A DNA stretch of 58,640 bases from Nitrospirota bacterium (GCA_027623995.1 JAQBUF010000014.1:1-58640), one strand, 5' to 3'; positions 1-58,640 are shown, numbered from the stretch's first letter. The notes: generated from the letters alone by a model not told the origin. A program made the numbers and translations.

Positions 1-2
1 GG

Positions 3-131
3 GTCAAGACCACCCAACAGCAGATCAAGGAGTACAAACAGTTTAAGCGATTGATTGAGACGTGGGTGGCCCTCGCTATCGAACACGCAAAATTGAGGAT
101 GAAGATTGAAAAATTAAAGCCAAAAAAGTAG
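3..131 (+). CDS. C-terminal end of an unidentified protein (partial)
   Basis: An open frame runs in from the window edge and stops at TAG 129-131. The 42 visible residues are Lys/Gln/Glu-rich and predicted helical (for example IKEYKQFKRLIETWVALA), with no catalytic motif. The composition recalls the C-terminal helix of small transposon-associated proteins such as the DUF6788 group, but that is recollection only. The gene converges on the neighbouring toxin-antitoxin pair, with about 40 bp between the two stop codons. Confidence 0.4.
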   Translation, partial: VKTTQQQIKEYKQFKRLIETWVALAIEHAKLRMKIEKLKPKK

Positions 132-172
132 GATGGAATTCGGTACTCTCAAGGATCTTATAGAATTGAGGT

Positions 173-562
173 TTATTTCTTACGTGGTGGTGAAGGTCGT
201 TTTTTTTCTGTATCCATTAATCTTTGATGAAGTAAATGAATCTCCTGAAGCAGGGTGGGTTCTAGTTCAAGAAGTTGGTTGGGTAAATCCATTTGTCCGT
301 GCTTAATTGTGAGAACCAAAAGAACATTTTTCAGTTTGGTGCACACCAGAAAATGTTCGCGAACCCGGTAGAATTCGAAGTGTGGTGAAATGTCAGATTT
401 GTTCCGCAATAAATCTTGATTTTCTTGCAAGAGCGACAAGGCGGTTTGAATATCTTCAAGATAGCGACTGGCGGCTTTCTTTCCCCATTTTTTAAGTGAG
501 TAATCGGTGATCTCTTGAAGATCGTAATGGGCCCGATCCATGAGTTTTATGGTGACCGGCAC
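173..562 (-). CDS. ParE/RelE-family toxin of a type II toxin-antitoxin pair
   Basis: The 129-residue product has the compact RelE/ParE-fold layout. An N-terminal segment (VTIKLMDRAHYDLQEITDYS) is followed by a helix with WGKKAASRYLEDIQ and a strand region with HFEFYRVREHFLVCTK. Family members act as gyrase poisons or ribosome-dependent RNases; which activity applies here cannot be told from sequence. The start lies 2 bp after the stop of the upstream antitoxin gene, the standard antitoxin-first arrangement. The C-terminal 30 residues, ending in a Lys/Arg/Pro-rich tail, extend beyond the usual ParE length of roughly 95-100 residues. The assignment rests on fold-like motifs plus the antitoxin next door. 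Confidence 0.75.
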   Translation of the reverse strand: MPVTIKLMDRAHYDLQEITDYSLKKWGKKAASRYLEDIQTALSLLQENQDLLRNKSDISPHFEFYRVREHFLVCTKLKNVLLVLTIKHGQMDLPNQLLELEPTLLQEIHLLHQRLMDTEKKRPSPPRKK

Positions 563-564
563 AG

Positions 565-822
565 TTACTGACCGCGTTTTTTGAACTCTGCCATGTCGGC
601 TTTTAAGTTTCCGGAGAATGTGGTGGTTCGTCCTGCAATGGCATCCTGATACCCTTCTAGTAGGCCCGCGCGTAATTCCGCAGCCTCAAGGCGCTGTTTT
701 TTCTCCCTCAACACATCCCGCATAAATTCAGTCGGTGTGGCAAAGAGGGTACCATCTCCGCAGTTTCGATCAATAAAGGCGCGAAGCTCATCGGTTAGGG
801 TTAGATTAAGGCTGCTACTCAT
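565..822 (-). CDS. ParD-like ribbon-helix-helix antitoxin
   Basis: The 85-residue protein begins with a short beta strand (SSSLNLTLTDELRAFIDRNC), as expected for a ribbon-helix-helix DNA-binding antitoxin. A helix with FATPTEFMRDVLREKK and a flexible acidic/basic C-terminal arm that would wrap the toxin follow. It is the first gene of the pair; its start codon has a consensus ribosome-binding site (AGGAGG on the minus strand, complement at 830-835) about 7 bp away. In this family the antitoxin represses its own promoter. A short palindrome just upstream (849-871) is a candidate operator. Confidence 0.78.
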   Translation of the reverse strand: MSSSLNLTLTDELRAFIDRNCGDGTLFATPTEFMRDVLREKKQRLEAAELRAGLLEGYQDAIAGRTTTFSGNLKADMAEFKKRGQ

Positions 823-848
823 TGAGATTCCTCCTGTACATTTGGCCT

Positions 849-871
849 ATTATCGCCGAGACGTCGATAAT
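849..871. promoter_or_regulatory. candidate operator palindrome upstream of the ParD/ParE pair
   Basis: ATTATCG (849-855) and CGATAAT (865-871) form a perfect 7-bp inverted repeat with a 9-bp spacer. It lies about 30 bp upstream of the antitoxin start. RHH antitoxins usually bind such sites to autoregulate. The position fits, but binding is inferred. Confidence 0.4.
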
Positions 872-1061
872 CGTCAATATTCGACAACTATCAAATTCCT
901 AGAAGGTAATGTTCAGGAATTGCCTGGAAGTGAATGAATCGGTAATGGAACTTTCCAAATTGTCAGTTTTTCGTTGCGTTAGCCGACATTGATAAGCAGA
1001 ATATGCAGTAGGACTACTGCCATAAGAATTTTTAAAATATTTAAATTTGATATTCGCTAAC

Positions 1062-2051
1062 ATGCGTAGGACCCTCACCATTCTCATGAGTTTCATCCTC
1101 CTTGTGTTTCTTGGCGGCCTTGGCTTCCTTTCTCAGCTTCAACCCTTTGGAAACCCTTCCGAACGTCAGGTTCTTGAAATACGAAATGGGTCATCCTTCG
1201 CGGAGGTTGCGAGTGTACTTCATCAACGTCAACTGGTTAAGAATGATTGGGCGTTTACGTGGATGGGGAGGCTCTTAGGGGCGGATCGAAACATCATGCC
1301 AGGTGAATATGAATTTCATGGAGGAATGGCACCTGCTGATGTGCTTGATAAAATCACACAGGGGGATGTGATCCAATATGTGGTGACCATTCCTGAAGGG
1401 TATTCGATTGAACAGATTGCCGGAATTTTGCAAGAAAAATGGTTGGCAGAGGAACAGGCCTTTATTGAATTGACTAAAGATGCTCAATTTCTTGCCACCT
1501 TAGATTTTCACGCTGATAATTTAGAGGGGTACCTCTTTCCAGATACCTATCATCTCACTCGTGTCATGACACCCGAAGCTATTATTCAGACCATGGTCTC
1601 TCGATTTAAAAAATCTTGGACCACGAAATTATCCGAACGGGCGAGGGAGTTGGGGATGTCTATTCATGAAATTATGACGCTGGCTTCGGTGATTGAAAAA
1701 GAAACGGGGCTTTCTCAGGAACGTGGCCTGATTTCCGGGGTTTTTCACAATCGACTCAGAAAAAAAATTACTCTTCAAAGTGATCCGACAGTCATTTATG
1801 CGCTGGCTCAATTTGATGGTAATTTACGAAAAAAAGATCTGTCAGTGGATAGCCCGTATAACACCTATCGGTTTCGAGGCTTGCCGCCAGGTCCGATCGC
1901 CAACCCAGGGGAAGCGTCTATCCAGGCCGCGTTATTTCCCGTCCCCACCAACTATCTCTACTTTGTCTCCCGCAACGATGGGAGCCATGAATTCTCTGCA
2001 ACGCTGGATGAACATAATCTGGCGGTGAAAAAATTTCAGTTGCAACAGTAG
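1062..2051 (+). CDS. mltG: endolytic murein transglycosylase MltG
   Basis: MltG (YceG family) is an inner-membrane lytic transglycosylase that cleaves nascent peptidoglycan strands and sets glycan length. The N-terminus has one membrane helix (about residues 6-25, LTILMSFILLVFLGGLGF). A LysM-like segment and the catalytic domain follow. The catalytic Glu is in ASVIEKETG (about residue 212), and family signatures SDPTVIY, SPYNTYR, GLPPGPIANPG and the C-terminal HEFSATLDEHN are all present. Length (329 residues) matches the family. I chose the ATG at 1062; an in-frame TTG at 1047 would add five residues, and neither start has a clear Shine-Dalgarno sequence. The gene is co-directional with the RidA-family gene 27 bp downstream. 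Confidence 0.93.
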   Translation: MRRTLTILMSFILLVFLGGLGFLSQLQPFGNPSERQVLEIRNGSSFAEVASVLHQRQLVKNDWAFTWMGRLLGADRNIMPGEYEFHGGMAPADVLDKITQGDVIQYVVTIPEGYSIEQIAGILQEKWLAEEQAFIELTKDAQFLATLDFHADNLEGYLFPDTYHLTRVMTPEAIIQTMVSRFKKSWTTKLSERARELGMSIHEIMTLASVIEKETGLSQERGLISGVFHNRLRKKITLQSDPTVIYALAQFDGNLRKKDLSVDSPYNTYRFRGLPPGPIANPGEASIQAALFPVPTNYLYFVSRNDGSHEFSATLDEHNLAVKKFQLQQ

Positions 2052-2078
2052 CGACGTTCTTCGTAAGTTCTCTGTATC

Positions 2079-2549
2079 ATGTCTTTTGAACAACGTCTTG
2101 CCGAGTTAGGTCTCACTCTACCCACACCTCCCAAACCCGTGGCCACCTATGTGCCCTTTGTACAAGTGGGTAACCTCTTATTTCTCAGTGGCGTCGTTCC
2201 CAGCCGCGATGGCCAAATTGTGTATAAAGGAAAACTAGGCCGTGACGTCTCCAAAGAAGAGGGGTACGAAGCGAGCAAGCTAACCCTGTTAAATGCCTTG
2301 GCCAATATTCGTCTTGCCGTTGATTCGCTGGATCGTGTGAAACGCGTGGTGAAAATGACGGGATATGTGGCATCTCATGAGGGGTTTACTGAACAGCCTG
2401 CCGTCATCAATGGTGCCTCGGATCTCCTGGTAGAAATTTTTGGTGATGCTGGTCGTCATGCTCGCGTGGCTGTTGGTGTGGCAGAATTGCCTCTCGGGGT
2501 TCCTGTGGAGCTTGAGCTTATTGTTGAAGTCCTTCCTGCCTCTTCCTAA
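2079..2549 (+). CDS. RidA/YjgF family protein (putative enamine/imine deaminase)
   Basis: RidA-family proteins are small trimeric enzymes; the archetype hydrolyses reactive enamine/imine intermediates of amino-acid metabolism. The 156-residue product carries the typical FVQVGNLLFLSGVVPSRDG strand region. It also has the C-terminal signature HARVAVGVAELPLGVPVELE, with the conserved Arg that binds the substrate carboxylate and the conserved Glu. The N-terminal extension (MSFEQRLAELGLTLPTPP) places it in the YjgF-like subgroup seen in many bacteria rather than the short RidA form. It follows mltG at short distance, so the two are probably cotranscribed. Subfamily specificity is not determinable here. 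Confidence 0.88.
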   Translation: MSFEQRLAELGLTLPTPPKPVATYVPFVQVGNLLFLSGVVPSRDGQIVYKGKLGRDVSKEEGYEASKLTLLNALANIRLAVDSLDRVKRVVKMTGYVASHEGFTEQPAVINGASDLLVEIFGDAGRHARVAVGVAELPLGVPVELELIVEVLPASS

Positions 2550-2571
2550 CTTCCTTTTGCCTAAAAACACG

Positions 2572-3465
2572 ATGCCTGGTTTTCTAGGCTGCCTGATTTG
2601 GTGGGCCTGCCTGGCATTGGCTCCGGGGGCTTCGGCTCAAGTCCATCATATTGCAGATGCCAATGCGTTCTCAAAGGCTCGTGGGGCTCAGTCGATCTAT
2701 ATCGACGTGCACACATCGACTTGGAAGCCCAGGGGTGTCATGTATTGGGATGTCGAGGGATCGCTTCTCGTAAAATTGCGGGATGCTGGTTTCGATGTTG
2801 TGAGAAACCCTACTGATCCACACACCTTAACGTTGGCCGTGGATTATTTGGAATCTAAGGGACAAGCCTTTGCGGTTAATCGCTTTGGGACAGTGATTGA
2901 TGGGACGTTTCGCATTAGTCATCAAACCGAAGGCCCCTTATTTGAAATTCACATCCATGAAACAGCTGTTCCTACAGTGACCGGAACACCCCCGTATCTT
3001 GATGTGCTGCTCAACTTTTTGACCAATCCGTACTATCATTATTTTGGCGAAATTGTGTGGGGTGAAATTCATGGGACTCAAGACCCCCACGAAATTCTTA
3101 TACGGTCATTGCTGGCCGACGTCACTCAACTTCAAAATGTCAAAGAAGCAGACTCGGTCATGGATCATTCTCGACGCCCACAACATTCAGTGCCATTGGA
3201 TAAAAAACAGTATGCTCCCGTCGCGGTCTATCGGACGATCGAAGGGCTGGTGACTGCCAAAGATATTCGGCTTGTGGAGATTCTCAAGCCTCTGGTGACA
3301 TATCCAGATGTGAACGTGCAGGTACGGAGTATTAAGGCATTTGGGGACTTTCGGGTCACCGAAGCCTTCCCATTTCTTGAGAATCTGAGCCAATCCACCC
3401 AACGAGTGGAAATTCGTTTAGCCACTCAACACACCATGAAGGTGTTGTCCGCTTTCCCTCAATAG
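2572..3465 (+). CDS. secreted protein with C-terminal HEAT-like repeats, function unknown
   Basis: I do not recognise this family. The open frame extends upstream inside the RidA gene, but the ATG at 2572 gives a clean signal peptide (GCLIWWACLALAPGASAQ, cleavage likely after Ala-Ser-Ala), so I use that start. The mature protein has an alpha/beta region to about residue 190 with no enzyme motif. The C-terminal 75 residues (VEILKPLVTYPDVNVQVRSI, then AFPFLENLSQ) read like two HEAT-type helical repeats. It lies 22 bp after the RidA gene and precedes two further exported proteins, suggesting an envelope or periplasmic role. Confidence 0.7.
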   Translation: MPGFLGCLIWWACLALAPGASAQVHHIADANAFSKARGAQSIYIDVHTSTWKPRGVMYWDVEGSLLVKLRDAGFDVVRNPTDPHTLTLAVDYLESKGQAFAVNRFGTVIDGTFRISHQTEGPLFEIHIHETAVPTVTGTPPYLDVLLNFLTNPYYHYFGEIVWGEIHGTQDPHEILIRSLLADVTQLQNVKEADSVMDHSRRPQHSVPLDKKQYAPVAVYRTIEGLVTAKDIRLVEILKPLVTYPDVNVQVRSIKAFGDFRVTEAFPFLENLSQSTQRVEIRLATQHTMKVLSAFPQ

Positions 3466-3642
3466 GCCTCCTGCCTCGTTCATTTGACAATAAAAATTTC
3501 TCATTGTTAAAGTGAAATTGTCGTTTGATTGACCGTCTAACGGGATCAGTATTGTTGAATATCCACAAGGATCAACGCCCTTTCGATGTGTTTCCCTTCT
3601 AGCGTTTTCGTGTTGTGTAACTGGAGAAAGGTAGTATTCCAC

Positions 3643-5292
3643 ATGAGACAGGCACCTTCTTTATCAGTCATTTTTTCTTTTGTCCTTGGGGTCTGTATTC
3701 CTGTTGCTCATGCAGACCTATTTCCAGACTCTGGGCCTCCAGGTACCACGGTTACGATTGGCGGCGAGGATTTTGGCCAATTTGTGTCCACTGCTGAAAA
3801 TCGAGTGGAATTTAATGGGGTGCCTGCCTTAATTCAATTGTGGGAAAAAGATCTTGTCATGGTGAAAGTTCCCCTTGAAGCCAAAACGGGTGCTGTGGTT
3901 GTCCTCCGTGGGACGAAGAAAAGTTCCATGGGGGAGTTTTCAGTTGCTCAGGTGAAAATTTCCAATATCAGTCCTGCAGAAGCTGAACCAGGTTCCTTGT
4001 TAATTATTGAAGGTGAAAATTTTGGCAATACTGCTGGGTCACGTGATCCCAATACGATGTTTGGCGTGAATAATGTGTTGATCAATGGTGTGAAAGCACA
4101 AGTGCGTAAATGGCGCCCTAATAAATTAGAGGTGACCATTCCTACGAATTCCAAGTCTGGTGATGTGGTCGTGCAATTAGCTTCCTCTGATCCTTTGCCC
4201 GATGGGTCCTGTTGCGCTCCGGTACAATATATCGAGAGTAATCGCGTGCCAGTGACGCTGATTCCACCTGTTTCATTTTTACCAGTCAAAGGTCCAATTG
4301 GAAGTAAAGTGGTTCTCAGCGGTCAAGACTTTGGGGATACCAAAGCTTTAACTGACCTGGTGTTTATTGATGGAAAGCCAGCGATCGTTTCGCAGTGGTC
4401 CAATCGTAATATCGTTATTCATGTTCCGTTGAATGGAACAAGCGGAGCAATAACGCTTCAACGTGGTGCTAAGACCAGAAATCTTGGGACTTTTGATGTG
4501 GTGGAATCTCAGGTCACCAATGTATTCCCTGCAGAGGGCCCGATTGGAACATTGATTCAAATTAAAGGTGAAAATTTTGGAGTATATTCTGAAGCAGGAT
4601 CGACCGCGTATGCTTTTGATTTTGAGCAAGGGCAAAATTTTGTAGAGATTGGCGGAGTCCCTGGCGTGATTTATCGCTGGCAGGACAACGAGATAAACGT
4701 CTGGGTTCCCTATAGCGCCAAGAGCGGACCAATTGTCGTCAAGCGAGGTGGTTTGACTCCCAAGGCTGATGGAACCTGTTGTGCCGATAAGGGGGAAGTG
4801 GCTTTTCAGGTTGGCCACTTTACTGTGTTGGAACCGACAGTGACTTCCTATGCGCCCATTGAAGCCGGGCTCGATGAAATCGTGACGATTAAAGGTAGTG
4901 GATTTGGAGATTTTCTGAAAATTGCGGAAGATAGCCGGATTGGGATACACCATCAGGCTCATAACTGGAAAAGCTATGAATTAGGTTCTGACGTGTCTCG
5001 GAGTGAAGTCATGATCAATGGTGTGGCGGCGATTGTGGTCTCTTGGAAACACGATGAAATACAGGTTCGCGTGCCTCGACGACATGTGTTTGGATTTGGG
5101 TATCCTGGGGGGTTTCATGAGGATCCAACCAAAGGGGAGATTGTGGTTCGCCGTGGATCGTGGGATTTGAAGGAAGATGGCAAATGTTGCAAACCCAAGA
5201 CCTGGGTCAGCGCGGTGGCTGGACAATTTACGATACTTCGTCGAGGTCTGCCAAATGAAGAATACTTTTGGGATTACACGATGCCTAACTAG
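3643..5292 (+). CDS. exported IPT/TIG-repeat protein (five repeats)
   Basis: The protein is 549 residues with a signal peptide (about residues 1-25, ending VAHA). It consists of five IPT/TIG immunoglobulin-like repeats, each opening with a motif such as GPPGTTVTIGGEDFG, EPGSLLIIEGENFG, GPIGSKVVLSGQDFG, GPIGTLIQIKGENFG or GLDEIVTIKGSGFG. Such domains occur in cell-surface receptors and adhesins and need not be catalytic. Three repeats share an inserted DGxCC motif (DGSCCAP, DGTCCAD, DGKCCKP), which is unusual and could mean disulfides or metal/thiol chemistry. I chose the ATG at 3643 because the longer frame from 3586 would put 19 residues before the signal peptide. It is followed after about 15 bp by the YCF48-like gene. 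Confidence 0.82.
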   Translation: MRQAPSLSVIFSFVLGVCIPVAHADLFPDSGPPGTTVTIGGEDFGQFVSTAENRVEFNGVPALIQLWEKDLVMVKVPLEAKTGAVVVLRGTKKSSMGEFSVAQVKISNISPAEAEPGSLLIIEGENFGNTAGSRDPNTMFGVNNVLINGVKAQVRKWRPNKLEVTIPTNSKSGDVVVQLASSDPLPDGSCCAPVQYIESNRVPVTLIPPVSFLPVKGPIGSKVVLSGQDFGDTKALTDLVFIDGKPAIVSQWSNRNIVIHVPLNGTSGAITLQRGAKTRNLGTFDVVESQVTNVFPAEGPIGTLIQIKGENFGVYSEAGSTAYAFDFEQGQNFVEIGGVPGVIYRWQDNEINVWVPYSAKSGPIVVKRGGLTPKADGTCCADKGEVAFQVGHFTVLEPTVTSYAPIEAGLDEIVTIKGSGFGDFLKIAEDSRIGIHHQAHNWKSYELGSDVSRSEVMINGVAAIVVSWKHDEIQVRVPRRHVFGFGYPGGFHEDPTKGEIVVRRGSWDLKEDGKCCKPKTWVSAVAGQFTILRRGLPNEEYFWDYTMPN

Positions 5293-5307
5293 GGGTTAAA
5301 TTTGTTC

Positions 5308-6297
5308 ATGAATGTCATACCACAAATAATTTGTCGGTTTCTGGTTGTATCTCTCCTTGCTATTTCTGCGGGTGTCGCTCCATCCTCAGTGGCCATCGCT
5401 ACTGAGATGGTCATCACTCCCACGATTCAAGAGAGCGGGACCAAGGTCACCCTTCTTGATACTTTTTTTCTGGATACGAAAAGAGGATGGGCGGTCGGTG
5501 CCGGTGGGACGATGCTTCGCACGGACGATGGAGGAACCAATTGGAAAACTGTTCCGCGTCGAACGCCCTCCTTGCTCATGAGTATCTTTTTCTCTGGCGA
5601 TAAACATGGCTGGGTTATTGGCCAAAATGGAACCGTGCTCCATTCAGGTGATGGGGGAATGAAATGGGTGCCACAAATCAGTGGCACGTCCTCACCCCTC
5701 TATGGTTTATTTTTTAGAGATGACACCCATGGTTGGATTGTGGGTGCCCGAGGAACCATCTTACGTACGGAGGATGGCGGTCAATCTTGGGAAGATCAAC
5801 ATAGTGGCACATCAGCAGATTTGTTTGGCATCGAATTTCTCAATGACAAACAAGGCTGGGCCGTTGGCGCGTTAGGGGTGATCCTGACGACCACAGATGG
5901 CGGCCAGAGTTGGGTGAAGCAACCGACGGATAGCTCAGCGACTTTTTTCGATATCCAATTTTTGGACAAACAAGTTGGATGGGTTGTGGGGACTCAAGGT
6001 TCTATTTTTCGTACGGTGACGGGTGGGGAGCAATGGGAAGATAAAACTCGGGCCTGTGGATCACCCTGTATTCGCCCCCCTGACTTTTTAAAAATTCATT
6101 TCACTGGCTTCCGCAATGGTTGGATTATTGGTGAACGCGGTGCTTTCCTCAATACCATTGATGCCGGCTTCAACTGGAGCGCACCAGAATTACCTGAACA
6201 ATTTTCTCTCTATGGTTTAACCTTTCCAGAACCTCATACCGGCTGGGCCGTGGGTGATCAAGGTACCATCCTTAAGATCTCCGCAAGCGATTCATAA
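5308..6297 (+). CDS. exported YCF48/BNR-repeat beta-propeller protein
   Basis: The product has a signal peptide (residues 1-33, ending SVAIA) followed by about seven repeats. Each carries a W-V-G core (GWAVGAGGTMLRTDDGGTNW, HGWVIGQNGTVLHSGDGG, HGWIVGARGTILRTEDGG and so on). This is the pattern of the Ycf48/Hcf136 photosystem II assembly family. Non-photosynthetic bacteria carry many such propellers with unknown partners; assembly or scaffolding in the periplasm is the likely theme. A TTG six bases upstream (5302) is an alternative start, better spaced from AGGGG at 5291-5295. It is the last plus-strand gene of this secreted set and converges on rsmE. Confidence 0.82.
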   Translation: MNVIPQIICRFLVVSLLAISAGVAPSSVAIATEMVITPTIQESGTKVTLLDTFFLDTKRGWAVGAGGTMLRTDDGGTNWKTVPRRTPSLLMSIFFSGDKHGWVIGQNGTVLHSGDGGMKWVPQISGTSSPLYGLFFRDDTHGWIVGARGTILRTEDGGQSWEDQHSGTSADLFGIEFLNDKQGWAVGALGVILTTTDGGQSWVKQPTDSSATFFDIQFLDKQVGWVVGTQGSIFRTVTGGEQWEDKTRACGSPCIRPPDFLKIHFTGFRNGWIIGERGAFLNTIDAGFNWSAPELPEQFSLYGLTFPEPHTGWAVGDQGTILKISASDS

Positions 6298-6305
6298 GGC
6301 ACCTC

Positions 6306-7046
6306 TCAACCCAAATTCCCTAATCGAGATTGAATTATACTGATGGCCGTAAGTGGCGCAGTTTCTCCTCTTAGAATTGATGCACCTAAAGATATGGGGG
6401 TGAAATGAAATCGCTCGGCCTCTAGTTTCTCTTCTGGTGTCCATCCTCCTTCAGTGCCGACTAACAGAACTACGGATCCTTGGAATTCTTTGTCTAAGGG
6501 AAGACTGTTAAGTCCAGGCAAGTGTTCTCGCTCAACTAAGATGCAGGTGAGTGTGGCATGACCAAAGTTTCCAAGAAAATCTTGCCACACTGTCGGTGGT
6601 AAGACCTCGGGAATATCCCAGCGTTCTGATTGTTGGGCGGCGTCCAATGCGATTCTGGTGTAGCGCTCTTGAAGGGCGTGAAATCGATCGGGTTTTGGTC
6701 TCACAATCACTCGCTCGGTGAGTACAGGAACAATTGTGGATACACCAAGCTCTGTGGCTTTCTGTATGGCCCAGGTCATGTGGTCGCCTTTGAGCATGGC
6801 TTGCCCGAGAATGATCCTGGTGGCTGATGGCGAGGGACCCTGTTCGGACTTGACGATCTCTCCCTCAAGTGTCCTTTTTTTTATCGTGGTAATTGTGACG
6901 TAGTGGCGATGGCGAGTTTCATCGCAGACGACGATGTTGTCGTTTTCTCTAAATCGAAGACTTTTGACGAGGTGTTCGAAGAGCGGTCCTTCAATAATGA
7001 TACTGTTATCGGAGATATTGGTGGAAGAGACAAAGAAGACTGGCAT
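6306..7046 (-). CDS. rsmE: 16S rRNA (uracil(1498)-N(3))-methyltransferase RsmE
   Basis: RsmE is a SPOUT-fold methyltransferase that methylates U1498 of 16S rRNA in the 30S decoding region. The 246-residue protein has an N-terminal PUA-like domain (about 1-75, with HLVKSLRFRENDNIVVCD). The knotted SAM-binding domain carries ATELGVSTIVPVLTERVIV, LLVGTEGGWTPEE and the C-terminal SLGASILRGETAPLTAISII. Length and motifs match the family fully. It sits 37 bp downstream of dnaJ on the same strand, a dnaJ-prmA/rsmE type linkage common in bacteria, so it may be read from the chaperone transcript. Confidence 0.93.
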   Translation of the reverse strand: MPVFFVSSTNISDNSIIIEGPLFEHLVKSLRFRENDNIVVCDETRHRHYVTITTIKKRTLEGEIVKSEQGPSPSATRIILGQAMLKGDHMTWAIQKATELGVSTIVPVLTERVIVRPKPDRFHALQERYTRIALDAAQQSERWDIPEVLPPTVWQDFLGNFGHATLTCILVEREHLPGLNSLPLDKEFQGSVVLLVGTEGGWTPEEKLEAERFHFTPISLGASILRGETAPLTAISIIQSRLGNLG

Positions 7047-7083
7047 GAACAGAGCGTAAGGGCAGTATTATAACGGATGCAAG

Positions 7084-8217
7084 TTAATCAAACATATTTT
7101 TGACTTTATCGAAAATTCCTTCTCCTTCGGTTTCTCCAGCAAGATCACTATCTTTTGAAAATGCTTCAAGTAAATCACGTTGTCGGGTCGATAATTTTGT
7201 TGGGATTTGTATTTTTACGCGGACGAGTTGATCTCCGGTATGATTCCCTTTCAATGACGGGGCTCCGATGCCTTTGAGTCGCAATGTTCGGTCGTGTTGA
7301 GTGCCTTCAGGAATTTTTACTGAGGTTTTTCCTTTTAAGGTCGGCACTTCGACTTTACCACCAAGTGTGGCGATGACAAAGTGAACAGGTAGATCGACTA
7401 AGATGTCATTGCCTTTGCGTGTAAATACTGGGTGGGCTTTGACAGCGACGGCCACATATAAGTCACCGGGAGGACCACCGTTCATTCCATGCTCACCCTC
7501 ATGAGAAAGGCGAAGACGCATGCCGGTTTCAATGCCTGCTGGAATAGTCACGGAGAGATTACGTTCTTTGTATACACGTCGTTGACCACGGCAGGTCGTA
7601 CAAGGATCTGCAATAGTTTGCCCCGCACCCTGACATTGGCCGCAAGTTCGGTTAATGGTGAAGAATCCCTGTTGCAATCGAATTTGCCCAGTTCCACCGC
7701 ATCCCGTGCAAGGCTTCACCGAGGTGCTCGATTTGGCACCTGTTCCTTTGCATGGTTCACAGACTTCCCATCGGGGAATCTTGAGCTTGGCTTCCTTGCC
7801 ATAGACGGCTTCTTCAAACGTGAGTTCTAAATTGTATTGAAGGTCATTGCCTTGCTCAGGCCGTGTTCGTCCGCCACGTCCTCCACCAAAAAAATCTTCA
7901 AAAATGTCACCAAAAATATCTCCAAACCCACCACCAGCGCCTCCACTAAATCCTTCAGGTCCGCCAAATCCTTGAGGCCCGCCTGAATGACCAAACATGT
8001 CGTAACGTTTTCGATGCTCGGCGCTACTCAGCACTTCATACGCTTCGCCAGCTTCTTTGAACTTTTCTTCAGCCTTTTTCTTATCTTGGGTACCCGTTTG
8101 AAGATCAGGGTGATATTGTCGGGCAACCTTCCGAAAGGCTTTTTTAATGTCGTCTTCGGAGGCATCTCGCCCAATGCCTAGAACTTCGTAATAATCTCGT
8201 TTGGTCACAGGTGCCAT
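7084..8217 (-). CDS. dnaJ: chaperone protein DnaJ
   Basis: DnaJ is the Hsp40 cochaperone that delivers substrates to DnaK and stimulates its ATPase. The 377 residues show, in order, a J domain (5-73) with HPD in RQYHPDLQ, a Gly/Phe-rich linker ([20 protein letters not shown]), and a zinc-binding region. That region has four CxxCxGxG-type motifs ([32 protein letters not shown], the last with Gln-Arg for the final Gly), followed by the C-terminal substrate-binding domains. It is therefore a full type I DnaJ. It lies downstream of grpE-dnaK, separated from dnaK by a strong hairpin. Confidence 0.97.
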
Positions 8218-8247
8218 CTTTGTTGATCTGGATTCATGGTGAATAGG

Positions 8248-8291
8248 CGTGCCCCCTGGATTGAGCTAGACGCTTCAATTCAGGGGGCACG
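8248..8291. promoter_or_regulatory. 17-bp-stem hairpin between dnaK and dnaJ
   Basis: Positions 8248-8264 and 8275-8291 are reverse complements over 17 bp except one position, around a 10-base loop. The stem begins CGTGCCCCCTG. There is no T-tract after the hairpin on the minus strand, so it is not a standard intrinsic terminator. An mRNA-stabilising or processing element that tunes the DnaK:DnaJ ratio is the likely role (inference). Confidence 0.6.
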
Positions 8292-8302
8292 ATTACTTTG
8301 GT

Positions 8303-10237
8303 TTATTTTTTATCTTTATCAACTTCTTCAAATTCTGCATCCACGACTTTTTCATCTTCGCTTTCATTAATACCTGCGGAGCCATCGGCACCAGCATCAT
8401 TTCCGTTTTCGGCAGGCGATGCGCCTTCTGCCGAAGCCGCTTTATACATTTCTTCCGCCAGTTTATGAGAAGCCGTTTGCAAGTTTTGCATGGCCGTCTT
8501 CATGGCCTCGACATCCTCACCCTCCATGGCTGTTTTCATGGCGGCGACCGCTTCTTGAATTTTTGTTTTTTCCTCATCAGCGATTTTATCGCCGTTTTCG
8601 GTGAGGTTCTTTTCTGTTCCGTAAATTAAGGTGTCTGCTTGATTCTTGATTTCTACAGTTTCACGTCGTTTTTTATCTTCTTCGGAATGCGCCTGCGCGT
8701 CCTTAACTAATTGATCAACTTCTTCCTTACTCAGGCCGCTTGATGCCGTAATTTTAATGGATTGCTCTTTCTGTGTGGCCATATCCTTGGCATTGACGTG
8801 AACGATACCATTGGCATCAATGTCAAAAGACACTTCGATCTGTGGCATGCCACGTGGAGCTGGGGGAATTCCCACAAGATCAAATTGTCCAAGTAATTTA
8901 TTATCATTCGCCATTTCGCGTTCCCCTTGGAATACGCGAATAGTCACGGCCGTTTGACTATCGGCCGCGGTTGAAAATACTTGGCTCTTTTTTGTCGGGA
9001 TGGTCGTGTTTCGATCAATCAGTCGAGTAAATACTCCACCCAAGGTTTCAATGCCGAGAGAAAGCGGTGTGACGTCCAACAATAAGACGTCTTTCACATC
9101 ACCTCGAAGCACGCCACCTTGAATGCCGGCACCAATGGCCACAACTTCATCGGGGTTGACGCCACGATGAGGTTCTCTTCCAAAGAATTCTTTCACTCTC
9201 TGAATAACTTTGGGCATCCGTGTCATGCCACCGACGAGCACCACTTCGTTAATTTCTTTGGCGGTAACTCCAGCATCGGACAGAGCTTTTTTACAAGGTT
9301 GGATCGAACGATCAATCAAATCATCAACAAGTTGTTCAAATTTGGAGCGAGTTAATTTAAGCACCAAATGTTTGGGACCAGTGGCATCCGCCGTCACAAA
9401 TGGCAGATTAATTTCAGTTTCTTGTGCGGAAGATAATTCGATTTTTGCCCGCTCAGCCGCTTCTTTGAGTCGTTGTAAGGCCATGCGATCATTTTTGAGA
9501 TCAATGCCTTGATCCTTTTTGAACTCATCCACGAGCCAATCAATCACTCTCTCGTCAAAATCATCACCGCCGAGGAAGGTATCTCCGTTAGTCGATTTGA
9601 CTTCGAACACACCATCACCGATTTCTAAAATTGAGACATCAAAGGTTCCACCTCCAAGGTCGTAGACGGCAATGCGTTCTTCTTTCTTTTTGTCCAACCC
9701 ATAGGCGAGTGAGGCGGCGGTTGGTTCATTGATAATTCTGAGAACATTCAGACCAGCAATTTGCCCGGCATCCTTGGTTGCTTGGCGCTGACTGTCGTCA
9801 AAATAAGCTGGAACAGTGATGACCGCATCGGTGACTTTTTCGCCAAGGTAATCTTCAGCAGTCTGTTTGATCTTTGTCAGAATCATCGCTGAGACTTCCG
9901 GGGGGCTGTAGGCTTTGCCGCGGATGATTACATGTGCATCGCCATTATCAGCTTTAACGACCTTATAGGGTAGGCGTTTTGCGGCATCTTGGACTTCTTT
10001 GGCGGTGAACTTTCGTCCCATCAATCGCTTGACGGAAAAAATCGTGTTTTCTGGATTAGTGATCGCTTGCCGTTTGGCAATTTGGCCAACCAATCGCTCC
10101 TCTTTATCATTGATGGCCACGACCGATGGGGTCGTGCGTCCACCTTCAGAATTCGAAATCACCTCAGGGTCACCAGTGGTCATAATGGCGATACATGAAT
10201 TCGTTGTTCCAAGATCAATCCCAATAATTTTACTCAT
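8303..10237 (-). CDS. dnaK: chaperone protein DnaK (Hsp70)
   Basis: DnaK is the ATP-dependent Hsp70 chaperone. The protein of 644 residues starts [15 protein letters not shown], contains the phosphate and adenosine motifs ([43 protein letters not shown]), the linker [19 protein letters not shown], and a lid domain with an acidic tail. The longer open frame adds 20 residues with no family precedent. The ATG at 10237 has a good ribosome-binding site, AAGGAGAA, formed by the last codons of grpE. The grpE stop is 4 bp upstream, so translation is probably coupled. No CIRCE repeat or hrcA gene is visible next to the operon. Confidence 0.97.
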
Positions 10238-10241
10238 TACC

Positions 10242-10925
10242 TTATTCTCCTTCTTTGTTCTGCTCAGAGCCATCATCTTCTTGTGAGGCCTCGGCATCGC
10301 CGTTTGCAGCGGCTTTGGCTACCGTGACCATCGCTGGACGTAAAATACGGTCCTGGAGAAAATAGCCTTTCTGATATTCATCAACCACACAATTTTCTGC
10401 TATCGTCGAAGATTCTACTTGGCCAACCGCCTGATGTTTCGCCGGATCAAAAGGTTCACCGACACTCGAAACTTGAGTCACCCCACATTTTTCCAAGGTG
10501 TCTAGATACTGTTTGTAGGTCAGTTCGACGCCTTGAAGTAATCCCACAGCATCGGATTGTTCCTTACTACATTGAAGAGCTCGTTCCAGGTTATCAACGG
10601 TAGGAATGAGATCTTTTAGTAATTTTTCGTTGGCAAAACGAACAGTATCGCTTTGATCCCGTTGCGCACGACGTTTGTAATTTTCAAACTCTGCGGCTAA
10701 GCGAAGGTACTTATCGTTCAATGTCTGAAGTTCAGTCTCTTTTGCGTCCAATTCAGATTGGACAATTGTAGGAATTTCTATGACAGGTACCGTCTCTGGA
10801 GCATCGGCTTCTGGCTCGATCGACGTTTCTTCATGGTCTTTGGGCTGTTCTTCTGATGGTTCCACAGTCTCTTCTTTCGCTGTTCGTCCAAAACCTAAAT
10901 TTCTTAAAAAATGGAGGTCTTTCAA
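10242..10925 (-). CDS. grpE: nucleotide exchange factor GrpE
   Basis: GrpE releases ADP from DnaK. The 227-residue protein has an acidic, disordered N-terminus (about residues 15-55, [20 protein letters not shown]). A long coiled-coil helix ([28 protein letters not shown], in part) and the C-terminal beta domain with [18 protein letters not shown] and [19 protein letters not shown] follow. The start is TTG at 10925, preceded on the minus strand by TAAGG. No ATG, GTG or other TTG start exists between it and the upstream in-frame stop. It is the first gene of the chaperone operon; the 255-bp region upstream shows no recognisable CIRCE operator or sigma-32 promoter. Confidence 0.95.
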
Positions 10926-11180
10926 TGTAGCCTTACGGTATTGTTCTTTAAAACGATGTTCATAGGTAGGTTTTGTGAGTCACGCATAAACGAAACATGA
11001 AAAATTGTTACTCAACTCGGTCGTTATGACATAATGATAATATTTATTCTGGTCTTTGCGTGTATTTCACCATCTTGTACTGACCTCTGTTTAGATAGGC
11101 ACTACAGGTGGGAAGTCAACCCAAAGGGGGAAAAAAATGGAGAAAAACTTTACGGGCTGTGGATAAGTGGTAATGGGGAG

Positions 11181-11951
11181 TTACGAGTTCTTCACGCGAC
11201 AGTAAAGGAGATTGAGCCCTTCAAGGGTCAGGTAGGGGCAGACGTCTTGGATTGTTCGAGAAATGGGCGCAAGAATTTGAGCAAGACCTCCAGTCGCAAT
11301 GACACGTGTTGTTTGTCCAATTTCATGTTGAATCCTGGTGACGAGTTCATCGACCAGGCCGGCATACCCAAAAATGAGGCCAGATTGAATGCTGCTCACC
11401 GTATCGGTTCCAATGACATTCTTCGGCTGAACTAACTCCACATTGGGTAGTTTTGAAGTATGTGAATGAAGAGCGCTGGCCGAACTTTTAAGTCCAGGGG
11501 CAATGGCTCCACCTAAATATCGCCCATCTGGCGTGATGGTACAAAATGTGGTGGCGGTTCCAAAATCCACAATGATGAGTCCTGTTTGGTATTGTGCGAA
11601 GGCCGCCGCAGCGTTCACCAACCGGTCTGTGCCGATTTCCTGAGGATTGGCATATTGAATCGTGAGATGAAAAGGAAAGTCGGATGTGACGAGTAGGGGG
11701 CAATGATGGAAATAGGTTTCGATCACTTGTTCAATGACGGGTGTCACTGGCGGCACCACGCTTGAGATAATTGTGCCATCAAGGTGTTCTGGCTCGATAC
11801 CTCGTTCTCTCATCAGAGAAACAAATAATGAGCCGTATTCGTCAGACGTTTTGGTCGTATTGGTAGCAAGTCGCCAAGAGGAACGAAGGGTATTGTTGTC
11901 AAAAACCCCAAAGGCGATTTGTGAATTACCGATGTCAATGGTGAGTAGCAT
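11181..11951 (-). CDS. coaX: type III pantothenate kinase CoaX
   Basis: CoaX phosphorylates pantothenate, the first step of coenzyme A synthesis, using the ASKHA fold and, in characterised members, a monovalent cation. The 256 residues show the phosphate-1 motif MLLTIDIGNSQIAFGVFD, the PPVTPVIEQV region, NPQEIGTDRLVNAAAA, the catalytic-Asp segment IIVDFGTATTFCTI, GGAIAPGLKSSASAL and the C-terminal VIATGGLAQIL. It lies 12 bp downstream of birA, as is common (birA-coaX pairs), and ends the valS-nadC-birA-coaX run. Confidence 0.95.
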   Translation of the reverse strand: MLLTIDIGNSQIAFGVFDNNTLRSSWRLATNTTKTSDEYGSLFVSLMRERGIEPEHLDGTIISSVVPPVTPVIEQVIETYFHHCPLLVTSDFPFHLTIQYANPQEIGTDRLVNAAAAFAQYQTGLIIVDFGTATTFCTITPDGRYLGGAIAPGLKSSASALHSHTSKLPNVELVQPKNVIGTDTVSSIQSGLIFGYAGLVDELVTRIQHEIGQTTRVIATGGLAQILAPISRTIQDVCPYLTLEGLNLLYCRVKNS

Positions 11952-11963
11952 AGGATCTAATCG

Positions 11964-12785
11964 TTATCGTACATGAGTGACATCTGCTGACCGGATTTCG
12001 ATGACCTGCCTTGCGCCTTGTTCAAATGGAATGACCTGAAGCGATCCGTCCATGCCTATCGCCGTCGCGCGTCCATGAATTTCTCTCGCCTCATTGAGAG
12101 TGCAGCGAACATCAATTCCCAGCGTGGAGCATGCTGCCGTATAGGCGGACTGGACTGCGACAATATTATCTGAAGCGAGCTGATCATACCATTTTTCCAA
12201 ATAGTTGAATATGGAAGTCAGAAGGGTGTTTCGATTGGATGGGTGTCCGGATTCTTGAAAAATTGATGTGGACGTGGACTGAAGCTCCGCAGGAAAATCT
12301 TCGCGCTCAGCGTTGACGTTCACCCCAATTCCTACGATGAGTACCCCGCCTGTCTGTCCTCGACTGGTGCTTTCACACAAAATTCCGGCGAGTTTTTTAT
12401 TTCCAATTAACAGATCGTTTGGCCATTTGAGTGATGGCGTAATACCCAGAGTCTTCTGAATGGCTTCTTGTAAGGCCAGACCTGTGGCGAGAGGAATCCA
12501 TGTCAGATGTTGCTGAAGTCGAGGGTCTCTCAAAATCATAGAACAATAGATGTTCTTATTTGGTGGAGACACCCAGGAACGTCCCAATCGTCCTTTTCCG
12601 GCGGTTTGGTGTTCAGCCAGTATGACCGTGCCATCGGGTTCACCTGATGCAGCAAGGGTCATGCCCAAAGAATTAGTCGAAGCCGTTTCAGTGAGAATGT
12701 GAATGGATTGTCCTAGGGCTTGAGTCGTAAGCCCGGTTTGAATCGCTATAGTATTCAAGGCATCAGATGTGGGCGTCATAGACAT
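11964..12785 (-). CDS. birA: biotin--[acetyl-CoA-carboxylase] ligase (no DNA-binding domain)
   Basis: The enzyme activates biotin to biotinyl-AMP and transfers it to the carrier-protein lysine. Family motifs are clear: LTETASTNSLGMTLAASGEP, the biotin loop HQTAGKGRLGRSWVSPPNKN, KWPNDLLIGNKKLAGIL and LIVGIGVNVN. Only about 30 residues precede the catalytic domain, so the winged-helix repressor domain of E. coli-type BirA is missing. This is therefore a class I, enzyme-only ligase. It sits 27 bp downstream of nadC. A start two codons later (MTPTSDAL) is possible. Confidence 0.93.
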   Translation of the reverse strand: MSMTPTSDALNTIAIQTGLTTQALGQSIHILTETASTNSLGMTLAASGEPDGTVILAEHQTAGKGRLGRSWVSPPNKNIYCSMILRDPRLQQHLTWIPLATGLALQEAIQKTLGITPSLKWPNDLLIGNKKLAGILCESTSRGQTGGVLIVGIGVNVNAEREDFPAELQSTSTSIFQESGHPSNRNTLLTSIFNYLEKWYDQLASDNIVAVQSAYTAACSTLGIDVRCTLNEAREIHGRATAIGMDGSLQVIPFEQGARQVIEIRSADVTHVR

Positions 12786-12812
12786 ATCGCGTAGAGAGGT
12801 TTGAAATGGGAT

Positions 12813-13685
12813 TTAGGTTGTAGGGCCTGGTTGTATGTCCAAACTGATGTCTACCGCAGGGGCTGAATGTGTGAGCGCGCCGATAGAAATAGTCTCTGCC
12901 CCAGCTGCCGCAAATTCACGGACATTCTTGAGGGTAATTCCCCCGGAGACTTCGATGACCGCGCGGCCTTTGATTTGGGTCACGGCTTGATGCACCAACT
13001 CCGGTGTCATGTTATCGAGCAAGAGCACATCAGCATGTCCTGCCAGGGCTTGCTCAATGTCATCGAGAGATTCAATTTCCACACAAACTCGTAAGCCCTT
13101 GGGCGCATTGGTTTTGGCCATGCGGCAAGCCAGGGTAATGTCGATGCCTTGTGCGCTGAGAAGGGCAAGATGATTATCCTTGATGAGAATGCCATCGTTC
13201 AATGACATGCGATGATTGGTTCCTCCCCCACATGTCACTGCCCATTTTTCAAGGGCTCGAAGGCCGGGCGTCGTTTTTCGCGTATCAAGGATTTTGGCGG
13301 GGTACTCGCCAATGGCTTCACAGAACTGTTTGGTGAGCGTGGCGATGCCAGATAGATGTTGAAGGAAATTGAGTGCGACACGTTCGCCGGTAAGAATTGA
13401 CTGTGCTTGACCCTGCAACGTGGCAATGACTTGTCCTTGTTGGGCGTGAGTTCCATCTTCGCACTCAACGTGCATGACCACTAAAGGGTCAATGTTCTCG
13501 AAGACTTTTTGAATGACAGGAATGCCGGCAACGGTGAGTGCTTGTTTGGCAAGAATGGTGGCGCGAATGTTGATCTCAGATGGAATGAGAATCTGTGTGG
13601 TGATATCTCCGTGTGAAATATCTTCTTCCAACGCACGGGTCACGATGGAATCGAGGTCAAAGGAAAAAAGGGGAGTCATTGGCAT
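12813..13685 (-). CDS. nadC: nicotinate-nucleotide pyrophosphorylase (quinolinate phosphoribosyltransferase)
   Basis: NadC converts quinolinate and PRPP to nicotinate mononucleotide in de novo NAD synthesis. The 290-residue protein carries the family landmarks. These are EEDISHGDITTQILIP near the N-terminus, ALNFLQHLSGIATLT, the PRPP/quinolinate site DTRKTTPGLRALEKWAV followed by CGGGTNHRMSLNDGILIKDN, the pair VEIESLDDIEQAL and LLLDNMTPE, and IEVSGGITLKNVREFAAAG. It begins 6 bp after valS and is followed by birA; three unrelated housekeeping enzymes share this transcription unit. Confidence 0.95.
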   Translation of the reverse strand: MPMTPLFSFDLDSIVTRALEEDISHGDITTQILIPSEINIRATILAKQALTVAGIPVIQKVFENIDPLVVMHVECEDGTHAQQGQVIATLQGQAQSILTGERVALNFLQHLSGIATLTKQFCEAIGEYPAKILDTRKTTPGLRALEKWAVTCGGGTNHRMSLNDGILIKDNHLALLSAQGIDITLACRMAKTNAPKGLRVCVEIESLDDIEQALAGHADVLLLDNMTPELVHQAVTQIKGRAVIEVSGGITLKNVREFAAAGAETISIGALTHSAPAVDISLDIQPGPTT

Positions 13686-13691
13686 GATCCC

Positions 13692-16436
13692 TCACGAGAC
13701 CATGTTCTGAAGTTGTTGCTCGCTGCTTGAGAGTAATGAAGTCTCAGCCGTCAGAGACTCAAGTCGATCTTGAGACTCCTGAATCACTTCAGGCGTGGCT
13801 TTGGCGGAAAAGTCAGCAGACGCTAATCGGCCTTGAAGTCTACTTGCTTCTTTTTGTTTAGCGGCTAATTGTTTGCGAATGCGATCGAGCGCTTTTTTGA
13901 GATCGACTTCACCTTCAATGTGCAGACCTACGATGAAGCCTCCCACCACCAGGCGTAGAATATGATCCGTCGGCCAATCATCCTGCTCAGTGATACGAAT
14001 TTCCCCTCGCCCCAATTGTTCAAGGTATGGCTTCAAGGAATGAAGGTGTGACACGTTTTCTGAATTCTTAGCCGTGGCGTATAGTACCAGCTTTTTTCCT
14101 GGGCCATATTCTAGGAGCGCTCGTCCAGTGCGGGTGATGGTCACGACTTGTTCGATAATTCGGAACGACCCTTCGGCGTTGGTGTCTACCCAGTCGGCTT
14201 TAGAGGACGGATATGCCTGTATGACAATGCTTTCGCCTTCATGTGGAATGGCTTGCCAAATTTCTTCAGTCAAAAATGGCATCAGTGGGTGAAGGAGGCG
14301 CTGCAGAATTTCAAACGACTCAAGGAGCGTATGCCGCGTTGATCGGCCTTCGGGTGTATCGCCCACTAAAAGTGCTGGTTTGATCAGCTCCAAGTACCAA
14401 TCGCAGTATTCGTGCCAGATGAAATGATAGAGCTGGCTGGCTGCTTGATCAAATCGATAGCTTTCTAAACTGGTATTGACCGCATCCGTCACGTGATTGA
14501 GACGGGTTAATATCCATCGGTCAATCAACGGACGATCACAAAAGGGGAGAGCCTCGGTTGGTCCGTCTGCGTTCATGAGAATGAACCGCGCGGCATTCCA
14601 GATTTTGTTCGTGAAATTGCGATAGCCTTCAATGCGTTCTTCGGATAATTTTATATCGCGCCCCGGTGAGGCCATGGATGTTAACGTGAACCGCAAGGCA
14701 TCCGTGCCGTATTGCGACATCTTGGTGAGGGGATCAATGACATTCCCTTTCGACTTGCTCATCTTTTGGCCTTCGGCATCGCGAACTAAGGCATGAATGT
14801 AGACATCTCGAAAGGGAGGCTTACCTGTGAGCTTCAAGCCCATCATGATCATGCGGGCGACCCAGAAAAACAAAATATCAAGACCGGTGACGAGTGTCGC
14901 TGTGGGATAGAATGTTTTCAGATCGTGGGTTTCCTCTGGCCAACCTAACGTTGAGAATGGCCACAGTGATGATGAAAACCAGGTGTCCAACACATCAGGG
15001 TCTTGAATGAATTCCGACTTGTGGCAGGTTGGACAAGTTGTTGGTGCAGACCTATCAACAATGGGAACTGCATCAGGAGGAATGATGCTGCTTCCTGCAC
15101 CTTGATCAACCTGTTTGACCTCGGGATAGCAGGATGTGCAATACCAGGCAGGGATACGATGTCCCCACCAAATTTGTCGAGAGATGCACCAGTCTTTGAT
15201 GCCACGCATCCATCCAAGATAATTGTTTGCCCAGCCTTCGGGAATGATTCGAATCTCACCGGTTTCAACGGCTTTGATGGCCGGGCCAGCCAGTGGCTGA
15301 ATTTTGACGAACCATTGCGGAGAGAGAAAGGGCTCGATCACGGTTTTGCAGCGATAACATTTCCCCAAAGCCATTTGATGATCGTCAACAGAAGGCATGA
15401 GTTCCAGAACTTGGAGCGCTGCAATGACGATTGGTCTGGCTTTGGCCACCGATAAATTTGCCAATTGGTCACGAAGTGAAGGTTCGACCTCGGCCTTTTC
15501 CAACGCTTCGGGATCAAGTTGGGCGTGGTAATTTAAAATGGAAATCCGCGGGAGTTGATGACGTTCACCGGCCTCGAAATCATTAAAGTCATGGGCAGGG
15601 GTAATCTTCACGGCGCCAGTGCCGAATTCACGATCAACGAGAATAGCATCGCCCACGATAGGAATGGTGCGAGAGGTTAAGGGCAGGCGAATCGATTTGC
15701 CAATAAGATGATTGTACCGTGGATCTTCAGGATGAACGGCGACCGCAGTATCGCCTAATAATGTTTCTGGACGAGTGGTGGCAATGGTCAAAAACGTACT
15801 GGGATCATCGGCCAGGGGATATTGAATTTGGTAGAGCTTGCCCTTGAGTTGCTCATGTTCGACTTCAATATCTGAGAGCGCGGTCAGGCATCGTGGACAC
15901 CAGTTAATGAGGCGTTCCCCGCGATAGAGCAACCCTTCTTGATGTAGACGAACAAAGACTTCGCGGACGGCTTTGGAAAGTCCGTCATCCATGGTAAAGC
16001 GCAAACGTGACCAATCACATGACGCGCCAAGGCGCTTCAATTGCCCAATGATGGTGTCCCCGGATTCTTGCCGCCATTTCCATACTCGTTCAATAAAGGC
16101 TTCACGCCCGAGTTCTTCCCTTGAACTTCCCTCCGCATGAAGCTGGCGTTCCACCACATTTTGCGTGGCAATACCTGCATGGTCAGTGCCCGGCACCCAG
16201 AGAGCTTTTCGCCCTTGCATACGACGCCATCGAACAAGAATGTCTTGCAAGGTATTATTGAGGGCATGGCCGATATGCAGGGATCCGGTGACATTGGGCG
16301 GGGGGATGACAATCGTATAGGAGTCACCAGGGGCGTCAGACTTGCCATCAAAATACCCTTGGTCAAGCCAGTATTGCCCCCATCGTGCCTCAACAGCTTG
16401 GGGTTCGTAGATTTTTTCAAGTTGACGGGAAGACAT
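13692..16436 (-). CDS. valS: valyl-tRNA synthetase
   Basis: This class I aminoacyl-tRNA synthetase charges tRNA-Val. The 914 residues contain the HIGH-type motif (PPNVTGSLHIGHALN), an inserted CP1 editing domain with TTRPETLLGDTAVAVHPED, and the KMSKS motif (GQKMSKSKGNVIDP). An anticodon-binding domain and the C-terminal coiled-coil arm characteristic of ValRS (from about 840, EVDLKKALDRIRKQLAAKQK) complete it. A zinc-type Cys cluster (CYRCKTVIEPF, CTSC, CPTC) lies mid-protein. It heads the valS-nadC-birA-coaX operon; no T-box-like leader is recognisable upstream, where a 122-bp palindromic repeat lies instead. Confidence 0.97.
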   Translation of the reverse strand: MSSRQLEKIYEPQAVEARWGQYWLDQGYFDGKSDAPGDSYTIVIPPPNVTGSLHIGHALNNTLQDILVRWRRMQGRKALWVPGTDHAGIATQNVVERQLHAEGSSREELGREAFIERVWKWRQESGDTIIGQLKRLGASCDWSRLRFTMDDGLSKAVREVFVRLHQEGLLYRGERLINWCPRCLTALSDIEVEHEQLKGKLYQIQYPLADDPSTFLTIATTRPETLLGDTAVAVHPEDPRYNHLIGKSIRLPLTSRTIPIVGDAILVDREFGTGAVKITPAHDFNDFEAGERHQLPRISILNYHAQLDPEALEKAEVEPSLRDQLANLSVAKARPIVIAALQVLELMPSVDDHQMALGKCYRCKTVIEPFLSPQWFVKIQPLAGPAIKAVETGEIRIIPEGWANNYLGWMRGIKDWCISRQIWWGHRIPAWYCTSCYPEVKQVDQGAGSSIIPPDAVPIVDRSAPTTCPTCHKSEFIQDPDVLDTWFSSSLWPFSTLGWPEETHDLKTFYPTATLVTGLDILFFWVARMIMMGLKLTGKPPFRDVYIHALVRDAEGQKMSKSKGNVIDPLTKMSQYGTDALRFTLTSMASPGRDIKLSEERIEGYRNFTNKIWNAARFILMNADGPTEALPFCDRPLIDRWILTRLNHVTDAVNTSLESYRFDQAASQLYHFIWHEYCDWYLELIKPALLVGDTPEGRSTRHTLLESFEILQRLLHPLMPFLTEEIWQAIPHEGESIVIQAYPSSKADWVDTNAEGSFRIIEQVVTITRTGRALLEYGPGKKLVLYATAKNSENVSHLHSLKPYLEQLGRGEIRITEQDDWPTDHILRLVVGGFIVGLHIEGEVDLKKALDRIRKQLAAKQKEASRLQGRLASADFSAKATPEVIQESQDRLESLTAETSLLSSSEQQLQNMVS

Positions 16437-16521
16437 AAGAACGAAGATACCCTGGGCCTGTTGAATATTTCATGTCAAGAGCCGACAAATGCGCCAGGAC
16501 AGAAGACCAACAGCAGTGAGA

Positions 16522-16643
16522 GGGAATGTTCAAAAAAGTTCGACCAGCAAGGCCGCAGCCCTTTTGGCGAGCGGAGCGTACTCATAGTACGTGAGCACGG
16601 CAAAAGGGCGAGAACGCCGCTGGCGGCTTTTTTCAACATTCCC
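16522..16643. repeat. long palindromic repeat, copy 1
   Basis: An almost fully self-complementary 122-bp unit. Outer arms are GGGAATGTT (16522-16530) and AACATTCCC (16635-16643). A C/C mismatch follows, then AAAAAAG/CTTTTTT, CCAGC/GCTGG, and an inner stem CCCTTTTG-type/CAAAAGGG. The central core contains CGTACT-CAT-AGTACG. A second copy at 53139-53259 keeps the core and internal unpaired segments but has different, still self-complementary arms. The rest of the 365-bp gap (16437-16801) shows nothing else I recognise. Confidence 0.85.
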
Positions 16644-16801
16644 ACCCTGAAAGATCGCGGATCTTAGCATGGGGGGTAGACCCTCGCAAGGAACTCCCGC
16701 TTGTCTTAAGGTGAAATAGTATGATAGAAAGAGACTATCGTTCCGCTAGGGATTGTACTGATTCGCTGGTGTGTATCACTATAAAATTACAGGAGAAGCA
16801 G

Positions 16802-16912
16802 ATGCCAAGAGGTCGTGAAAAAGATCGTGAACTTCGCCGGAAACACTTAAAGAATCAAAAACGCATGAAAGCTCTTGAAGTTGCTCAAAAGAAAGCCGGA
16901 AGCAAAAAATAA
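16802..16912 (+). CDS. small basic protein, 36 residues, function unknown
   Basis: The ATG at 16802 has a strong ribosome-binding site (AGGAGA, 6-7 bp away), which is why I prefer it over the in-frame ATG at 16721. The product is almost entirely charged helix (MPRGREKDRELRRKHLKNQK then KALEVAQKKAGSKK), with 15 Lys/Arg among 36 residues. This recalls ribosome- or nucleic-acid-associated small proteins. No family is recognised. It stands alone, with the palindromic repeat upstream and a HAD-family gene 205 bp downstream. Confidence 0.55.
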   Translation: MPRGREKDRELRRKHLKNQKRMKALEVAQKKAGSKK

Positions 16913-17117
16913 GGTTATTTCCTGCCGTCCGTCCCAATCTGTTTGTATTAATCTCCTTAAGCCTTTTGATACCTTCCATCAAAAATTGATAGGCATGTCA
17001 TGATTTTGAACTCTTCCATGATTATTCCCTTTGGAAGGGTTCATGCTGTTTCCCCTGTGTCTTCTGATGGATAGATTTTTCAAAATGCCCAATTAATATT
17101 ATCTTTATATAAACTGC

Positions 17118-17846
17118 ATGTCGCAATCTCCTATACTGGTCGTGTTTTTTGATGCTGCTGGAACCCTCTTTCATGTGAAAGGTTCCGTGGGCGAAGTGTA
17201 TGTTCGTTATGCGGAGAAATATGGCCTTCTCCCGTCAGATGAATTCATTGCGAAGGTGAATCAGGCGTTCAAAGAAGCGTTTCGTCATGCGCCTCCAGCA
17301 ATCTTTGCGGTGGATGAACCTGAGAAGTTGAAGCAATGTGAACGGCTATGGTGGTTTGATATTGTGCATGGGGTGTTTTATCGGGTGGGAATGTTTGAGG
17401 GGTTCGATGAGTATTTTGAGGAAGTCTATGAAGCGTTTGGGACCGCTGACCTTTGGGAAGTCTATCCAGAGGTGCCAGGGGTTTTGCAGGAACTGAAATC
17501 TCAGGGCTATGAACTCGGTGTGATCTCAAATTTTGACACTCGGTTTTTTGAGATTTTTCGTGGGCTCAAATTAGATCAGTTTTTTGATTCAATCACTATT
17601 TCAAGTTTAGCCCGGGCAGCCAAGCCATCTCCTAAAATTTTTCAATATGCCTTAGACCAACATGCAGTCGACCCTGAGGACGCTGTGCATATTGGAGATA
17701 GTGTAAAGGAAGATTTTGAGGGTGCCTGTCAAGCAAATTTGCGCGGGATCTTAGTGGATAGAGATTGCGAGAGGCCTTTAGGGGAGAAATCAGTCGTGAG
17801 GTCTTTGAATGAGATTGGGGCTATTCTGGCTGAAGAGAAACCGTAG
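17118..17846 (+). CDS. HAD-superfamily hydrolase (REG-2/HDHD3-like, HAD-IA)
   Basis: The 242-residue protein shows the four HAD motifs. Motif I is VVFFDAAGTLFHVKGSVGEV with the nucleophile Asp. Motif II is LGVISNFDTRF, motif III is the Lys in AAKPSPKIF, and motif IV is HIGDSVKEDFEGA. A C1-type cap lies between motifs I and II. In motif I the second Asp of the usual DxDxT is Ala (DAAGT), so the general acid/base of classical phosphatases is missing, as in related REG-2-like proteins with DAVGT. Substrate is unknown. No strong ribosome-binding site precedes the ATG. It is a single gene with no functional context. Confidence 0.8.
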   Translation: MSQSPILVVFFDAAGTLFHVKGSVGEVYVRYAEKYGLLPSDEFIAKVNQAFKEAFRHAPPAIFAVDEPEKLKQCERLWWFDIVHGVFYRVGMFEGFDEYFEEVYEAFGTADLWEVYPEVPGVLQELKSQGYELGVISNFDTRFFEIFRGLKLDQFFDSITISSLARAAKPSPKIFQYALDQHAVDPEDAVHIGDSVKEDFEGACQANLRGILVDRDCERPLGEKSVVRSLNEIGAILAEEKP

Positions 17847-17999
17847 TTCTGAAACTGACCTTCCGTTGGTCACTGGTGCATACCTTGGCTTCATGACTTC
17901 ACCTTAAAACTGTCCTTAAACAAGACTCATACGCATTTTGACGTATACCGCGAGCTTTAAAACCCCTCTAATCGCAAGGTTTTTCGACGAATACCCTCC

Positions 18000-18029
18000 T
18001 TGACTTCCCAAAATAGAGCTTGTTAGAAT
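18000..18029 (+). promoter_or_regulatory. sigma-70-type promoter for the NHL/FN3 gene
   Basis: TTGACT (18000-18005), an 18-bp spacer and TAGAAT (18024-18029) match a housekeeping promoter. The predicted transcript would have a leader of about 115 nt. The rest of the 305-bp gap after the HAD gene shows only a weak TGACC/GGTCA hairpin near its left end. Confidence 0.5.
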
Positions 18030-18151
18030 TTCCTTCCTAAGTACCTGGTTTTATTTAACTTTTCTTTGTACATGTTTTTGTTTCTTCAACGGTTACATTC
18101 GGATCACAATATAACGTCAAGTAAAGCTTGAACATTAGTGGGGGAAGTTTT

Positions 18152-21115
18152 ATGAGGGATTTTTTCAATTTTGATGATCTCATTCAACCGTGGCATCGTT
18201 TGGCTTTATCAGCTGAAGGCACGGAAGAAGATTGGGGTGCTGGTGAAGATGTAGACAAAGATAAGCTGCCTTCTGCTCCTACCAGTGTCAAAGCTGTTGC
18301 GGGTAATGGTTTTATTACCGTGTCCTGGGAACCTGTCCCTGACGCCATGTACTACAACATCTATTACTCGACCACAAAAGGCGTGACCATCAAACCAAAC
18401 GAATTAACCCGTCCAATTGCCAGCAAAGATGATTTTATTCCTCTCGTTGGCGTGACTAAAGAATCCGGCAATTGCATCGAAGGTCCGGCCACTCCTTATA
18501 CCCATAACGACTTGGCGAACGGCATGTGTTACCACTATGTGGTGACCGCGGTGACGGAAGATGGCGAAAGCCCGTGCTCAGAAGAAGTCATGTCAATTCC
18601 AGCCCCCTATTTGCCCATTATGCAATTTGGTGAAGAGGGCGTTGACGAGGGTGAGTTCCGTTCGCCCACGGGTATTTGTATTGATGGCGAAGGCTTTATT
18701 TATGTGGCTGATACTGACAATCATAGCATCCAGAAATTTGATAAGGATGGAAAATTTGTGGCTCGATGGGGCGGGGAAGCCGATTCCGAAGAAGGGATGT
18801 TTTACTATCCCAGAGGGCTGGCGGCATCTCCGGAAGGTCATATCTATGTCGCAGATAGTGGAAATAATCGTGTTCAAAAGTTTGATCCCGATGGAAACTT
18901 CATGAAGGCCTGGGGTCAATTTGGTTTTGCCTGGCGTGGTGCTGAAGCAGGAAAATTTGACGTGCCTTGGGGTGTCACCACTGACCAACAAGGCAATCTG
19001 TTTGTCTCGGATACGAGTAATGCGCGGATCCAGAAGTTTGAATCCAATGGAACGCCGACATTGAAATGGGGACGGGATGGCAGCTTTGATGGTGCCTTCT
19101 TTTATCCTCGAGGGTTAGCGGTAGATTTCGTGGGTAATATCTTTATCGCGGATGAAGGGAATCACCGGATTCAAAAATTCGATCCCCGTGGAAACTTTTT
19201 GGCCAAATGGGGCAGGGAAGGTAATGGCCCAGGTCAATTTAAAAATCCTTGGGGTGTGGCCTGTGATCCGATTGGAAATCTTTACGTTATTGATCATGCG
19301 AACCATCGCATCCAAAAGTTTGATTCCAATGGAACCTACTTATGTAGCTGGGGAAATCGTGGGCTCACCGAGTCGCAAGTCAACTATCCAACAGGCATTG
19401 CCGTGGACAAAGAGGGTTATGTCTATGTCGTGGATAGCGGCAATCACCGTATTGTGAAATTTGCTCCAACTGAAGAAGAACTAGCTCGAGGTCGGGAAAA
19501 AGCTGAAAAAGTTCAAGATGAAAATGTTGTAGGTTTGCCAGCAGCTCATTTAGTTGGAAAGCCAGGTGATACGGAATCCATGTTGAGTTGGATGGAAGTG
19601 CCTGGTGCTGTCGCCTATAACATGTATTTTCACACAGAAACTGGCCTGACTAAAGATATCGCCACAAAAATAGAAGGCGTGACGAGCCCGTTTACTCACA
19701 CGGGTCTCACCAACAACACTCCCTATTTCTACGCGCTCACTTCTGTCGATGAATCAGAAAATGAAAGTGTCTTGTCCAACGAAACAGAAGTCTCTCCGAT
19801 AATGATTGATTTGGCGGCACCACAGAATCCAGATTTGGTGATGAATCATGGCGCATATATGGTCAATTCCTTGGATGTGGTCGCGACCATTTCCGCTAAG
19901 GACATGGATTCTGGGGTCGCCGGGTACTTTATTTCTGAGAATCCCATGACGCCAAGCGCCACTCTTCCAGGGTGGATTGAGGTCGAACCAGAATATAAAT
20001 TTGGGGCAACGATTCCTTTTACACTCTCACCAGGGGACGGTCCAAAGACGGTCTATGTGTGGTTCAAGGATGTTGGCAATAATACCTCAGTTCCTGCCAG
20101 TGCCAGTATCGTATTGAATACATCTGGTTACGTGTGTACGGGAGTCTGGGGTAAAGCAGGGCGAGGTGCCTCGATGCTACATGGTGGAGAATTTATGGCA
20201 CCAATATATGGGATGGCCATCGATCGTCAGGGAGCCATGTTCGTGGTGGATAACGGCAACAATCGAGTCCAAAAATTCACGAACACTGGAGACTTTATTT
20301 TGTTGTGGGGAAATTTTGGCCAAGCCAATGGGAATTTTAATAATCCCACGGGCATTGCTTGCGATGGTAAAGGTGATGTCTATGTGTGCGATACCAATAA
20401 TCACCGCGTGCAAAAATTTGATGGAAAACTTGGTCAGTTCCTCATGAAGTTTGGCGGACGAGGCAATGGTGAAGGTCAATTCAATGCGCCGTGGGGCATC
20501 GCCGTGGATCGAGTCCGGGGTTATATCTATGTGGTCGATAGCGCAAACTTCCGAATCCAAAAATTTGATGAAGACGGTGAGTTCATCATGCATTGGGGAA
20601 GTTTTGGCAATAATGATGGTCAGTTTTATTTCGCCAGAGGGATCGCGGTCGATCAAAATGACGGCATGGTCTATGTCGTGGATATGGGGAACCACCGTAT
20701 TCAAAAATTTGATACCAGCACGAACGTGCTTCCCCAGCTCGTGGCCAAATGGGGTGGTGGCATTGGCGCCGGACATGCCAGCAGTTCACTAGCGCAGGAT
20801 CCTGGACAATTTCGTTCACCCTGGGGCGTGGCGGTCGATGGATCTGGCGATGTATTTGTCACGGATACAGGGAACCAACGTCTTCAAAAATTCGATCGTG
20901 ACGGGAATTTTGTGACCCAATGGGGTGGCTTTGGCAATGCCGATGGCCAGTTTAACTTTCCTTATGGGTTGGTCCTGGATCCACGAGGGCATGTCTTTGT
21001 GGTGGATAGCGGAAATATGCGCGTTCAACACTTTATGCCTGCTGAAGATGCTGAGGAACATATCCGCGACGAAGCTGAATCTCTTACCGCATTACCTGAA
21101 GGAGCTGAATCTTAA
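18152..21115 (+). CDS. NHL-repeat/fibronectin type III protein with two beta-propellers
   Basis: This 987-residue protein starts at the ATG with GGGGGAAG six bases upstream, not at the earlier in-frame TTG (18128). Layout: FN3-like domain (about 35-150, VKAVAGNGFITVSWEPVPDA), six NHL repeats (about 155-440), a second FN3 (about 460-550), an Ig-like domain (about 550-660), and six more NHL repeats (about 663-963). Each NHL repeat reads like GIAVDKEGYVYVVDSGNHRI. Two six-bladed propellers are expected. There is no signal peptide or membrane helix, although such proteins are often exported. The acidic N-terminus (EGTEEDWGAGEDVDKDK) is unusual. Function is unknown; protein or ligand binding is likely. 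It is a single-gene unit with its own promoter and terminator. Confidence 0.85.
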   Translation: MRDFFNFDDLIQPWHRLALSAEGTEEDWGAGEDVDKDKLPSAPTSVKAVAGNGFITVSWEPVPDAMYYNIYYSTTKGVTIKPNELTRPIASKDDFIPLVGVTKESGNCIEGPATPYTHNDLANGMCYHYVVTAVTEDGESPCSEEVMSIPAPYLPIMQFGEEGVDEGEFRSPTGICIDGEGFIYVADTDNHSIQKFDKDGKFVARWGGEADSEEGMFYYPRGLAASPEGHIYVADSGNNRVQKFDPDGNFMKAWGQFGFAWRGAEAGKFDVPWGVTTDQQGNLFVSDTSNARIQKFESNGTPTLKWGRDGSFDGAFFYPRGLAVDFVGNIFIADEGNHRIQKFDPRGNFLAKWGREGNGPGQFKNPWGVACDPIGNLYVIDHANHRIQKFDSNGTYLCSWGNRGLTESQVNYPTGIAVDKEGYVYVVDSGNHRIVKFAPTEEELARGREKAEKVQDENVVGLPAAHLVGKPGDTESMLSWMEVPGAVAYNMYFHTETGLTKDIATKIEGVTSPFTHTGLTNNTPYFYALTSVDESENESVLSNETEVSPIMIDLAAPQNPDLVMNHGAYMVNSLDVVATISAKDMDSGVAGYFISENPMTPSATLPGWIEVEPEYKFGATIPFTLSPGDGPKTVYVWFKDVGNNTSVPASASIVLNTSGYVCTGVWGKAGRGASMLHGGEFMAPIYGMAIDRQGAMFVVDNGNNRVQKFTNTGDFILLWGNFGQANGNFNNPTGIACDGKGDVYVCDTNNHRVQKFDGKLGQFLMKFGGRGNGEGQFNAPWGIAVDRVRGYIYVVDSANFRIQKFDEDGEFIMHWGSFGNNDGQFYFARGIAVDQNDGMVYVVDMGNHRIQKFDTSTNVLPQLVAKWGGGIGAGHASSSLAQDPGQFRSPWGVAVDGSGDVFVTDTGNQRLQKFDRDGNFVTQWGGFGNADGQFNFPYGLVLDPRGHVFVVDSGNMRVQHFMPAEDAEEHIRDEAESLTALPEGAES

Positions 21116-21139
21116 GCCCTTCAATCGAGTCATGAATTT

Positions 21140-21172
21140 GGGCTTCCAATCTAGGTATTAGATTGGAAGCCC
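21140..21172 (+). terminator. strong intrinsic-type terminator hairpin after the NHL gene
   Basis: GGGCTTCCAATCTA (21140-21153) pairs perfectly with TAGATTGGAAGCCC (21159-21172) around a GGTAT loop; GTTTC follows. It sits 25 bp after the stop codon. The stem is perfect but the T-run is short. Confidence 0.8.
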
Positions 21173-21356
21173 GTTTCAGTAGAAGACCAGATTTTCCCCT
21201 GAGACAGACATCGATTTTTTCATGAATTTCTGCTATGGTATTCCACCCGAACGGCATACTCTTTAAAGGCCAATCACGTAGATTGATTGCAGTTTCACCA
21301 TCATGCTGATCACTCTTTTTTTTCTTCAGGCTATTAGTTAGAAAAGGTTCATAACC

Positions 21357-22826
21357 ATGGGGCTTTGGGATCGCACAAGAATTGGTCTAACATTTGATGA
21401 TGTGGTACTCGTCCCGGCGAAGTCTGAAGTGGTACCTAGCGAAGTGTTGACACATACACAGGTCACAAAAAACATTATCCTTAATATTCCTCTACTCAGT
21501 GCAGCAATGGACACGGTGACTGAAGGTCGATTGGCCATTGCCTTGGCTCGAGAGGGTGGTCTTGGCGTTATCCATCGGGCGATTTCCCCTGAGGCTCAGG
21601 CGAAAGAGGTTGATCGAGTAAAGAAATCCGAAAGTGGGATGATTTTGGATCCCATTACGATATCCCCCAATCAGACCATTCGTGATGCTCATGAAATTAT
21701 GTCGTCATATCGGATCTCAGGTATCCCGGTCACCCAAGATAAAAAGTTAGTGGGGATTTTAACGAATCGTGACCTCCGCTTCGAACCAAGAATGGATCTG
21801 ACGATTGCGCAGGTGATGACACAAAAAAATCTCGTGACAGTTCCGGAAGGCACCAGCCTGGCAAAGGCCCGTGAAATATTACATGAACACCGCATTGAAA
21901 AACTTCCCGTCGTGAATGATCAGTTTGAATTGAAGGGATTGATCACCATCAAAGACATTCAAAAACAAATTCAATATCCGTATGCGACCAAAGATACCCA
22001 TGGGCGATTGCGTGTGGCGGCTGCGGTCGGAGTTGGGGCAGATGTCGAAGAGCGCGTTGAGCGATTGGTGAAGGCCGGGATTGATTTAATTGTGGTGGAT
22101 ACGGCCCATGGACATTCTCAAAGTGTCATCGACACCGTGAAATTCATTAAAAAACAGTATCCACAGATGGATGTGTTGGCGGGAAATATTGCGACAGCGG
22201 AAGCGGCCAAAGATTTAGTCGATGCTGGTGCCGATGCCGTGAAAGTCGGGGTGGGGCCTGGTTCGATTTGTACCACTCGTATCGTGTCAGGCGCTGGAGT
22301 GCCGCAGCTCACGGCAGTTGCTGATTGTGCCGAAGCTTTGGCGGGTACTGGCATTCCGGTCCTAGCCGATGGTGGCATTAAATATTCCGGGGACATTACC
22401 AAGGCATTAGCCTCTGGGGCTGCAGCCGTGATGATTGGCTCGTTATTCGCTGGGACCGAAGAGTCCCCAGGAGAAACGGTCCTCTATCAAGGGCGAACCT
22501 ATAAAGAATATCGTGGCATGGGTTCCTTGGGTGCGCTTGAACGAGGTGGGCGTGATCGTTATGCACAAGAAGGCCAAGCGCCAGGCAAACTCGTTCCTGA
22601 AGGCATTGAAGGCCGTGTGCCGTTTAAAGGGTCATTGTCCAATGTCGTTTATCAGTTGGTTGGGGGATTGAAGTCTGGCATGGGATACTGCGGATGTCGT
22701 TCTCTTGCAGAGTTGCAAAAAAATGCTCAGTTTATTCGACTCACGCAAGCCGGGTTACGAGAAGGCCATGTGCATGATGTCGTCATCACCAAAGAAGCTC
22801 CCAACTATCGAGCAGATGTGGAATAA
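21357..22826 (+). CDS. guaB: inosine-5'-monophosphate dehydrogenase GuaB
   Basis: GuaB oxidises IMP to XMP with NAD+, the committed step of GMP synthesis. The 489-residue protein starts with [20 protein letters not shown] and contains two CBS domains (about 90-205). The catalytic loop is [19 protein letters not shown] with the nucleophilic Cys. The IMP phosphate site ([20 protein letters not shown]) and the flap ([18 protein letters not shown]) follow. Length is canonical. It opens a plus-strand run guaB-guaA-rluB-aspS; guaA follows after 153 bp containing an inverted repeat. Confidence 0.97.
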
Positions 22827-22843
22827 TCTCGTAATCCGTCAAG

Positions 22844-22912
22844 CGTGATGGGTGAAGCGTAAAGAGAAATTAATTCCTGATTCGGGTCACGCATTACGGT
22901 TCACGCATCACG
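22844..22912. repeat. imperfect inverted repeat between guaB and guaA
   Basis: A 19-bp arm (22844-22862, CGTGATGGGTGAAGCGTAA) and its near-complement (22894-22912, TTACGGTTCACGCATCACG) match at 17 of 19 positions around a 31-bp loop. The right arm also contains a direct repeat of TCACGCAT. It could be a degenerate intergenic repeat or a regulatory hairpin; no T-tract follows. Confidence 0.55.
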
Positions 22913-22979
22913 ATCTTACATTAACCCGGTCCTCCTTTATGCGCAGGACTTCAAAACATTGTCAGTGTGTGTACCCTTT

Positions 22980-24530
22980 ATGGCGTCCTGTCACGATACG
23001 ATTGTCATTCTTGATTTTGGGTCTCAGTACACCCAATTAATTGCCCGTCGCATTCGCGAATGCCGCGTGCATTCCATTATCCTTCCTGCTTCAGCGACTC
23101 TCCAACAAATTCGTGAACATTGTCCAAAAGGGATTATCCTTTCCGGTGGACCTGCAAGTGTCACGAGTATTGAACGACCAAAGTGGGCCAAGGCCGTGTT
23201 GCAAGAAGATGTGCCCATTCTTGGAATCTGCTATGGCATGCAATTGGTTGCGCATTATATGGGAGGGAAAGTTGGACAGGCGAAACGGCGAGAGTTTGGC
23301 CGGGCTGAATTACAAGTGTTGGATAGTTCAGATCTATTCAAAGGGCTTGATAAAGGACCCTTTTCAGTCTGGATGTCGCATGGTGACCGAATAGAAAAAT
23401 TGCCACAGGGCTTTACACCGATAGCGCGAACCGAAAATTCTCCCGTGGCCGCCATGAAGTCGGCTAATCATGCCCATCGGTTTTTTTGTCTTCAATTCCA
23501 TCCTGAAGTCGCACACACGGTTCATGGAAAACAGATTCTCAAGAATTTTGTCCATGGCATCTGCGGAGCCAAGTCCACCTGGACGATGGGGTCGTTCCTG
23601 AATAATTCAATCGACGCGATTCGCGAACAAGTTGGTCGAGATAAAGTCATTTGTGGGTTGAGTGGAGGCGTGGATAGCATGGTCGCGGCGGCCATGACTC
23701 ATCGTGCCATCGGAAAACAGTTGACCTGTGTATTTATTGACAATGGCTTGATGCGCAAAGATGAAGCGAAACAACTGAAAAAGGTGTTTGGCGCTCAGCA
23801 TTTTAATTATCGCATGATTAACGCCAGTGACCCATTTTTGCAGGCACTTGGCCGAACGAGTGATCCCGAAAAAAAACGGAAAATTATTGGCCGACAATTT
23901 ATTCATGCATTTGATCACGAAGCCACAAAAATTGGAAACGTTCGATATTTGGTTCAAGGCACACTCTATCCTGACGTCATTGAAAGTATCAGCCATATGG
24001 GGCCATCGGCGACCATTAAAACGCATCATAATGTGGGTGGTTTGCCTGCCAGAATGAAATTAAAACTCATCGAACCTCTTCGCGAACTTTTTAAAGATGA
24101 AGTACGAGGACTAGGAAAAGAGTTAGAACTTCCCGAAGACATGGTGCTTCGGCATCCATTTCCTGGACCTGGGCTGGCGATACGCGTGCTAGGAGCTGTG
24201 AATCTTGAACGACTGGCAATTCTTCGTGAAGCTGATGTGATATTTATTGAAGAGTTGAAATCGAATGGCTTATACCGGAAGACTTGGCAAGCCTTTGCAG
24301 TCTTGTTACCTATTCGAACGGTTGGTGTCATGGGGGATCAACGAACCTATGAACATGTGATTGCTCTCAGAGCGGTGACCAGTGTCGATGGCATGACGGC
24401 AGATTGGACTCAACTCCCTCATGATTTTTTAGGAAAAGTTTCTAATCGAATTATCAATGAAGTGAAAGGCGTCAACCGAGTGGTATACGACATTAGTTCT
24501 AAGCCACCCAGTACGATTGAATGGGAATGA
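22980..24530 (+). CDS. guaA: GMP synthase (glutamine-hydrolysing)
   Basis: GuaA aminates XMP to GMP using glutamine and ATP. The N-terminal class I glutamine amidotransferase domain has the Cys nucleophile in [17 protein letters not shown] and the His-Glu pair in [11 protein letters not shown]. The ATP-pyrophosphatase domain has the P-loop [13 protein letters not shown]. The C-terminal dimerisation domain ends [17 protein letters not shown] use the ATG at 22980 (516 residues); a TTG at 22959 is in frame but adds a stretch with no homology to the family. The stop overlaps the next start codon. Confidence 0.97.
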
Positions 24531-26176
24531 GCAACCCCCCAGATATCAGCGACACAAGTGTTCGACTTCAAAAAGTCATTGCGGCCAGTGGGTTAAGTTC
24601 AAGGCGTGCAGCCGAGGCTTTAATTCGAGAAGGTAAGGTGACGGTCAATGGCGAGGTCGTGCGTGTACTTGGCACCTGTATCAATCCTGCCACGGATCAC
24701 GTGAAGGTTGATGGGACCCATATTGAGACCGCCGAGCCAGAAGTATTTATCCTACTCAATAAACCGCCAGGTTGTGTCACAACGATGAATGATCCGGTTG
24801 GTAGAGGGACGGTGGCCGATCTCCTGGGTCGTGTGAAAGTACGAGTCTTTCCAGTGGGACGCTTGGATTTTGATGCGGAAGGCCTGTTACTTCTGACGAA
24901 TAATGGTTTAGTGGCTCAAGCCTGCCTGCATCCTCGTTATCATGTGCCCAAAACGTATGTCCTGAAGGTCTCTGGTGTATTTTTAGACGAAGAGATTAAA
25001 ATGCTGAAAGAAGGCGTGAGGTTGGAGGATGGAGTCACTGCTCCGGCAGACGTTAAAAAATCTGGAAAAGCCAAGGCAAACTCTTGGTTGGAAATTACAA
25101 TCCGTGAGGGGAGAAAACATCAAATAAAACGGATGATCGAGGCCTGCGGACACCGGGTGATTAAACTCAAGCGTATTCGCTTTGGCCCGCTTCAATTGGG
25201 GGATTTGCCTGTAGGCACATTTCGCTATGCGACGGATGCGGAGGCCAATGCCTTGCGCGCGGTTCTTCACCGATCCATGACAGGTGAAACCTCTCGTGCT
25301 CCACGTCGAAAACCATACCTGAAAAATCGTGTAAAACCTGGAATTACGGCTGCCGCGAAAATTCTAAGAAAGCCCTTGAGGCCCATTTTGTCACGTGATA
25401 GGGCAAAGCCGCGAGTATCATCTGCCCAGCGACCCTCTGCGGCACAAGCGGAGTTTCGACCGGCTATTTCCAAAAGGCCTTTGACCACAAGCCCGGTCAC
25501 TAGAAATGCTCCACTTGGCAAAGTTGATGATCGCCGGCCTTCGTTACCGAAGCGACCGTTTACTGGGAGAGGTGTGACTCCAAAATTTTCGGCGACCAAA
25601 GGAACGAAAAGATCGTCGGCATCTTCCAGCAGGCCATCAAACGTTCGTGGGACTTCAGGCAAACCTCAAGCGGCCAGAGGAGGGGCAACACGGACTGCCT
25701 TCTCGAAAAGATCCCCGGCATCTTCCAGCAGGCCATCAAACGTTCGTGGGACTTCAGCTAAACCTCAAGGAGCTACAGGTAGTGTTCGACGAGAGGATTT
25801 TCCGAAAAGATCATCTGCCAGGCCAGGGGATTCCTCGCGATCGCAACCAACTCAGGGAAATGCGAAACGTTCCACCTTTGCTAAAAGACCCTCAAATCCT
25901 CGCGGGGCTTCAGGGAAATTTAACACGAGTAAAGGAAACGAAAGAAGGTCAGGGTCCTCCAAGGGAGGGCCGAGTTCACGAGGAACGTCAGGGAAAGCTC
26001 AACCATTCAAAGGGAAAGAACGGCGTCCGGCGTTTTCAAAGAGTCCATCAAAGTCTGGACCGTCTTCAGGAAAACGTCCCTCGACCAAAGGAACAAGTAG
26101 TCGGGCGACATTTTCCAAGCGAGGGTCGGGCCCAACAAGAAATACATCAGCGAAACGCCGAACACAAAAAGGATAG
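24527..26176 (+). CDS. RluB/RsuA-family rRNA pseudouridine synthase with long basic tail
   Basis: The first 250 residues are a normal RsuA/RluB-type enzyme that isomerises a uridine in rRNA, probably 23S rRNA. They comprise an S4 RNA-binding domain ([20 protein letters not shown]) and a catalytic domain with [20 protein letters not shown], where the Asp of GRLD is catalytic. The closing motifs are [17 protein letters not shown] and [14 protein letters not shown]. The remaining 300 residues are a disordered Ser/Arg/Lys/Gly/Pro-rich tail with near-identical blocks ([15 protein letters not shown] and [15 protein letters not shown]). Such tails are known on RluB in some bacteria and probably bind RNA. 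The ATG at 24527 overlaps the guaA stop (ATGA); another in-frame ATG is at 24521. RluB is favoured over RluE/RsuA but not proved. Confidence 0.88.
25617..25757 (+). repeat. 42-bp perfect direct duplication inside the pseudouridine synthase tail
   Basis: The segment 25617-25658 recurs without change at 25716-25757, a period of 99 bp (33 codons), so the reading frame is preserved. It encodes the block with [12 protein letters not shown]. This looks like a recent in-frame duplication in a low-complexity tail. Confidence 0.85.
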
Positions 26177-26185
26177 AGGACGAGC

Positions 26186-27946
26186 GTGGCACGAACACAT
26201 ACTTGCGGTGAATTAACGAGACAACACGATAGCCAGACTGTGACGTTAATGGGCTGGGTCCATGGGCGTCGTGATCATGGAGGGGTGCTCTTTATTGATG
26301 TGCGAGATCGATATGGCGTGACTCAACTCGTCTTCGATGTCGAAAAGGAGATCACCATTCACAGTCAAGCGAATGATTTACGGAACGAGTATGTCATCGC
26401 GGCGACCGGGAAGGTCAGAGTTCGTCCAGAAGAATCGCTAAATCTTCAATTAGCCACAGGGGAAATTGAAATTGAAGTCTCGTCTCTCACCGTGCTGAAT
26501 CAATCCAAAACTCCACCGTTTTTAATTGAAGATGATGTGGATGCGACGGAATCGATTCGCCTCAAGCACCGGTATCTCGACATGCGGCGTCCACGAATGC
26601 AGCAATTGCTACAGCTTCGTTATGATGTCACCTATCATACTCGGCAACTCCTTCATGCGCGTGGGTTTCTTGAAGTGGAAACTCCCATCTTGACAAAAAG
26701 TACTCCCGAAGGGGCTCGCGATTACTTGGTGCCTAGTCGAGTGAATGCTGGAGAATTTTTCGCTCTCCCACAGTCGCCTCAATTGTTTAAGCAAATTCTT
26801 ATGGTGGGTGGGACCGATCGGTATTTCCAAATCGCGCGCTGTTTTCGAGATGAAGACCTTCGCCTCGATCGCCAACCAGAATTTACGCAAATTGATATTG
26901 AGATGTCGTTCGTTGAACAGAACGATATTTTAGCCTTAGGCGAAGAGCTTATTTCGACCGTGTGCCAAGCCGCCACAGGAGTGACCTTGCCAACTCCGTT
27001 CCCACGGTTGACGTATCAAGAAGCCATGGATCGGTATGGAACGGATAAACCCGACCGACGATTTGACTTGGAACTGCGAAACCTCAATGAAGTCGCGAAG
27101 CAAGTTGAATTTAAAGTCTTTCGAGATACGGTGGAGTCTGGTGGTTTAGTTGGAGGATTGGTGGTCAAAGGTGGTGGGCAAATCGCTCGAAATCAAATCG
27201 ATCGCCTGATTGATGCGGCCAAAGGGTTTGGCGCCAAAGGGTTAGCTTGGGTCAAAATCACCGAAGGGTGGAAACTTGATTCCGCCATTGCCAAATTTCT
27301 TAAGGCTGAACCATTTCAACAAGCCCTCCCAGATGCTGAGCCAGGCGATCTTATGCTGTTTATTGCCGACAAGCCCGCCGTAACCTATGACGTACTGGGT
27401 CGTCTCCGACTTCATCTTGGCGAAGAGTTAGGCTTGATTGATCGAGAACGATGGGAACCGCTTTGGGTGACAGAATTTCCGTTGCTTGAATATGATGAAG
27501 CGGAACGCCGCCATGTGGCACTTCATCATCCATTCACCGGTCCCTTCGTTGAGGATCTTGCCAAATTAGATGAGAGCCCGTTGACTGTACGTGCTCAGGC
27601 GTATGACATGGTGCTCAATGGATTCGAAATAGGCGGAGGAAGTATTCGTATCCATCAAAGTGATGTGCAGCAAAAAGTCTTTGATCTTCTGGGTATCTCG
27701 AAAGAGGCAGCCATAGAAAAATTTGGATTTCTCTTAGATGCGCTGGAATACGGCGCTCCACCACATGGTGGCATTGCCTTTGGTCTGGATCGGTTAATCA
27801 TGCTCCTTGGCAAAACCGAATCCATTCGCGATGTCATTCCCTTCCCCAAAACCCAAAAAGCCCAATGTATGATGACCGAAGCCCCGTCCTCCGTCAGCAA
27901 TGGACAACTCAAAGAACTCCACATTAAGCTTGATTTGGAAGTATAG
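26186..27946 (+). CDS. aspS: aspartyl-tRNA synthetase, probably the non-discriminating Asp/Asn type
   Basis: This is a class II synthetase of the bacterial type: an OB-fold anticodon domain (about 1-110), motif 2 ([19 protein letters not shown]), a GAD insertion domain (about 290-420) and motif 3 ([15 protein letters not shown]). Length (586) is typical. In the anticodon domain, residue 31 is His in [17 protein letters not shown]. In characterised enzymes His at this place goes with relaxed recognition of tRNA-Asn, while Leu marks discriminating enzymes. So the enzyme may also form Asp-tRNA-Asn for the GatCAB pathway (inference). The start is GTG at 26186 with AGAGGA upstream, 9 bp after the preceding stop. 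Confidence 0.95.
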
Positions 27947-27965
27947 CCCCTTCCCTTGTTTCTAA

Positions 27966-27984
27966 GGCAATCCTTCCGATTGCC
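27966..27984 (+). terminator. possible terminator hairpin after aspS
   Basis: GGCAATC (27966-27972) and GATTGCC (27978-27984) form a 7-bp stem with a CTTCC loop 20 bp after the aspS stop. Only AATTC follows, so the T-tract is weak. Confidence 0.4.
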
Positions 27985-28069
27985 AATTCAACATACATGG
28001 AATAAGATCGGGACCTAGACCAGGACCGACAAGTGTTTCATTAATTACGGAGGAAGTTTGTAGCTAGTT

Positions 28070-28468
28070 ATGGATAAATCTGCGGTCATTGAACAAGTTC
28101 TTCGTGTGGTTCCAAGTTGCATCGCCCTGTATCAATTTGGGTCTGAAGCTAAGGGGCAGGCTCATGCAGGGAGTGATCTGGACATCGCGTTTTTGTCTAC
28201 TGCACCCATCTCTCCGGTTCGACGGTTCGATCTTGAACAAGACCTTGCCAGTCTTTTTCATCGAAAAGTTGATCTCATAAATCTTCGACAAGCCTCAACC
28301 GTCATGAAAATGCAGGTGATCTCATCGGGGAAATGTTTGTATTCCAGGAATGACGGAGAACGGGACCGTTTTGAAACCTGGGTCTATTCTTCTTATGCTC
28401 GTCTGAATGAAGAACGGCGAGAGATTCTCAACGATATTCAGAAGCGGGGATCTGTATATGCCCGATGA
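28070..28468 (+). CDS. mntA: MntA-type nucleotidyltransferase antitoxin (type VII toxin-antitoxin)
   Basis: The 132-residue protein is a minimal nucleotidyltransferase with the signature GSx10DxD. Gly24-Ser25 and Asp36/Asp38 lie in YQFGSEAKGQAHAGSDLDIA. In the characterised MntA-HepT system this antitoxin transfers AMP groups from ATP to a tyrosine next to the HEPN RNase motif and so silences the toxin. A third acidic residue is probably in RKVDLINLRQ. The HEPN partner begins inside its 3' end (11-bp overlap), so the pair is translationally coupled. An in-frame stop just before the ATG fixes the start; the ribosome-binding site is weak. Motifs and partner together make the call strong. Confidence 0.9.
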   Translation: MDKSAVIEQVLRVVPSCIALYQFGSEAKGQAHAGSDLDIAFLSTAPISPVRRFDLEQDLASLFHRKVDLINLRQASTVMKMQVISSGKCLYSRNDGERDRFETWVYSSYARLNEERREILNDIQKRGSVYAR

Positions 28469-28868
28469 TGTCTTACTCAATAAGGTGGCCATCATCGAAC
28501 GTTGCCTGGCTCGAATTCAAGACGTCTATGCCAATAATGACAAAAATCTTTTTGAGGATGTCACGAAACAAGACTCTATTATTCTCAACATTCAACGTGC
28601 ATGCGAGGCTTCCATTGATTTAGCGATGCATCTCGTGAGGAAACATGGGCTAGGCATTCCTCAGGAGAGTCGTGAAGCATTTGCATTGTTGGAAACGGGA
28701 GACTTGCTAGAGGGTGAACTGGCTCAACGAATGAAAAAGATGGTGGGATTTCGAAATGTGGCCGTCCATGATTACACGGAATTGAGTTTTGATATTATCA
28801 AAGCTATCATTACCGAAAGATTAGAAGATTTTTCGGATTTTACTAAATTTGCCCTCCAATTGAAGTAA
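28458..28868 (+). CDS. hepT: HepT-type HEPN RNase toxin (type VII toxin-antitoxin)
   Basis: The product (136 residues) is a four-helix HEPN protein with the RX4HXY motif, Arg99-x4-His104-x-Tyr106 in GFRNVAVHDYTEL. Arg and His form the RNase site of the HEPN dimer. The Tyr two residues later is the residue that the MntA partner AMPylates in the characterised Shewanella system. I use the ATG at 28458, overlapping the mntA stop; the longer open frame reads through mntA. The pair lies between aspS and a convergent oxidoreductase gene with no visible mobile-element ends. Confidence 0.9.
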   Translation: MPDDVLLNKVAIIERCLARIQDVYANNDKNLFEDVTKQDSIILNIQRACEASIDLAMHLVRKHGLGIPQESREAFALLETGDLLEGELAQRMKKMVGFRNVAVHDYTELSFDIIKAIITERLEDFSDFTKFALQLK

Positions 28869-28942
28869 ATCAATGTCCTTTCAAAATCGCATTTAGGCCC
28901 ATTTCGAAATCTGAGAAATTCATCAAGGTTGAAGAAATGCCT

Positions 28943-29953
28943 TCAGGCCTTATACACATTCACAACAATGCTATGCAGACCTGTAGCACCACGGGGTTGA
29001 GGGCGAGTGATTTCGGACGTTTGGACTTTCCCTGTGGTATCAATGGCTCTGACAAAGACTAAGGCTTTGTGGGGCGAGACATCCTTCCAGTGATAATTCC
29101 AGACGACCCAAGACCATGGTGAATGCGGTGGTTCAATCTCAGCCTCGACCCAAGTTTTTTCTTGATCGAAACTAAGTTGGACTTGGGAAATAGAATGTGG
29201 CCCTCCAAAGGCAATCCCACGAAAGTGAACGGTAGGGCCAGGTACGTCTTGATAATGACCAGGGCTATCAATGCGAGAAAAAATATTGATGGTGCCTTCG
29301 TCAGTCCACCCTTTGCGCTGCCAATAGCCTTGGTAGTCTCCGTTATAGACTTCAATCTCGGTAATCCATTTCACATTTTTGATACCGAACAATCCTGGAA
29401 CAAGAAGTCGAACAGGAAACCCGTGTTCCTTGGGTAGTTTTTCACCATTCATTAAATAGGCGAGCATGACTTCATCACGCATCGCTCGTTCAAAAGGAAT
29501 GCTGTCGTGATAGGCATCGGCTCCTCGAAAAATCACGTCACGCGCCGTTTCTTCATCTGCCCCAGCCTCTAATAACAATTCCTTCAACGATACTCCGCGC
29601 CAAATGGCATTACTGATACTTGACCCTCCAGGTAGGGTGTCAATGCACATGAGTGTTGAAACTTGATCGAATGAGTTTCGATTTAGAAGATCCCTCCACC
29701 CCAAGAGCATGGGATTCGTCACTGCCCCTTTCACGATCATTTGCCATTGTTCTTGGTCCAGGTCCCGTGAAAGATTATAGGGGGAGTCCATGTAATTGAC
29801 GGTGTAAAACTTATCATTGGGCGTGAAATACACCGTGTCCCGAGGAGGCACAGCAAACATGCTCCCTAAATCGCAACCACTGGTGATACTCGTGAGCCCA
29901 GCAAGTGCGCCTAAACCAGTAAGTTTAAAAAGGTTTCGTCGGGAAATTTCCAT
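28943..29953 (-). CDS. Tat-exported molybdopterin-dependent oxidoreductase (sulfite oxidase family)
   Basis: The 336-residue protein starts with a twin-arginine signal (MEISRRNLFKLTGLGALAGL), followed by SITSGC, which could be a weak lipobox. The body is a sulfite-oxidase-type Moco domain: KGAVTNPMLLGWRDLL, the predicted Mo-ligand Cys in STLMCIDTLPGGSSISNAIW, and FPVRLLVPGLFGIKNVKWIT. The C-terminal Mo-co dimerisation domain has HFRGIAFGGPHSISQVQ and SPWSWVVWNYHW. The substrate is unknown; sulfite or other oxyanions are possible. No cytochrome or heme partner gene is adjacent. The longer open frame from a TTG (30031) would bury the Tat signal, so I start at 29953. Confidence 0.87.
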   Translation of the reverse strand: MEISRRNLFKLTGLGALAGLTSITSGCDLGSMFAVPPRDTVYFTPNDKFYTVNYMDSPYNLSRDLDQEQWQMIVKGAVTNPMLLGWRDLLNRNSFDQVSTLMCIDTLPGGSSISNAIWRGVSLKELLLEAGADEETARDVIFRGADAYHDSIPFERAMRDEVMLAYLMNGEKLPKEHGFPVRLLVPGLFGIKNVKWITEIEVYNGDYQGYWQRKGWTDEGTINIFSRIDSPGHYQDVPGPTVHFRGIAFGGPHSISQVQLSFDQEKTWVEAEIEPPHSPWSWVVWNYHWKDVSPHKALVFVRAIDTTGKVQTSEITRPQPRGATGLHSIVVNVYKA

Positions 29954-30121
29954 AGAAAGTAATTTTTCGGGAATGATTGGAAATACAGATAGGGTTCGAA
30001 TAATATTTTGAAAAATATTATCCCTCAGCAAGAAATATACTGCAAGGAGTGGGTGCCAGTAAAAAATTTCTTAAAATCTTAGGGGTTTGTATGTGCTTGG
30101 GTTTGCGGTATTGCAAATTGC

Positions 30122-31627
30122 TTATTCAGAATGTACTTGTGTCTCTGGCTCAGCTAAATGCTCACGGACTTCTTTGACGTAGGTTTTGAAGGGGTTGGGC
30201 ATGGGAAAGGGGGGCTGACCACGGAGTTGGAAGATTGACCAGTTGATGACGTAGTGAGGGAAGCGACGTTCCAGTGAAGCCTCCAGACCTGGGTCTTCAT
30301 TCCATTCTTTGCCAATGAGTTCTTTGACCAATTCACTTCGTCCAAAGGCTCGGGTATTGCGAGGAGGATTTTGCATGGCGAGATCGATGGCCGCATTGGT
30401 TGTCACTCGCGGACAACGGCCTTCTTCTTCTAGCCCTGAGTAGAGGCTTTTCTCTGGATTGAGGTTGTGATATTCCAAGTCCAAGCTTTTCAGCCAGGGA
30501 TCATCCCATTCTAGTTTTTCTTCTTCTCGAAATGTTTCGAGCAACCAGAGTTTCGAGGCCCAATCGACTCGGCCAACCAGCTTGGTGTAATCGCCCCGAA
30601 GGTCGCGCAGAACGGATTCCCAATTATCTAAGACCCAGTCGGTGTCGTCATCCTGTCCAGCGTAATGATCTTGGCAACCCTTCAGGAATTCTTCTTGAAT
30701 ATCGATGGCTGACCGTGTTTTTCCATTGGCTAAACGCACTTCCCATTTCCTGGTAGGATCACGTGAGATTTCTTTCAGGGCTTGGATAGGTTCTTCGAGA
30801 TCTAATCCTTCCGGGGCATGACCATCTTCCACCAGTTGCATGACGAGGCCCGTGGTGCCCATTTTCAAGGCCGTCGCCACTTCTGTCATGTTGGAGTCGC
30901 CCAAGAGCAAGTGGATTCGTCGAAATTGATTGGGATCTGCTAAAGGTTCATCACGCGTATTAATAATCGCGCGATTGTGTTGGACCCATTCGAAGAAATC
31001 ATTCACGATATGATCGGCACGCTGGGAGATTTGAAACTTCACGGTGGAACGTCCGTGTTTATCACGAAGCCCAGAATCTTTCTGGGCTAATTGCTCTACC
31101 GGCACCCAACCATCATAAATCTCTGCCATGCCAATCCGACCAGCGCCCGTATAAATTTGGCGTGTCACTAAAAAGGGAATGAGTTTATTGAGACCTTTAA
31201 GATTGAAGGGGAAATGGCGTGAGACGAGATAGTTTTCATGACACCCGAAGGTCGCATCGGTTTCATGATCGATATTATTTTTGATGAGCGAGATGTTCTC
31301 ATCCAGGTTGAGCTCTTTCAAGGTACGTTGAAGTAACCGATCTCCTGCACGGTCCGCGGCTATGAGGTCGGCTAAGGTATTGCATTCAGGAGAGGCAAAC
31401 TCTAAATGCCCCATGTCCACATACAGCCGTCCTGAGTTCAGCAAAAACCCGCCATTGCCCGGGGGCTCATCGTAGCCACGGTAATGAAGGTCGAGCACAC
31501 CTTGCTCTTTCACTCGGAACACCTGATCAATCACTCGATGGGCCAGCCACGAGGGCGAGTGTTCTGGGTCATCACTATTGATGAGGAGTCCGTACTCTGT
31601 TTCAATGCCAAAAATTCTGTTTAACAT
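30122..31627 (-). CDS. pafA: Pup/UBact ligase PafA
   Basis: PafA uses ATP to join the C-terminal Glu side chain of the ubiquitin-like modifier to substrate lysines. The 501-residue product has the carboxylate-amine-ligase fold signatures: FGIETEYGLL at the N-terminus (metal/ATP-binding Glu residues), GRLYVDMGHLEFASPECNTL, NNIDHETDATFGCHENYLVS, FLVTRQIYTGAGRIG and INTRDEPLADPNQFRRIHLL with LGDSNMTE. It lacks the long insert before the NGAR-like strand that marks Dop, so I assign it as the ligase and the second paralogue as Dop. It is the last gene of the proteasome operon, 18 bp after prcA. Confidence 0.92.
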   Translation of the reverse strand: MLNRIFGIETEYGLLINSDDPEHSPSWLAHRVIDQVFRVKEQGVLDLHYRGYDEPPGNGGFLLNSGRLYVDMGHLEFASPECNTLADLIAADRAGDRLLQRTLKELNLDENISLIKNNIDHETDATFGCHENYLVSRHFPFNLKGLNKLIPFLVTRQIYTGAGRIGMAEIYDGWVPVEQLAQKDSGLRDKHGRSTVKFQISQRADHIVNDFFEWVQHNRAIINTRDEPLADPNQFRRIHLLLGDSNMTEVATALKMGTTGLVMQLVEDGHAPEGLDLEEPIQALKEISRDPTRKWEVRLANGKTRSAIDIQEEFLKGCQDHYAGQDDDTDWVLDNWESVLRDLRGDYTKLVGRVDWASKLWLLETFREEEKLEWDDPWLKSLDLEYHNLNPEKSLYSGLEEEGRCPRVTTNAAIDLAMQNPPRNTRAFGRSELVKELIGKEWNEDPGLEASLERRFPHYVINWSIFQLRGQPPFPMPNPFKTYVKEVREHLAEPETQVHSE

Positions 31628-31645
31628 CGTGGACGAGCCATTGGG

Positions 31646-32467
31646 TTAATTGGTGGTTGGGTGCAAGAAAGGCAGAAGAGAATGAATATCTTGTTGGACA
31701 ATGGTTCGATACTTTGAACTCCCAGGCGCCTGTCGTTCCAATACCGCACATTCTAACGTTTTATCCTTGAGGCCATTTTGGAGATGTTCCAAAATTTGTT
31801 CCTCGGAAATAGAATCATTCGATGCTTGTGTTTCTTTGTTTTCCGACGAAGAGGAGTCAGAATTTTCATTGTCTTGAATTTGGGACAGAGCCCCGAGAGC
31901 CCACGCGCGAACCGCCACTTCGAGGACTGATTGCAGGGTCGCCATGGTCGGAGTGACGTGTTCTTTCAGATAGGCTCTCATGGTGTCTTGACTCTTTGGC
32001 GTGGCTCCAAGCACAGCAACTTCATGGTGTTCTTCAAACGTCCCATCGTAGTCTACGGTATAAAAATTATCTTGATTTGGCAGGTTTCCGAGTTCGGCCA
32101 ATAGGAGCTTCGTAATATAAGGAGCTTTGTAGATCTCTTCAAAGGCCTGTTTGATCGCAGGAGCCATGCCATATTTGATCAGGCGAGATCCAGTCACATC
32201 ACCTGGTGATCGCTGAAACCCTTCCGTATGCGCCATGTCCAAAATGGAGAACCGTAGCTTTTCTAAATCGGCTGGATGCCCCATGCCCCCGAGACCAATG
32301 CGATCATAAATTTCGTAGAGTTTCGGGGTGCCATGACTGGTGGTGAGGAGCACAATGCCGTCCACATACGATACGGCAACCAGGGGACTGCCTTGACGAA
32401 ATTGCTCGTCGAGATATTGGCGTCGATTGCCAACGGCTTCGACCCATCGATACGGTTCATCATACAT
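31646..32467 (-). CDS. prcA: proteasome alpha subunit PrcA
   Basis: The 273-residue protein has the 20S alpha-type fold (YDEPYRWVEAVGNRRQYLDE, VAVSYVDGIVLLTTS, YDRIGLGGMGHPADLEKLRF) and no catalytic Thr. Alpha rings gate entry to the chamber and dock the ATPase. A low-complexity acidic insert (ENSDSSSSENKETQ) near residue 210 is unusual; the terminal segment KTLECAVLERQAPGSSKYRT follows. The frame runs back to a TTG at 32476, but the ATG at 32467 has AAAGG at suitable distance and overlaps the prcB stop by 8 bp. That implies translational coupling and balanced alpha/beta synthesis. Confidence 0.93.
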   Translation of the reverse strand: MYDEPYRWVEAVGNRRQYLDEQFRQGSPLVAVSYVDGIVLLTTSHGTPKLYEIYDRIGLGGMGHPADLEKLRFSILDMAHTEGFQRSPGDVTGSRLIKYGMAPAIKQAFEEIYKAPYITKLLLAELGNLPNQDNFYTVDYDGTFEEHHEVAVLGATPKSQDTMRAYLKEHVTPTMATLQSVLEVAVRAWALGALSQIQDNENSDSSSSENKETQASNDSISEEQILEHLQNGLKDKTLECAVLERQAPGSSKYRTIVQQDIHSLLPFLHPTTN

Positions 32468-33251
32468 ATTGGGCAACCTTTGTCGTAAAGAGCGTTTTCA
32501 ATTGTTCGGCAGGAATCGTTTCGACGCCTTTTTCGGTGATCCGTTTGATAATCGGGTAGAGATTGGATTCTATATTGGCTCCACCAGTGGCGGAGTCGAA
32601 CTCTGCGGCGCTAGCGAGTAATCGCAGAACAATGATGGAGGCTTCTTCTTCATCAAGGCCAGCGATTGGTTGCCCGCTCCATCGGTTGAGATAGTGAAAG
32701 ATGCCTCGAATGATGGACGACCCTGACCCAGACACCGCATGGTCAACGGCTTCAAATTCAGCGCCAAGAATATCATGGAAATAAATTTTTCCGCATCCGT
32801 GTTGGTGATCATATCCGGCAAAGACTGGGACGACCGCCCCAGTTCCCGCTAACGCCGCAGGCGCATTTTCTTTCATGAGTTTGGATAGGGCCCGGAGTTT
32901 TCCTTCAAAACTGAGATCTTGAAGCTGACTTCGTCGAAAATATTTGAAGGAATGTTCAAGGACTCTGGCCATTTCAAATGCGGTGGCAGGGACTCCGGCA
33001 ATCGCCATTACGCAATAGCGATCGATCTCTAGTACTTTATCCGTGCGATCATACATGATCATGTTGCCCGCGGTCGCCCGACGATCGCCAGCGACAAGCA
33101 CACCATCCCGATATTTCAGGGCCAATACTGTGGTGCCCTGGGTAATGGGGGGTAACGCGCCTTGCCCATGTTCACCGAATCTCGGTGTCGGGATGTCGAA
33201 TTGATAGCCTTGGTCTTTGAGAAGTTGAAAGAAATCGCCTTGAAAACCCAT
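32460..33251 (-). CDS. prcB: proteasome beta subunit PrcB
   Basis: This is the catalytic 20S subunit. A 39-residue propeptide ends PPITQG, and self-cleavage would expose Thr40 (TTVLALKYRDGVLVAGDRRA). The conserved Asp and Lys/Arg of the active site are in DGVLVAGDRR. The DILGAEFEAVDHAVSGSGS stretch with the SGSGS turn is typical. The start has AGGGGA at 9-10 bp, formed by the final Gly-Glu codons of the UBact gene 5 bp upstream, so modifier and protease synthesis look coupled. The stop overlaps prcA. Confidence 0.95.
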   Translation of the reverse strand: MGFQGDFFQLLKDQGYQFDIPTPRFGEHGQGALPPITQGTTVLALKYRDGVLVAGDRRATAGNMIMYDRTDKVLEIDRYCVMAIAGVPATAFEMARVLEHSFKYFRRSQLQDLSFEGKLRALSKLMKENAPAALAGTGAVVPVFAGYDHQHGCGKIYFHDILGAEFEAVDHAVSGSGSSIIRGIFHYLNRWSGQPIAGLDEEEASIIVLRLLASAAEFDSATGGANIESNLYPIIKRITEKGVETIPAEQLKTLFTTKVAQYV

Positions 33252-33256
33252 GGTGA

Positions 33257-33493
33257 TTATTCCCCTGTGCGTTGTCGATAGCGTTCGGCTTGTTTGGGAT
33301 CGACTTTTCTCATGCGTTTGAGCAAATTGTCTCGACTCGGAGATCCCGGTTCTGGTTTGCGAGGGCCAGCCTCATCATCTTTGGGCCCAGGTGGTTTTGG
33401 TATGGGATCGAGTGGTCGTTCCCGTCGTTCACAGTGAATGGGCAGGGGAGTCCCCTGTGTCTCGGTCATATAATTGGAAGTCGATGATTTCAT
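33257..33493 (-). CDS. ubact: UBact, ubiquitin-like protein modifier (Pup homologue)
   Basis: The 78-residue protein is disordered and Pro/Glu/Arg-rich (ERRERPLDPIPKPPGPKDDE). A short helical stretch (DNLLKRMRKVDPKQAERYRQ) and the C-terminus RTGE follow. This layout and ending match UBact, the Gram-negative counterpart of Pup. Because the last residue is already Glu, no Dop deamidation is needed before ligation. The start has GGAGG at 7 bp. The long N-terminus includes an alternative in-frame Met (MTETQGTP). It lies between dop and prcB, exactly where pup sits in actinobacterial clusters. It is short enough to be missed by automated annotation. Confidence 0.92.
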   Translation of the reverse strand: MKSSTSNYMTETQGTPLPIHCERRERPLDPIPKPPGPKDDEAGPRKPEPGSPSRDNLLKRMRKVDPKQAERYRQRTGE

Positions 33494-33534
33494 GATTTAG
33501 CCTCCTTTACGACAATGGCCAACATGTAGGATAT

Positions 33535-35028
33535 TTAGAGCACATCCGCAAGATGTTTGGCTTGATCGATCTTGTGCCAGAGCCGCGCGACGTGAGCAGG
33601 ATCAAAGAGGTCAGACATATCTAATTGTTGGGGTTGAGTCAAACTTTTCAGGTGAATACGTTCCCATTGAATGGCCTGAATTTCCTTGCGGAATTTTTTG
33701 ACGCACAATCCTCGAATGCCTGCTCTGGTGGTCGATGGCCCATGGGAAATGGCCTTTTGAATATCCTCATTGGTACAGAACCTCTGAGCTTTTCCTTCTT
33801 GTTCCAGCCCCAAATACAACCCACGATCCGAATGAATATTATGATACTCCAAATCAAGACTCGCCAGCCAGGGGTCATTCCATTCCAGCTGTTCATCTTG
33901 AGCGAACGACTCCAATAACCAGTGCTTGGTAATCCAATCGATGCGTCCGATTAACTCCGTGCGATTCTGTTTCAGAAGGTCGAGGGTTGTTTCCCAATTG
34001 GTGAGAATCCAATCGGTGTCGTCATCTTGTTTCGCCAAGGTTTTCTTGGCGGCTGAAAGATACGCTGACTGGATTTCCAAGGCGGTCAGTGATTTTCCAG
34101 ACGTCATCGGAATCAAGGCGTTGAGATCTAGGTCGCGGGAAATGGTTTTGATAGCTGTAATAGAGTCAGAAAATTCAAACTGTGGGGCGGCACCCTGCGC
34201 AATAAGTTCAAGAACGAGTTGCGTCGTTCCTATTTTGAGGGCAGTGGAAAATTCACACATATTCGCATCACCGACGATGAGGTGAAGCCGGCGATATTTT
34301 GTGCGATCGGCATGCGGCTCATCGCGCGTATTCAGGATAGGACGGTCATGCATGGTATCGACACTGAGTTCGGTTTCCATGAAGTCCGCGCGTTGTGAGA
34401 GTTGATACACGCCAGGTTCGTAGGAATGTTCTTGCGCCTCAATGCCGAGCTTTCCTGCCCCTGAAAAAATCTGTCGAGTGACGAGGAAGGGAATCAGGCC
34501 TGCGCTCAATTGATCAAAAGGAATCGTCCTTGAAATCAGATAATTGTCGTGGCACCCGTAACTGTGTCCGTGTAAATCGGTGTTGTTTTTATAGAGTTGG
34601 ACTGATTGTGATCCAAGCGTGGCATTGCGGGTATTGGCGGCATGTTGAAGTATGCGTTCCCCTGCACGATCATGGGCAATGATTTCTTTGAGGGTGGAAC
34701 ATTCTGGTGTGGAATATTCCGGGTGCGTGTGATCATTATAGAATCGTGCGCCGTTGGTGAGCACCAGGTCGCTTTTCATTTCGTAAAAGGAAAAGGGGCG
34801 ATGGGCATCCAGGGTGGCAAATTGTTCTTCTTCTACATCTTGCTGCAACCCGTGTACGCTGAATCCACGTTGGTCTTTGTGCGGATCTTCGCCTTTGTAA
34901 TCCCACGTTTGTTCAAACTTATCCGACATATACGCTCGGACCAATTCCATGGACTCGACCACGGGGTCGGACTCCGCTTGATCTTCGCGAATAATGCCGT
35001 ATTCGGTTTCTATGCCAAACAGTCTCAT
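33535..35028 (-). CDS. dop: Dop, deamidase/depupylase-type paralogue of PafA
   Basis: Dop removes the modifier from substrates and, in Pup-Gln species, deamidates Pup. The 497-residue protein shares the PafA fold (MRLFGIETEYGIIRED, QLYKNNTDLHGHSYGCHDNY, FLVTRQIFSGAGKLG, NTRDEPHADRTKYRRLHLIV). It also has the Dop-specific insertion (about residues 40-90, after WDYKGEDPHKDQRGF) leading into LVLTNGARFYNDHTHPEYST. The HPEYS segment is a Dop hallmark. Since UBact here already ends in Glu, its role should be de-conjugation only (inference). It is the second gene of the operon, 30 bp after the ATPase gene. Confidence 0.9.
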   Translation of the reverse strand: MRLFGIETEYGIIREDQAESDPVVESMELVRAYMSDKFEQTWDYKGEDPHKDQRGFSVHGLQQDVEEEQFATLDAHRPFSFYEMKSDLVLTNGARFYNDHTHPEYSTPECSTLKEIIAHDRAGERILQHAANTRNATLGSQSVQLYKNNTDLHGHSYGCHDNYLISRTIPFDQLSAGLIPFLVTRQIFSGAGKLGIEAQEHSYEPGVYQLSQRADFMETELSVDTMHDRPILNTRDEPHADRTKYRRLHLIVGDANMCEFSTALKIGTTQLVLELIAQGAAPQFEFSDSITAIKTISRDLDLNALIPMTSGKSLTALEIQSAYLSAAKKTLAKQDDDTDWILTNWETTLDLLKQNRTELIGRIDWITKHWLLESFAQDEQLEWNDPWLASLDLEYHNIHSDRGLYLGLEQEGKAQRFCTNEDIQKAISHGPSTTRAGIRGLCVKKFRKEIQAIQWERIHLKSLTQPQQLDMSDLFDPAHVARLWHKIDQAKHLADVL

Positions 35029-35058
35029 GATCGGTGAATGGGAAGTTCTACAATTCGG

Positions 35059-36795
35059 TTAAATGATCGAGTGATTGATTCGTTCTTCGGCCTTACGTCC
35101 TTTCCGGAAGGAGGAGACTCCGATCACTTGATCCGGATGATGATCCAACAGCTTCAGCCATTCTTCCGCCGAATCATCAGGTGGAAGAATCTCGCCTTCG
35201 CGGAATTCATCGTCGATTGATTGCAGGATATCTTCAAGCGTCAGACCATGGCCACCCTCCTTGATTGTTCGCTCAATAGCTCGTTCTTTGGCCCGTCGTG
35301 CCAACGATGCCAAGATGGCTCCACTCAAGAGATTGCAACGATAGAGGGTTTCATGCTTTCCATTTCTTAACCGAATGCTCAGGACTCGAGTGTCATCAGA
35401 TTTCTTAAACACCTGATCGATGGTTTCTTCAATGATGGCGCTACAGGCCTTGTTGGCATCCTTCTCATATGCGGCGAGAAGTTCCTCGGAGAGTGGGAGA
35501 TCAGGCGTCACATAGATTCGAAGAATATCTTTGGCTTCCTGTCGGTTTGGTCGTTCGACTTTTATTTTTCGATCGATTCGTCCGGGCCGAAGTACTGCGG
35601 GATCAATAAGATCTGGTCGATTCGATGCGATAATGACCACGACGTCTTGCAGCGAATCCACGCCATCAAGCTCTGCGCAAAACATGGGGACGAGGGTGTT
35701 GGCAATATTATAGGACCGTGCGGAGCGCCTGGTGCCTAAGATGGATTCAGCTTCATCAATGAAGAGGAAGGGGAGGAGCCCTTCTTTTCTCTTTTCCCGT
35801 GCTTGGACGAATAAGTCACGAACGATACGTTCGGATTCACCCACCCACATGTTTAAGATTTCCGGGCCTTTGACATGGAGAAAGGCACCACCGGTGATTG
35901 GAGGAAGTTGATTCTTATTGGAATCGTCCGAAGAGGCCGCAGCTTGGTGTTGTGACACCAGGTTCGCGAGGCTCGATGCTGTCGCTTTCCCAATCAATGT
36001 TTTTCCACACCCTGGAGGTCCATACAAGAGAAACCCTTTGGGTTGAGTAAATTGAAAGGCCTCAAAGGTTTTGGCATGAAGCAAGGGATATTCAATAGCT
36101 TTGCGGATCGCATCGATGGCTTGTTGTTGTCCACCGATTTGCTCCCAGGTGATATCTGGTGTTTCCTCAAGGGTATGTTTCGTATTTTGGGTATTCTCAA
36201 TTCGCTCAATGCCTAAGCGGTGAGTGGGATCGAGTCGTATTTCATCGCCAGGTTTGAGGGTCATGTCTTTTAGGCTAAGCGCCAGGTCTACGAGTTGCCC
36301 TGGTCGTCCAGCTTCAGAATCGAGTCGGACTCTGCCGTCAGAGAGCAATTCTTTGATTTTGACAATGGAACCATTTCGATCAAATCCCAAGGTGCCAATA
36401 AGGGCATAGGCTTCATTCACTAACACCTGGGCTCCGAGTTCAAGTTCATCAGGATTGAGTTGCGGATCAATGTTGGCATAGAACTCACTCCCTCCGACTG
36501 AAATGCGAGCGATGCCTTCAGCGGGTTTATCAATCAACGTACCAATCCGGTTGGCAGGTGCTGTGAGCTTTTCCACGACACTGTGAAGTTTTGTAATTTC
36601 TACCTCGCGTTCTTGTTGGGTCACTCCCGCTTGCAACAATTGGTGACGAATTTTATAGAGCAACTTTTGTTGCGGCGCATCTTCGGAAAGAGTGGCGAGG
36701 CATTCATCGATCAGGACAAGGGGATCTGACTTGCCCGCAGGTTCTCGGAATGGTGGGGAATCCTCTGGCATGTGCGATGGTTTTCGATCACTCAT
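35059..36795 (-). CDS. mpa: proteasome-activating AAA ATPase (Mpa/ARC)
   Basis: Mpa/ARC hexamers unfold tagged proteins and feed the 20S core. The 578 residues show an N-terminal coiled coil (about 45-85, QQEREVEITKLHSVVEKL), OB domains (about 85-205), Walker A (FLLYGPPGCGKTLIGKA), pore-loop region KGPEILNMWVGESERIVRDL, Walker B (FLFIDEAESILG) and arginine fingers (LRPGRIDRKIKV). It ends in HSII and lacks the C-terminal Gln-Tyr-Leu-type docking tail of Mycobacterium Mpa. It heads the operon; TACAAT on the minus strand (complement 36858-36863) could be its -10 box. The divergent kinase gene begins about 200 bp away. Confidence 0.93.
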   Translation of the reverse strand: MSDRKPSHMPEDSPPFREPAGKSDPLVLIDECLATLSEDAPQQKLLYKIRHQLLQAGVTQQEREVEITKLHSVVEKLTAPANRIGTLIDKPAEGIARISVGGSEFYANIDPQLNPDELELGAQVLVNEAYALIGTLGFDRNGSIVKIKELLSDGRVRLDSEAGRPGQLVDLALSLKDMTLKPGDEIRLDPTHRLGIERIENTQNTKHTLEETPDITWEQIGGQQQAIDAIRKAIEYPLLHAKTFEAFQFTQPKGFLLYGPPGCGKTLIGKATASSLANLVSQHQAAASSDDSNKNQLPPITGGAFLHVKGPEILNMWVGESERIVRDLFVQAREKRKEGLLPFLFIDEAESILGTRRSARSYNIANTLVPMFCAELDGVDSLQDVVVIIASNRPDLIDPAVLRPGRIDRKIKVERPNRQEAKDILRIYVTPDLPLSEELLAAYEKDANKACSAIIEETIDQVFKKSDDTRVLSIRLRNGKHETLYRCNLLSGAILASLARRAKERAIERTIKEGGHGLTLEDILQSIDDEFREGEILPPDDSAEEWLKLLDHHPDQVIGVSSFRKGRKAEERINHSII

Positions 36796-37002
36796 AATGT
36801 CTTACATCCAATATATATTGAAAGGGTTGTCCTCTTTCGTGACTCTTACTCTTTGTTATTGTACCCATACTCTTCCTTAAATCTACAAGAATCTGCTCAA
36901 AAAGGTATGAACTCCGGGATTTGTAAAGAAACGGGGAAAAAGACCGATAATTGTGTAAGAGCCTAATTCCTGGCTTTTTCCTGACACGTATTCAGACGGA
37001 GG

Positions 37003-39159
37003 TTGGTGACGGTCTTGAGGGAAAATCCCTATTCTCATTTAGCGAATGCCTTGCTTCACGCTATCGTGGAAGCACAATCATGCTTTATCAAGGCTGAGAA
37101 TATTAGTCAAAGTTTCGATGGGGTATTGGATAGCCTCTTGACCCTAACTCAAAGCAGGTATGGCTTTATTGGGGAAGTGCTGCACGATGAGGATGGCAAA
37201 CGCTATCTACAAACGCATGCGATCACCAATATTGCCGGGAATGAAGAACCACGGAAACTCTATGCCCAGTATGCTCCCAACATGAAGTTCACACATTTAG
37301 ATAATTTATTTGGACAAGTTCTTACTTCAGGAAAACACGTCATTTCCAATCATCCTGCTGCCGATTCTCGTCGAGGGGGGCTGCCTAAGGGACATCCAGC
37401 CCTTAACGCATTTCTTGGATTACCCTTGTATGATGGACGTACACTTGTGGGAATGGCCGGGATTGCCAATCGCGCTGGTGGTTACGATGAAGATTTTGTC
37501 ACGTTTTTACAGCCATTACTCGCGTTTTGTGGAATGGTGATTGCTGCCAATCAACACAAACAATCCAGTCGCCATGCCATCATGGAACTTCGGGAAAGCG
37601 AGGCTAAACTCCAGGCCATTTTAGATGGGGCTTCTTCGGTGATTTATACGAAAAATAATAATGGTGAATACCAAAATATTAATCGCAGATACGAAGAGTT
37701 ATTTAACGTGACGAGAGAGGGGATTCAGGGAAAGACCGATACTGAGGTGTTTCCACCTCTTATGGCCAAAGAATTTCAGTTCAATGATCGGATGGTACAA
37801 GCCAGTCAAAAGAATCTTATTGTTGAAGAGAACGTTCCTCATCAGGATGGAATACATACCTATATTTCAAATAAATTTCCTCTCTATACTCATGAGGGAG
37901 TATTGTTTGGAACTTGTGGAATTTCTACGGATATTACCGATCGTAAACGAGCAGAGTTAGCTCTTCAAGAAAGTGAAAGCCGATTTCGTACGATGGCCGA
38001 TACGGCCCCTGTCCTTATTTGGATGTCTGATTCAGAAAAAAATTGCACTTTTGTGAATCGAGGATGGATAGATTTTACAGGACGAACCCTTGAGCAAGAA
38101 TTGGGGAATGGCTGGACGGAAAATATTCATCCCGATGACGTACCAAGATGTTTACCTATTTGTCTGGACGCCTTTCAAACCCGCAAGCCTTTTGACATGG
38201 AATTCCGGCTAAGGCATCAGGACGGGGAATATCGTTGGATGGTTGATCGTGGGGTTCCACGGTTTGAGTCTGATGGAACGTTTCTTGGGTTTATTGGGAC
38301 CTGTAATGATATTTCTCAACAAAAACATCTTGAACATGCTATTCGCCGATACAATCAGTCGCTTCTCGAAGAGGTTGAGGAGCGGACTCTTCGCATTCAA
38401 GAATTAGAACAACGGCGTATGCAGGTGGATAAACTTGCCGCGTTGTCACAAATTACCGCTGGCATTGCCCATGAAATTAATAATCCTCTGGCGAGCATTC
38501 AACAATCGCTTCACCTTGTGAAGCGCATCATTCCAATGGATCATCCTCGATCAAAATATGTTCACAAAATTGACCAAGAAATCGATCGAATTGCCCATAT
38601 CATCAAGCAGATGTACCAACTCTACCAGCCACGGCATGGGCATCCACGTTTGGTCAATTTAAACCAGGTGACGAAAGAAGCCATTAATATTATCAGTAGT
38701 CTCCGTAAAAATAAGGGCGTGCAAATAGAGCAGGAATTCATGAAAGATATGTACGACTTACCACTTCCAGCGACGGAGTTACATCAGGTGCTCTGTAATA
38801 TATTGCAAAATGCTTTTGATGCGGTTGAGGACACAGGAATTGTCATTGTTCGAACAGCGATTGATTCAGGAAAGGCCTGGATACAAGTGCAAGATAATGG
38901 GCCAGGAATTGCTTCAGAGACACTTGCACATATTTTTGATCCGTTTTTTTCTACCAAGGTGAGTAAGGAACGAAACGGGATGGGCTTAGGGTTATCCGTC
39001 TCTCAAAGTTTGGCCGAAGCCATGGGAGGAAAAATCCACGTTGAATCCACAGTGGGAAAAGGAACCACATTCACAATCGCGTTTTTCCTTCCAATTATCC
39101 ACAATTTTTCCCATCAAGACGAAGTCGCGGTTTCTTCTCAAACGATCGCCATCTCCTAA
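37003..39159 (+). CDS. GAF/PAS sensor histidine kinase (orphan)
   Basis: The 718-residue protein has no membrane helix. Domains in order: GAF-type (about 15-185, TQSRYGFIGEVLHDEDGKRY and FLGLPLYDGRTLVGMAGIAN), PAS (about 200-315), PAS/PAC (about 325-440, CTFVNRGWIDFTGRTLEQEL), a coiled coil, and an H box (ITAGIAHEINNPLASIQQSL) with the phospho-accepting His. The catalytic ATPase domain has ILQNAFDAVEDTG, DNGPGIA, FDPFFSTK and GMGLGLSVSQSLAEAMGG. No receiver domain or response-regulator gene is adjacent. GGAGG at 36998-37002 is so close that the exact start (TTG 37003, GTG 37006 or TTG 37015) is uncertain. It is divergent from the proteasome operon; any regulatory link is speculation. Confidence 0.88.
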   Translation: MVTVLRENPYSHLANALLHAIVEAQSCFIKAENISQSFDGVLDSLLTLTQSRYGFIGEVLHDEDGKRYLQTHAITNIAGNEEPRKLYAQYAPNMKFTHLDNLFGQVLTSGKHVISNHPAADSRRGGLPKGHPALNAFLGLPLYDGRTLVGMAGIANRAGGYDEDFVTFLQPLLAFCGMVIAANQHKQSSRHAIMELRESEAKLQAILDGASSVIYTKNNNGEYQNINRRYEELFNVTREGIQGKTDTEVFPPLMAKEFQFNDRMVQASQKNLIVEENVPHQDGIHTYISNKFPLYTHEGVLFGTCGISTDITDRKRAELALQESESRFRTMADTAPVLIWMSDSEKNCTFVNRGWIDFTGRTLEQELGNGWTENIHPDDVPRCLPICLDAFQTRKPFDMEFRLRHQDGEYRWMVDRGVPRFESDGTFLGFIGTCNDISQQKHLEHAIRRYNQSLLEEVEERTLRIQELEQRRMQVDKLAALSQITAGIAHEINNPLASIQQSLHLVKRIIPMDHPRSKYVHKIDQEIDRIAHIIKQMYQLYQPRHGHPRLVNLNQVTKEAINIISSLRKNKGVQIEQEFMKDMYDLPLPATELHQVLCNILQNAFDAVEDTGIVIVRTAIDSGKAWIQVQDNGPGIASETLAHIFDPFFSTKVSKERNGMGLGLSVSQSLAEAMGGKIHVESTVGKGTTFTIAFFLPIIHNFSHQDEVAVSSQTIAIS

Positions 39160-39495
39160 TCCCGAATGAAGGGCAAGCCTTCTGTCCGTTACCATAATTC
39201 CCTTCTTCCAAAACACTCATGGCTAGATTACATCCAATATATTCTTTCGTTTAAGTTCATCTCTAATAAGTTCATTCCACACCCAACATGACTTGAAATT
39301 CGATCTGAATTCGAAGTTCCGTTTCTTCTCCCACGATATTAACGGTAGGAATGAGAAAAAAAACGGCAAAATCCGTGGCTTCATATTCAATAATATTGGT
39401 ATTCAGCCTTTGAGTATTAGCAGAGGCGGTATCAAAATATTGAAAATTTTTTGTGTTCAGAAAATAAGCACGAAAGAGATGAAGTAGTCACTATT

Positions 39496-39527
39496 GAAAA
39501 AGAGAAAAGCACTCCTCAAAAGAAGTG
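39496..39527 (-). terminator. intrinsic terminator of clpX
   Basis: Read on the minus strand, CACTTCT pairs with the GGAGTG side of CACTCCTC (39510-39527) around a short T loop and is followed by CTTTTCTCTTTTT. It lies about 50 bp after the clpX stop. The remainder of the 416-bp gap between the kinase and clpX shows no convincing gene. Confidence 0.6.
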
Positions 39528-39575
39528 TGGCGAATGTATTTGGGGTAAAAATGTCCGGCCCAGTCGAGGAGTTGA

Positions 39576-40865
39576 TTATGCGGATTTTCGAATAAGTTGA
39601 GGCTTTTTCTCACCCGTGATGACGTCTTCGGTTATCACCACTTCTTGAATGCCTTCCAATGCTGGCGTGTCGTACATCAGATCGAGCATTTTTTCTTCAA
39701 GAATGGTGCGAAGCGCGCGAGCACCGGTCTTCAATGATGCCGCTTTGTGAGCCACCGATTTCACGGCTCCATCAGTAAAGACTAAATCAATCCCATCAAG
39801 TTCAAATAATGCCTGATATTGTTTCACAAGAGCATTTCTGGGTTCAGTCAAAACACGAACTAAATCAGATTCACTTAAATCTGTGAGTGTGGTCATGATG
39901 GGGAAACGTCCGACAAATTCTGGAATTAATCCATATTTCAATAAGTCTTCAGGTTGTGCAAGGTGAAGTAATTCACTGGCATGCGATTGATTTTGGGCTT
40001 CAGGATTTGCCCCAAATCCCATCCGTTTATGACTGGTGCGTTGTGCGATAATTTGATCCAATCCGACAAATGCCCCACCACAAATGAATAAGATATTTTT
40101 GGTATTCACTCGAATAAATTCTTGATCAGGATGCTTTCGACCACCTTTTGGCGGAATGTTGCACATTGTCCCTTCGACAAGTTTCAGCAAGGCTTGTTGC
40201 ACCCCTTCGCCCGAGACATCACGAGTAATTGACGCGCTTTCCGATTTGCGACTAATTTTATCGATCTCGTCAATGTAAATGATTCCGGTCTCTGCACGTT
40301 TGGCATCAAAATCACAGGATTGCAGGAGCTTCAACACCACATTTTCGACGTCTTCTCCCACATATCCAGCTTCAGTGACCGTGGTGGCATCGGCAATCGC
40401 AAAGGGGACTTGCAGAATGCGGGCAAGAGTTTGGGCCATTAATGTCTTGCCGGTCCCTGTTGGCCCAAGAAGAAGGACATTGCCCTTTTCTAACTCGACG
40501 TCCTTGATCTCTTTCCCACTGAACACGCGCTTATAGTGATTATGCACAGCCACAGCTAACACTTTTTTCGCTTGTTCTTGGCCTATAACATATTGGTCAA
40601 GAATCGCTTTGATGTCAGGGGGCCGTGGTAATTTAAAGTCTAGAGGTGGTGCTGGAGTTTCTGTGGTCTTCGGGGAATGCTCAGCGAGAAAGCGTCCGCA
40701 GAGTTGGACGCATTCGTTACAAATCAACAAGGTGCTGTCATTGCGGCATGTTCCACAGGTATATTTCGATGGACTTTGAATAAATCCTGACACGGCATTT
40801 TGCGCTCGTCCGCAGAATGAACATGTTGGATCAGCGGTCCCTTGTTTTGAATCCCAAAACGGCAT
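39576..40865 (-). CDS. clpX: ClpX-type AAA+ unfoldase with atypical zinc-binding domain
   Basis: ClpX unfolds tagged proteins and passes them to ClpP. The AAA+ part is canonical: Walker A ([18 protein letters not shown]), pore loop [10 protein letters not shown], Walker B ([11 protein letters not shown]), GGRKHP loop, and [11 protein letters not shown]. The ClpP-docking loop reads MGF in [11 protein letters not shown] where most ClpX have I/L/V-GF. The N-terminal zinc domain has three CxxC pairs (Cys15/18, 37/40, 49/52) plus Cys56; ordinary ClpX has two pairs, so about 12 residues (around [11 protein letters not shown]) are inserted. No tig or clpP is adjacent, suggesting a second, specialised ClpX paralogue. 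AAAGGAAA provides a ribosome-binding site. Confidence 0.9.
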
Positions 40866-41085
40866 GAAGTATTTCCTTTGTTGACGTTAGATCACAGTGT
40901 TCATTTGGATAAATGGGGATACATAGAGACACTAGGTAAACGACCTGAATTCATCATAGACCGAAGAAAGGCTAATTTCAAATAGAAAGGTGGGCTTCTA
41001 TCGCATGAACTTTTGACCACTTTGTGGAGAAGATGTTAGATAGGTTTCAGATCCCTAATTTTCAAAATTTCCTATAGGCCTAGTT

Positions 41086-42864
41086 GTGCAAGAGAATCCA
41101 TCCTTACTTTCTCATATCTTCCAAGCGCCGAATATTTTCACAATGCCAGGGAATCTGTCCCTAACCACCGATGACATCGAGCTGTGTTCTCTTCGTCAAC
41201 AGCCGAGTGGTCATTGTGTAGTATATGGTCCACATGGCCGACGAATTCTTTTGACAGATCCCGAAGGTCATCCGCTTCATGAATGTGAATGGCTACAACT
41301 GTCCAATGGGACGGTTCGCTTTGTCGCAGCTAGGGTTTACCTCGATTGGAATCAATGGGTGGGCATCAAGCCTTCGGGGCTCGTGAACATCATGCGGATG
41401 GATCTCTCCACACGACCTGGTTGGGAATCCTTGACTCGCCAAGATTTACGCATGATGGCGTCAAGAGCCATGGGTGTCACACTTGAAGAAGTGGAATTTT
41501 TCTACACAGATGATGATTTACTTATCGATCCTTCTGGGCAGGCCACCATCCAACAGCGGAAAGATGCGTTTTATATCTTGGATGATGGCACGTTTGGCCA
41601 GGCACGTTTTATGTCGTGTATGAGTGCCATGCATTGGGAAGACATTGATTATCTTCCGGTCGTTGAACTCTTTAAATCGTTATTGCCAGGAACGGGGAGT
41701 GCGACCTTTGAGTTAATTCGCGGTCTTTACGATGATCAAAATCCCGATAAACCACGACCGCTTCACTATCGAGGCATTCCAACCTATCCTTCTGAAGCGG
41801 CGTTTGGATTATTTAGTAATTTTTTCACCGCTTCGTTTTCTGGACGAGAAAGCCCGTTTGTCGTATTTATGGATACCCCACGGTCCCACGAAGTATCTTG
41901 GCTTCCCAATGCCGACCCTCCAACGCGATATATTGAAGCCACTCATAAAACTTGCCTGACTGTGAGGCAGGGAAACATTCAAAAAGCGACGCTAATGGAA
42001 GATACAACGGGGCTGGCTTTCTCGGCGCCTAACCGTCAGGGATTTGCTTCTTGCGCTCGTACTCTTTCCATACATAATGGGAAACTCCTGTTACAAGATA
42101 AAGCCGCACGACACATTATCGAAGTTCATGGAAATTGGCGGGTTGGGTCTGAACAGAATGGGGACCTGGCTCCCGGATTATCGACAAAACCAGATTGGCG
42201 TAGCCTGTTCCCTCATGGGGCACCATCAATGAAGCCGCAAGAGGCTTTTTCCGCAGTCCTGCTGTACCCCGAAGATGATTCCGTCATTGAAGAATATGCG
42301 AGTCAACCGTTCATTGCGGATTTCCTCGATGATCTTTTTGAACAAGATGAACGATTAGCTCGACAAAAAGCTGATGCGAAACGACTCCTCATCCATGGTT
42401 TTGAAGCAAGTATTGGGACGTGTGTAGTACTCGATCAACCCCGGCCCCACACGATGGTATTCTCCCATGGGCCGTTAGCCCAGAAACACGCACAAATGTT
42501 GTGGAATCAACTGGCACGATCCAATAGGTTGGATTGGCTTCCTTTAATTCGCTTTTTACCAGCCTCAACTGCAACCAATCCAGACACCTACGATTGGCTG
42601 TATCGATGGATTCCCTTTGCCGACTATTCTGAAGAGCAGCAAATCGAGAGCCACATTCAAGAAATTGTTCGGTCCTTGGCTCCCCAGGGGGTCGCTTTTG
42701 TGGCTGGACCAGAATCTATTCCAACCCATGTGGCCAGTCTACCGATACAGATTCTATTTGGCGAAGTGGGCTCTGAAGTTCAACCCTTTAAGATGCATCA
42801 ATCGATTCTTCCGAAATCACGCCTTCACCCACGGCTGTATATTTGGTGTCTTCAAAGGGTGTGA
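41086..42864 (+). CDS. unrecognised 592-residue cytosolic protein
   Basis: I do not recognise this family. The start is probably the GTG at 41086; an ATG at 41143 (MPGNLSLTTDDIEL) is an alternative. There is no signal peptide, membrane helix or nucleotide-binding loop. The N-terminal 100 residues are beta-rich (HCVVYGPHGRRILLTDPEGH). The middle contains Trp/Tyr-rich segments. The last 75 residues (FADYSEEQQIESHIQEIVRS, then LAPQGVAFVAGPESI) resemble the end of a Rossmann methyltransferase but lack a SAM-binding glycine loop. It lies divergent from clpX and upstream of the pyr operon, separated from pyrR by a promoter and attenuator, so it is likely an independent unit. Codon use looks native. 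Confidence 0.65.
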   Translation: MQENPSLLSHIFQAPNIFTMPGNLSLTTDDIELCSLRQQPSGHCVVYGPHGRRILLTDPEGHPLHECEWLQLSNGTVRFVAARVYLDWNQWVGIKPSGLVNIMRMDLSTRPGWESLTRQDLRMMASRAMGVTLEEVEFFYTDDDLLIDPSGQATIQQRKDAFYILDDGTFGQARFMSCMSAMHWEDIDYLPVVELFKSLLPGTGSATFELIRGLYDDQNPDKPRPLHYRGIPTYPSEAAFGLFSNFFTASFSGRESPFVVFMDTPRSHEVSWLPNADPPTRYIEATHKTCLTVRQGNIQKATLMEDTTGLAFSAPNRQGFASCARTLSIHNGKLLLQDKAARHIIEVHGNWRVGSEQNGDLAPGLSTKPDWRSLFPHGAPSMKPQEAFSAVLLYPEDDSVIEEYASQPFIADFLDDLFEQDERLARQKADAKRLLIHGFEASIGTCVVLDQPRPHTMVFSHGPLAQKHAQMLWNQLARSNRLDWLPLIRFLPASTATNPDTYDWLYRWIPFADYSEEQQIESHIQEIVRSLAPQGVAFVAGPESIPTHVASLPIQILFGEVGSEVQPFKMHQSILPKSRLHPRLYIWCLQRV

Positions 42865-42906
42865 GCCAAATCTCTTCGCGTTTTCTTATTCATGTAACTC
42901 CAAATC

Positions 42907-42935
42907 TTGACTTGGTTTAGAGGACCCCGTAGGAT
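42907..42935 (+). promoter_or_regulatory. promoter of the pyr operon
   Basis: TTGACT (42907-42912), a 17-bp spacer and TAGGAT (42930-42935) form a near-consensus promoter. Transcription would begin near 42942, giving a leader of about 140 nt that contains the PyrR-binding loop and terminator. Confidence 0.65.
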
Positions 42936-42952
42936 GAACCTGCCTTTAATGT

Positions 42953-42970
42953 CCCATCCTGTGAGGTGGG
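42953..42970 (+). promoter_or_regulatory. PyrR-binding loop in the pyr leader
   Basis: CCCATCCTGTGAGGTGGG contains ATCCTGTGAGGT, matching the PyrR RNA-binding consensus (A-R-UCC-N-G-N-GAGGYU). It is flanked by a CCCA/TGGG stem. It lies upstream of a terminator and the pyrR gene itself, the arrangement known from Bacillus pyr attenuation, where UMP-bound PyrR stabilises this hairpin and favours termination. Confidence 0.75.
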
Positions 42971-43032
42971 TAAGGAGACCCGATTCATGAGTTTGAAAAA
43001 AGGGATTGTTTATCCCTCATCCATATTGCGAG

Positions 43033-43066
43033 CCTTTCTCTTCATTTGAGGGAAAGGTTTTTTTTT
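43033..43066 (+). terminator. pyr leader attenuator (intrinsic terminator)
   Basis: CCTTTCTCTT (43033-43042) pairs with GAGGGAAAGG (43048-43057), using two G-U pairs, and is followed by nine T residues (43058-43066). It ends 17 bp before pyrR, so it should control the whole operon. A small GGGAT/ATCCC hairpin lies between it and the PyrR loop. Confidence 0.8.
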
Positions 43067-43083
43067 GCCAAGGGCCAACTGTT

Positions 43084-43662
43084 ATGAGCTCGATTGAAAA
43101 CCAGCCTCCAGAAGAAACTCCCATCATGGATGGCCATGAAATGGGAAGGGCACTCACGCGTATCGCGCATGAGATTGTTGAACGCAACAAAGGTGTGAAA
43201 AATTTGGCTTTGGTGGGCATTCGAACGGCCGGTGTCCCATTGGCCAAACGGCTACAAAAAATTATACGCAATATTGAACAGGTCGATGTCCCCCTAGGGG
43301 AATTGGATATCACGTTGTATCGTGACGATTTGGGTCTCCGCAAAAACCAACCGGTGTTGAAGCGCACGGATATCACGTTTCACATTTCGGATTTAATAGT
43401 AGTGCTGGTCGATGACGTGTTGTTTAGCGGTCGAACCATACGTGCTGCGATGGATGGGCTCATGGATCTTGGTCGTCCTGCAGAGATTCAATTGGCTGTC
43501 CTAATTGATCGTGGCCATCGGCAGTTACCAATTCGAGCCAACTATGTAGGTAAAAATATTCCTACTTCTCGTGATGAAAATATTCGAGTATTCCTTGAAG
43601 AGTTGGGAGACCATGATCGTGTGTGCAAGCTTGAATCAGGAGGACAGGTGGACCAGCCATGA
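43084..43662 (+). CDS. pyrR: PyrR, pyrimidine operon attenuator protein/uracil phosphoribosyltransferase
   Basis: PyrR binds the pyr leader RNA when UMP is plentiful and causes termination; many PyrR also have uracil phosphoribosyltransferase activity. The PRPP-binding signature is [20 protein letters not shown]. Other landmarks are [16 protein letters not shown] and [20 protein letters not shown], the latter belonging to the RNA-binding surface. I start at the ATG at 43084 (192 residues); the longer frame would run through the terminator. The stop overlaps pyrB (ATGA). The matching binding loop in the leader supports the regulator role. Confidence 0.95.
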
Positions 43663-44579
43663 GCCTCAAACGTAAAGACCTCTTGAGTATTAGTTCGTTG
43701 TCGCCGGAAGAAATTGACCTTATTTTAGAAGCGGCGGAACCCTTCAAGGAGGTGAGTGGCCGAGAGATTAAAAAAGTTCCAGCTCTGCGTGGAAAGACCG
43801 TCGTGAATTTATTTTTTGAACCGAGCACACGCACAAGCACGTCTTTCGAACTGGCCGCGAAACGTCTCAGTGCAGACGTGATTAACTTTTCGCCTGGATC
43901 GAGTAGTGTGGTGAAAGGCGAGACGCTTCTCGATACGGCTCGGAATATCGAGTCGATGCAAGCTGATATCATCGTGCTTCGTCATTCTTCTTCAGGAGCT
44001 GCGGAAAGTCTTGCCCGTCATGTACGTTCTTCTGTCATTAATGCAGGAGATGGTTGGCACGAACATCCAACCCAAGGGTTGCTGGACCTTTTTACCATCA
44101 AAGAAAAAAAAGGAAGATTGAGTGGGTTGTCCGTGGCGATTGTTGGCGATGTGGCACACAGTCGTGTGGCACGCTCCGATATCCATGCGCTCCTAAAAAT
44201 GGGTGCCGAAGTTCGAGTGGTAGGGCCTCCCACCATGATTCCAGCTTTTATTGAACGTATGGGGGTGAAGGTTTTTTCGAACTTTGATGCCGCCTTGCCT
44301 GGTGTCGATGTCATCATCATGCTGCGGCTACAACTCGAACGGCAGGGACGATCGTTATTCCCGTCCATGCGTGAATATGCCACACTCTATGGGCTTAATT
44401 CTGAACGTGTTCAGCGAACGGGCACAGATCTTCTGGTGATGCATCCTGGCCCCATCAACCGAGGTGTAGAAATTTCACATGAAGTCGCCGATAGCTCCCA
44501 AGCCGCAATTTTGGATCAAGTGTCCAATGGGGTCGCCGTCCGTATGGGACTCATGTATCTGTTGTCGCAACTGCAGTAA
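43659..44579 (+). CDS. pyrB: aspartate carbamoyltransferase catalytic subunit
   Basis: PyrB condenses carbamoyl phosphate with aspartate. Key motifs are [20 protein letters not shown] (carbamoyl-phosphate loop), [40 protein letters not shown] and [13 protein letters not shown]. Length (306) is that of the catalytic chain, and no pyrI regulatory subunit lies nearby. This fits a complex with dihydroorotase or an unregulated trimer. The ATG overlaps the pyrR stop by 4 bp; pyrC follows after 41 bp. Confidence 0.97.
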
Positions 44580-44620
44580 TTTTTTTCAGTTTTTCATGCA
44601 GAAGGATATGTAGCAATATT

Positions 44621-45907
44621 ATGAGAACTCTCATCAAAGGCGGCCAAGTCATTGATCCGGGACGTATGAATCAAATGGCAGATATATTGATTGAAGATGG
44701 CAAGATTCACACGATCGATGTCAATCTCCAACCTACCCTGAAAAATCCTGAATCCGTGACCATTATCGATGCGAAAGGATTGATTGTCTGTCCTGGTTTT
44801 ATCGACCTTCACGTGCATTTTCGTGAGCCTGGGTTTGAATATAAGGAAACCATAGCCACTGGTGTGGATTCTGCCGTGGCGGGTGGATTTACCACGGTCT
44901 GTTGTATGCCGAATACGAACCCCGTCAATGATTCTCAATCCATCACGGATTTCATTCTGCGCCAGGCCAAAATCGCAGACAAAGCTCGAGTGTTTCCCAT
45001 TGGTGCGATTACCAAAGGCTCAAAGGGCGAAGAGCTGGCAGAGATTGGTGAATTACACCAGGCTGGGTGCGTTGCCATTTCAGACGACGGCATCCCGGTG
45101 ATGAATAGTTTAGTGATGCGCCGAGCCATGGAATATGCACGAGCCTTTGATCTTCCTGTCATCGATCACTGCGAGGATAGTCATTTATCTGCGGGTGGAG
45201 CCATGAATGAAGGTTTTGTATCGACCGAACTTGGCATCCCAGGGATCCCAAACGCGGCGGAAGAAGTCATGGTGGCACGGAATATCTTTTTAGCTGAATT
45301 GACTCAATCGCGATTACACCTTCCTCATGTCAGTACGATTGGATCAGTCAGGTTGTTGAGAGATGCCAAGTCACGCGGCGTTTCAGTGACCGCAGAAGCC
45401 TGTCCCCATCATTTCTCCTTGACAGAAGAAGCTGTGCGTACCTTTGATACCAATGCTAAAATGAATCCCCCCTTGCGCACGGATGCTGATGTTCAGGCCG
45501 TCAAAGGGGCTCTAAAGGATGGCAGCATTGATGTCATTGCCACGGATCATGCGCCTCATGCTGTGCATGAAAAACAGCGGCAGTTTGATAATGCGCCCTT
45601 TGGCATCATTGGTCTGGAATCTGCCCTGCCCTTAACGCTCAATCTCGTCGAAGACGGTGTACTCACAATTGAACAAGCCATTGCCAAGCTCACCTGTGAA
45701 CCGGCGCGAGTATTTAAGTTGCCGTTTGGAACCCTGGCCCTTGGCGCGGATGCTGATGTGACCTTGATCGATCCCAAGAAGTCTTGGACCCTCGATCCCA
45801 GTCGTCTTCGTTCCAAAAGCCGTAACACTCCGTTCGCTGGATGGACAATGAAAGGCCAAGTCGTCAAAACCCTCGTCGGTGGCCGAGTGGTGTATGAAGC
45901 AGAGTAA
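44621..45907 (+). CDS. pyrC: dihydroorotase PyrC
   Basis: PyrC cyclises carbamoyl aspartate to dihydroorotate. The 428-residue, type I dihydroorotase has the metal-binding FIDLHVHFREPGFEYKETIA, a following VAGGFTTVCCMPNTNP, VIDHCEDSHLS, VTAEACPHHFSLTEEA and the catalytic Asp in DVIATDHAPHAVHEK. The residue corresponding to the carboxylated lysine of ureases/hydantoinases is not obvious to me. The C-terminus (SRNTPFAGWTMKGQVVKTLV) is standard. It lies between pyrB and the DUF4149 gene. Confidence 0.95.
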   Translation: MRTLIKGGQVIDPGRMNQMADILIEDGKIHTIDVNLQPTLKNPESVTIIDAKGLIVCPGFIDLHVHFREPGFEYKETIATGVDSAVAGGFTTVCCMPNTNPVNDSQSITDFILRQAKIADKARVFPIGAITKGSKGEELAEIGELHQAGCVAISDDGIPVMNSLVMRRAMEYARAFDLPVIDHCEDSHLSAGGAMNEGFVSTELGIPGIPNAAEEVMVARNIFLAELTQSRLHLPHVSTIGSVRLLRDAKSRGVSVTAEACPHHFSLTEEAVRTFDTNAKMNPPLRTDADVQAVKGALKDGSIDVIATDHAPHAVHEKQRQFDNAPFGIIGLESALPLTLNLVEDGVLTIEQAIAKLTCEPARVFKLPFGTLALGADADVTLIDPKKSWTLDPSRLRSKSRNTPFAGWTMKGQVVKTLVGGRVVYEAE

Positions 45908-45950
45908 TCTCTAGGTCTAAGATAATTAATATATATGAAATGATCTATTC

Positions 45951-46487
45951 ATGGGGCGGGTAACCTCAGGTTGGCAATTGTCCCTTTCACTAACAGAGCT
46001 GATTGGGTTGGCAATATGGATCGGCGGTCTTGCGGTGATTCTGACAACCGTGATCCCCGCAGTATTCAATACATTAGGCATGGAGCAGGGTGGCCGGTTT
46101 TTACGCAGAGTATTCGATGGCTATAACAACTTAACAACGGGCATTGTTATTCTGTTACTGAGCACGGCAGCCATACGATCATGGAAAGTTCGGCAGAGCC
46201 CCGAGAGCATACGACCAGTGAGCCAATGGGAATGGGGCCTGATGATTGCCTTAGTGCTTGTCACGGGATTGATAGTTTTCTTTCTGGGACCCAAGGCGAT
46301 TGAACTTCAAGAAGTTGCCTTTGCCACGGAATCGCAGGAAGCCAAGAAGACTGCCTATGATGCATTTTTTCGTGTTCACATGATTGTCCGGGCATTACAT
46401 CTGATGAATGTCGGGTTAGCCATAAGTTTGCTCGTGGTGAAATTTCGACAATGGGTAAGAAATCAAGGGGCGTTTGGTTTTGAATAA
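45951..46487 (+). CDS. DUF4149-type integral membrane protein
   Basis: The 178-residue protein has four predicted membrane helices (around 13-36, 63-77, 93-113 and 145-163; for example LIGLAIWIGGLAVILTTVIP and GLMIALVLVTGLIVFFLGPK). The arrangement with a conserved WIGG in helix 1 fits the DUF4149 family, whose function is unknown. It is inserted in the pyrimidine operon between pyrC and carA, with 43 and 36 bp to its neighbours, and is presumably cotranscribed. Confidence 0.75.
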   Translation: MGRVTSGWQLSLSLTELIGLAIWIGGLAVILTTVIPAVFNTLGMEQGGRFLRRVFDGYNNLTTGIVILLLSTAAIRSWKVRQSPESIRPVSQWEWGLMIALVLVTGLIVFFLGPKAIELQEVAFATESQEAKKTAYDAFFRVHMIVRALHLMNVGLAISLLVVKFRQWVRNQGAFGFE

Positions 46488-46523
46488 TGGAACAAAGATC
46501 TTGAAGTTCTTCATAGAGGTAGT

Positions 46524-47708
46524 ATGAGTAAAGCAATTTTAGCGTTAGCCGATGGTACAATTTTTGAAGGTCGGGCTTTGGGGTTCACTGGAGAATCCTC
46601 AGGCGAGGTGGTCTTTAATACCGCCATGACTGGTTACCAGGAAATCCTCACAGACCCCTCCTATAAAGGCCAGTTCGTAGTCATGACGTGTTCCCACATT
46701 GGGAATTATGGCGTGGCACGACAAGACCACGAGTCGAGACACACCTGGGCTGAAGGATTCATTGTGAATGAGGCGAGTCGCCGGCCAAGTAATTGGCGGT
46801 CGCACCAATCGTTACATGAGTATTTGCAACAACAGGGCGTCGTAGGAATCGAGGGAATCGATACACGATATCTCACCAGGCATCTTCGTGATCATGGTGC
46901 CCAACCTGGTGTCATGTCACATGTTGATTTAGATGCTGCGAGTTTGGTGAAAAAAGCACAGGCTGTTCCTTCAACAACAGGGCGTGACATGGTTTCTGCG
47001 GTCACCTGTTCCGCTTCCTATGCGTGGGAAGAAGGTTCGGGAGAGTGGACCCCGCCCAACGGATCTTCCTCAACCAATGGAAAAGCGTCTACTTCGAAAC
47101 CGTACCATGTCGTGGTCTATGATTTTGGGGTAAAGCTCAATATTTTGAGACGTCTGGTGGATTGTCAGTGCAAGGTCACCGTAGTCCCGGCTTCCACGAC
47201 AGCCAAAACCGTCAGGGAAATAAATCCAGATGGTTTGGTCCTTTCCAATGGACCCGGCGATCCACAGGGCGCCTCCTATGCTGTCCCACACATCCAAGAC
47301 CTCTTAGGATGGAAACCCACCTTAGGCATTTGTTTAGGGCATCAACTATTAGGATTGTCCCTTGGTCTGCCAACGTATAAATTAAAGTTTGGGCATCATG
47401 GTGCCAATCATCCGGTCATGGATTTGCGGTCTCGAAAAGTTGAGATCACCTCCCAAAATCATAACTACGCCGTGACCATGCCTGAAACTGCACAGCATTC
47501 TGAGCAAGGCAAACCCATATTTGAGACCGAATGGGGCCCTTTTACTCCCACGCATGTGAGTTTGAATGATGATTGCTTGGAAGGTCTCGTAGGGTGTGAG
47601 AAACCTGTGCTCTCGGTGCAATATCATCCAGAAGCGTCACCAGGTCCTCATGATTCATCCTATTTATTCAATCAATTCATTGGCATGATGGAGCAACACC
47701 GTGGCTAA
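46524..47708 (+). CDS. carA: carbamoyl-phosphate synthase small (glutaminase) subunit
   Basis: CarA hydrolyses glutamine and passes ammonia to CarB. The N-terminal domain contains [20 protein letters not shown]. The class I amidotransferase domain has the Cys in [16 protein letters not shown], the oxyanion region LSNGPGDPQ, and the His-Glu pair in [15 protein letters not shown]. Length (394) is normal. It is separated from carB by sppA and an M48 protease gene, which is unusual; the 3' end overlaps sppA by 8 bp. Confidence 0.97.
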
Positions 47709-48681
47709 TCGAATCATTCTTCTTATTGTGATCAGTGTGGCTTTGCTGTTGAGTGGATGCATGTCTCCTGGCCTGTTTCCTAAAACGGGACCGTTGGAAG
47801 AGACTGAGGTGTCAGGAAAAGGAAAAGATAAAATCTTGATCGTGGACGTATCGGGCCTCCTCACTTCTTCTCAATCAAGTGATATCGTTGATCGCTTGTT
47901 CAACCGGCCAAGTCTGCCTACACGATTTAAAGAAGAACTCTCTAAAGCCGCAGAAGATAATACGGTGAAGGGGATCGTCCTTCGAATTAACACACCTGGC
48001 GGAACGGTCACGGCATCGGATATTCTATATCATGAGGTTCAAGAGTTTAAAAAAGCACACAAGATTCCCGTGGTGGCCTCTATTATGGATCTCGGCACCT
48101 CTGGCGGGTACTACCTGGCGGCGGCGAGTGATCGAATCGTCGCGCATCCCTCCGCCGTCACCGGCAGTCTAGGTGTCATTATGCTGACCCTTAATGGTTC
48201 TGGGCTCATGGAAAAAATTGGCATTGAGGCGAATACGATTACCTCAGGCAAGCATAAAGATATGGGGTCGCCGTTTCGCAAAATGACGTCTGCCGATCGT
48301 GCCATTTTTCAAAGTGTGATTGATTCCTTTTATCAACGCTTTCTTGACGTGATTGAACAGGGGCGTCCCAACCTGACCAAAGAAAAGATTCGGCAATTGG
48401 CTGATGGCCGCATTTATTCCGCACCACAAGCGAAAGAAGCCGGGCTGATCGATGAGATTGGGTACCTTGAAGATGCCATTGAGGTGGCAAAACAACAGGC
48501 TGGACTCACCGAGGCCAAAGTCGTCATGTATCAACGAGCAGGCGGATATCATCCCAACATGTATTCTCAATTTTCTGGAAATGTTCCCAATACCAGTTTG
48601 ATGATCCCCAAGCTTGACGCGGTGTCTCTTGCCACCATTTTAGGTGGCACTCCGGCCTTTATGTATATGTGGCTCCCATGA
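47701..48681 (+). CDS. sppA: SppA-type signal peptide peptidase, predicted lipoprotein
   Basis: This short-form SppA (326 residues) of the S49 family cuts leftover signal peptides in or at the membrane. The nucleophile Ser is in [20 protein letters not shown] and the general-base Lys in [31 protein letters not shown] is the family signature. The N-terminus is a lipoprotein signal ([13 protein letters not shown]), so it is probably lipid-anchored rather than spanning the membrane. The start is GTG at 47701, overlapping carA; the stop overlaps the following protease gene. Confidence 0.92.
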
Positions 48682-49589
48682 CTAGAAAGAAACTATTCCC
48701 TTGGCCTGCCGGGCGAGTGCGGTTGAACGTTCGAATGCTTGCTGGCATCTTAGGGGTTGTTGCCTGCCTTTCCATCCTCGGATGTATCAGAGCGCCTGGG
48801 ACCGCTCGCGATCAAATCATTTTCATCTCGGAAGAAAAAGAAATCGCCTTGGGCGTCAGCGCGTTTCGCGATGTTCTTCGACAAGCGAGATTAAATGCGA
48901 ACCCTGAAATTAATGAAATGGTCAATCGAGTGGGGCAGCGTATTGCCGCCGTGGCCAATAAACCTGAATATCATTGGGAATTTGCCGTCATTCAAGATGA
49001 TGAACAAATCAATGCCTTTGCCCTTCCTGGTGGGAAAGTGGCCGTCTTTACGGGGATCTTAAAACTCACGAAAACCGAGGCAGGGTTAGCCACGGTCATG
49101 GCACATGAGGTCGCGCATGCGTTGCAACGGCATGGAGCCGAACGCATGAGCCGTGGTATCTTGGATCAAATTGCGCAGGTCGGGGCAATTGCTGGTGCGG
49201 CTTCGGGTGCCATTGATCCTCAGTTAGCCATGGGTGCCATGAGTGCCTATGGGGTGGGTGTGACGCTTCCTCATAATCGACGCCAGGAATCAGAAGCGGA
49301 TTTTATTGGGTTAAAACTCATGGCCCAGGCAGGGTATGATCCCCGGGAAGCCATTGGTTTTTGGGAACGCATGAGTGGTTGCCCGAAACAAATGATTGGA
49401 CGTTTTTGTTTTCGATCCCAATCAGCGATTCCCGAGTTCCTTTCAACCCATCCCTCGGATGTGACACGTATTCAACAAATCGAAGGGTGGATTGAAGATG
49501 CCTTGAAGTTTTACCATCCACCAGAACAAGACGAGTTCACACCAACTAAAGCCATGGCCAAACCCCAATCGTTATCAATCATCCACTGA
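48678..49589 (+). CDS. M48-family zinc metalloprotease, predicted lipoprotein
   Basis: The 303-residue protein has a lipoprotein-type N-terminus ([16 protein letters not shown]) and an M48 catalytic domain. The zinc site HExxH is in [14 protein letters not shown] and the third ligand Glu in [35 protein letters not shown] and [15 protein letters not shown] are typical of periplasmic BepA/LoiP-like proteases that act on outer-membrane protein quality control. The ATG overlaps the sppA stop (ATGA), so the two envelope proteases are translationally linked inside the carA-carB interval. A GTG nine bases upstream is an alternative start. Confidence 0.9.
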
Positions 49590-49597
49590 GTCCCTAC

Positions 49598-52500
49598 ATG
49601 CCTAAACGTCAAGATTTACATCGAATATTGTTGATAGGATCTGGCCCCATTGTGATCGGCCAAGCCTGCGAATTTGACTATTCCGGCACCCAAGCCTGTA
49701 AGGCCTTAAAGCAGGAAGGGTATGAAGTGGTCTTGGTCAATAGTAATCCTGCGACCATCATGACCGATCCTGATCTTGCGGATCGCACCTATGTAGAGCC
49801 TATCACCGTTGAAGTCGTTGAACGCATTATTGAACGTGAAAGACCTGATGCCCTCTTACCAACGATGGGTGGCCAAACCGCATTAAACGTCACGGTGGGT
49901 CTTCATCAGCAAGGCATATTGGAAAAATACAATGTCCAGTTAATTGGAGCCTCCTACGAGGCTATTCAAAAAGCGGAAGACCGTGATCTGTTCAAGAAAG
50001 CCATGGATCGAATTGGCCTGTGCACTCCTACCAGTCTCATGATTAAAAATAAGGAAGACGCCATCAACTTTTTGGACGTCGTGGGGTTCCCGGCAATTGT
50101 CCGCCCTTCGTTTACCATGGGGGGCACTGGCGGCAACATTGCCTACAATCGTGAGGAGTTCGAACAATACGTGGATTGGGCGCTCTTGATGAGTCCAGTT
50201 GGTGAAGTCCTCATTGAACGATCCCTCATTGGTTGGAAAGAATATGAACTCGAAGTCATGCGGGATCTTAAGGATAATGTGGTCATTGTCTGTCCCATTG
50301 AAAATTTTGATGCCATGGGTATACACACTGGCGATAGTATTACGGTGGCCCCGGCCATGACGTTAACAGATAAAGAATATCAAATTTTGCGTGACGCGGC
50401 GATCAAGATTATTCGAGAGATTGGTGTTGATACCGGTGGGTCAAATATTCAGTTCGCCGTAAATCCTGAAAATGGCGATATGATTGTGATTGAAATGAAC
50501 CCCCGGGTCTCTCGGAGTTCAGCGCTCGCCTCAAAAGCAACCGGATTTCCCATTGCCAAAATCGCGGCCAAGCTTGCCGTCGGCTATACACTCGATGAAA
50601 TTTCCAACGACATCACCCATGTGACCAAGGCGTCATTTGAACCAACGATTGATTATGTCGTGGTCAAAATCCCGCGGTTTGCGTTTGAAAAATTTCTGGG
50701 TTCCGATCCAACCCTGACCACACAAATGAAATCGGTCGGGGAAGCCATGGCTCTGGGGAAGAATTTTAAAGAAGCCTTTCAGAAGGCCCTTCGATCATTA
50801 GAAACGGATCGATGTGGATTGGTGTCCCTGTCGGGCTTGGATCATTTCTTAGAAGGCGACCAAGTCGCCGATGAAGTTCTTCAGCAAGTCAAACAAGGTG
50901 TTCGAGCTTCACAACCTGACCGCCCCTGGCATATTGGGGATGGACTTCGCCTTGGTTTTTCCAAAGATGAACTCTATGCCACGACGCATATTGATCCATG
51001 GTTTTTAGATCAACTCGAGGAAATCGTGGACTGTGAACAGAAAATATTGCGCAAAGGGCGAGTGGCAGGAAAAGATCATCCCATAAGTCCTGGTGATCTA
51101 TTTTCTGATTCAGAGGGGCAAGAGCTGCTTCAAGAGGCCAAGCGATTCGGGTTTTCCGATGAACGCATTGGCCAATTGCTCGGGTGCACGGGAAATGTCG
51201 TGAGAGATTGGCGAAAAGCTCACGCGTCACATCACACGGTCACCTATGCTCGTGTCGATACCTGTGCCGCGGAGTTTGAAGCGCAGACGCCGTATCTCTA
51301 CTCGACCTATGGCATGCAATGCGAAGCCCGGCCAACATCAAATCAAAAAGTGGCAATTCTTGGTGGCGGCCCGAATCGCATTGGGCAGGGGATTGAATTT
51401 GACTACTGCTGTGTCCATGCCGCCTTGGCTTTACGTGATATCGGGGTGGAGACGATTATGGTGAATTGCAATCCCGAAACCGTGAGTACGGATTATGACA
51501 CCTCGGATCGTCTCTATTTTGAACCGCTGACGGAAGAAGATGTCTTGAATATTATGGACAAAGAAAAGCCCATGGGGGTCGTTGTTCAGTTTGGTGGACA
51601 AACACCATTGAAGTTAGCTCTTCCGCTTGAACGAGCTGGGGTTCCAATTCTCGGCACGACTCCCGATTCTATTGATCGTGCGGAAGATCGTGAGCGTTTC
51701 AGCGACCTGATCAAGAAATTACGATTACAACAGCCAAGGAATGGCATCGCTCGGTCCGGCGATGAAGCCTATGCCATCGCCAAACACATTGGCTATCCCG
51801 TCATCGTTCGGCCTTCATACGTCCTTGGTGGACGGGCCATGCAAATTGTGTATGACGAGGGCTCCTTACGCAAATATATTCAGACTAACATCATGACGTC
51901 ATCTCAATATCCGTTATTAGTCGATCAATATCTGCGCGATGCCATCGAAGTAGATGTTGATGCCATTTCAGACGGATCCCATGTGGTCGTGGCTGGGATT
52001 ATGGAACATGTGGAAGAAGCCGGTATTCACTCTGGCGATTCTGCGTGTTCCCTGCCGCCCTTTTCTTTAAGCGAAGACATCATTGAACAGGTCCGCATAC
52101 AAACCATCGCTCTTGCGATGGAATTGCAAGTGATCGGCCTAATGAATATTCAGTACGCCGTTCAACATGGTGAAGTCTATATTTTAGAGGTCAACCCTCG
52201 TGCCTCTCGGACCGTGCCGTTTGTGAGTAAAACCATTGGTGTGCCATTGGCCAAACTTGCTATGAAAACCATGTTAGGACATTCCTTAGCCTCCCTTGGG
52301 TTTACCGAGACGAAGAAGTTTCAACATATTTCCGTGAAAGAATCTGTTTTCCCTTTCACCAAATTTGGGAATGTCGATGTGTTGCTTGGGCCTGAAATGC
52401 GTTCAACAGGGGAAGTCATGGGGATTGATCAAGACTTTGGCTGGGCATTTGCTAAAGCGCAGTCTGCTGCAGGTCTGACGCTCCCTCGCCAAGGCACGGT

Positions 52501-52888
52501 GATCATAAGTGTCAAAGAAAGCGATAAGGCCGGGACCGTAGATGTTGCACTGCGCTTACAACGAGCTGGGTTTCATATTCAGGCCACCCGTGGAACGGCG
52601 ACCCACCTTCAGGAACATGGGGTGTTCGTGGAAATGGTCAATAAGGTCAAGGAGGGACGACCCCATCTCGTGGATCATATAAAAAACCGGCAAGCCCACA
52701 TTGTCGTGAATACGGTGGGCACGACTTCATCCCAAGATGATTCCTTATCGATTCGTCGTGAGGCGGTACAACAGGGGATTCCCTATTTCACGACGATCCA
52801 GGGTATTCGAGCAGCGGTCACGGCCATTGAAGCCATGGCGAAACATCCGCTTTCCGTCAAATCCCTTCAAGAATATCATCCAACCTAG
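49598..52888 (+). CDS. carB: carbamoyl-phosphate synthase large subunit
   Basis: CarB makes carbamoyl phosphate from bicarbonate, ammonia and two ATP. The 1096-residue protein shows two homologous ATP-grasp halves. The first begins [20 protein letters not shown] and the second [20 protein letters not shown]. The grasp loops are [20 protein letters not shown] and [20 protein letters not shown], and a C-terminal MGS-like allosteric domain begins near residue 960 ([20 protein letters not shown]). Length is slightly above the usual 1070. It begins 8 bp after the metalloprotease and ends the pyr operon. Confidence 0.97.
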
Positions 52889-53138
52889 TAGCCATTGATA
52901 CAGGCTCTCGAATTTTCGCCAACCCTTGTGAGGAAATGACCAAGGAATGGAAATAGGAAAGGTATGGAGGGATTCAAAAGATGGACCCTATTTGAAATTT
53001 TCACTGTAAAACTGAAATAGTTAGAACATCGGTGGTGACAGAGCTAATTATTCAAGGAAGTAGTGAGTTTGGAAGAAACTGAAATTCCTTCAAACGACTA
53101 ATCACAAAACAGAAACCCAATTTTGTCCATAAAAATGG

Positions 53139-53259
53139 CAGGGTGGTCAAACAGACTGTCCAGCAAGGCCGCAGGGGCTTTGGCGAGCGGAGCGTACTCA
53201 TAGTACGTGAGCACGACAAAGTCCCGAGAACGCTGCTGGCGGACTGTTTCACCACCCTG
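53139..53259. repeat. long palindromic repeat, copy 2 (upstream of greA)
   Basis: Outer arms CAGGGTGGT (53139-53147) and ACCACCCTG (53251-53259) are perfect complements. The same C/C mismatch seen in copy 1 follows, then AAACAG/CTGTTT, CCAGC/GCTGG and an inner stem GGGGCTTTG/CAAAGTCCC-type. The core around CGTACT-CAT-AGTACG is identical to copy 1 (16522-16643), while the arm sequences differ but remain paired. It ends 16 bp before greA. The rest of the 387-bp carB-greA gap shows nothing recognisable. Confidence 0.85.
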
Positions 53260-53275
53260 AGTTTGAGGAGATTGT

Positions 53276-53749
53276 ATGGCAGTTCCCATGACAAAAAAAG
53301 GATTTGAAAATCTCAAGGCCGAACTTGATCAACTTCGGAAAGTGGAGCGGCCCAAAAATATCCAAGACATTGCTGAGGCACGAGAACATGGGGATCTTCG
53401 TGAAAACGCCGAGTACAAAGCGGCAAAAGAACGGCAACAATTCCTTGATGTTCGAATGTCAGAACTTGAGTATACACTTGGTGATGCTCATGTGATTGAA
53501 GTGACGGCGGGGATGAGTGAGACCGTGGTCTTCGGCGCCACCGTTCGATTACTCAATATGGATTCAGATGAAGAGAAGTCTTACACGCTTGTGGGGCAAG
53601 AAGAAGCGGATCTGAAAAATGGAACCATCTCCGTTCAGTCGCCTATTGGTCGTGCGCTCATCAGTCATCGTGTGGGAGACATTGTCCAGGTCAATCGCCC
53701 TGCGGGCATGATCGAATACGAAATTCAAGAAATCACTTTCCAGGAGTAA
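53276..53749 (+). CDS. greA: transcription elongation factor GreA
   Basis: GreA enters the RNA polymerase secondary channel and stimulates cleavage of backtracked transcripts. The 157-residue protein has the N-terminal coiled coil (about 1-75), with tip residues in ARENGDLR-type EAREHGDLRENAEYKAAKER, and the FKBP-like C-terminal domain (VFGATVRLLNMDSDEEKSYT, ISVQSPIGRALISHRVGDIV). A second Met three codons in (MTKKGFEN) is a possible start; GAGGAG precedes the first by 5 bp. It is coupled to the next gene through a ribosome-binding site formed by its last codons. Confidence 0.96.
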   Translation: MAVPMTKKGFENLKAELDQLRKVERPKNIQDIAEAREHGDLRENAEYKAAKERQQFLDVRMSELEYTLGDAHVIEVTAGMSETVVFGATVRLLNMDSDEEKSYTLVGQEEADLKNGTISVQSPIGRALISHRVGDIVQVNRPAGMIEYEIQEITFQE

Positions 53750-53753
53750 TCAC

Positions 53754-54554
53754 ATGCCATCTGCGATATCTGTTGTCACATTAATTACTGATTTTGGCGA
53801 TCGAGACTATTTCGTCGCCAGCATGAAAGGCGTCATGCTGGGGATTAACAATCAGACCAGGATTGTTGATATTTCCCACAAGGTTGCGCCGCACTCCATT
53901 GAAGAAGCCGCATTTCTCTTAAACTCCTGCTATCATTATTTCCCCGATGGGACGATCCATGTCGTCGTCGTAGACCCTAGCGTGGGGTCGTCTCGACGTG
54001 GATTGCTTGTGACGACCTCACGGTATTTCTTTGTCGCACCAGATAATGGCGTGCTCAGCTATATTTATGAAAATGAGCTAGATGTGGAAGTGCGACAAAT
54101 TGAAAATCGCCAATTCAGGTTGGATTCACAAGGGGCCACCTTTGATGGACGTGACCTATTTGCTCCTTCGGCGGCATGGCTCACCAGGGGGCAAACGCCT
54201 GGTGCCTATGGTCGGCTCGTCAAGGATTATGAAACACTGCCTATCGAAAAGCCAGAAGTGCGCAAAGGAGTGTTGCACGGACGAGTAGCCTATATCGATC
54301 ATTTCGGAAATATCATTACAGATATCACGGCTGATGATATTAAATCGTTGCAAGAGGTCACGAAGAAAAAAGAAATTTCCATCCAACTCGGTGATGTGAG
54401 CATGAATGAATTACAAACCCATTATGAGCAAGGATCTCCGGATACGCCGAGTGCCTTGATCAATAGCAATGGGTATGTGGAGATCTTTCTCAAAAAGACC
54501 CAAGCCCATACGGATCTTTCAGTCACCATCGGCGATGTCGTGAACATTCAATAA
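53754..54554 (+). CDS. SAM hydroxide adenosyltransferase (SAM_HAT / DUF62)
   Basis: Characterised members of this family (relatives of fluorinase) use water to split S-adenosylmethionine into adenosine and methionine. The 266-residue protein has the N-terminal signature VVTLITDFGDRDYFVASMKG. A DISHKVAPHSIEEAAFLLNS segment, HVVVVDPSVGSSRRGLLV and FVAPDNGVLSYI carry the conserved Asp and Arg/His residues. The C-terminal beta domain has YIDHFGNIITDI. It lies 4 bp after greA; the greA tail CAGGAG acts as its ribosome-binding site. The physiological role is unclear. Confidence 0.9.
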   Translation: MPSAISVVTLITDFGDRDYFVASMKGVMLGINNQTRIVDISHKVAPHSIEEAAFLLNSCYHYFPDGTIHVVVVDPSVGSSRRGLLVTTSRYFFVAPDNGVLSYIYENELDVEVRQIENRQFRLDSQGATFDGRDLFAPSAAWLTRGQTPGAYGRLVKDYETLPIEKPEVRKGVLHGRVAYIDHFGNIITDITADDIKSLQEVTKKKEISIQLGDVSMNELQTHYEQGSPDTPSALINSNGYVEIFLKKTQAHTDLSVTIGDVVNIQ

Positions 54555-54653
54555 TCAGGATTATCTCCGTCATCCCACCTGGCAAAGCCTCAAGTGTTCT
54601 TTCACCCATTCGAAATTCCTAGAGTATTTTAACGTTTCGAGACGACGCATAAA

Positions 54654-54680
54654 GACTCTCCTTTTGCAAAAGGGAGAGTC
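54654..54680. terminator. possible bidirectional hairpin after the SAM_HAT gene
   Basis: GACTCTCC-TTTTGCAAAA-GGGAGAGTC folds into a 13-bp stem with one bulged base. It lies about 100 bp after the stop. Neither side has a long T-run (TTTAT follows on the minus strand), so terminator function is plausible but unproved. Confidence 0.4.
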
Positions 54681-54845
54681 CCTAGGTTGCATTCTTTTGT
54701 CGCTACACGGTCTCATCGTGCCCTCTTCGGGCATGGTCAGCAGTCTGAAAAGCAAAAGAAGAGGCGGCATGAGATGCTGTAGCTACGAATTTCATGTTCG
54801 GTCCAAAGTCCAGAACTCGTGAACGTATACAAATGGAGTGCATGA

Positions 54846-54896
54846 TGCAGGGTTTCGCCCCTGCAAACGACCTCCTTTTATTTCGACCAAAGGAGG
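54846..54896. repeat. double-hairpin intergenic repeat
   Basis: Two adjacent hairpins: TGCAGGG/CCCTGCA (54846-54852 and 54859-54865, loop TTTCGC) and CCTCCTTT/AAAGGAGG (54871-54878 and 54889-54896). The order GGGTTTCGCCCC followed by a purine/pyrimidine hairpin resembles an intergenic repeat I recall from many proteobacterial genomes; function unknown. This and the 54654 hairpin are the only structure seen in the 520-bp gap before the cassette array. Confidence 0.4.
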
Positions 54897-55074
54897 CAAA
54901 ACCAATTTCGCCCGTCTGCAGCCAAGGGGTCCCTTCGCCTCGCCCAATGCGGGAAGAGACGTAAGAATCAAACCCTAAAAAAACTCAATACTACTGCCAA
55001 CAGCTAATTCCAGATTTTTAGTTTTCAAAAGAGGGAAAAAGGGCAAGATGGTGAAAAAGGGTAACGTCCACTTT

Positions 55075-55299
55075 TTATCGCAAAAGAGCTTGAGCTTTTC
55101 GCCTAACTTCCTCTGCCGAAACTGGTTGGACAATACCTTCATCCAGATCTCGTGCACGACGTTGTGCTTCCATCAACCAATCTTCCGCAATTTCCTCTTC
55201 GGATGGTGTATCGAGGCTGAGCAATAGTTTCTGAGCTAATTCGGCCCGTTCTTCTTTAGATAAATTGAGAGCTTCGGCTTCAATTTGATTTAATTTCAT
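55075..55299 (-). CDS. addiction-module antitoxin component (orphan)
   Basis: The 74-residue acidic helical protein (LNLSKEERAELAQKLLLSLD, then SEEEIAEDWLMEAQRRARDL and VSAEEVRRKAQALLR) matches the short putative addiction-module component family (TIGR02574 type). That family normally precedes a RelE/ParE toxin. A strong AGGAGG ribosome-binding site is present. No toxin frame follows in the 500 bp downstream, so it is an orphan or the partner has been lost. It lies immediately beyond the first attC-like site and may be the remnant of a further cassette. Confidence 0.7.
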   Translation of the reverse strand: MKLNQIEAEALNLSKEERAELAQKLLLSLDTPSEEEIAEDWLMEAQRRARDLDEGIVQPVSAEEVRRKAQALLR

Positions 55300-55328
55300 G
55301 ATAATACCTCCTGTTACGATTTATGGGG

Positions 55329-55400
55329 CTCTAACGACCAAGCTCACCTGCCGCTATGTAGCGCAGCGGAATAGCGGTCAGGTGCAGCGCCTTGTTAGGC
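55329..55400 (-). other. attC-like integron recombination site 1
   Basis: Read on the minus strand, the 72-bp site begins GCCTAAC (55400-55394) and ends GTTAGAG (55335-55329), matching the R'' and R' boxes apart from the final base. Between them CAAGGCGCTGCACCTG and CAGGTGAGCTTGGTCG form the L''/L' stem with the usual imperfect pairing. It lies 14 bp beyond the stop of the DUF262 gene, where the attC of that cassette should be. Confidence 0.75.
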
Positions 55401-55413
55401 ACGGAATCATTGA

Positions 55414-57117
55414 TCATACTAAGGCCTTTAGTGATTTAACAATCATGATTCTACGTGCCTTTGAGAACTCATCAAATGAATCAAAGTCGAGTTTAATGGA
55501 ATCAGGAATTAAATGTCTCTTACGGAATGCAGCATCTCGTGTCTGAATCCACTTGTCGAAAGGCGTAGCATTCTTGGAAAGATTCTCTGAATCAGTTAGC
55601 AACTGAAGATTGGTGAGAATGTTGAAGCTCGACATGTAGGCTTGAATCTTTGCCTCGTCGTAACCTCGCTTTTTCAAAGCTCTTAACTGGAATTCCGACT
55701 TAGGGAAGATATGATCTTCGTGGAAAACGGCATCCTTCCAATCACGATCAGGATAAAGCAATGACAAGACTAAATTCGTATAACGTCCTTGGTAGCCATA
55801 CTCTAAAATGCGATCGATTTCCGCATCATCGAGTCGTGGTTCAATTCCGAGCGACTTGTAGAGGAGATCAGCAGGAAACGGGCTCGTCGGACCACAAGTT
55901 TTCAACAATTCGCGCAGTCGGGTCAGTGTAGTATCAGATGAACCTCCAAATGCGTTTTTAAGAGTTGAGAAAATGAACCACTTGCGAATAGCAACTTGGG
56001 CATCGGCATCTTCGGCCTTGGATGATGTATCGAATGATGAATTGCCACGATTCATGATGTAGAAAGCAATCGGTAGCAGTGCCAAAGGCGCAACGACGTT
56101 CTTCGAGCTAAATCCAAAACGGGAAATGAGCCTCACAGTTGCTGACACAGATTCTTTGATCTTATCCCAGTTTCCTTCAATGGTGCGCAGGTTTGTTTTC
56201 GTAAAGTTTTTGACTTTGTATTGGATGGGTAAATTCTCGCTGAGATAAAGACAACCTTTCAGCACGAAATCCTTGCCAAAGCTGTATCCATTACCGAGTT
56301 CGTTTATTGAATCAGTGAAATCATGGATTTCTTTGCGTGCATCAAGCGTTTCCCATTTCGCTGTTGCGGTTGCTAACAGAAGATCTGAGTATTCGAGTGG
56401 CTGTCCCGCAGAGTTCGCTCTAACGAAGACCTGCAACACCTTGTCGTAATCCTGGGAGTTCTCCTGATAGTAGTTCCCGACGAGGGTTGTATGGATGCGG
56501 TTGTGCAAACGTCCAATCAACTTGTTGGCATTCTCTCGCTGGTCTTCTGATAAATCTTCCAGACTCGACTTCATATCGGACTTCGCATCCTCAGCGTCTT
56601 CGAAATCCAAGATTCGGCCAACCAAGTACCAAAGTTGCGGCTCTTCTCCGTTCGGTTCTGTATTTTCTCGAAATGCGAATCCGTAGGTAAGCTCTTCAGG
56701 ATTGTCATCGTTGGGCACAGGTGGTTTTAAGAGATTGAGGGATAGACGTGCTTCTCGCCAGTGATAGTAGAAATAACGGTACTTGCCCCGAAGTCCGATG
56801 AGAAGCGAAGTAATGCGCTGTTGGCCATCTAGGACGAGTTTGATGTCTTTCGTTATTCCGGCCATGTTTGCGGGCGGGTTGTGCGGGGACTCTCCGTCAA
56901 AATCTCGAATGAACTCATAGACAGGCCACTCGTTCTTATTCTTTTGTTCCAATAGCCAGAAGAGAAATGAGCCAATGGGAAAATCAGCCATGATTGAATC
57001 AAAAAGCCGTTCAATTCGATCCATTCCCCATACCAACTCCCGCTGTATTGCAGGGAGATAGATGTCACGATTGACTTGGCGGATTATGTCGCTAACTCGG
57101 ATTGGGATGTATTCCAT
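55414..57117 (-). CDS. DUF262-HNH fusion protein (GmrSD-like, probable defence nuclease)
   Basis: The 567-residue protein has an N-terminal DUF262 domain of the ParB/Srx-like fold, with RDIYLPAIQRELVWGMDRIE and the NTP-binding motif LVLDGQQRITSLLIGLRG. The C-terminal region has a DUF1524-type HNH motif in FHEDHIFPKSEFQL with a later Asn in FNILTNLQLLTDSEN. GmrSD/BrxU-type type IV restriction enzymes share this architecture and use NTP-driven cleavage of modified phage DNA. A defence role is inferred. It fills one integron cassette: R' of the preceding attC is 20 bp before its start and its own attC follows the stop. Confidence 0.85.
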   Translation of the reverse strand: MEYIPIRVSDIIRQVNRDIYLPAIQRELVWGMDRIERLFDSIMADFPIGSFLFWLLEQKNKNEWPVYEFIRDFDGESPHNPPANMAGITKDIKLVLDGQQRITSLLIGLRGKYRYFYYHWREARLSLNLLKPPVPNDDNPEELTYGFAFRENTEPNGEEPQLWYLVGRILDFEDAEDAKSDMKSSLEDLSEDQRENANKLIGRLHNRIHTTLVGNYYQENSQDYDKVLQVFVRANSAGQPLEYSDLLLATATAKWETLDARKEIHDFTDSINELGNGYSFGKDFVLKGCLYLSENLPIQYKVKNFTKTNLRTIEGNWDKIKESVSATVRLISRFGFSSKNVVAPLALLPIAFYIMNRGNSSFDTSSKAEDADAQVAIRKWFIFSTLKNAFGGSSDTTLTRLRELLKTCGPTSPFPADLLYKSLGIEPRLDDAEIDRILEYGYQGRYTNLVLSLLYPDRDWKDAVFHEDHIFPKSEFQLRALKKRGYDEAKIQAYMSSFNILTNLQLLTDSENLSKNATPFDKWIQTRDAAFRKRHLIPDSIKLDFDSFDEFSKARRIMIVKSLKALV

Positions 57118-57137
57118 AGTGCCTCTTTCCTATTTGT

Positions 57138-57203
57138 GCCTAACGTGGAATTAAGCGGCGGGCCGGGCTTTTCCGGCACGTCCGCTTGAATGTCGGGTTA
57201 GGG
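57138..57203 (-). other. attC-like integron recombination site 2
   Basis: On the minus strand it runs from CCCTAAC (57203-57197) to GTTAGGC (57144-57138), both consensus boxes. AAGCGGACGTGCCGG and CCGGCCCGCCGCTTAA between them give the expected imperfect stem. The 66-bp length is typical. The 3' end of the preceding gene reads into it. Confidence 0.85.
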
Positions 57204-57648
57204 TTGGTTTGGAACAAGCAGAACATTCATGCCTCTTTTTCGTTAGCGAGGTTTTAATGTTATTTACCTCACTTTGGTAATCTGCTTCACTTGTAAATGA
57301 TTTTTTGTTTCTAATTAAAATATTCAATTGCTTGCTGAGAGGAAGAATATAACCAAAGGTTTTTGGGTAGGGGGTCCAATAATATATTTCTTCTTCAGCG
57401 AGTTTGTCATTCGCTAATAACGAAAATATGTTTTTGGGAAAATCGCCTATCTTGGCTTCTATATCATGTTTAAGAATCAACCCAATTCGGTTATTTCCAT
57501 CAAGGACAATCCAGCATCCACATGATAACTGCCCAAGTTGAATTGGCTCATTAACTAGTCGTGGATCAAATCGACCCTTTAGCGAGCAAATATATTTCCC
57601 TTCGTGTCCACAACACAAATCGGATAATCTAAATGAATCCGGGAGCAT
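57151..57648 (-). CDS. cassette-encoded protein with DGNNR motif, function unknown
   Basis: The 165-residue protein contains CGCWIVLDGNNRIGLILKHD. This resembles the DGxxR loop of the ParB/sulfiredoxin-like fold shared with the neighbouring DUF262 protein; the similarity is short and tentative. Cys pairs at both ends (LCCGHEGKYICS and CSACSK) could bind zinc. The last 16 residues (LTRHSSGRAGKARPAA) are encoded by the attC site itself, as often seen for cassette genes, so the functional protein probably ends near residue 148. It is the second cassette of the array. Confidence 0.6.
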   Translation of the reverse strand: MLPDSFRLSDLCCGHEGKYICSLKGRFDPRLVNEPIQLGQLSCGCWIVLDGNNRIGLILKHDIEAKIGDFPKNIFSLLANDKLAEEEIYYWTPYPKTFGYILPLSKQLNILIRNKKSFTSEADYQSEVNNIKTSLTKKRHECSACSKPTLTRHSSGRAGKARPAA

Positions 57649-57696
57649 TTTTATTTACCACTGCTCTGTGAAAGCAAAACCCTAACTATGTTTAGG

Positions 57697-57837
57697 CCGA
57701 TCCGCATAAGAGCCGGATCTGCCATTTTCTGTCCGTATAACACGCCACTACTGTTCGGGAAGAATACGCCATGCTCGTTGTCGTTTCAATGAGTTGCGAC
57801 GGTGGGACCATGTATCACGGGTTCTTATGCGGATCGG
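57697..57837. repeat. 141-bp element with 15-bp perfect inverted ends
   Basis: CCGATCCGCATAAGA (57697-57711) and TCTTATGCGGATCGG (57823-57837) are perfect inverted repeats; pairing extends two more bases inward (GCC/GG) past one mismatch. No target-site duplication is obvious. Just left of it, CCCTAAC (57680-57686) reads GTTAGGG on the minus strand, a good attC R' box about 30 bp before the neighbouring gene start. The structure is either an unusually long attC stem or a MITE-like insertion in one. Confidence 0.6.
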
Positions 57838-57922
57838 TGTAAGACGCCCCTTTCTGGTAGCGGTCGGTCGTGTACTTCTGCTTTGGGTCGAGGACTGCCA
57901 TCGGCCAAGTGCGGAAGTTCAT
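57815..57922 (-). pseudogene. possible remnant of a cassette gene (3' end)
   Basis: A 35-codon frame (starting MNFRTWPMAVLDPKQKYTTD) ends at a stop inside the right arm of the 141-bp inverted-repeat element. Upstream in frame only a few codons precede a stop. It looks like the C-terminal piece of a decayed cassette gene, with the terminal codons supplied by the inverted repeat. The base composition is G+C-richer than the chromosome to the left. I do not recognise the protein. Confidence 0.3.
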
Positions 57923-57964
57923 CGCCGAGATCGCGCCGTCATAAAGCGGTCCTCAGCCCTGTCG

Positions 57965-58066
57965 CATTAACGTAAAGGTCAGCGACGGGAGCCAGCCGCC
58001 AATGGTCTACGAATACAAAAGTAAGTGCAACGGCTGGCTACCGTTCGCTGGACCGAAAAGTTAGGC
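57965..58066 (-). other. attC-like integron recombination site 3
   Basis: On the minus strand it runs from GCCTAAC (58066-58060) to GTTAATG (57971-57965). The inner arms GGTCAGCGACGG-GAGCCAGCCG and CGGCTGGCTACCGTTCGCTG with GACC (plus-strand reading) are long imperfect inverted repeats around a 32-base loop. The 102-bp length is within the attC range. It begins 8 bp after the stop of the next cassette gene. Confidence 0.75.
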
Positions 58067-58073
58067 CGACGGC

Positions 58074-58562
58074 TCATTTGGAAATCACTCTGACTGGCTG
58101 AGGAGCGGCGGCATATAGCCGCACCAACTGCTCAACCTCTGGACGAGTCAAATGTTTCGGGGCGGCGGATGCGAGGACAGACTGCTCATCGCCTGCCGAA
58201 CGCTGGAGAAGAAAACCCAATACCTCACGCTTGGCCTCGAACGTCAGCGTTCGATTCGTGGTGAAGCTTGAATACGCTGATGCCATCGCCTCCCAGATGG
58301 CGACCTCTCGCTCTGGCTCAAGGTCGCGCCTGAAACCCTCGCTCCACTCATCCATCGAGCGCGGATAGACCTCAGAGAACACTCGCTGAAGCTCGCGAAT
58401 GCGAGCGAGCAGTGGCTCGGAAAGCGTATCGTGCCGAATCGGGCCAAGCTGAATCTTGGAGGGGTCCACCTGGGAAGTGCGTGACGAGCCTGAGCGCCCG
58501 AAGATGAGCAGCAGCGCAACGACCACAACAGCGACGAGGATAATGACGTTCTGAGTGCTCAT
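58074..58562 (-). CDS. cassette-encoded membrane-anchored protein, function unknown
   Basis: The 162-residue product starts with one hydrophobic helix (residues 6-21, VIILVAVVVVALLLIFG). A charged, mostly helical domain (LLARIRELQRVFSEVYPRSM, REVAIWEAMASAYSSFTTNR) and an Ala/Pro-rich C-terminus follow. No family is recognised. Its codons are much G+C-richer than those of chromosomal genes in the window, as expected for an acquired cassette. The plus-strand GCCCAAC at 58574-58580 reads GTTGGGC on the minus strand, a consensus R' box 12 bp before the start; the rest of that putative attC runs off the window. Confidence 0.6.
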   Translation of the reverse strand: MSTQNVIILVAVVVVALLLIFGRSGSSRTSQVDPSKIQLGPIRHDTLSEPLLARIRELQRVFSEVYPRSMDEWSEGFRRDLEPEREVAIWEAMASAYSSFTTNRTLTFEAKREVLGFLLQRSAGDEQSVLASAAPKHLTRPEVEQLVRLYAAAPQPVRVISK

Positions 58563-58640
58563 GCGCGCAGGCGGCCCAACCAGTTATTAGACAGTTACAA
58601 CCGATCTCGTTTGTTCCTGTCTTTCAAGACGGTTTCAAAC

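Follow-up and report, generated by a model that had tools for sequence, protein, structure and literature searches.

The UBact-proteasome locus

The DNA analysed here (the window) is a stretch of 58,640 nucleotides from a Nitrospirota genome (GCA_027623995.1, JAQBUF010000014.1). On its minus strand, between positions 30122 and 36795, six contiguous and co-oriented open reading frames lie where the original prediction had placed them, and in the order of transcription they encode an ARC/Mpa ATPase, a Dop-like enzyme, the modifier UBact, PrcB, PrcA and a PafA-like enzyme. The ATPase, an ARC/Mpa-type proteasomal AAA ATPase of the UBact type with 578 residues (35059..36795), is recognised by the Pfam models AAA and Prot_ATP_ID_OB_N/C. 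The Dop-like enzyme, a predicted UBact deconjugase (33535..35028), and the PafA-like enzyme, the predicted UBact ligase (30122..31627), both match PF03136 (5.5e-167 and 2.9e-134, respectively). UBact (33257..33493) has 78 residues, ends in ...KVDPKQAERYRQRTGE and is identified by PF20513 (6e-20), NF033388 (4e-20) and alignment; a strong Shine-Dalgarno sequence, AAAGGAGG (33501..33508), stands 7 nt ahead of its ATG. PrcB, the 20S beta subunit (32460..33251; PF00227, 5.7e-25), carries a 39-residue propeptide, and PrcA, the 20S alpha subunit (31646..32476), matches PF00227 (3.4e-07) and TIGR03691 (2.6e-23); the ATG at 32467, which overlaps the prcB stop, is a more likely start for PrcA than 32476.

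In transcription order the genes are separated by 30, 41 and 5 nt, an overlap and 18 nt, a spacing that is operon-like; matches to promoters and terminators at the locus were no more frequent than in shuffled sequences. All reading frames of the locus are intact and conserved. The same six-gene order was found at 62 of 80 UBact loci in named records of GTDB, where contig ends interrupt most of the remainder, and it recurred at 23 of 24 loci in a fetched set of other Nitrospirota loci with UBact. The GTDB loci are the best 80 of 223 scan matches, all of them labelled as Nitrospirota or Nitrospinota MAGs, and they partly overlap the genomes of the fetched set. Across roughly 100 loci the order is kept while the flanking genes vary, and because it recurs in both collections we conclude that the locus is not a product of chance.

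The open reading frames and the identities given by curated profiles agree, and a complete, co-oriented UBact-proteasome locus is therefore confirmed. It had also been put forward as a full conjugation-degradation system outside Actinobacteria; the locus does belong to a Nitrospirota genome, but systems of this sort were reported in 2008, 2012 and 2017, so that it is not novel. A paper of 2008 (PMC2588565) drew attention to Pup-like conjugation in nitrospirae and to its G[EQ] signature. The genome of a Leptospirillum was described in 2012 as having two complete and very divergent copies, L1 and L2, in the same context, the L2 'Pup' lacking a terminal GGE (PMC3511204, Fig. 2 legend); this pair fits Pup plus UBact, with the second modifier not named there as a distinct family. 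UBact was described and named in 2017 (Lehmann et al., BBRC 483:946; doi 10.1016/j.bbrc.2017.01.037), as cited in PMC12751074. The UBact system of Nitrospira and other Gram-negatives (PF20513) has the same modifier family and the same six-gene content as the window, and the same locus is present in Ca. N. defluvii (L165) and N. moscoviensis (L176). The locus is therefore of the known but little-studied UBact kind and not new in kind.

The modifier

The window modifier exceeds the cut-offs of both UBact models, with 71.2 bits against 27.8 for PF20513 and 71.8 bits against 35 for NF033388, and it has the terminal G[EQ] and the conserved block KVDPxQ[AS]ERYRQRTG. It was not recognised as Pup: Pfam assigns it to UBact only, PF05639 is unmatched, and its end is TGE and not GG[EQ]. 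Profile comparison of the UBact and Pup modifiers gave no significant similarity, a single-pair BLASTP reached 22 bits, and a search by sequence found no solved structure of UBact.

The C-terminal Arg-Thr-Gly-Glu (33260..33271), with Glu as the predicted attachment residue, is the end that the original prediction had read correctly, with the length of 78 residues, and had set against GGQ/GGE. It is no oddity of this genome, as RTG[EQ] is the signature of the UBact family and ended every UBact examined. In a first set, all 25 sequences end in RTG[EQ], four of them with Gln; among the best 80 of 223 matches in GTDB, 65 end in RTGE and 15 in RTGQ. Glu is therefore the majority form, while about one sixth of UBacts end in Gln, including one within the window's own order (L091).

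By analogy with Pup, the predicted function of UBact is to be joined covalently to lysines. As the window UBact already ends in Glu, no deamidation would be needed before ligation, and its Dop is most likely a deconjugase. Pup chemistry (PMC3511204) thus makes it plausible that Dop would only deconjugate UBact in this species, as had been proposed; the proposal does not extend to the family, because activation would depend on Dop in those species that have a UBact ending in Gln.

A second, Pup-type system in the same cells

The genome of the window, that of a Nitrospirales bacterium (3.13 Mb in 110 contigs, 99.7% complete, 0.7% contamination), encodes four PF03136 enzymes rather than two, a second set having been missed in the original prediction. 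One contig (C29) carries a Pup-type ARC-dop-prcB-prcA-pafA operon (L008, 7390-13734), and another (C36) carries an isolated, canonical pup ending in YVQKGGE (L002, ~9835-10035), which provides the genome's sole match to PF05639 and lies between a membrane pyrophosphatase gene, hppA, and recJ (genes named by inspection). Contig C44 encodes another protein of proteasome fold, which is probably HslV. The two systems of this genome are parallel in that each has the five-gene set and a small modifier, that of the Pup system ending in KGGE; they differ in that pup lies outside its operon, the Pup-type ARC ends in GHYF and the enzymes fall into separate clades.

A sample of 245 genomes from the phylum contained 84 with UBact, 113 with Pup and 77 with both. 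Further loci fetched from these genomes, 24 of the UBact and 32 of the Pup kind, were compared with the window; gene order is alike in the two kinds of loci, except that in the window's order pup lies outside the operon. Exactly four PF03136 enzymes are present in 72 of the 77 dual genomes. Both systems are carried by single-contig chromosomes (such as G055 and G145), which shows that both belong to one cell, and the idea that the second system stems from assembly contamination was rejected on these grounds. A second, weak UBact-like match in one genome (G139, C1:1039919, 26 bits) had no surrounding operon and was taken as chance. Dual possession had been noticed before this analysis.

Compared with the actinobacterial Pup system, the window has homologous ARC, Dop/PafA-family, PrcA and PrcB proteins, a small tag with G[EQ] at its end and a similar gene order. 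It differs in that its modifier is unrelated by profile, its ARC tail is -II instead of GQYL and the alpha-loop of its ligase is unlike that of PafA. All five of its enzymes and subunits score below the NCBIfam equivalog cut-offs of the Pup system, as is expected of a separate subfamily.

Two enzymes of the Dop/PafA family

Both PF03136 enzymes of the window pass the curated cut-off and keep the catalytic motifs (ETEYG, the catalytic Asp and NTRDEP). The 33535-35028 enzyme reaches 475.8 bits with the Dop model TIGR03688, narrowly under the cut-off of 492.3, and 401 bits with the PafA model; the 30122-31627 enzyme scores alike with the two, at 337 bits for Dop and 325 bits for PafA (TIGR03686, cut-off 551.3), and is therefore PafA-like, below the PafA equivalog, by its sequence.

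The functional class of Dop is marked by a Dop-loop of about 37 residues. Such a loop is present in the 33535-35028 enzyme, where this region (WDYKGEDPHKDQRGF...; 34774..34905) has 47 residues, and is absent from its partner, which has 19. At 21 informative diagnostic positions (PMC7947786), the 33535-35028 enzyme agrees with Dop at 8, with PafA at 2 and with neither at 11, while the 30122-31627 enzyme agrees with PafA at 4, with Dop at 3 and with neither at 14. The latter enzyme has C-terminal NPF/DPF and [VI]NW motifs that resemble PafA. Its alpha-loop region, ADHIVNDFFEWVQHN (30974..31018), is unlike both PafA and Dop; this loop (HIVNDFFEWVQHN) represents a third type, with good conservation among the 92 UBact-type sequences compared, and agrees with PafA only at a His. 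In AlphaFold models the alpha-loop, at low confidence (pLDDT <50), forms a helix in the ligase candidate and none in the Dop candidate, a difference that also separates PafA from Dop. The model of the 33535-35028 enzyme fits Dop structures best (Z 41 versus 36.5 for PafA), whereas that of the 30122-31627 enzyme does not separate PafA from Dop (Z 35.8 and 34.0); the fold is clear in both models.

An unrooted tree of 114 PF03136 enzymes, which had been suggested as a check, recovered four monophyletic groups, namely the Dop and the PafA of each type (Dop_U, PafA_U, Dop_P and PafA_P), each lying on one side of a single branch (SH-aLRT 99-100). These four clean clades, together with the dual genomes that have exactly four enzymes, indicate that each set is inherited as a system of its own. 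The best tree joins Dop_U with PafA_U (SH-aLRT 96), a pairing that could be long-branch attraction. A single ancient split between Dop and PafA is mildly disfavoured but not rejected (AU p 0.06), and the only pairing rejected is that of Dop_U with PafA_P (p 0.005). The labels PafA and Dop are weaker than originally given, since neither enzyme reaches the NCBIfam equivalog cut-offs; they are based on the Dop-loop, the order of the genes and a small number of diagnostic residues. We regard it as very likely that the 30122-31627 enzyme is ligase-like and the 33535-35028 enzyme deconjugase-like.

The proteasome core and the tail of its ATPase

In PrcB the catalytic Thr is residue 40 (33132..33134), which becomes Thr1 after processing, and Thr1, Asp17 and Lys33 are all intact. 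The features of a bacterial 20S are thus present, with the active-site residues in beta and a tandem arrangement of the alpha and beta genes. PrcA has diverged strongly (50 bits to Mtb PrcA), and the lysine equivalent to Mtb PrcA Lys52, which we take to be a residue of the alpha pocket, is kept in all 96 full-length sequences. One genome that is 99% complete in a single contig (G019) carries the UBact set only and no other proteasome-family protein; without a Pup set or another 20S, the UBact set can stand alone there.

The window ARC has two proteasomal-ATPase OB domains and an AAA domain and so qualifies as a proteasomal ATPase. It scores 450 bits with TIGR03689, under the Pup-type equivalog cut-off of 504.75, and its closest solved structure by sequence is Mtb Mpa, which docks on the 20S through a GQYL tail with a penultimate Tyr (PMC8755798). 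The window ARC ends in Ser-Ile-Ile (35062..35070), with no penultimate Tyr and hence no HbYX or GQYL. In a survey of ARC tails, all of them from this one phylum, a penultimate Tyr was found in 33 of 33 Pup-type ARCs (GHY[LF]) and in none of 96 UBact-type ARCs, of which 95 have Ile or Val at this position followed by Ile, Val or Glu. As the last 20 residues form 76 distinct tails, this end is conserved against a variable background.

The sole exception, with the tail APKN, comes from a MAG (G129) in which an internal deletion has fused the UBact-type prcB and prcA into an ORF of 156 aa that lacks most of the catalytic domain. This genome retains its Pup-type 20S, and its ARC, Dop, UBact and PafA are intact. 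The ATPases of actinobacteria without a proteasome likewise lack a C-terminal docking motif (PMC3511204). Taken together, the near-universal rule, the loss in this MAG and the actinobacterial parallel lead us to propose that -[IV][IVE] is the docking tail of the UBact-type ARC, a proposal drawn from sequence, with one loss event in a MAG, that we hold to have an even or marginally better chance of being right. No statement on the UBact ARC tail was found in the literature searched, which covered a minority of subscription journals and, of the 2017 UBact paper, its citation.

A proposed pathway and its alternatives

We suggest that UBact, as its sequence has it, is synthesised with Glu at its C-terminus and that, by Pup chemistry, it would need no deamidation. 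Given its homology and intact catalytic motifs, the PafA-like enzyme, with ATP, would join the side chain of this Glu to lysines of substrates. The Dop-like enzyme would remove UBact and, in relatives, would also have to deamidate UBact that ends in Gln. The UBact-type ARC ring would then unfold the tagged proteins and feed them to the UBact-type PrcA/PrcB 20S. These steps jointly would amount to a self-contained UBact conjugation-degradation pathway, with a separate Pup pathway running alongside it in the cell, and we judge this to be probable. As a further step, ARC may dock on its own 20S by its tail with a penultimate Ile, in place of the HbYX/GQYL of the Pup-type ARC.

It is conceivable that the two systems are not separate, either because their enzymes cross-react or because the Pup-type 20S also degrades UBact-tagged proteins. 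The two sets of enzymes are homologous, with the catalytic motifs preserved in each, and the MAG with the fused prcB-prcA retains its UBact set with a Pup-type 20S and no prcB-prcA of its own. Set against these points are the full separation of the enzyme clades, the lack of significant profile similarity between the modifiers (BLASTP 22 bits) and ARC tails that differ at every locus, which together make this reading unlikely. That HbYX occurs in 0 of 96 UBact-type ARCs, as in the motif-less ATPases of proteasome-less actinobacteria (PMC3511204), would also suit a regulatory and not a degradative role of UBact tagging, in which an ARC without HbYX unfolds or strips its substrates, as proposed for corynebacteria. 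However, intact prcB and prcA lie within the same operon at nearly all loci, the tail has been swapped for another conserved end and decays only where prcBA was lost, and G019 has no other 20S-family protein; we therefore consider a regulatory role of this kind unlikely.

The roles of the two enzymes might also be swapped or shared, with 33535-35028 as the ligase and 30122-31627 not, the pair having been duplicated independently of the Pup-type pair. The unrooted tree does join the two UBact enzymes (SH-aLRT 96), and the 30122 enzyme has a PafA score that is not above its Dop score and an alpha-loop of its own kind. But the Dop-loop is found in 33535-35028 only, PafA-like C-terminal motifs are found in 30122-31627, the positions of the genes match those of Pup operons, and the modelled alpha-loops are helix versus loop, as in PafA versus Dop (pLDDT <50), so that such a swap seems very improbable. 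Finally, a genome in 110 contigs invites the suspicion of assembly contamination or of a decaying duplicate, be it for the locus or for either system; with contamination estimated at 0.7%, both systems on single-contig chromosomes and reading frames that are intact and conserved, we find this scarcely credible.

Implications

By itself, the window locus is one more UBact operon. Cells that have two complete proteasome systems side by side occur naturally in the phylum, and in them the specificity of ligase for tag and of motor for 20S is testable. We propose that Nitrospirota run two separate tag-and-degrade proteasomes at the same time, which are kept apart by modifier, by ligase and also by a docking code between ATPase and 20S, x-[IV]-[IVE]-COOH for UBact and GHY[LF] for Pup, and we consider the odds of this being so to be evenly balanced. 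The replacement tail found in 95 of 96 ARCs provides a specific prediction of how a proteasome motor may dock without HbYX and, if true, would represent a docking motif of proteasome activators other than HbYX.

Alterations and neighbours of the UBact operon

In the sampled genome G129, an in-frame deletion joins the UBact-type prcB and prcA into a single ORF of 156 aa (locus L095, 3990-4460, contig C37), around which the remaining genes of the operon are intact; the same genome has also lost the ARC tail. In G189, an insertion of ~900 bp separates dop from ubact (L084, about 4844-5766, contig C3), and it encodes a protein that carries a ILDVGCGKGRIP motif and is probably a class I methyltransferase. 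An open frame antisense to dop (window 34642-35037, + strand) has counterparts in 48 UBact loci, which most likely just reflects conservation of the coding strand opposite.

A gene for a ClpX-like ATPase (39576-40865 of the window) is found upstream of the operon, and ORFs related to it occur in six related loci. Also near the operon, a Polbeta-type nucleotidyltransferase (MNT) gene overlaps a HepT-like ribonuclease gene (28070-28868), a candidate HEPN-MNT toxin-antitoxin pair. Elsewhere in the window, a gene with a GmrSD restriction endonuclease N-terminal domain (55414-57117; PF03235, 9e-30) is a candidate defence gene, and a 995-aa protein with at least 11 NHL repeats (18128-21115) is likely a beta-propeller.

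Placement of pup

In Nitrospirales, the order of the window's genome, pup lies outside the proteasome operon, at a conserved site before recJ and relA/spoT (L002, about 9835-10035, from the window's genome, and L138, L139 and L140), with hppA upstream of pup in the first three of these loci. In other classes of the phylum, by contrast, pup is found between dop and prcB.
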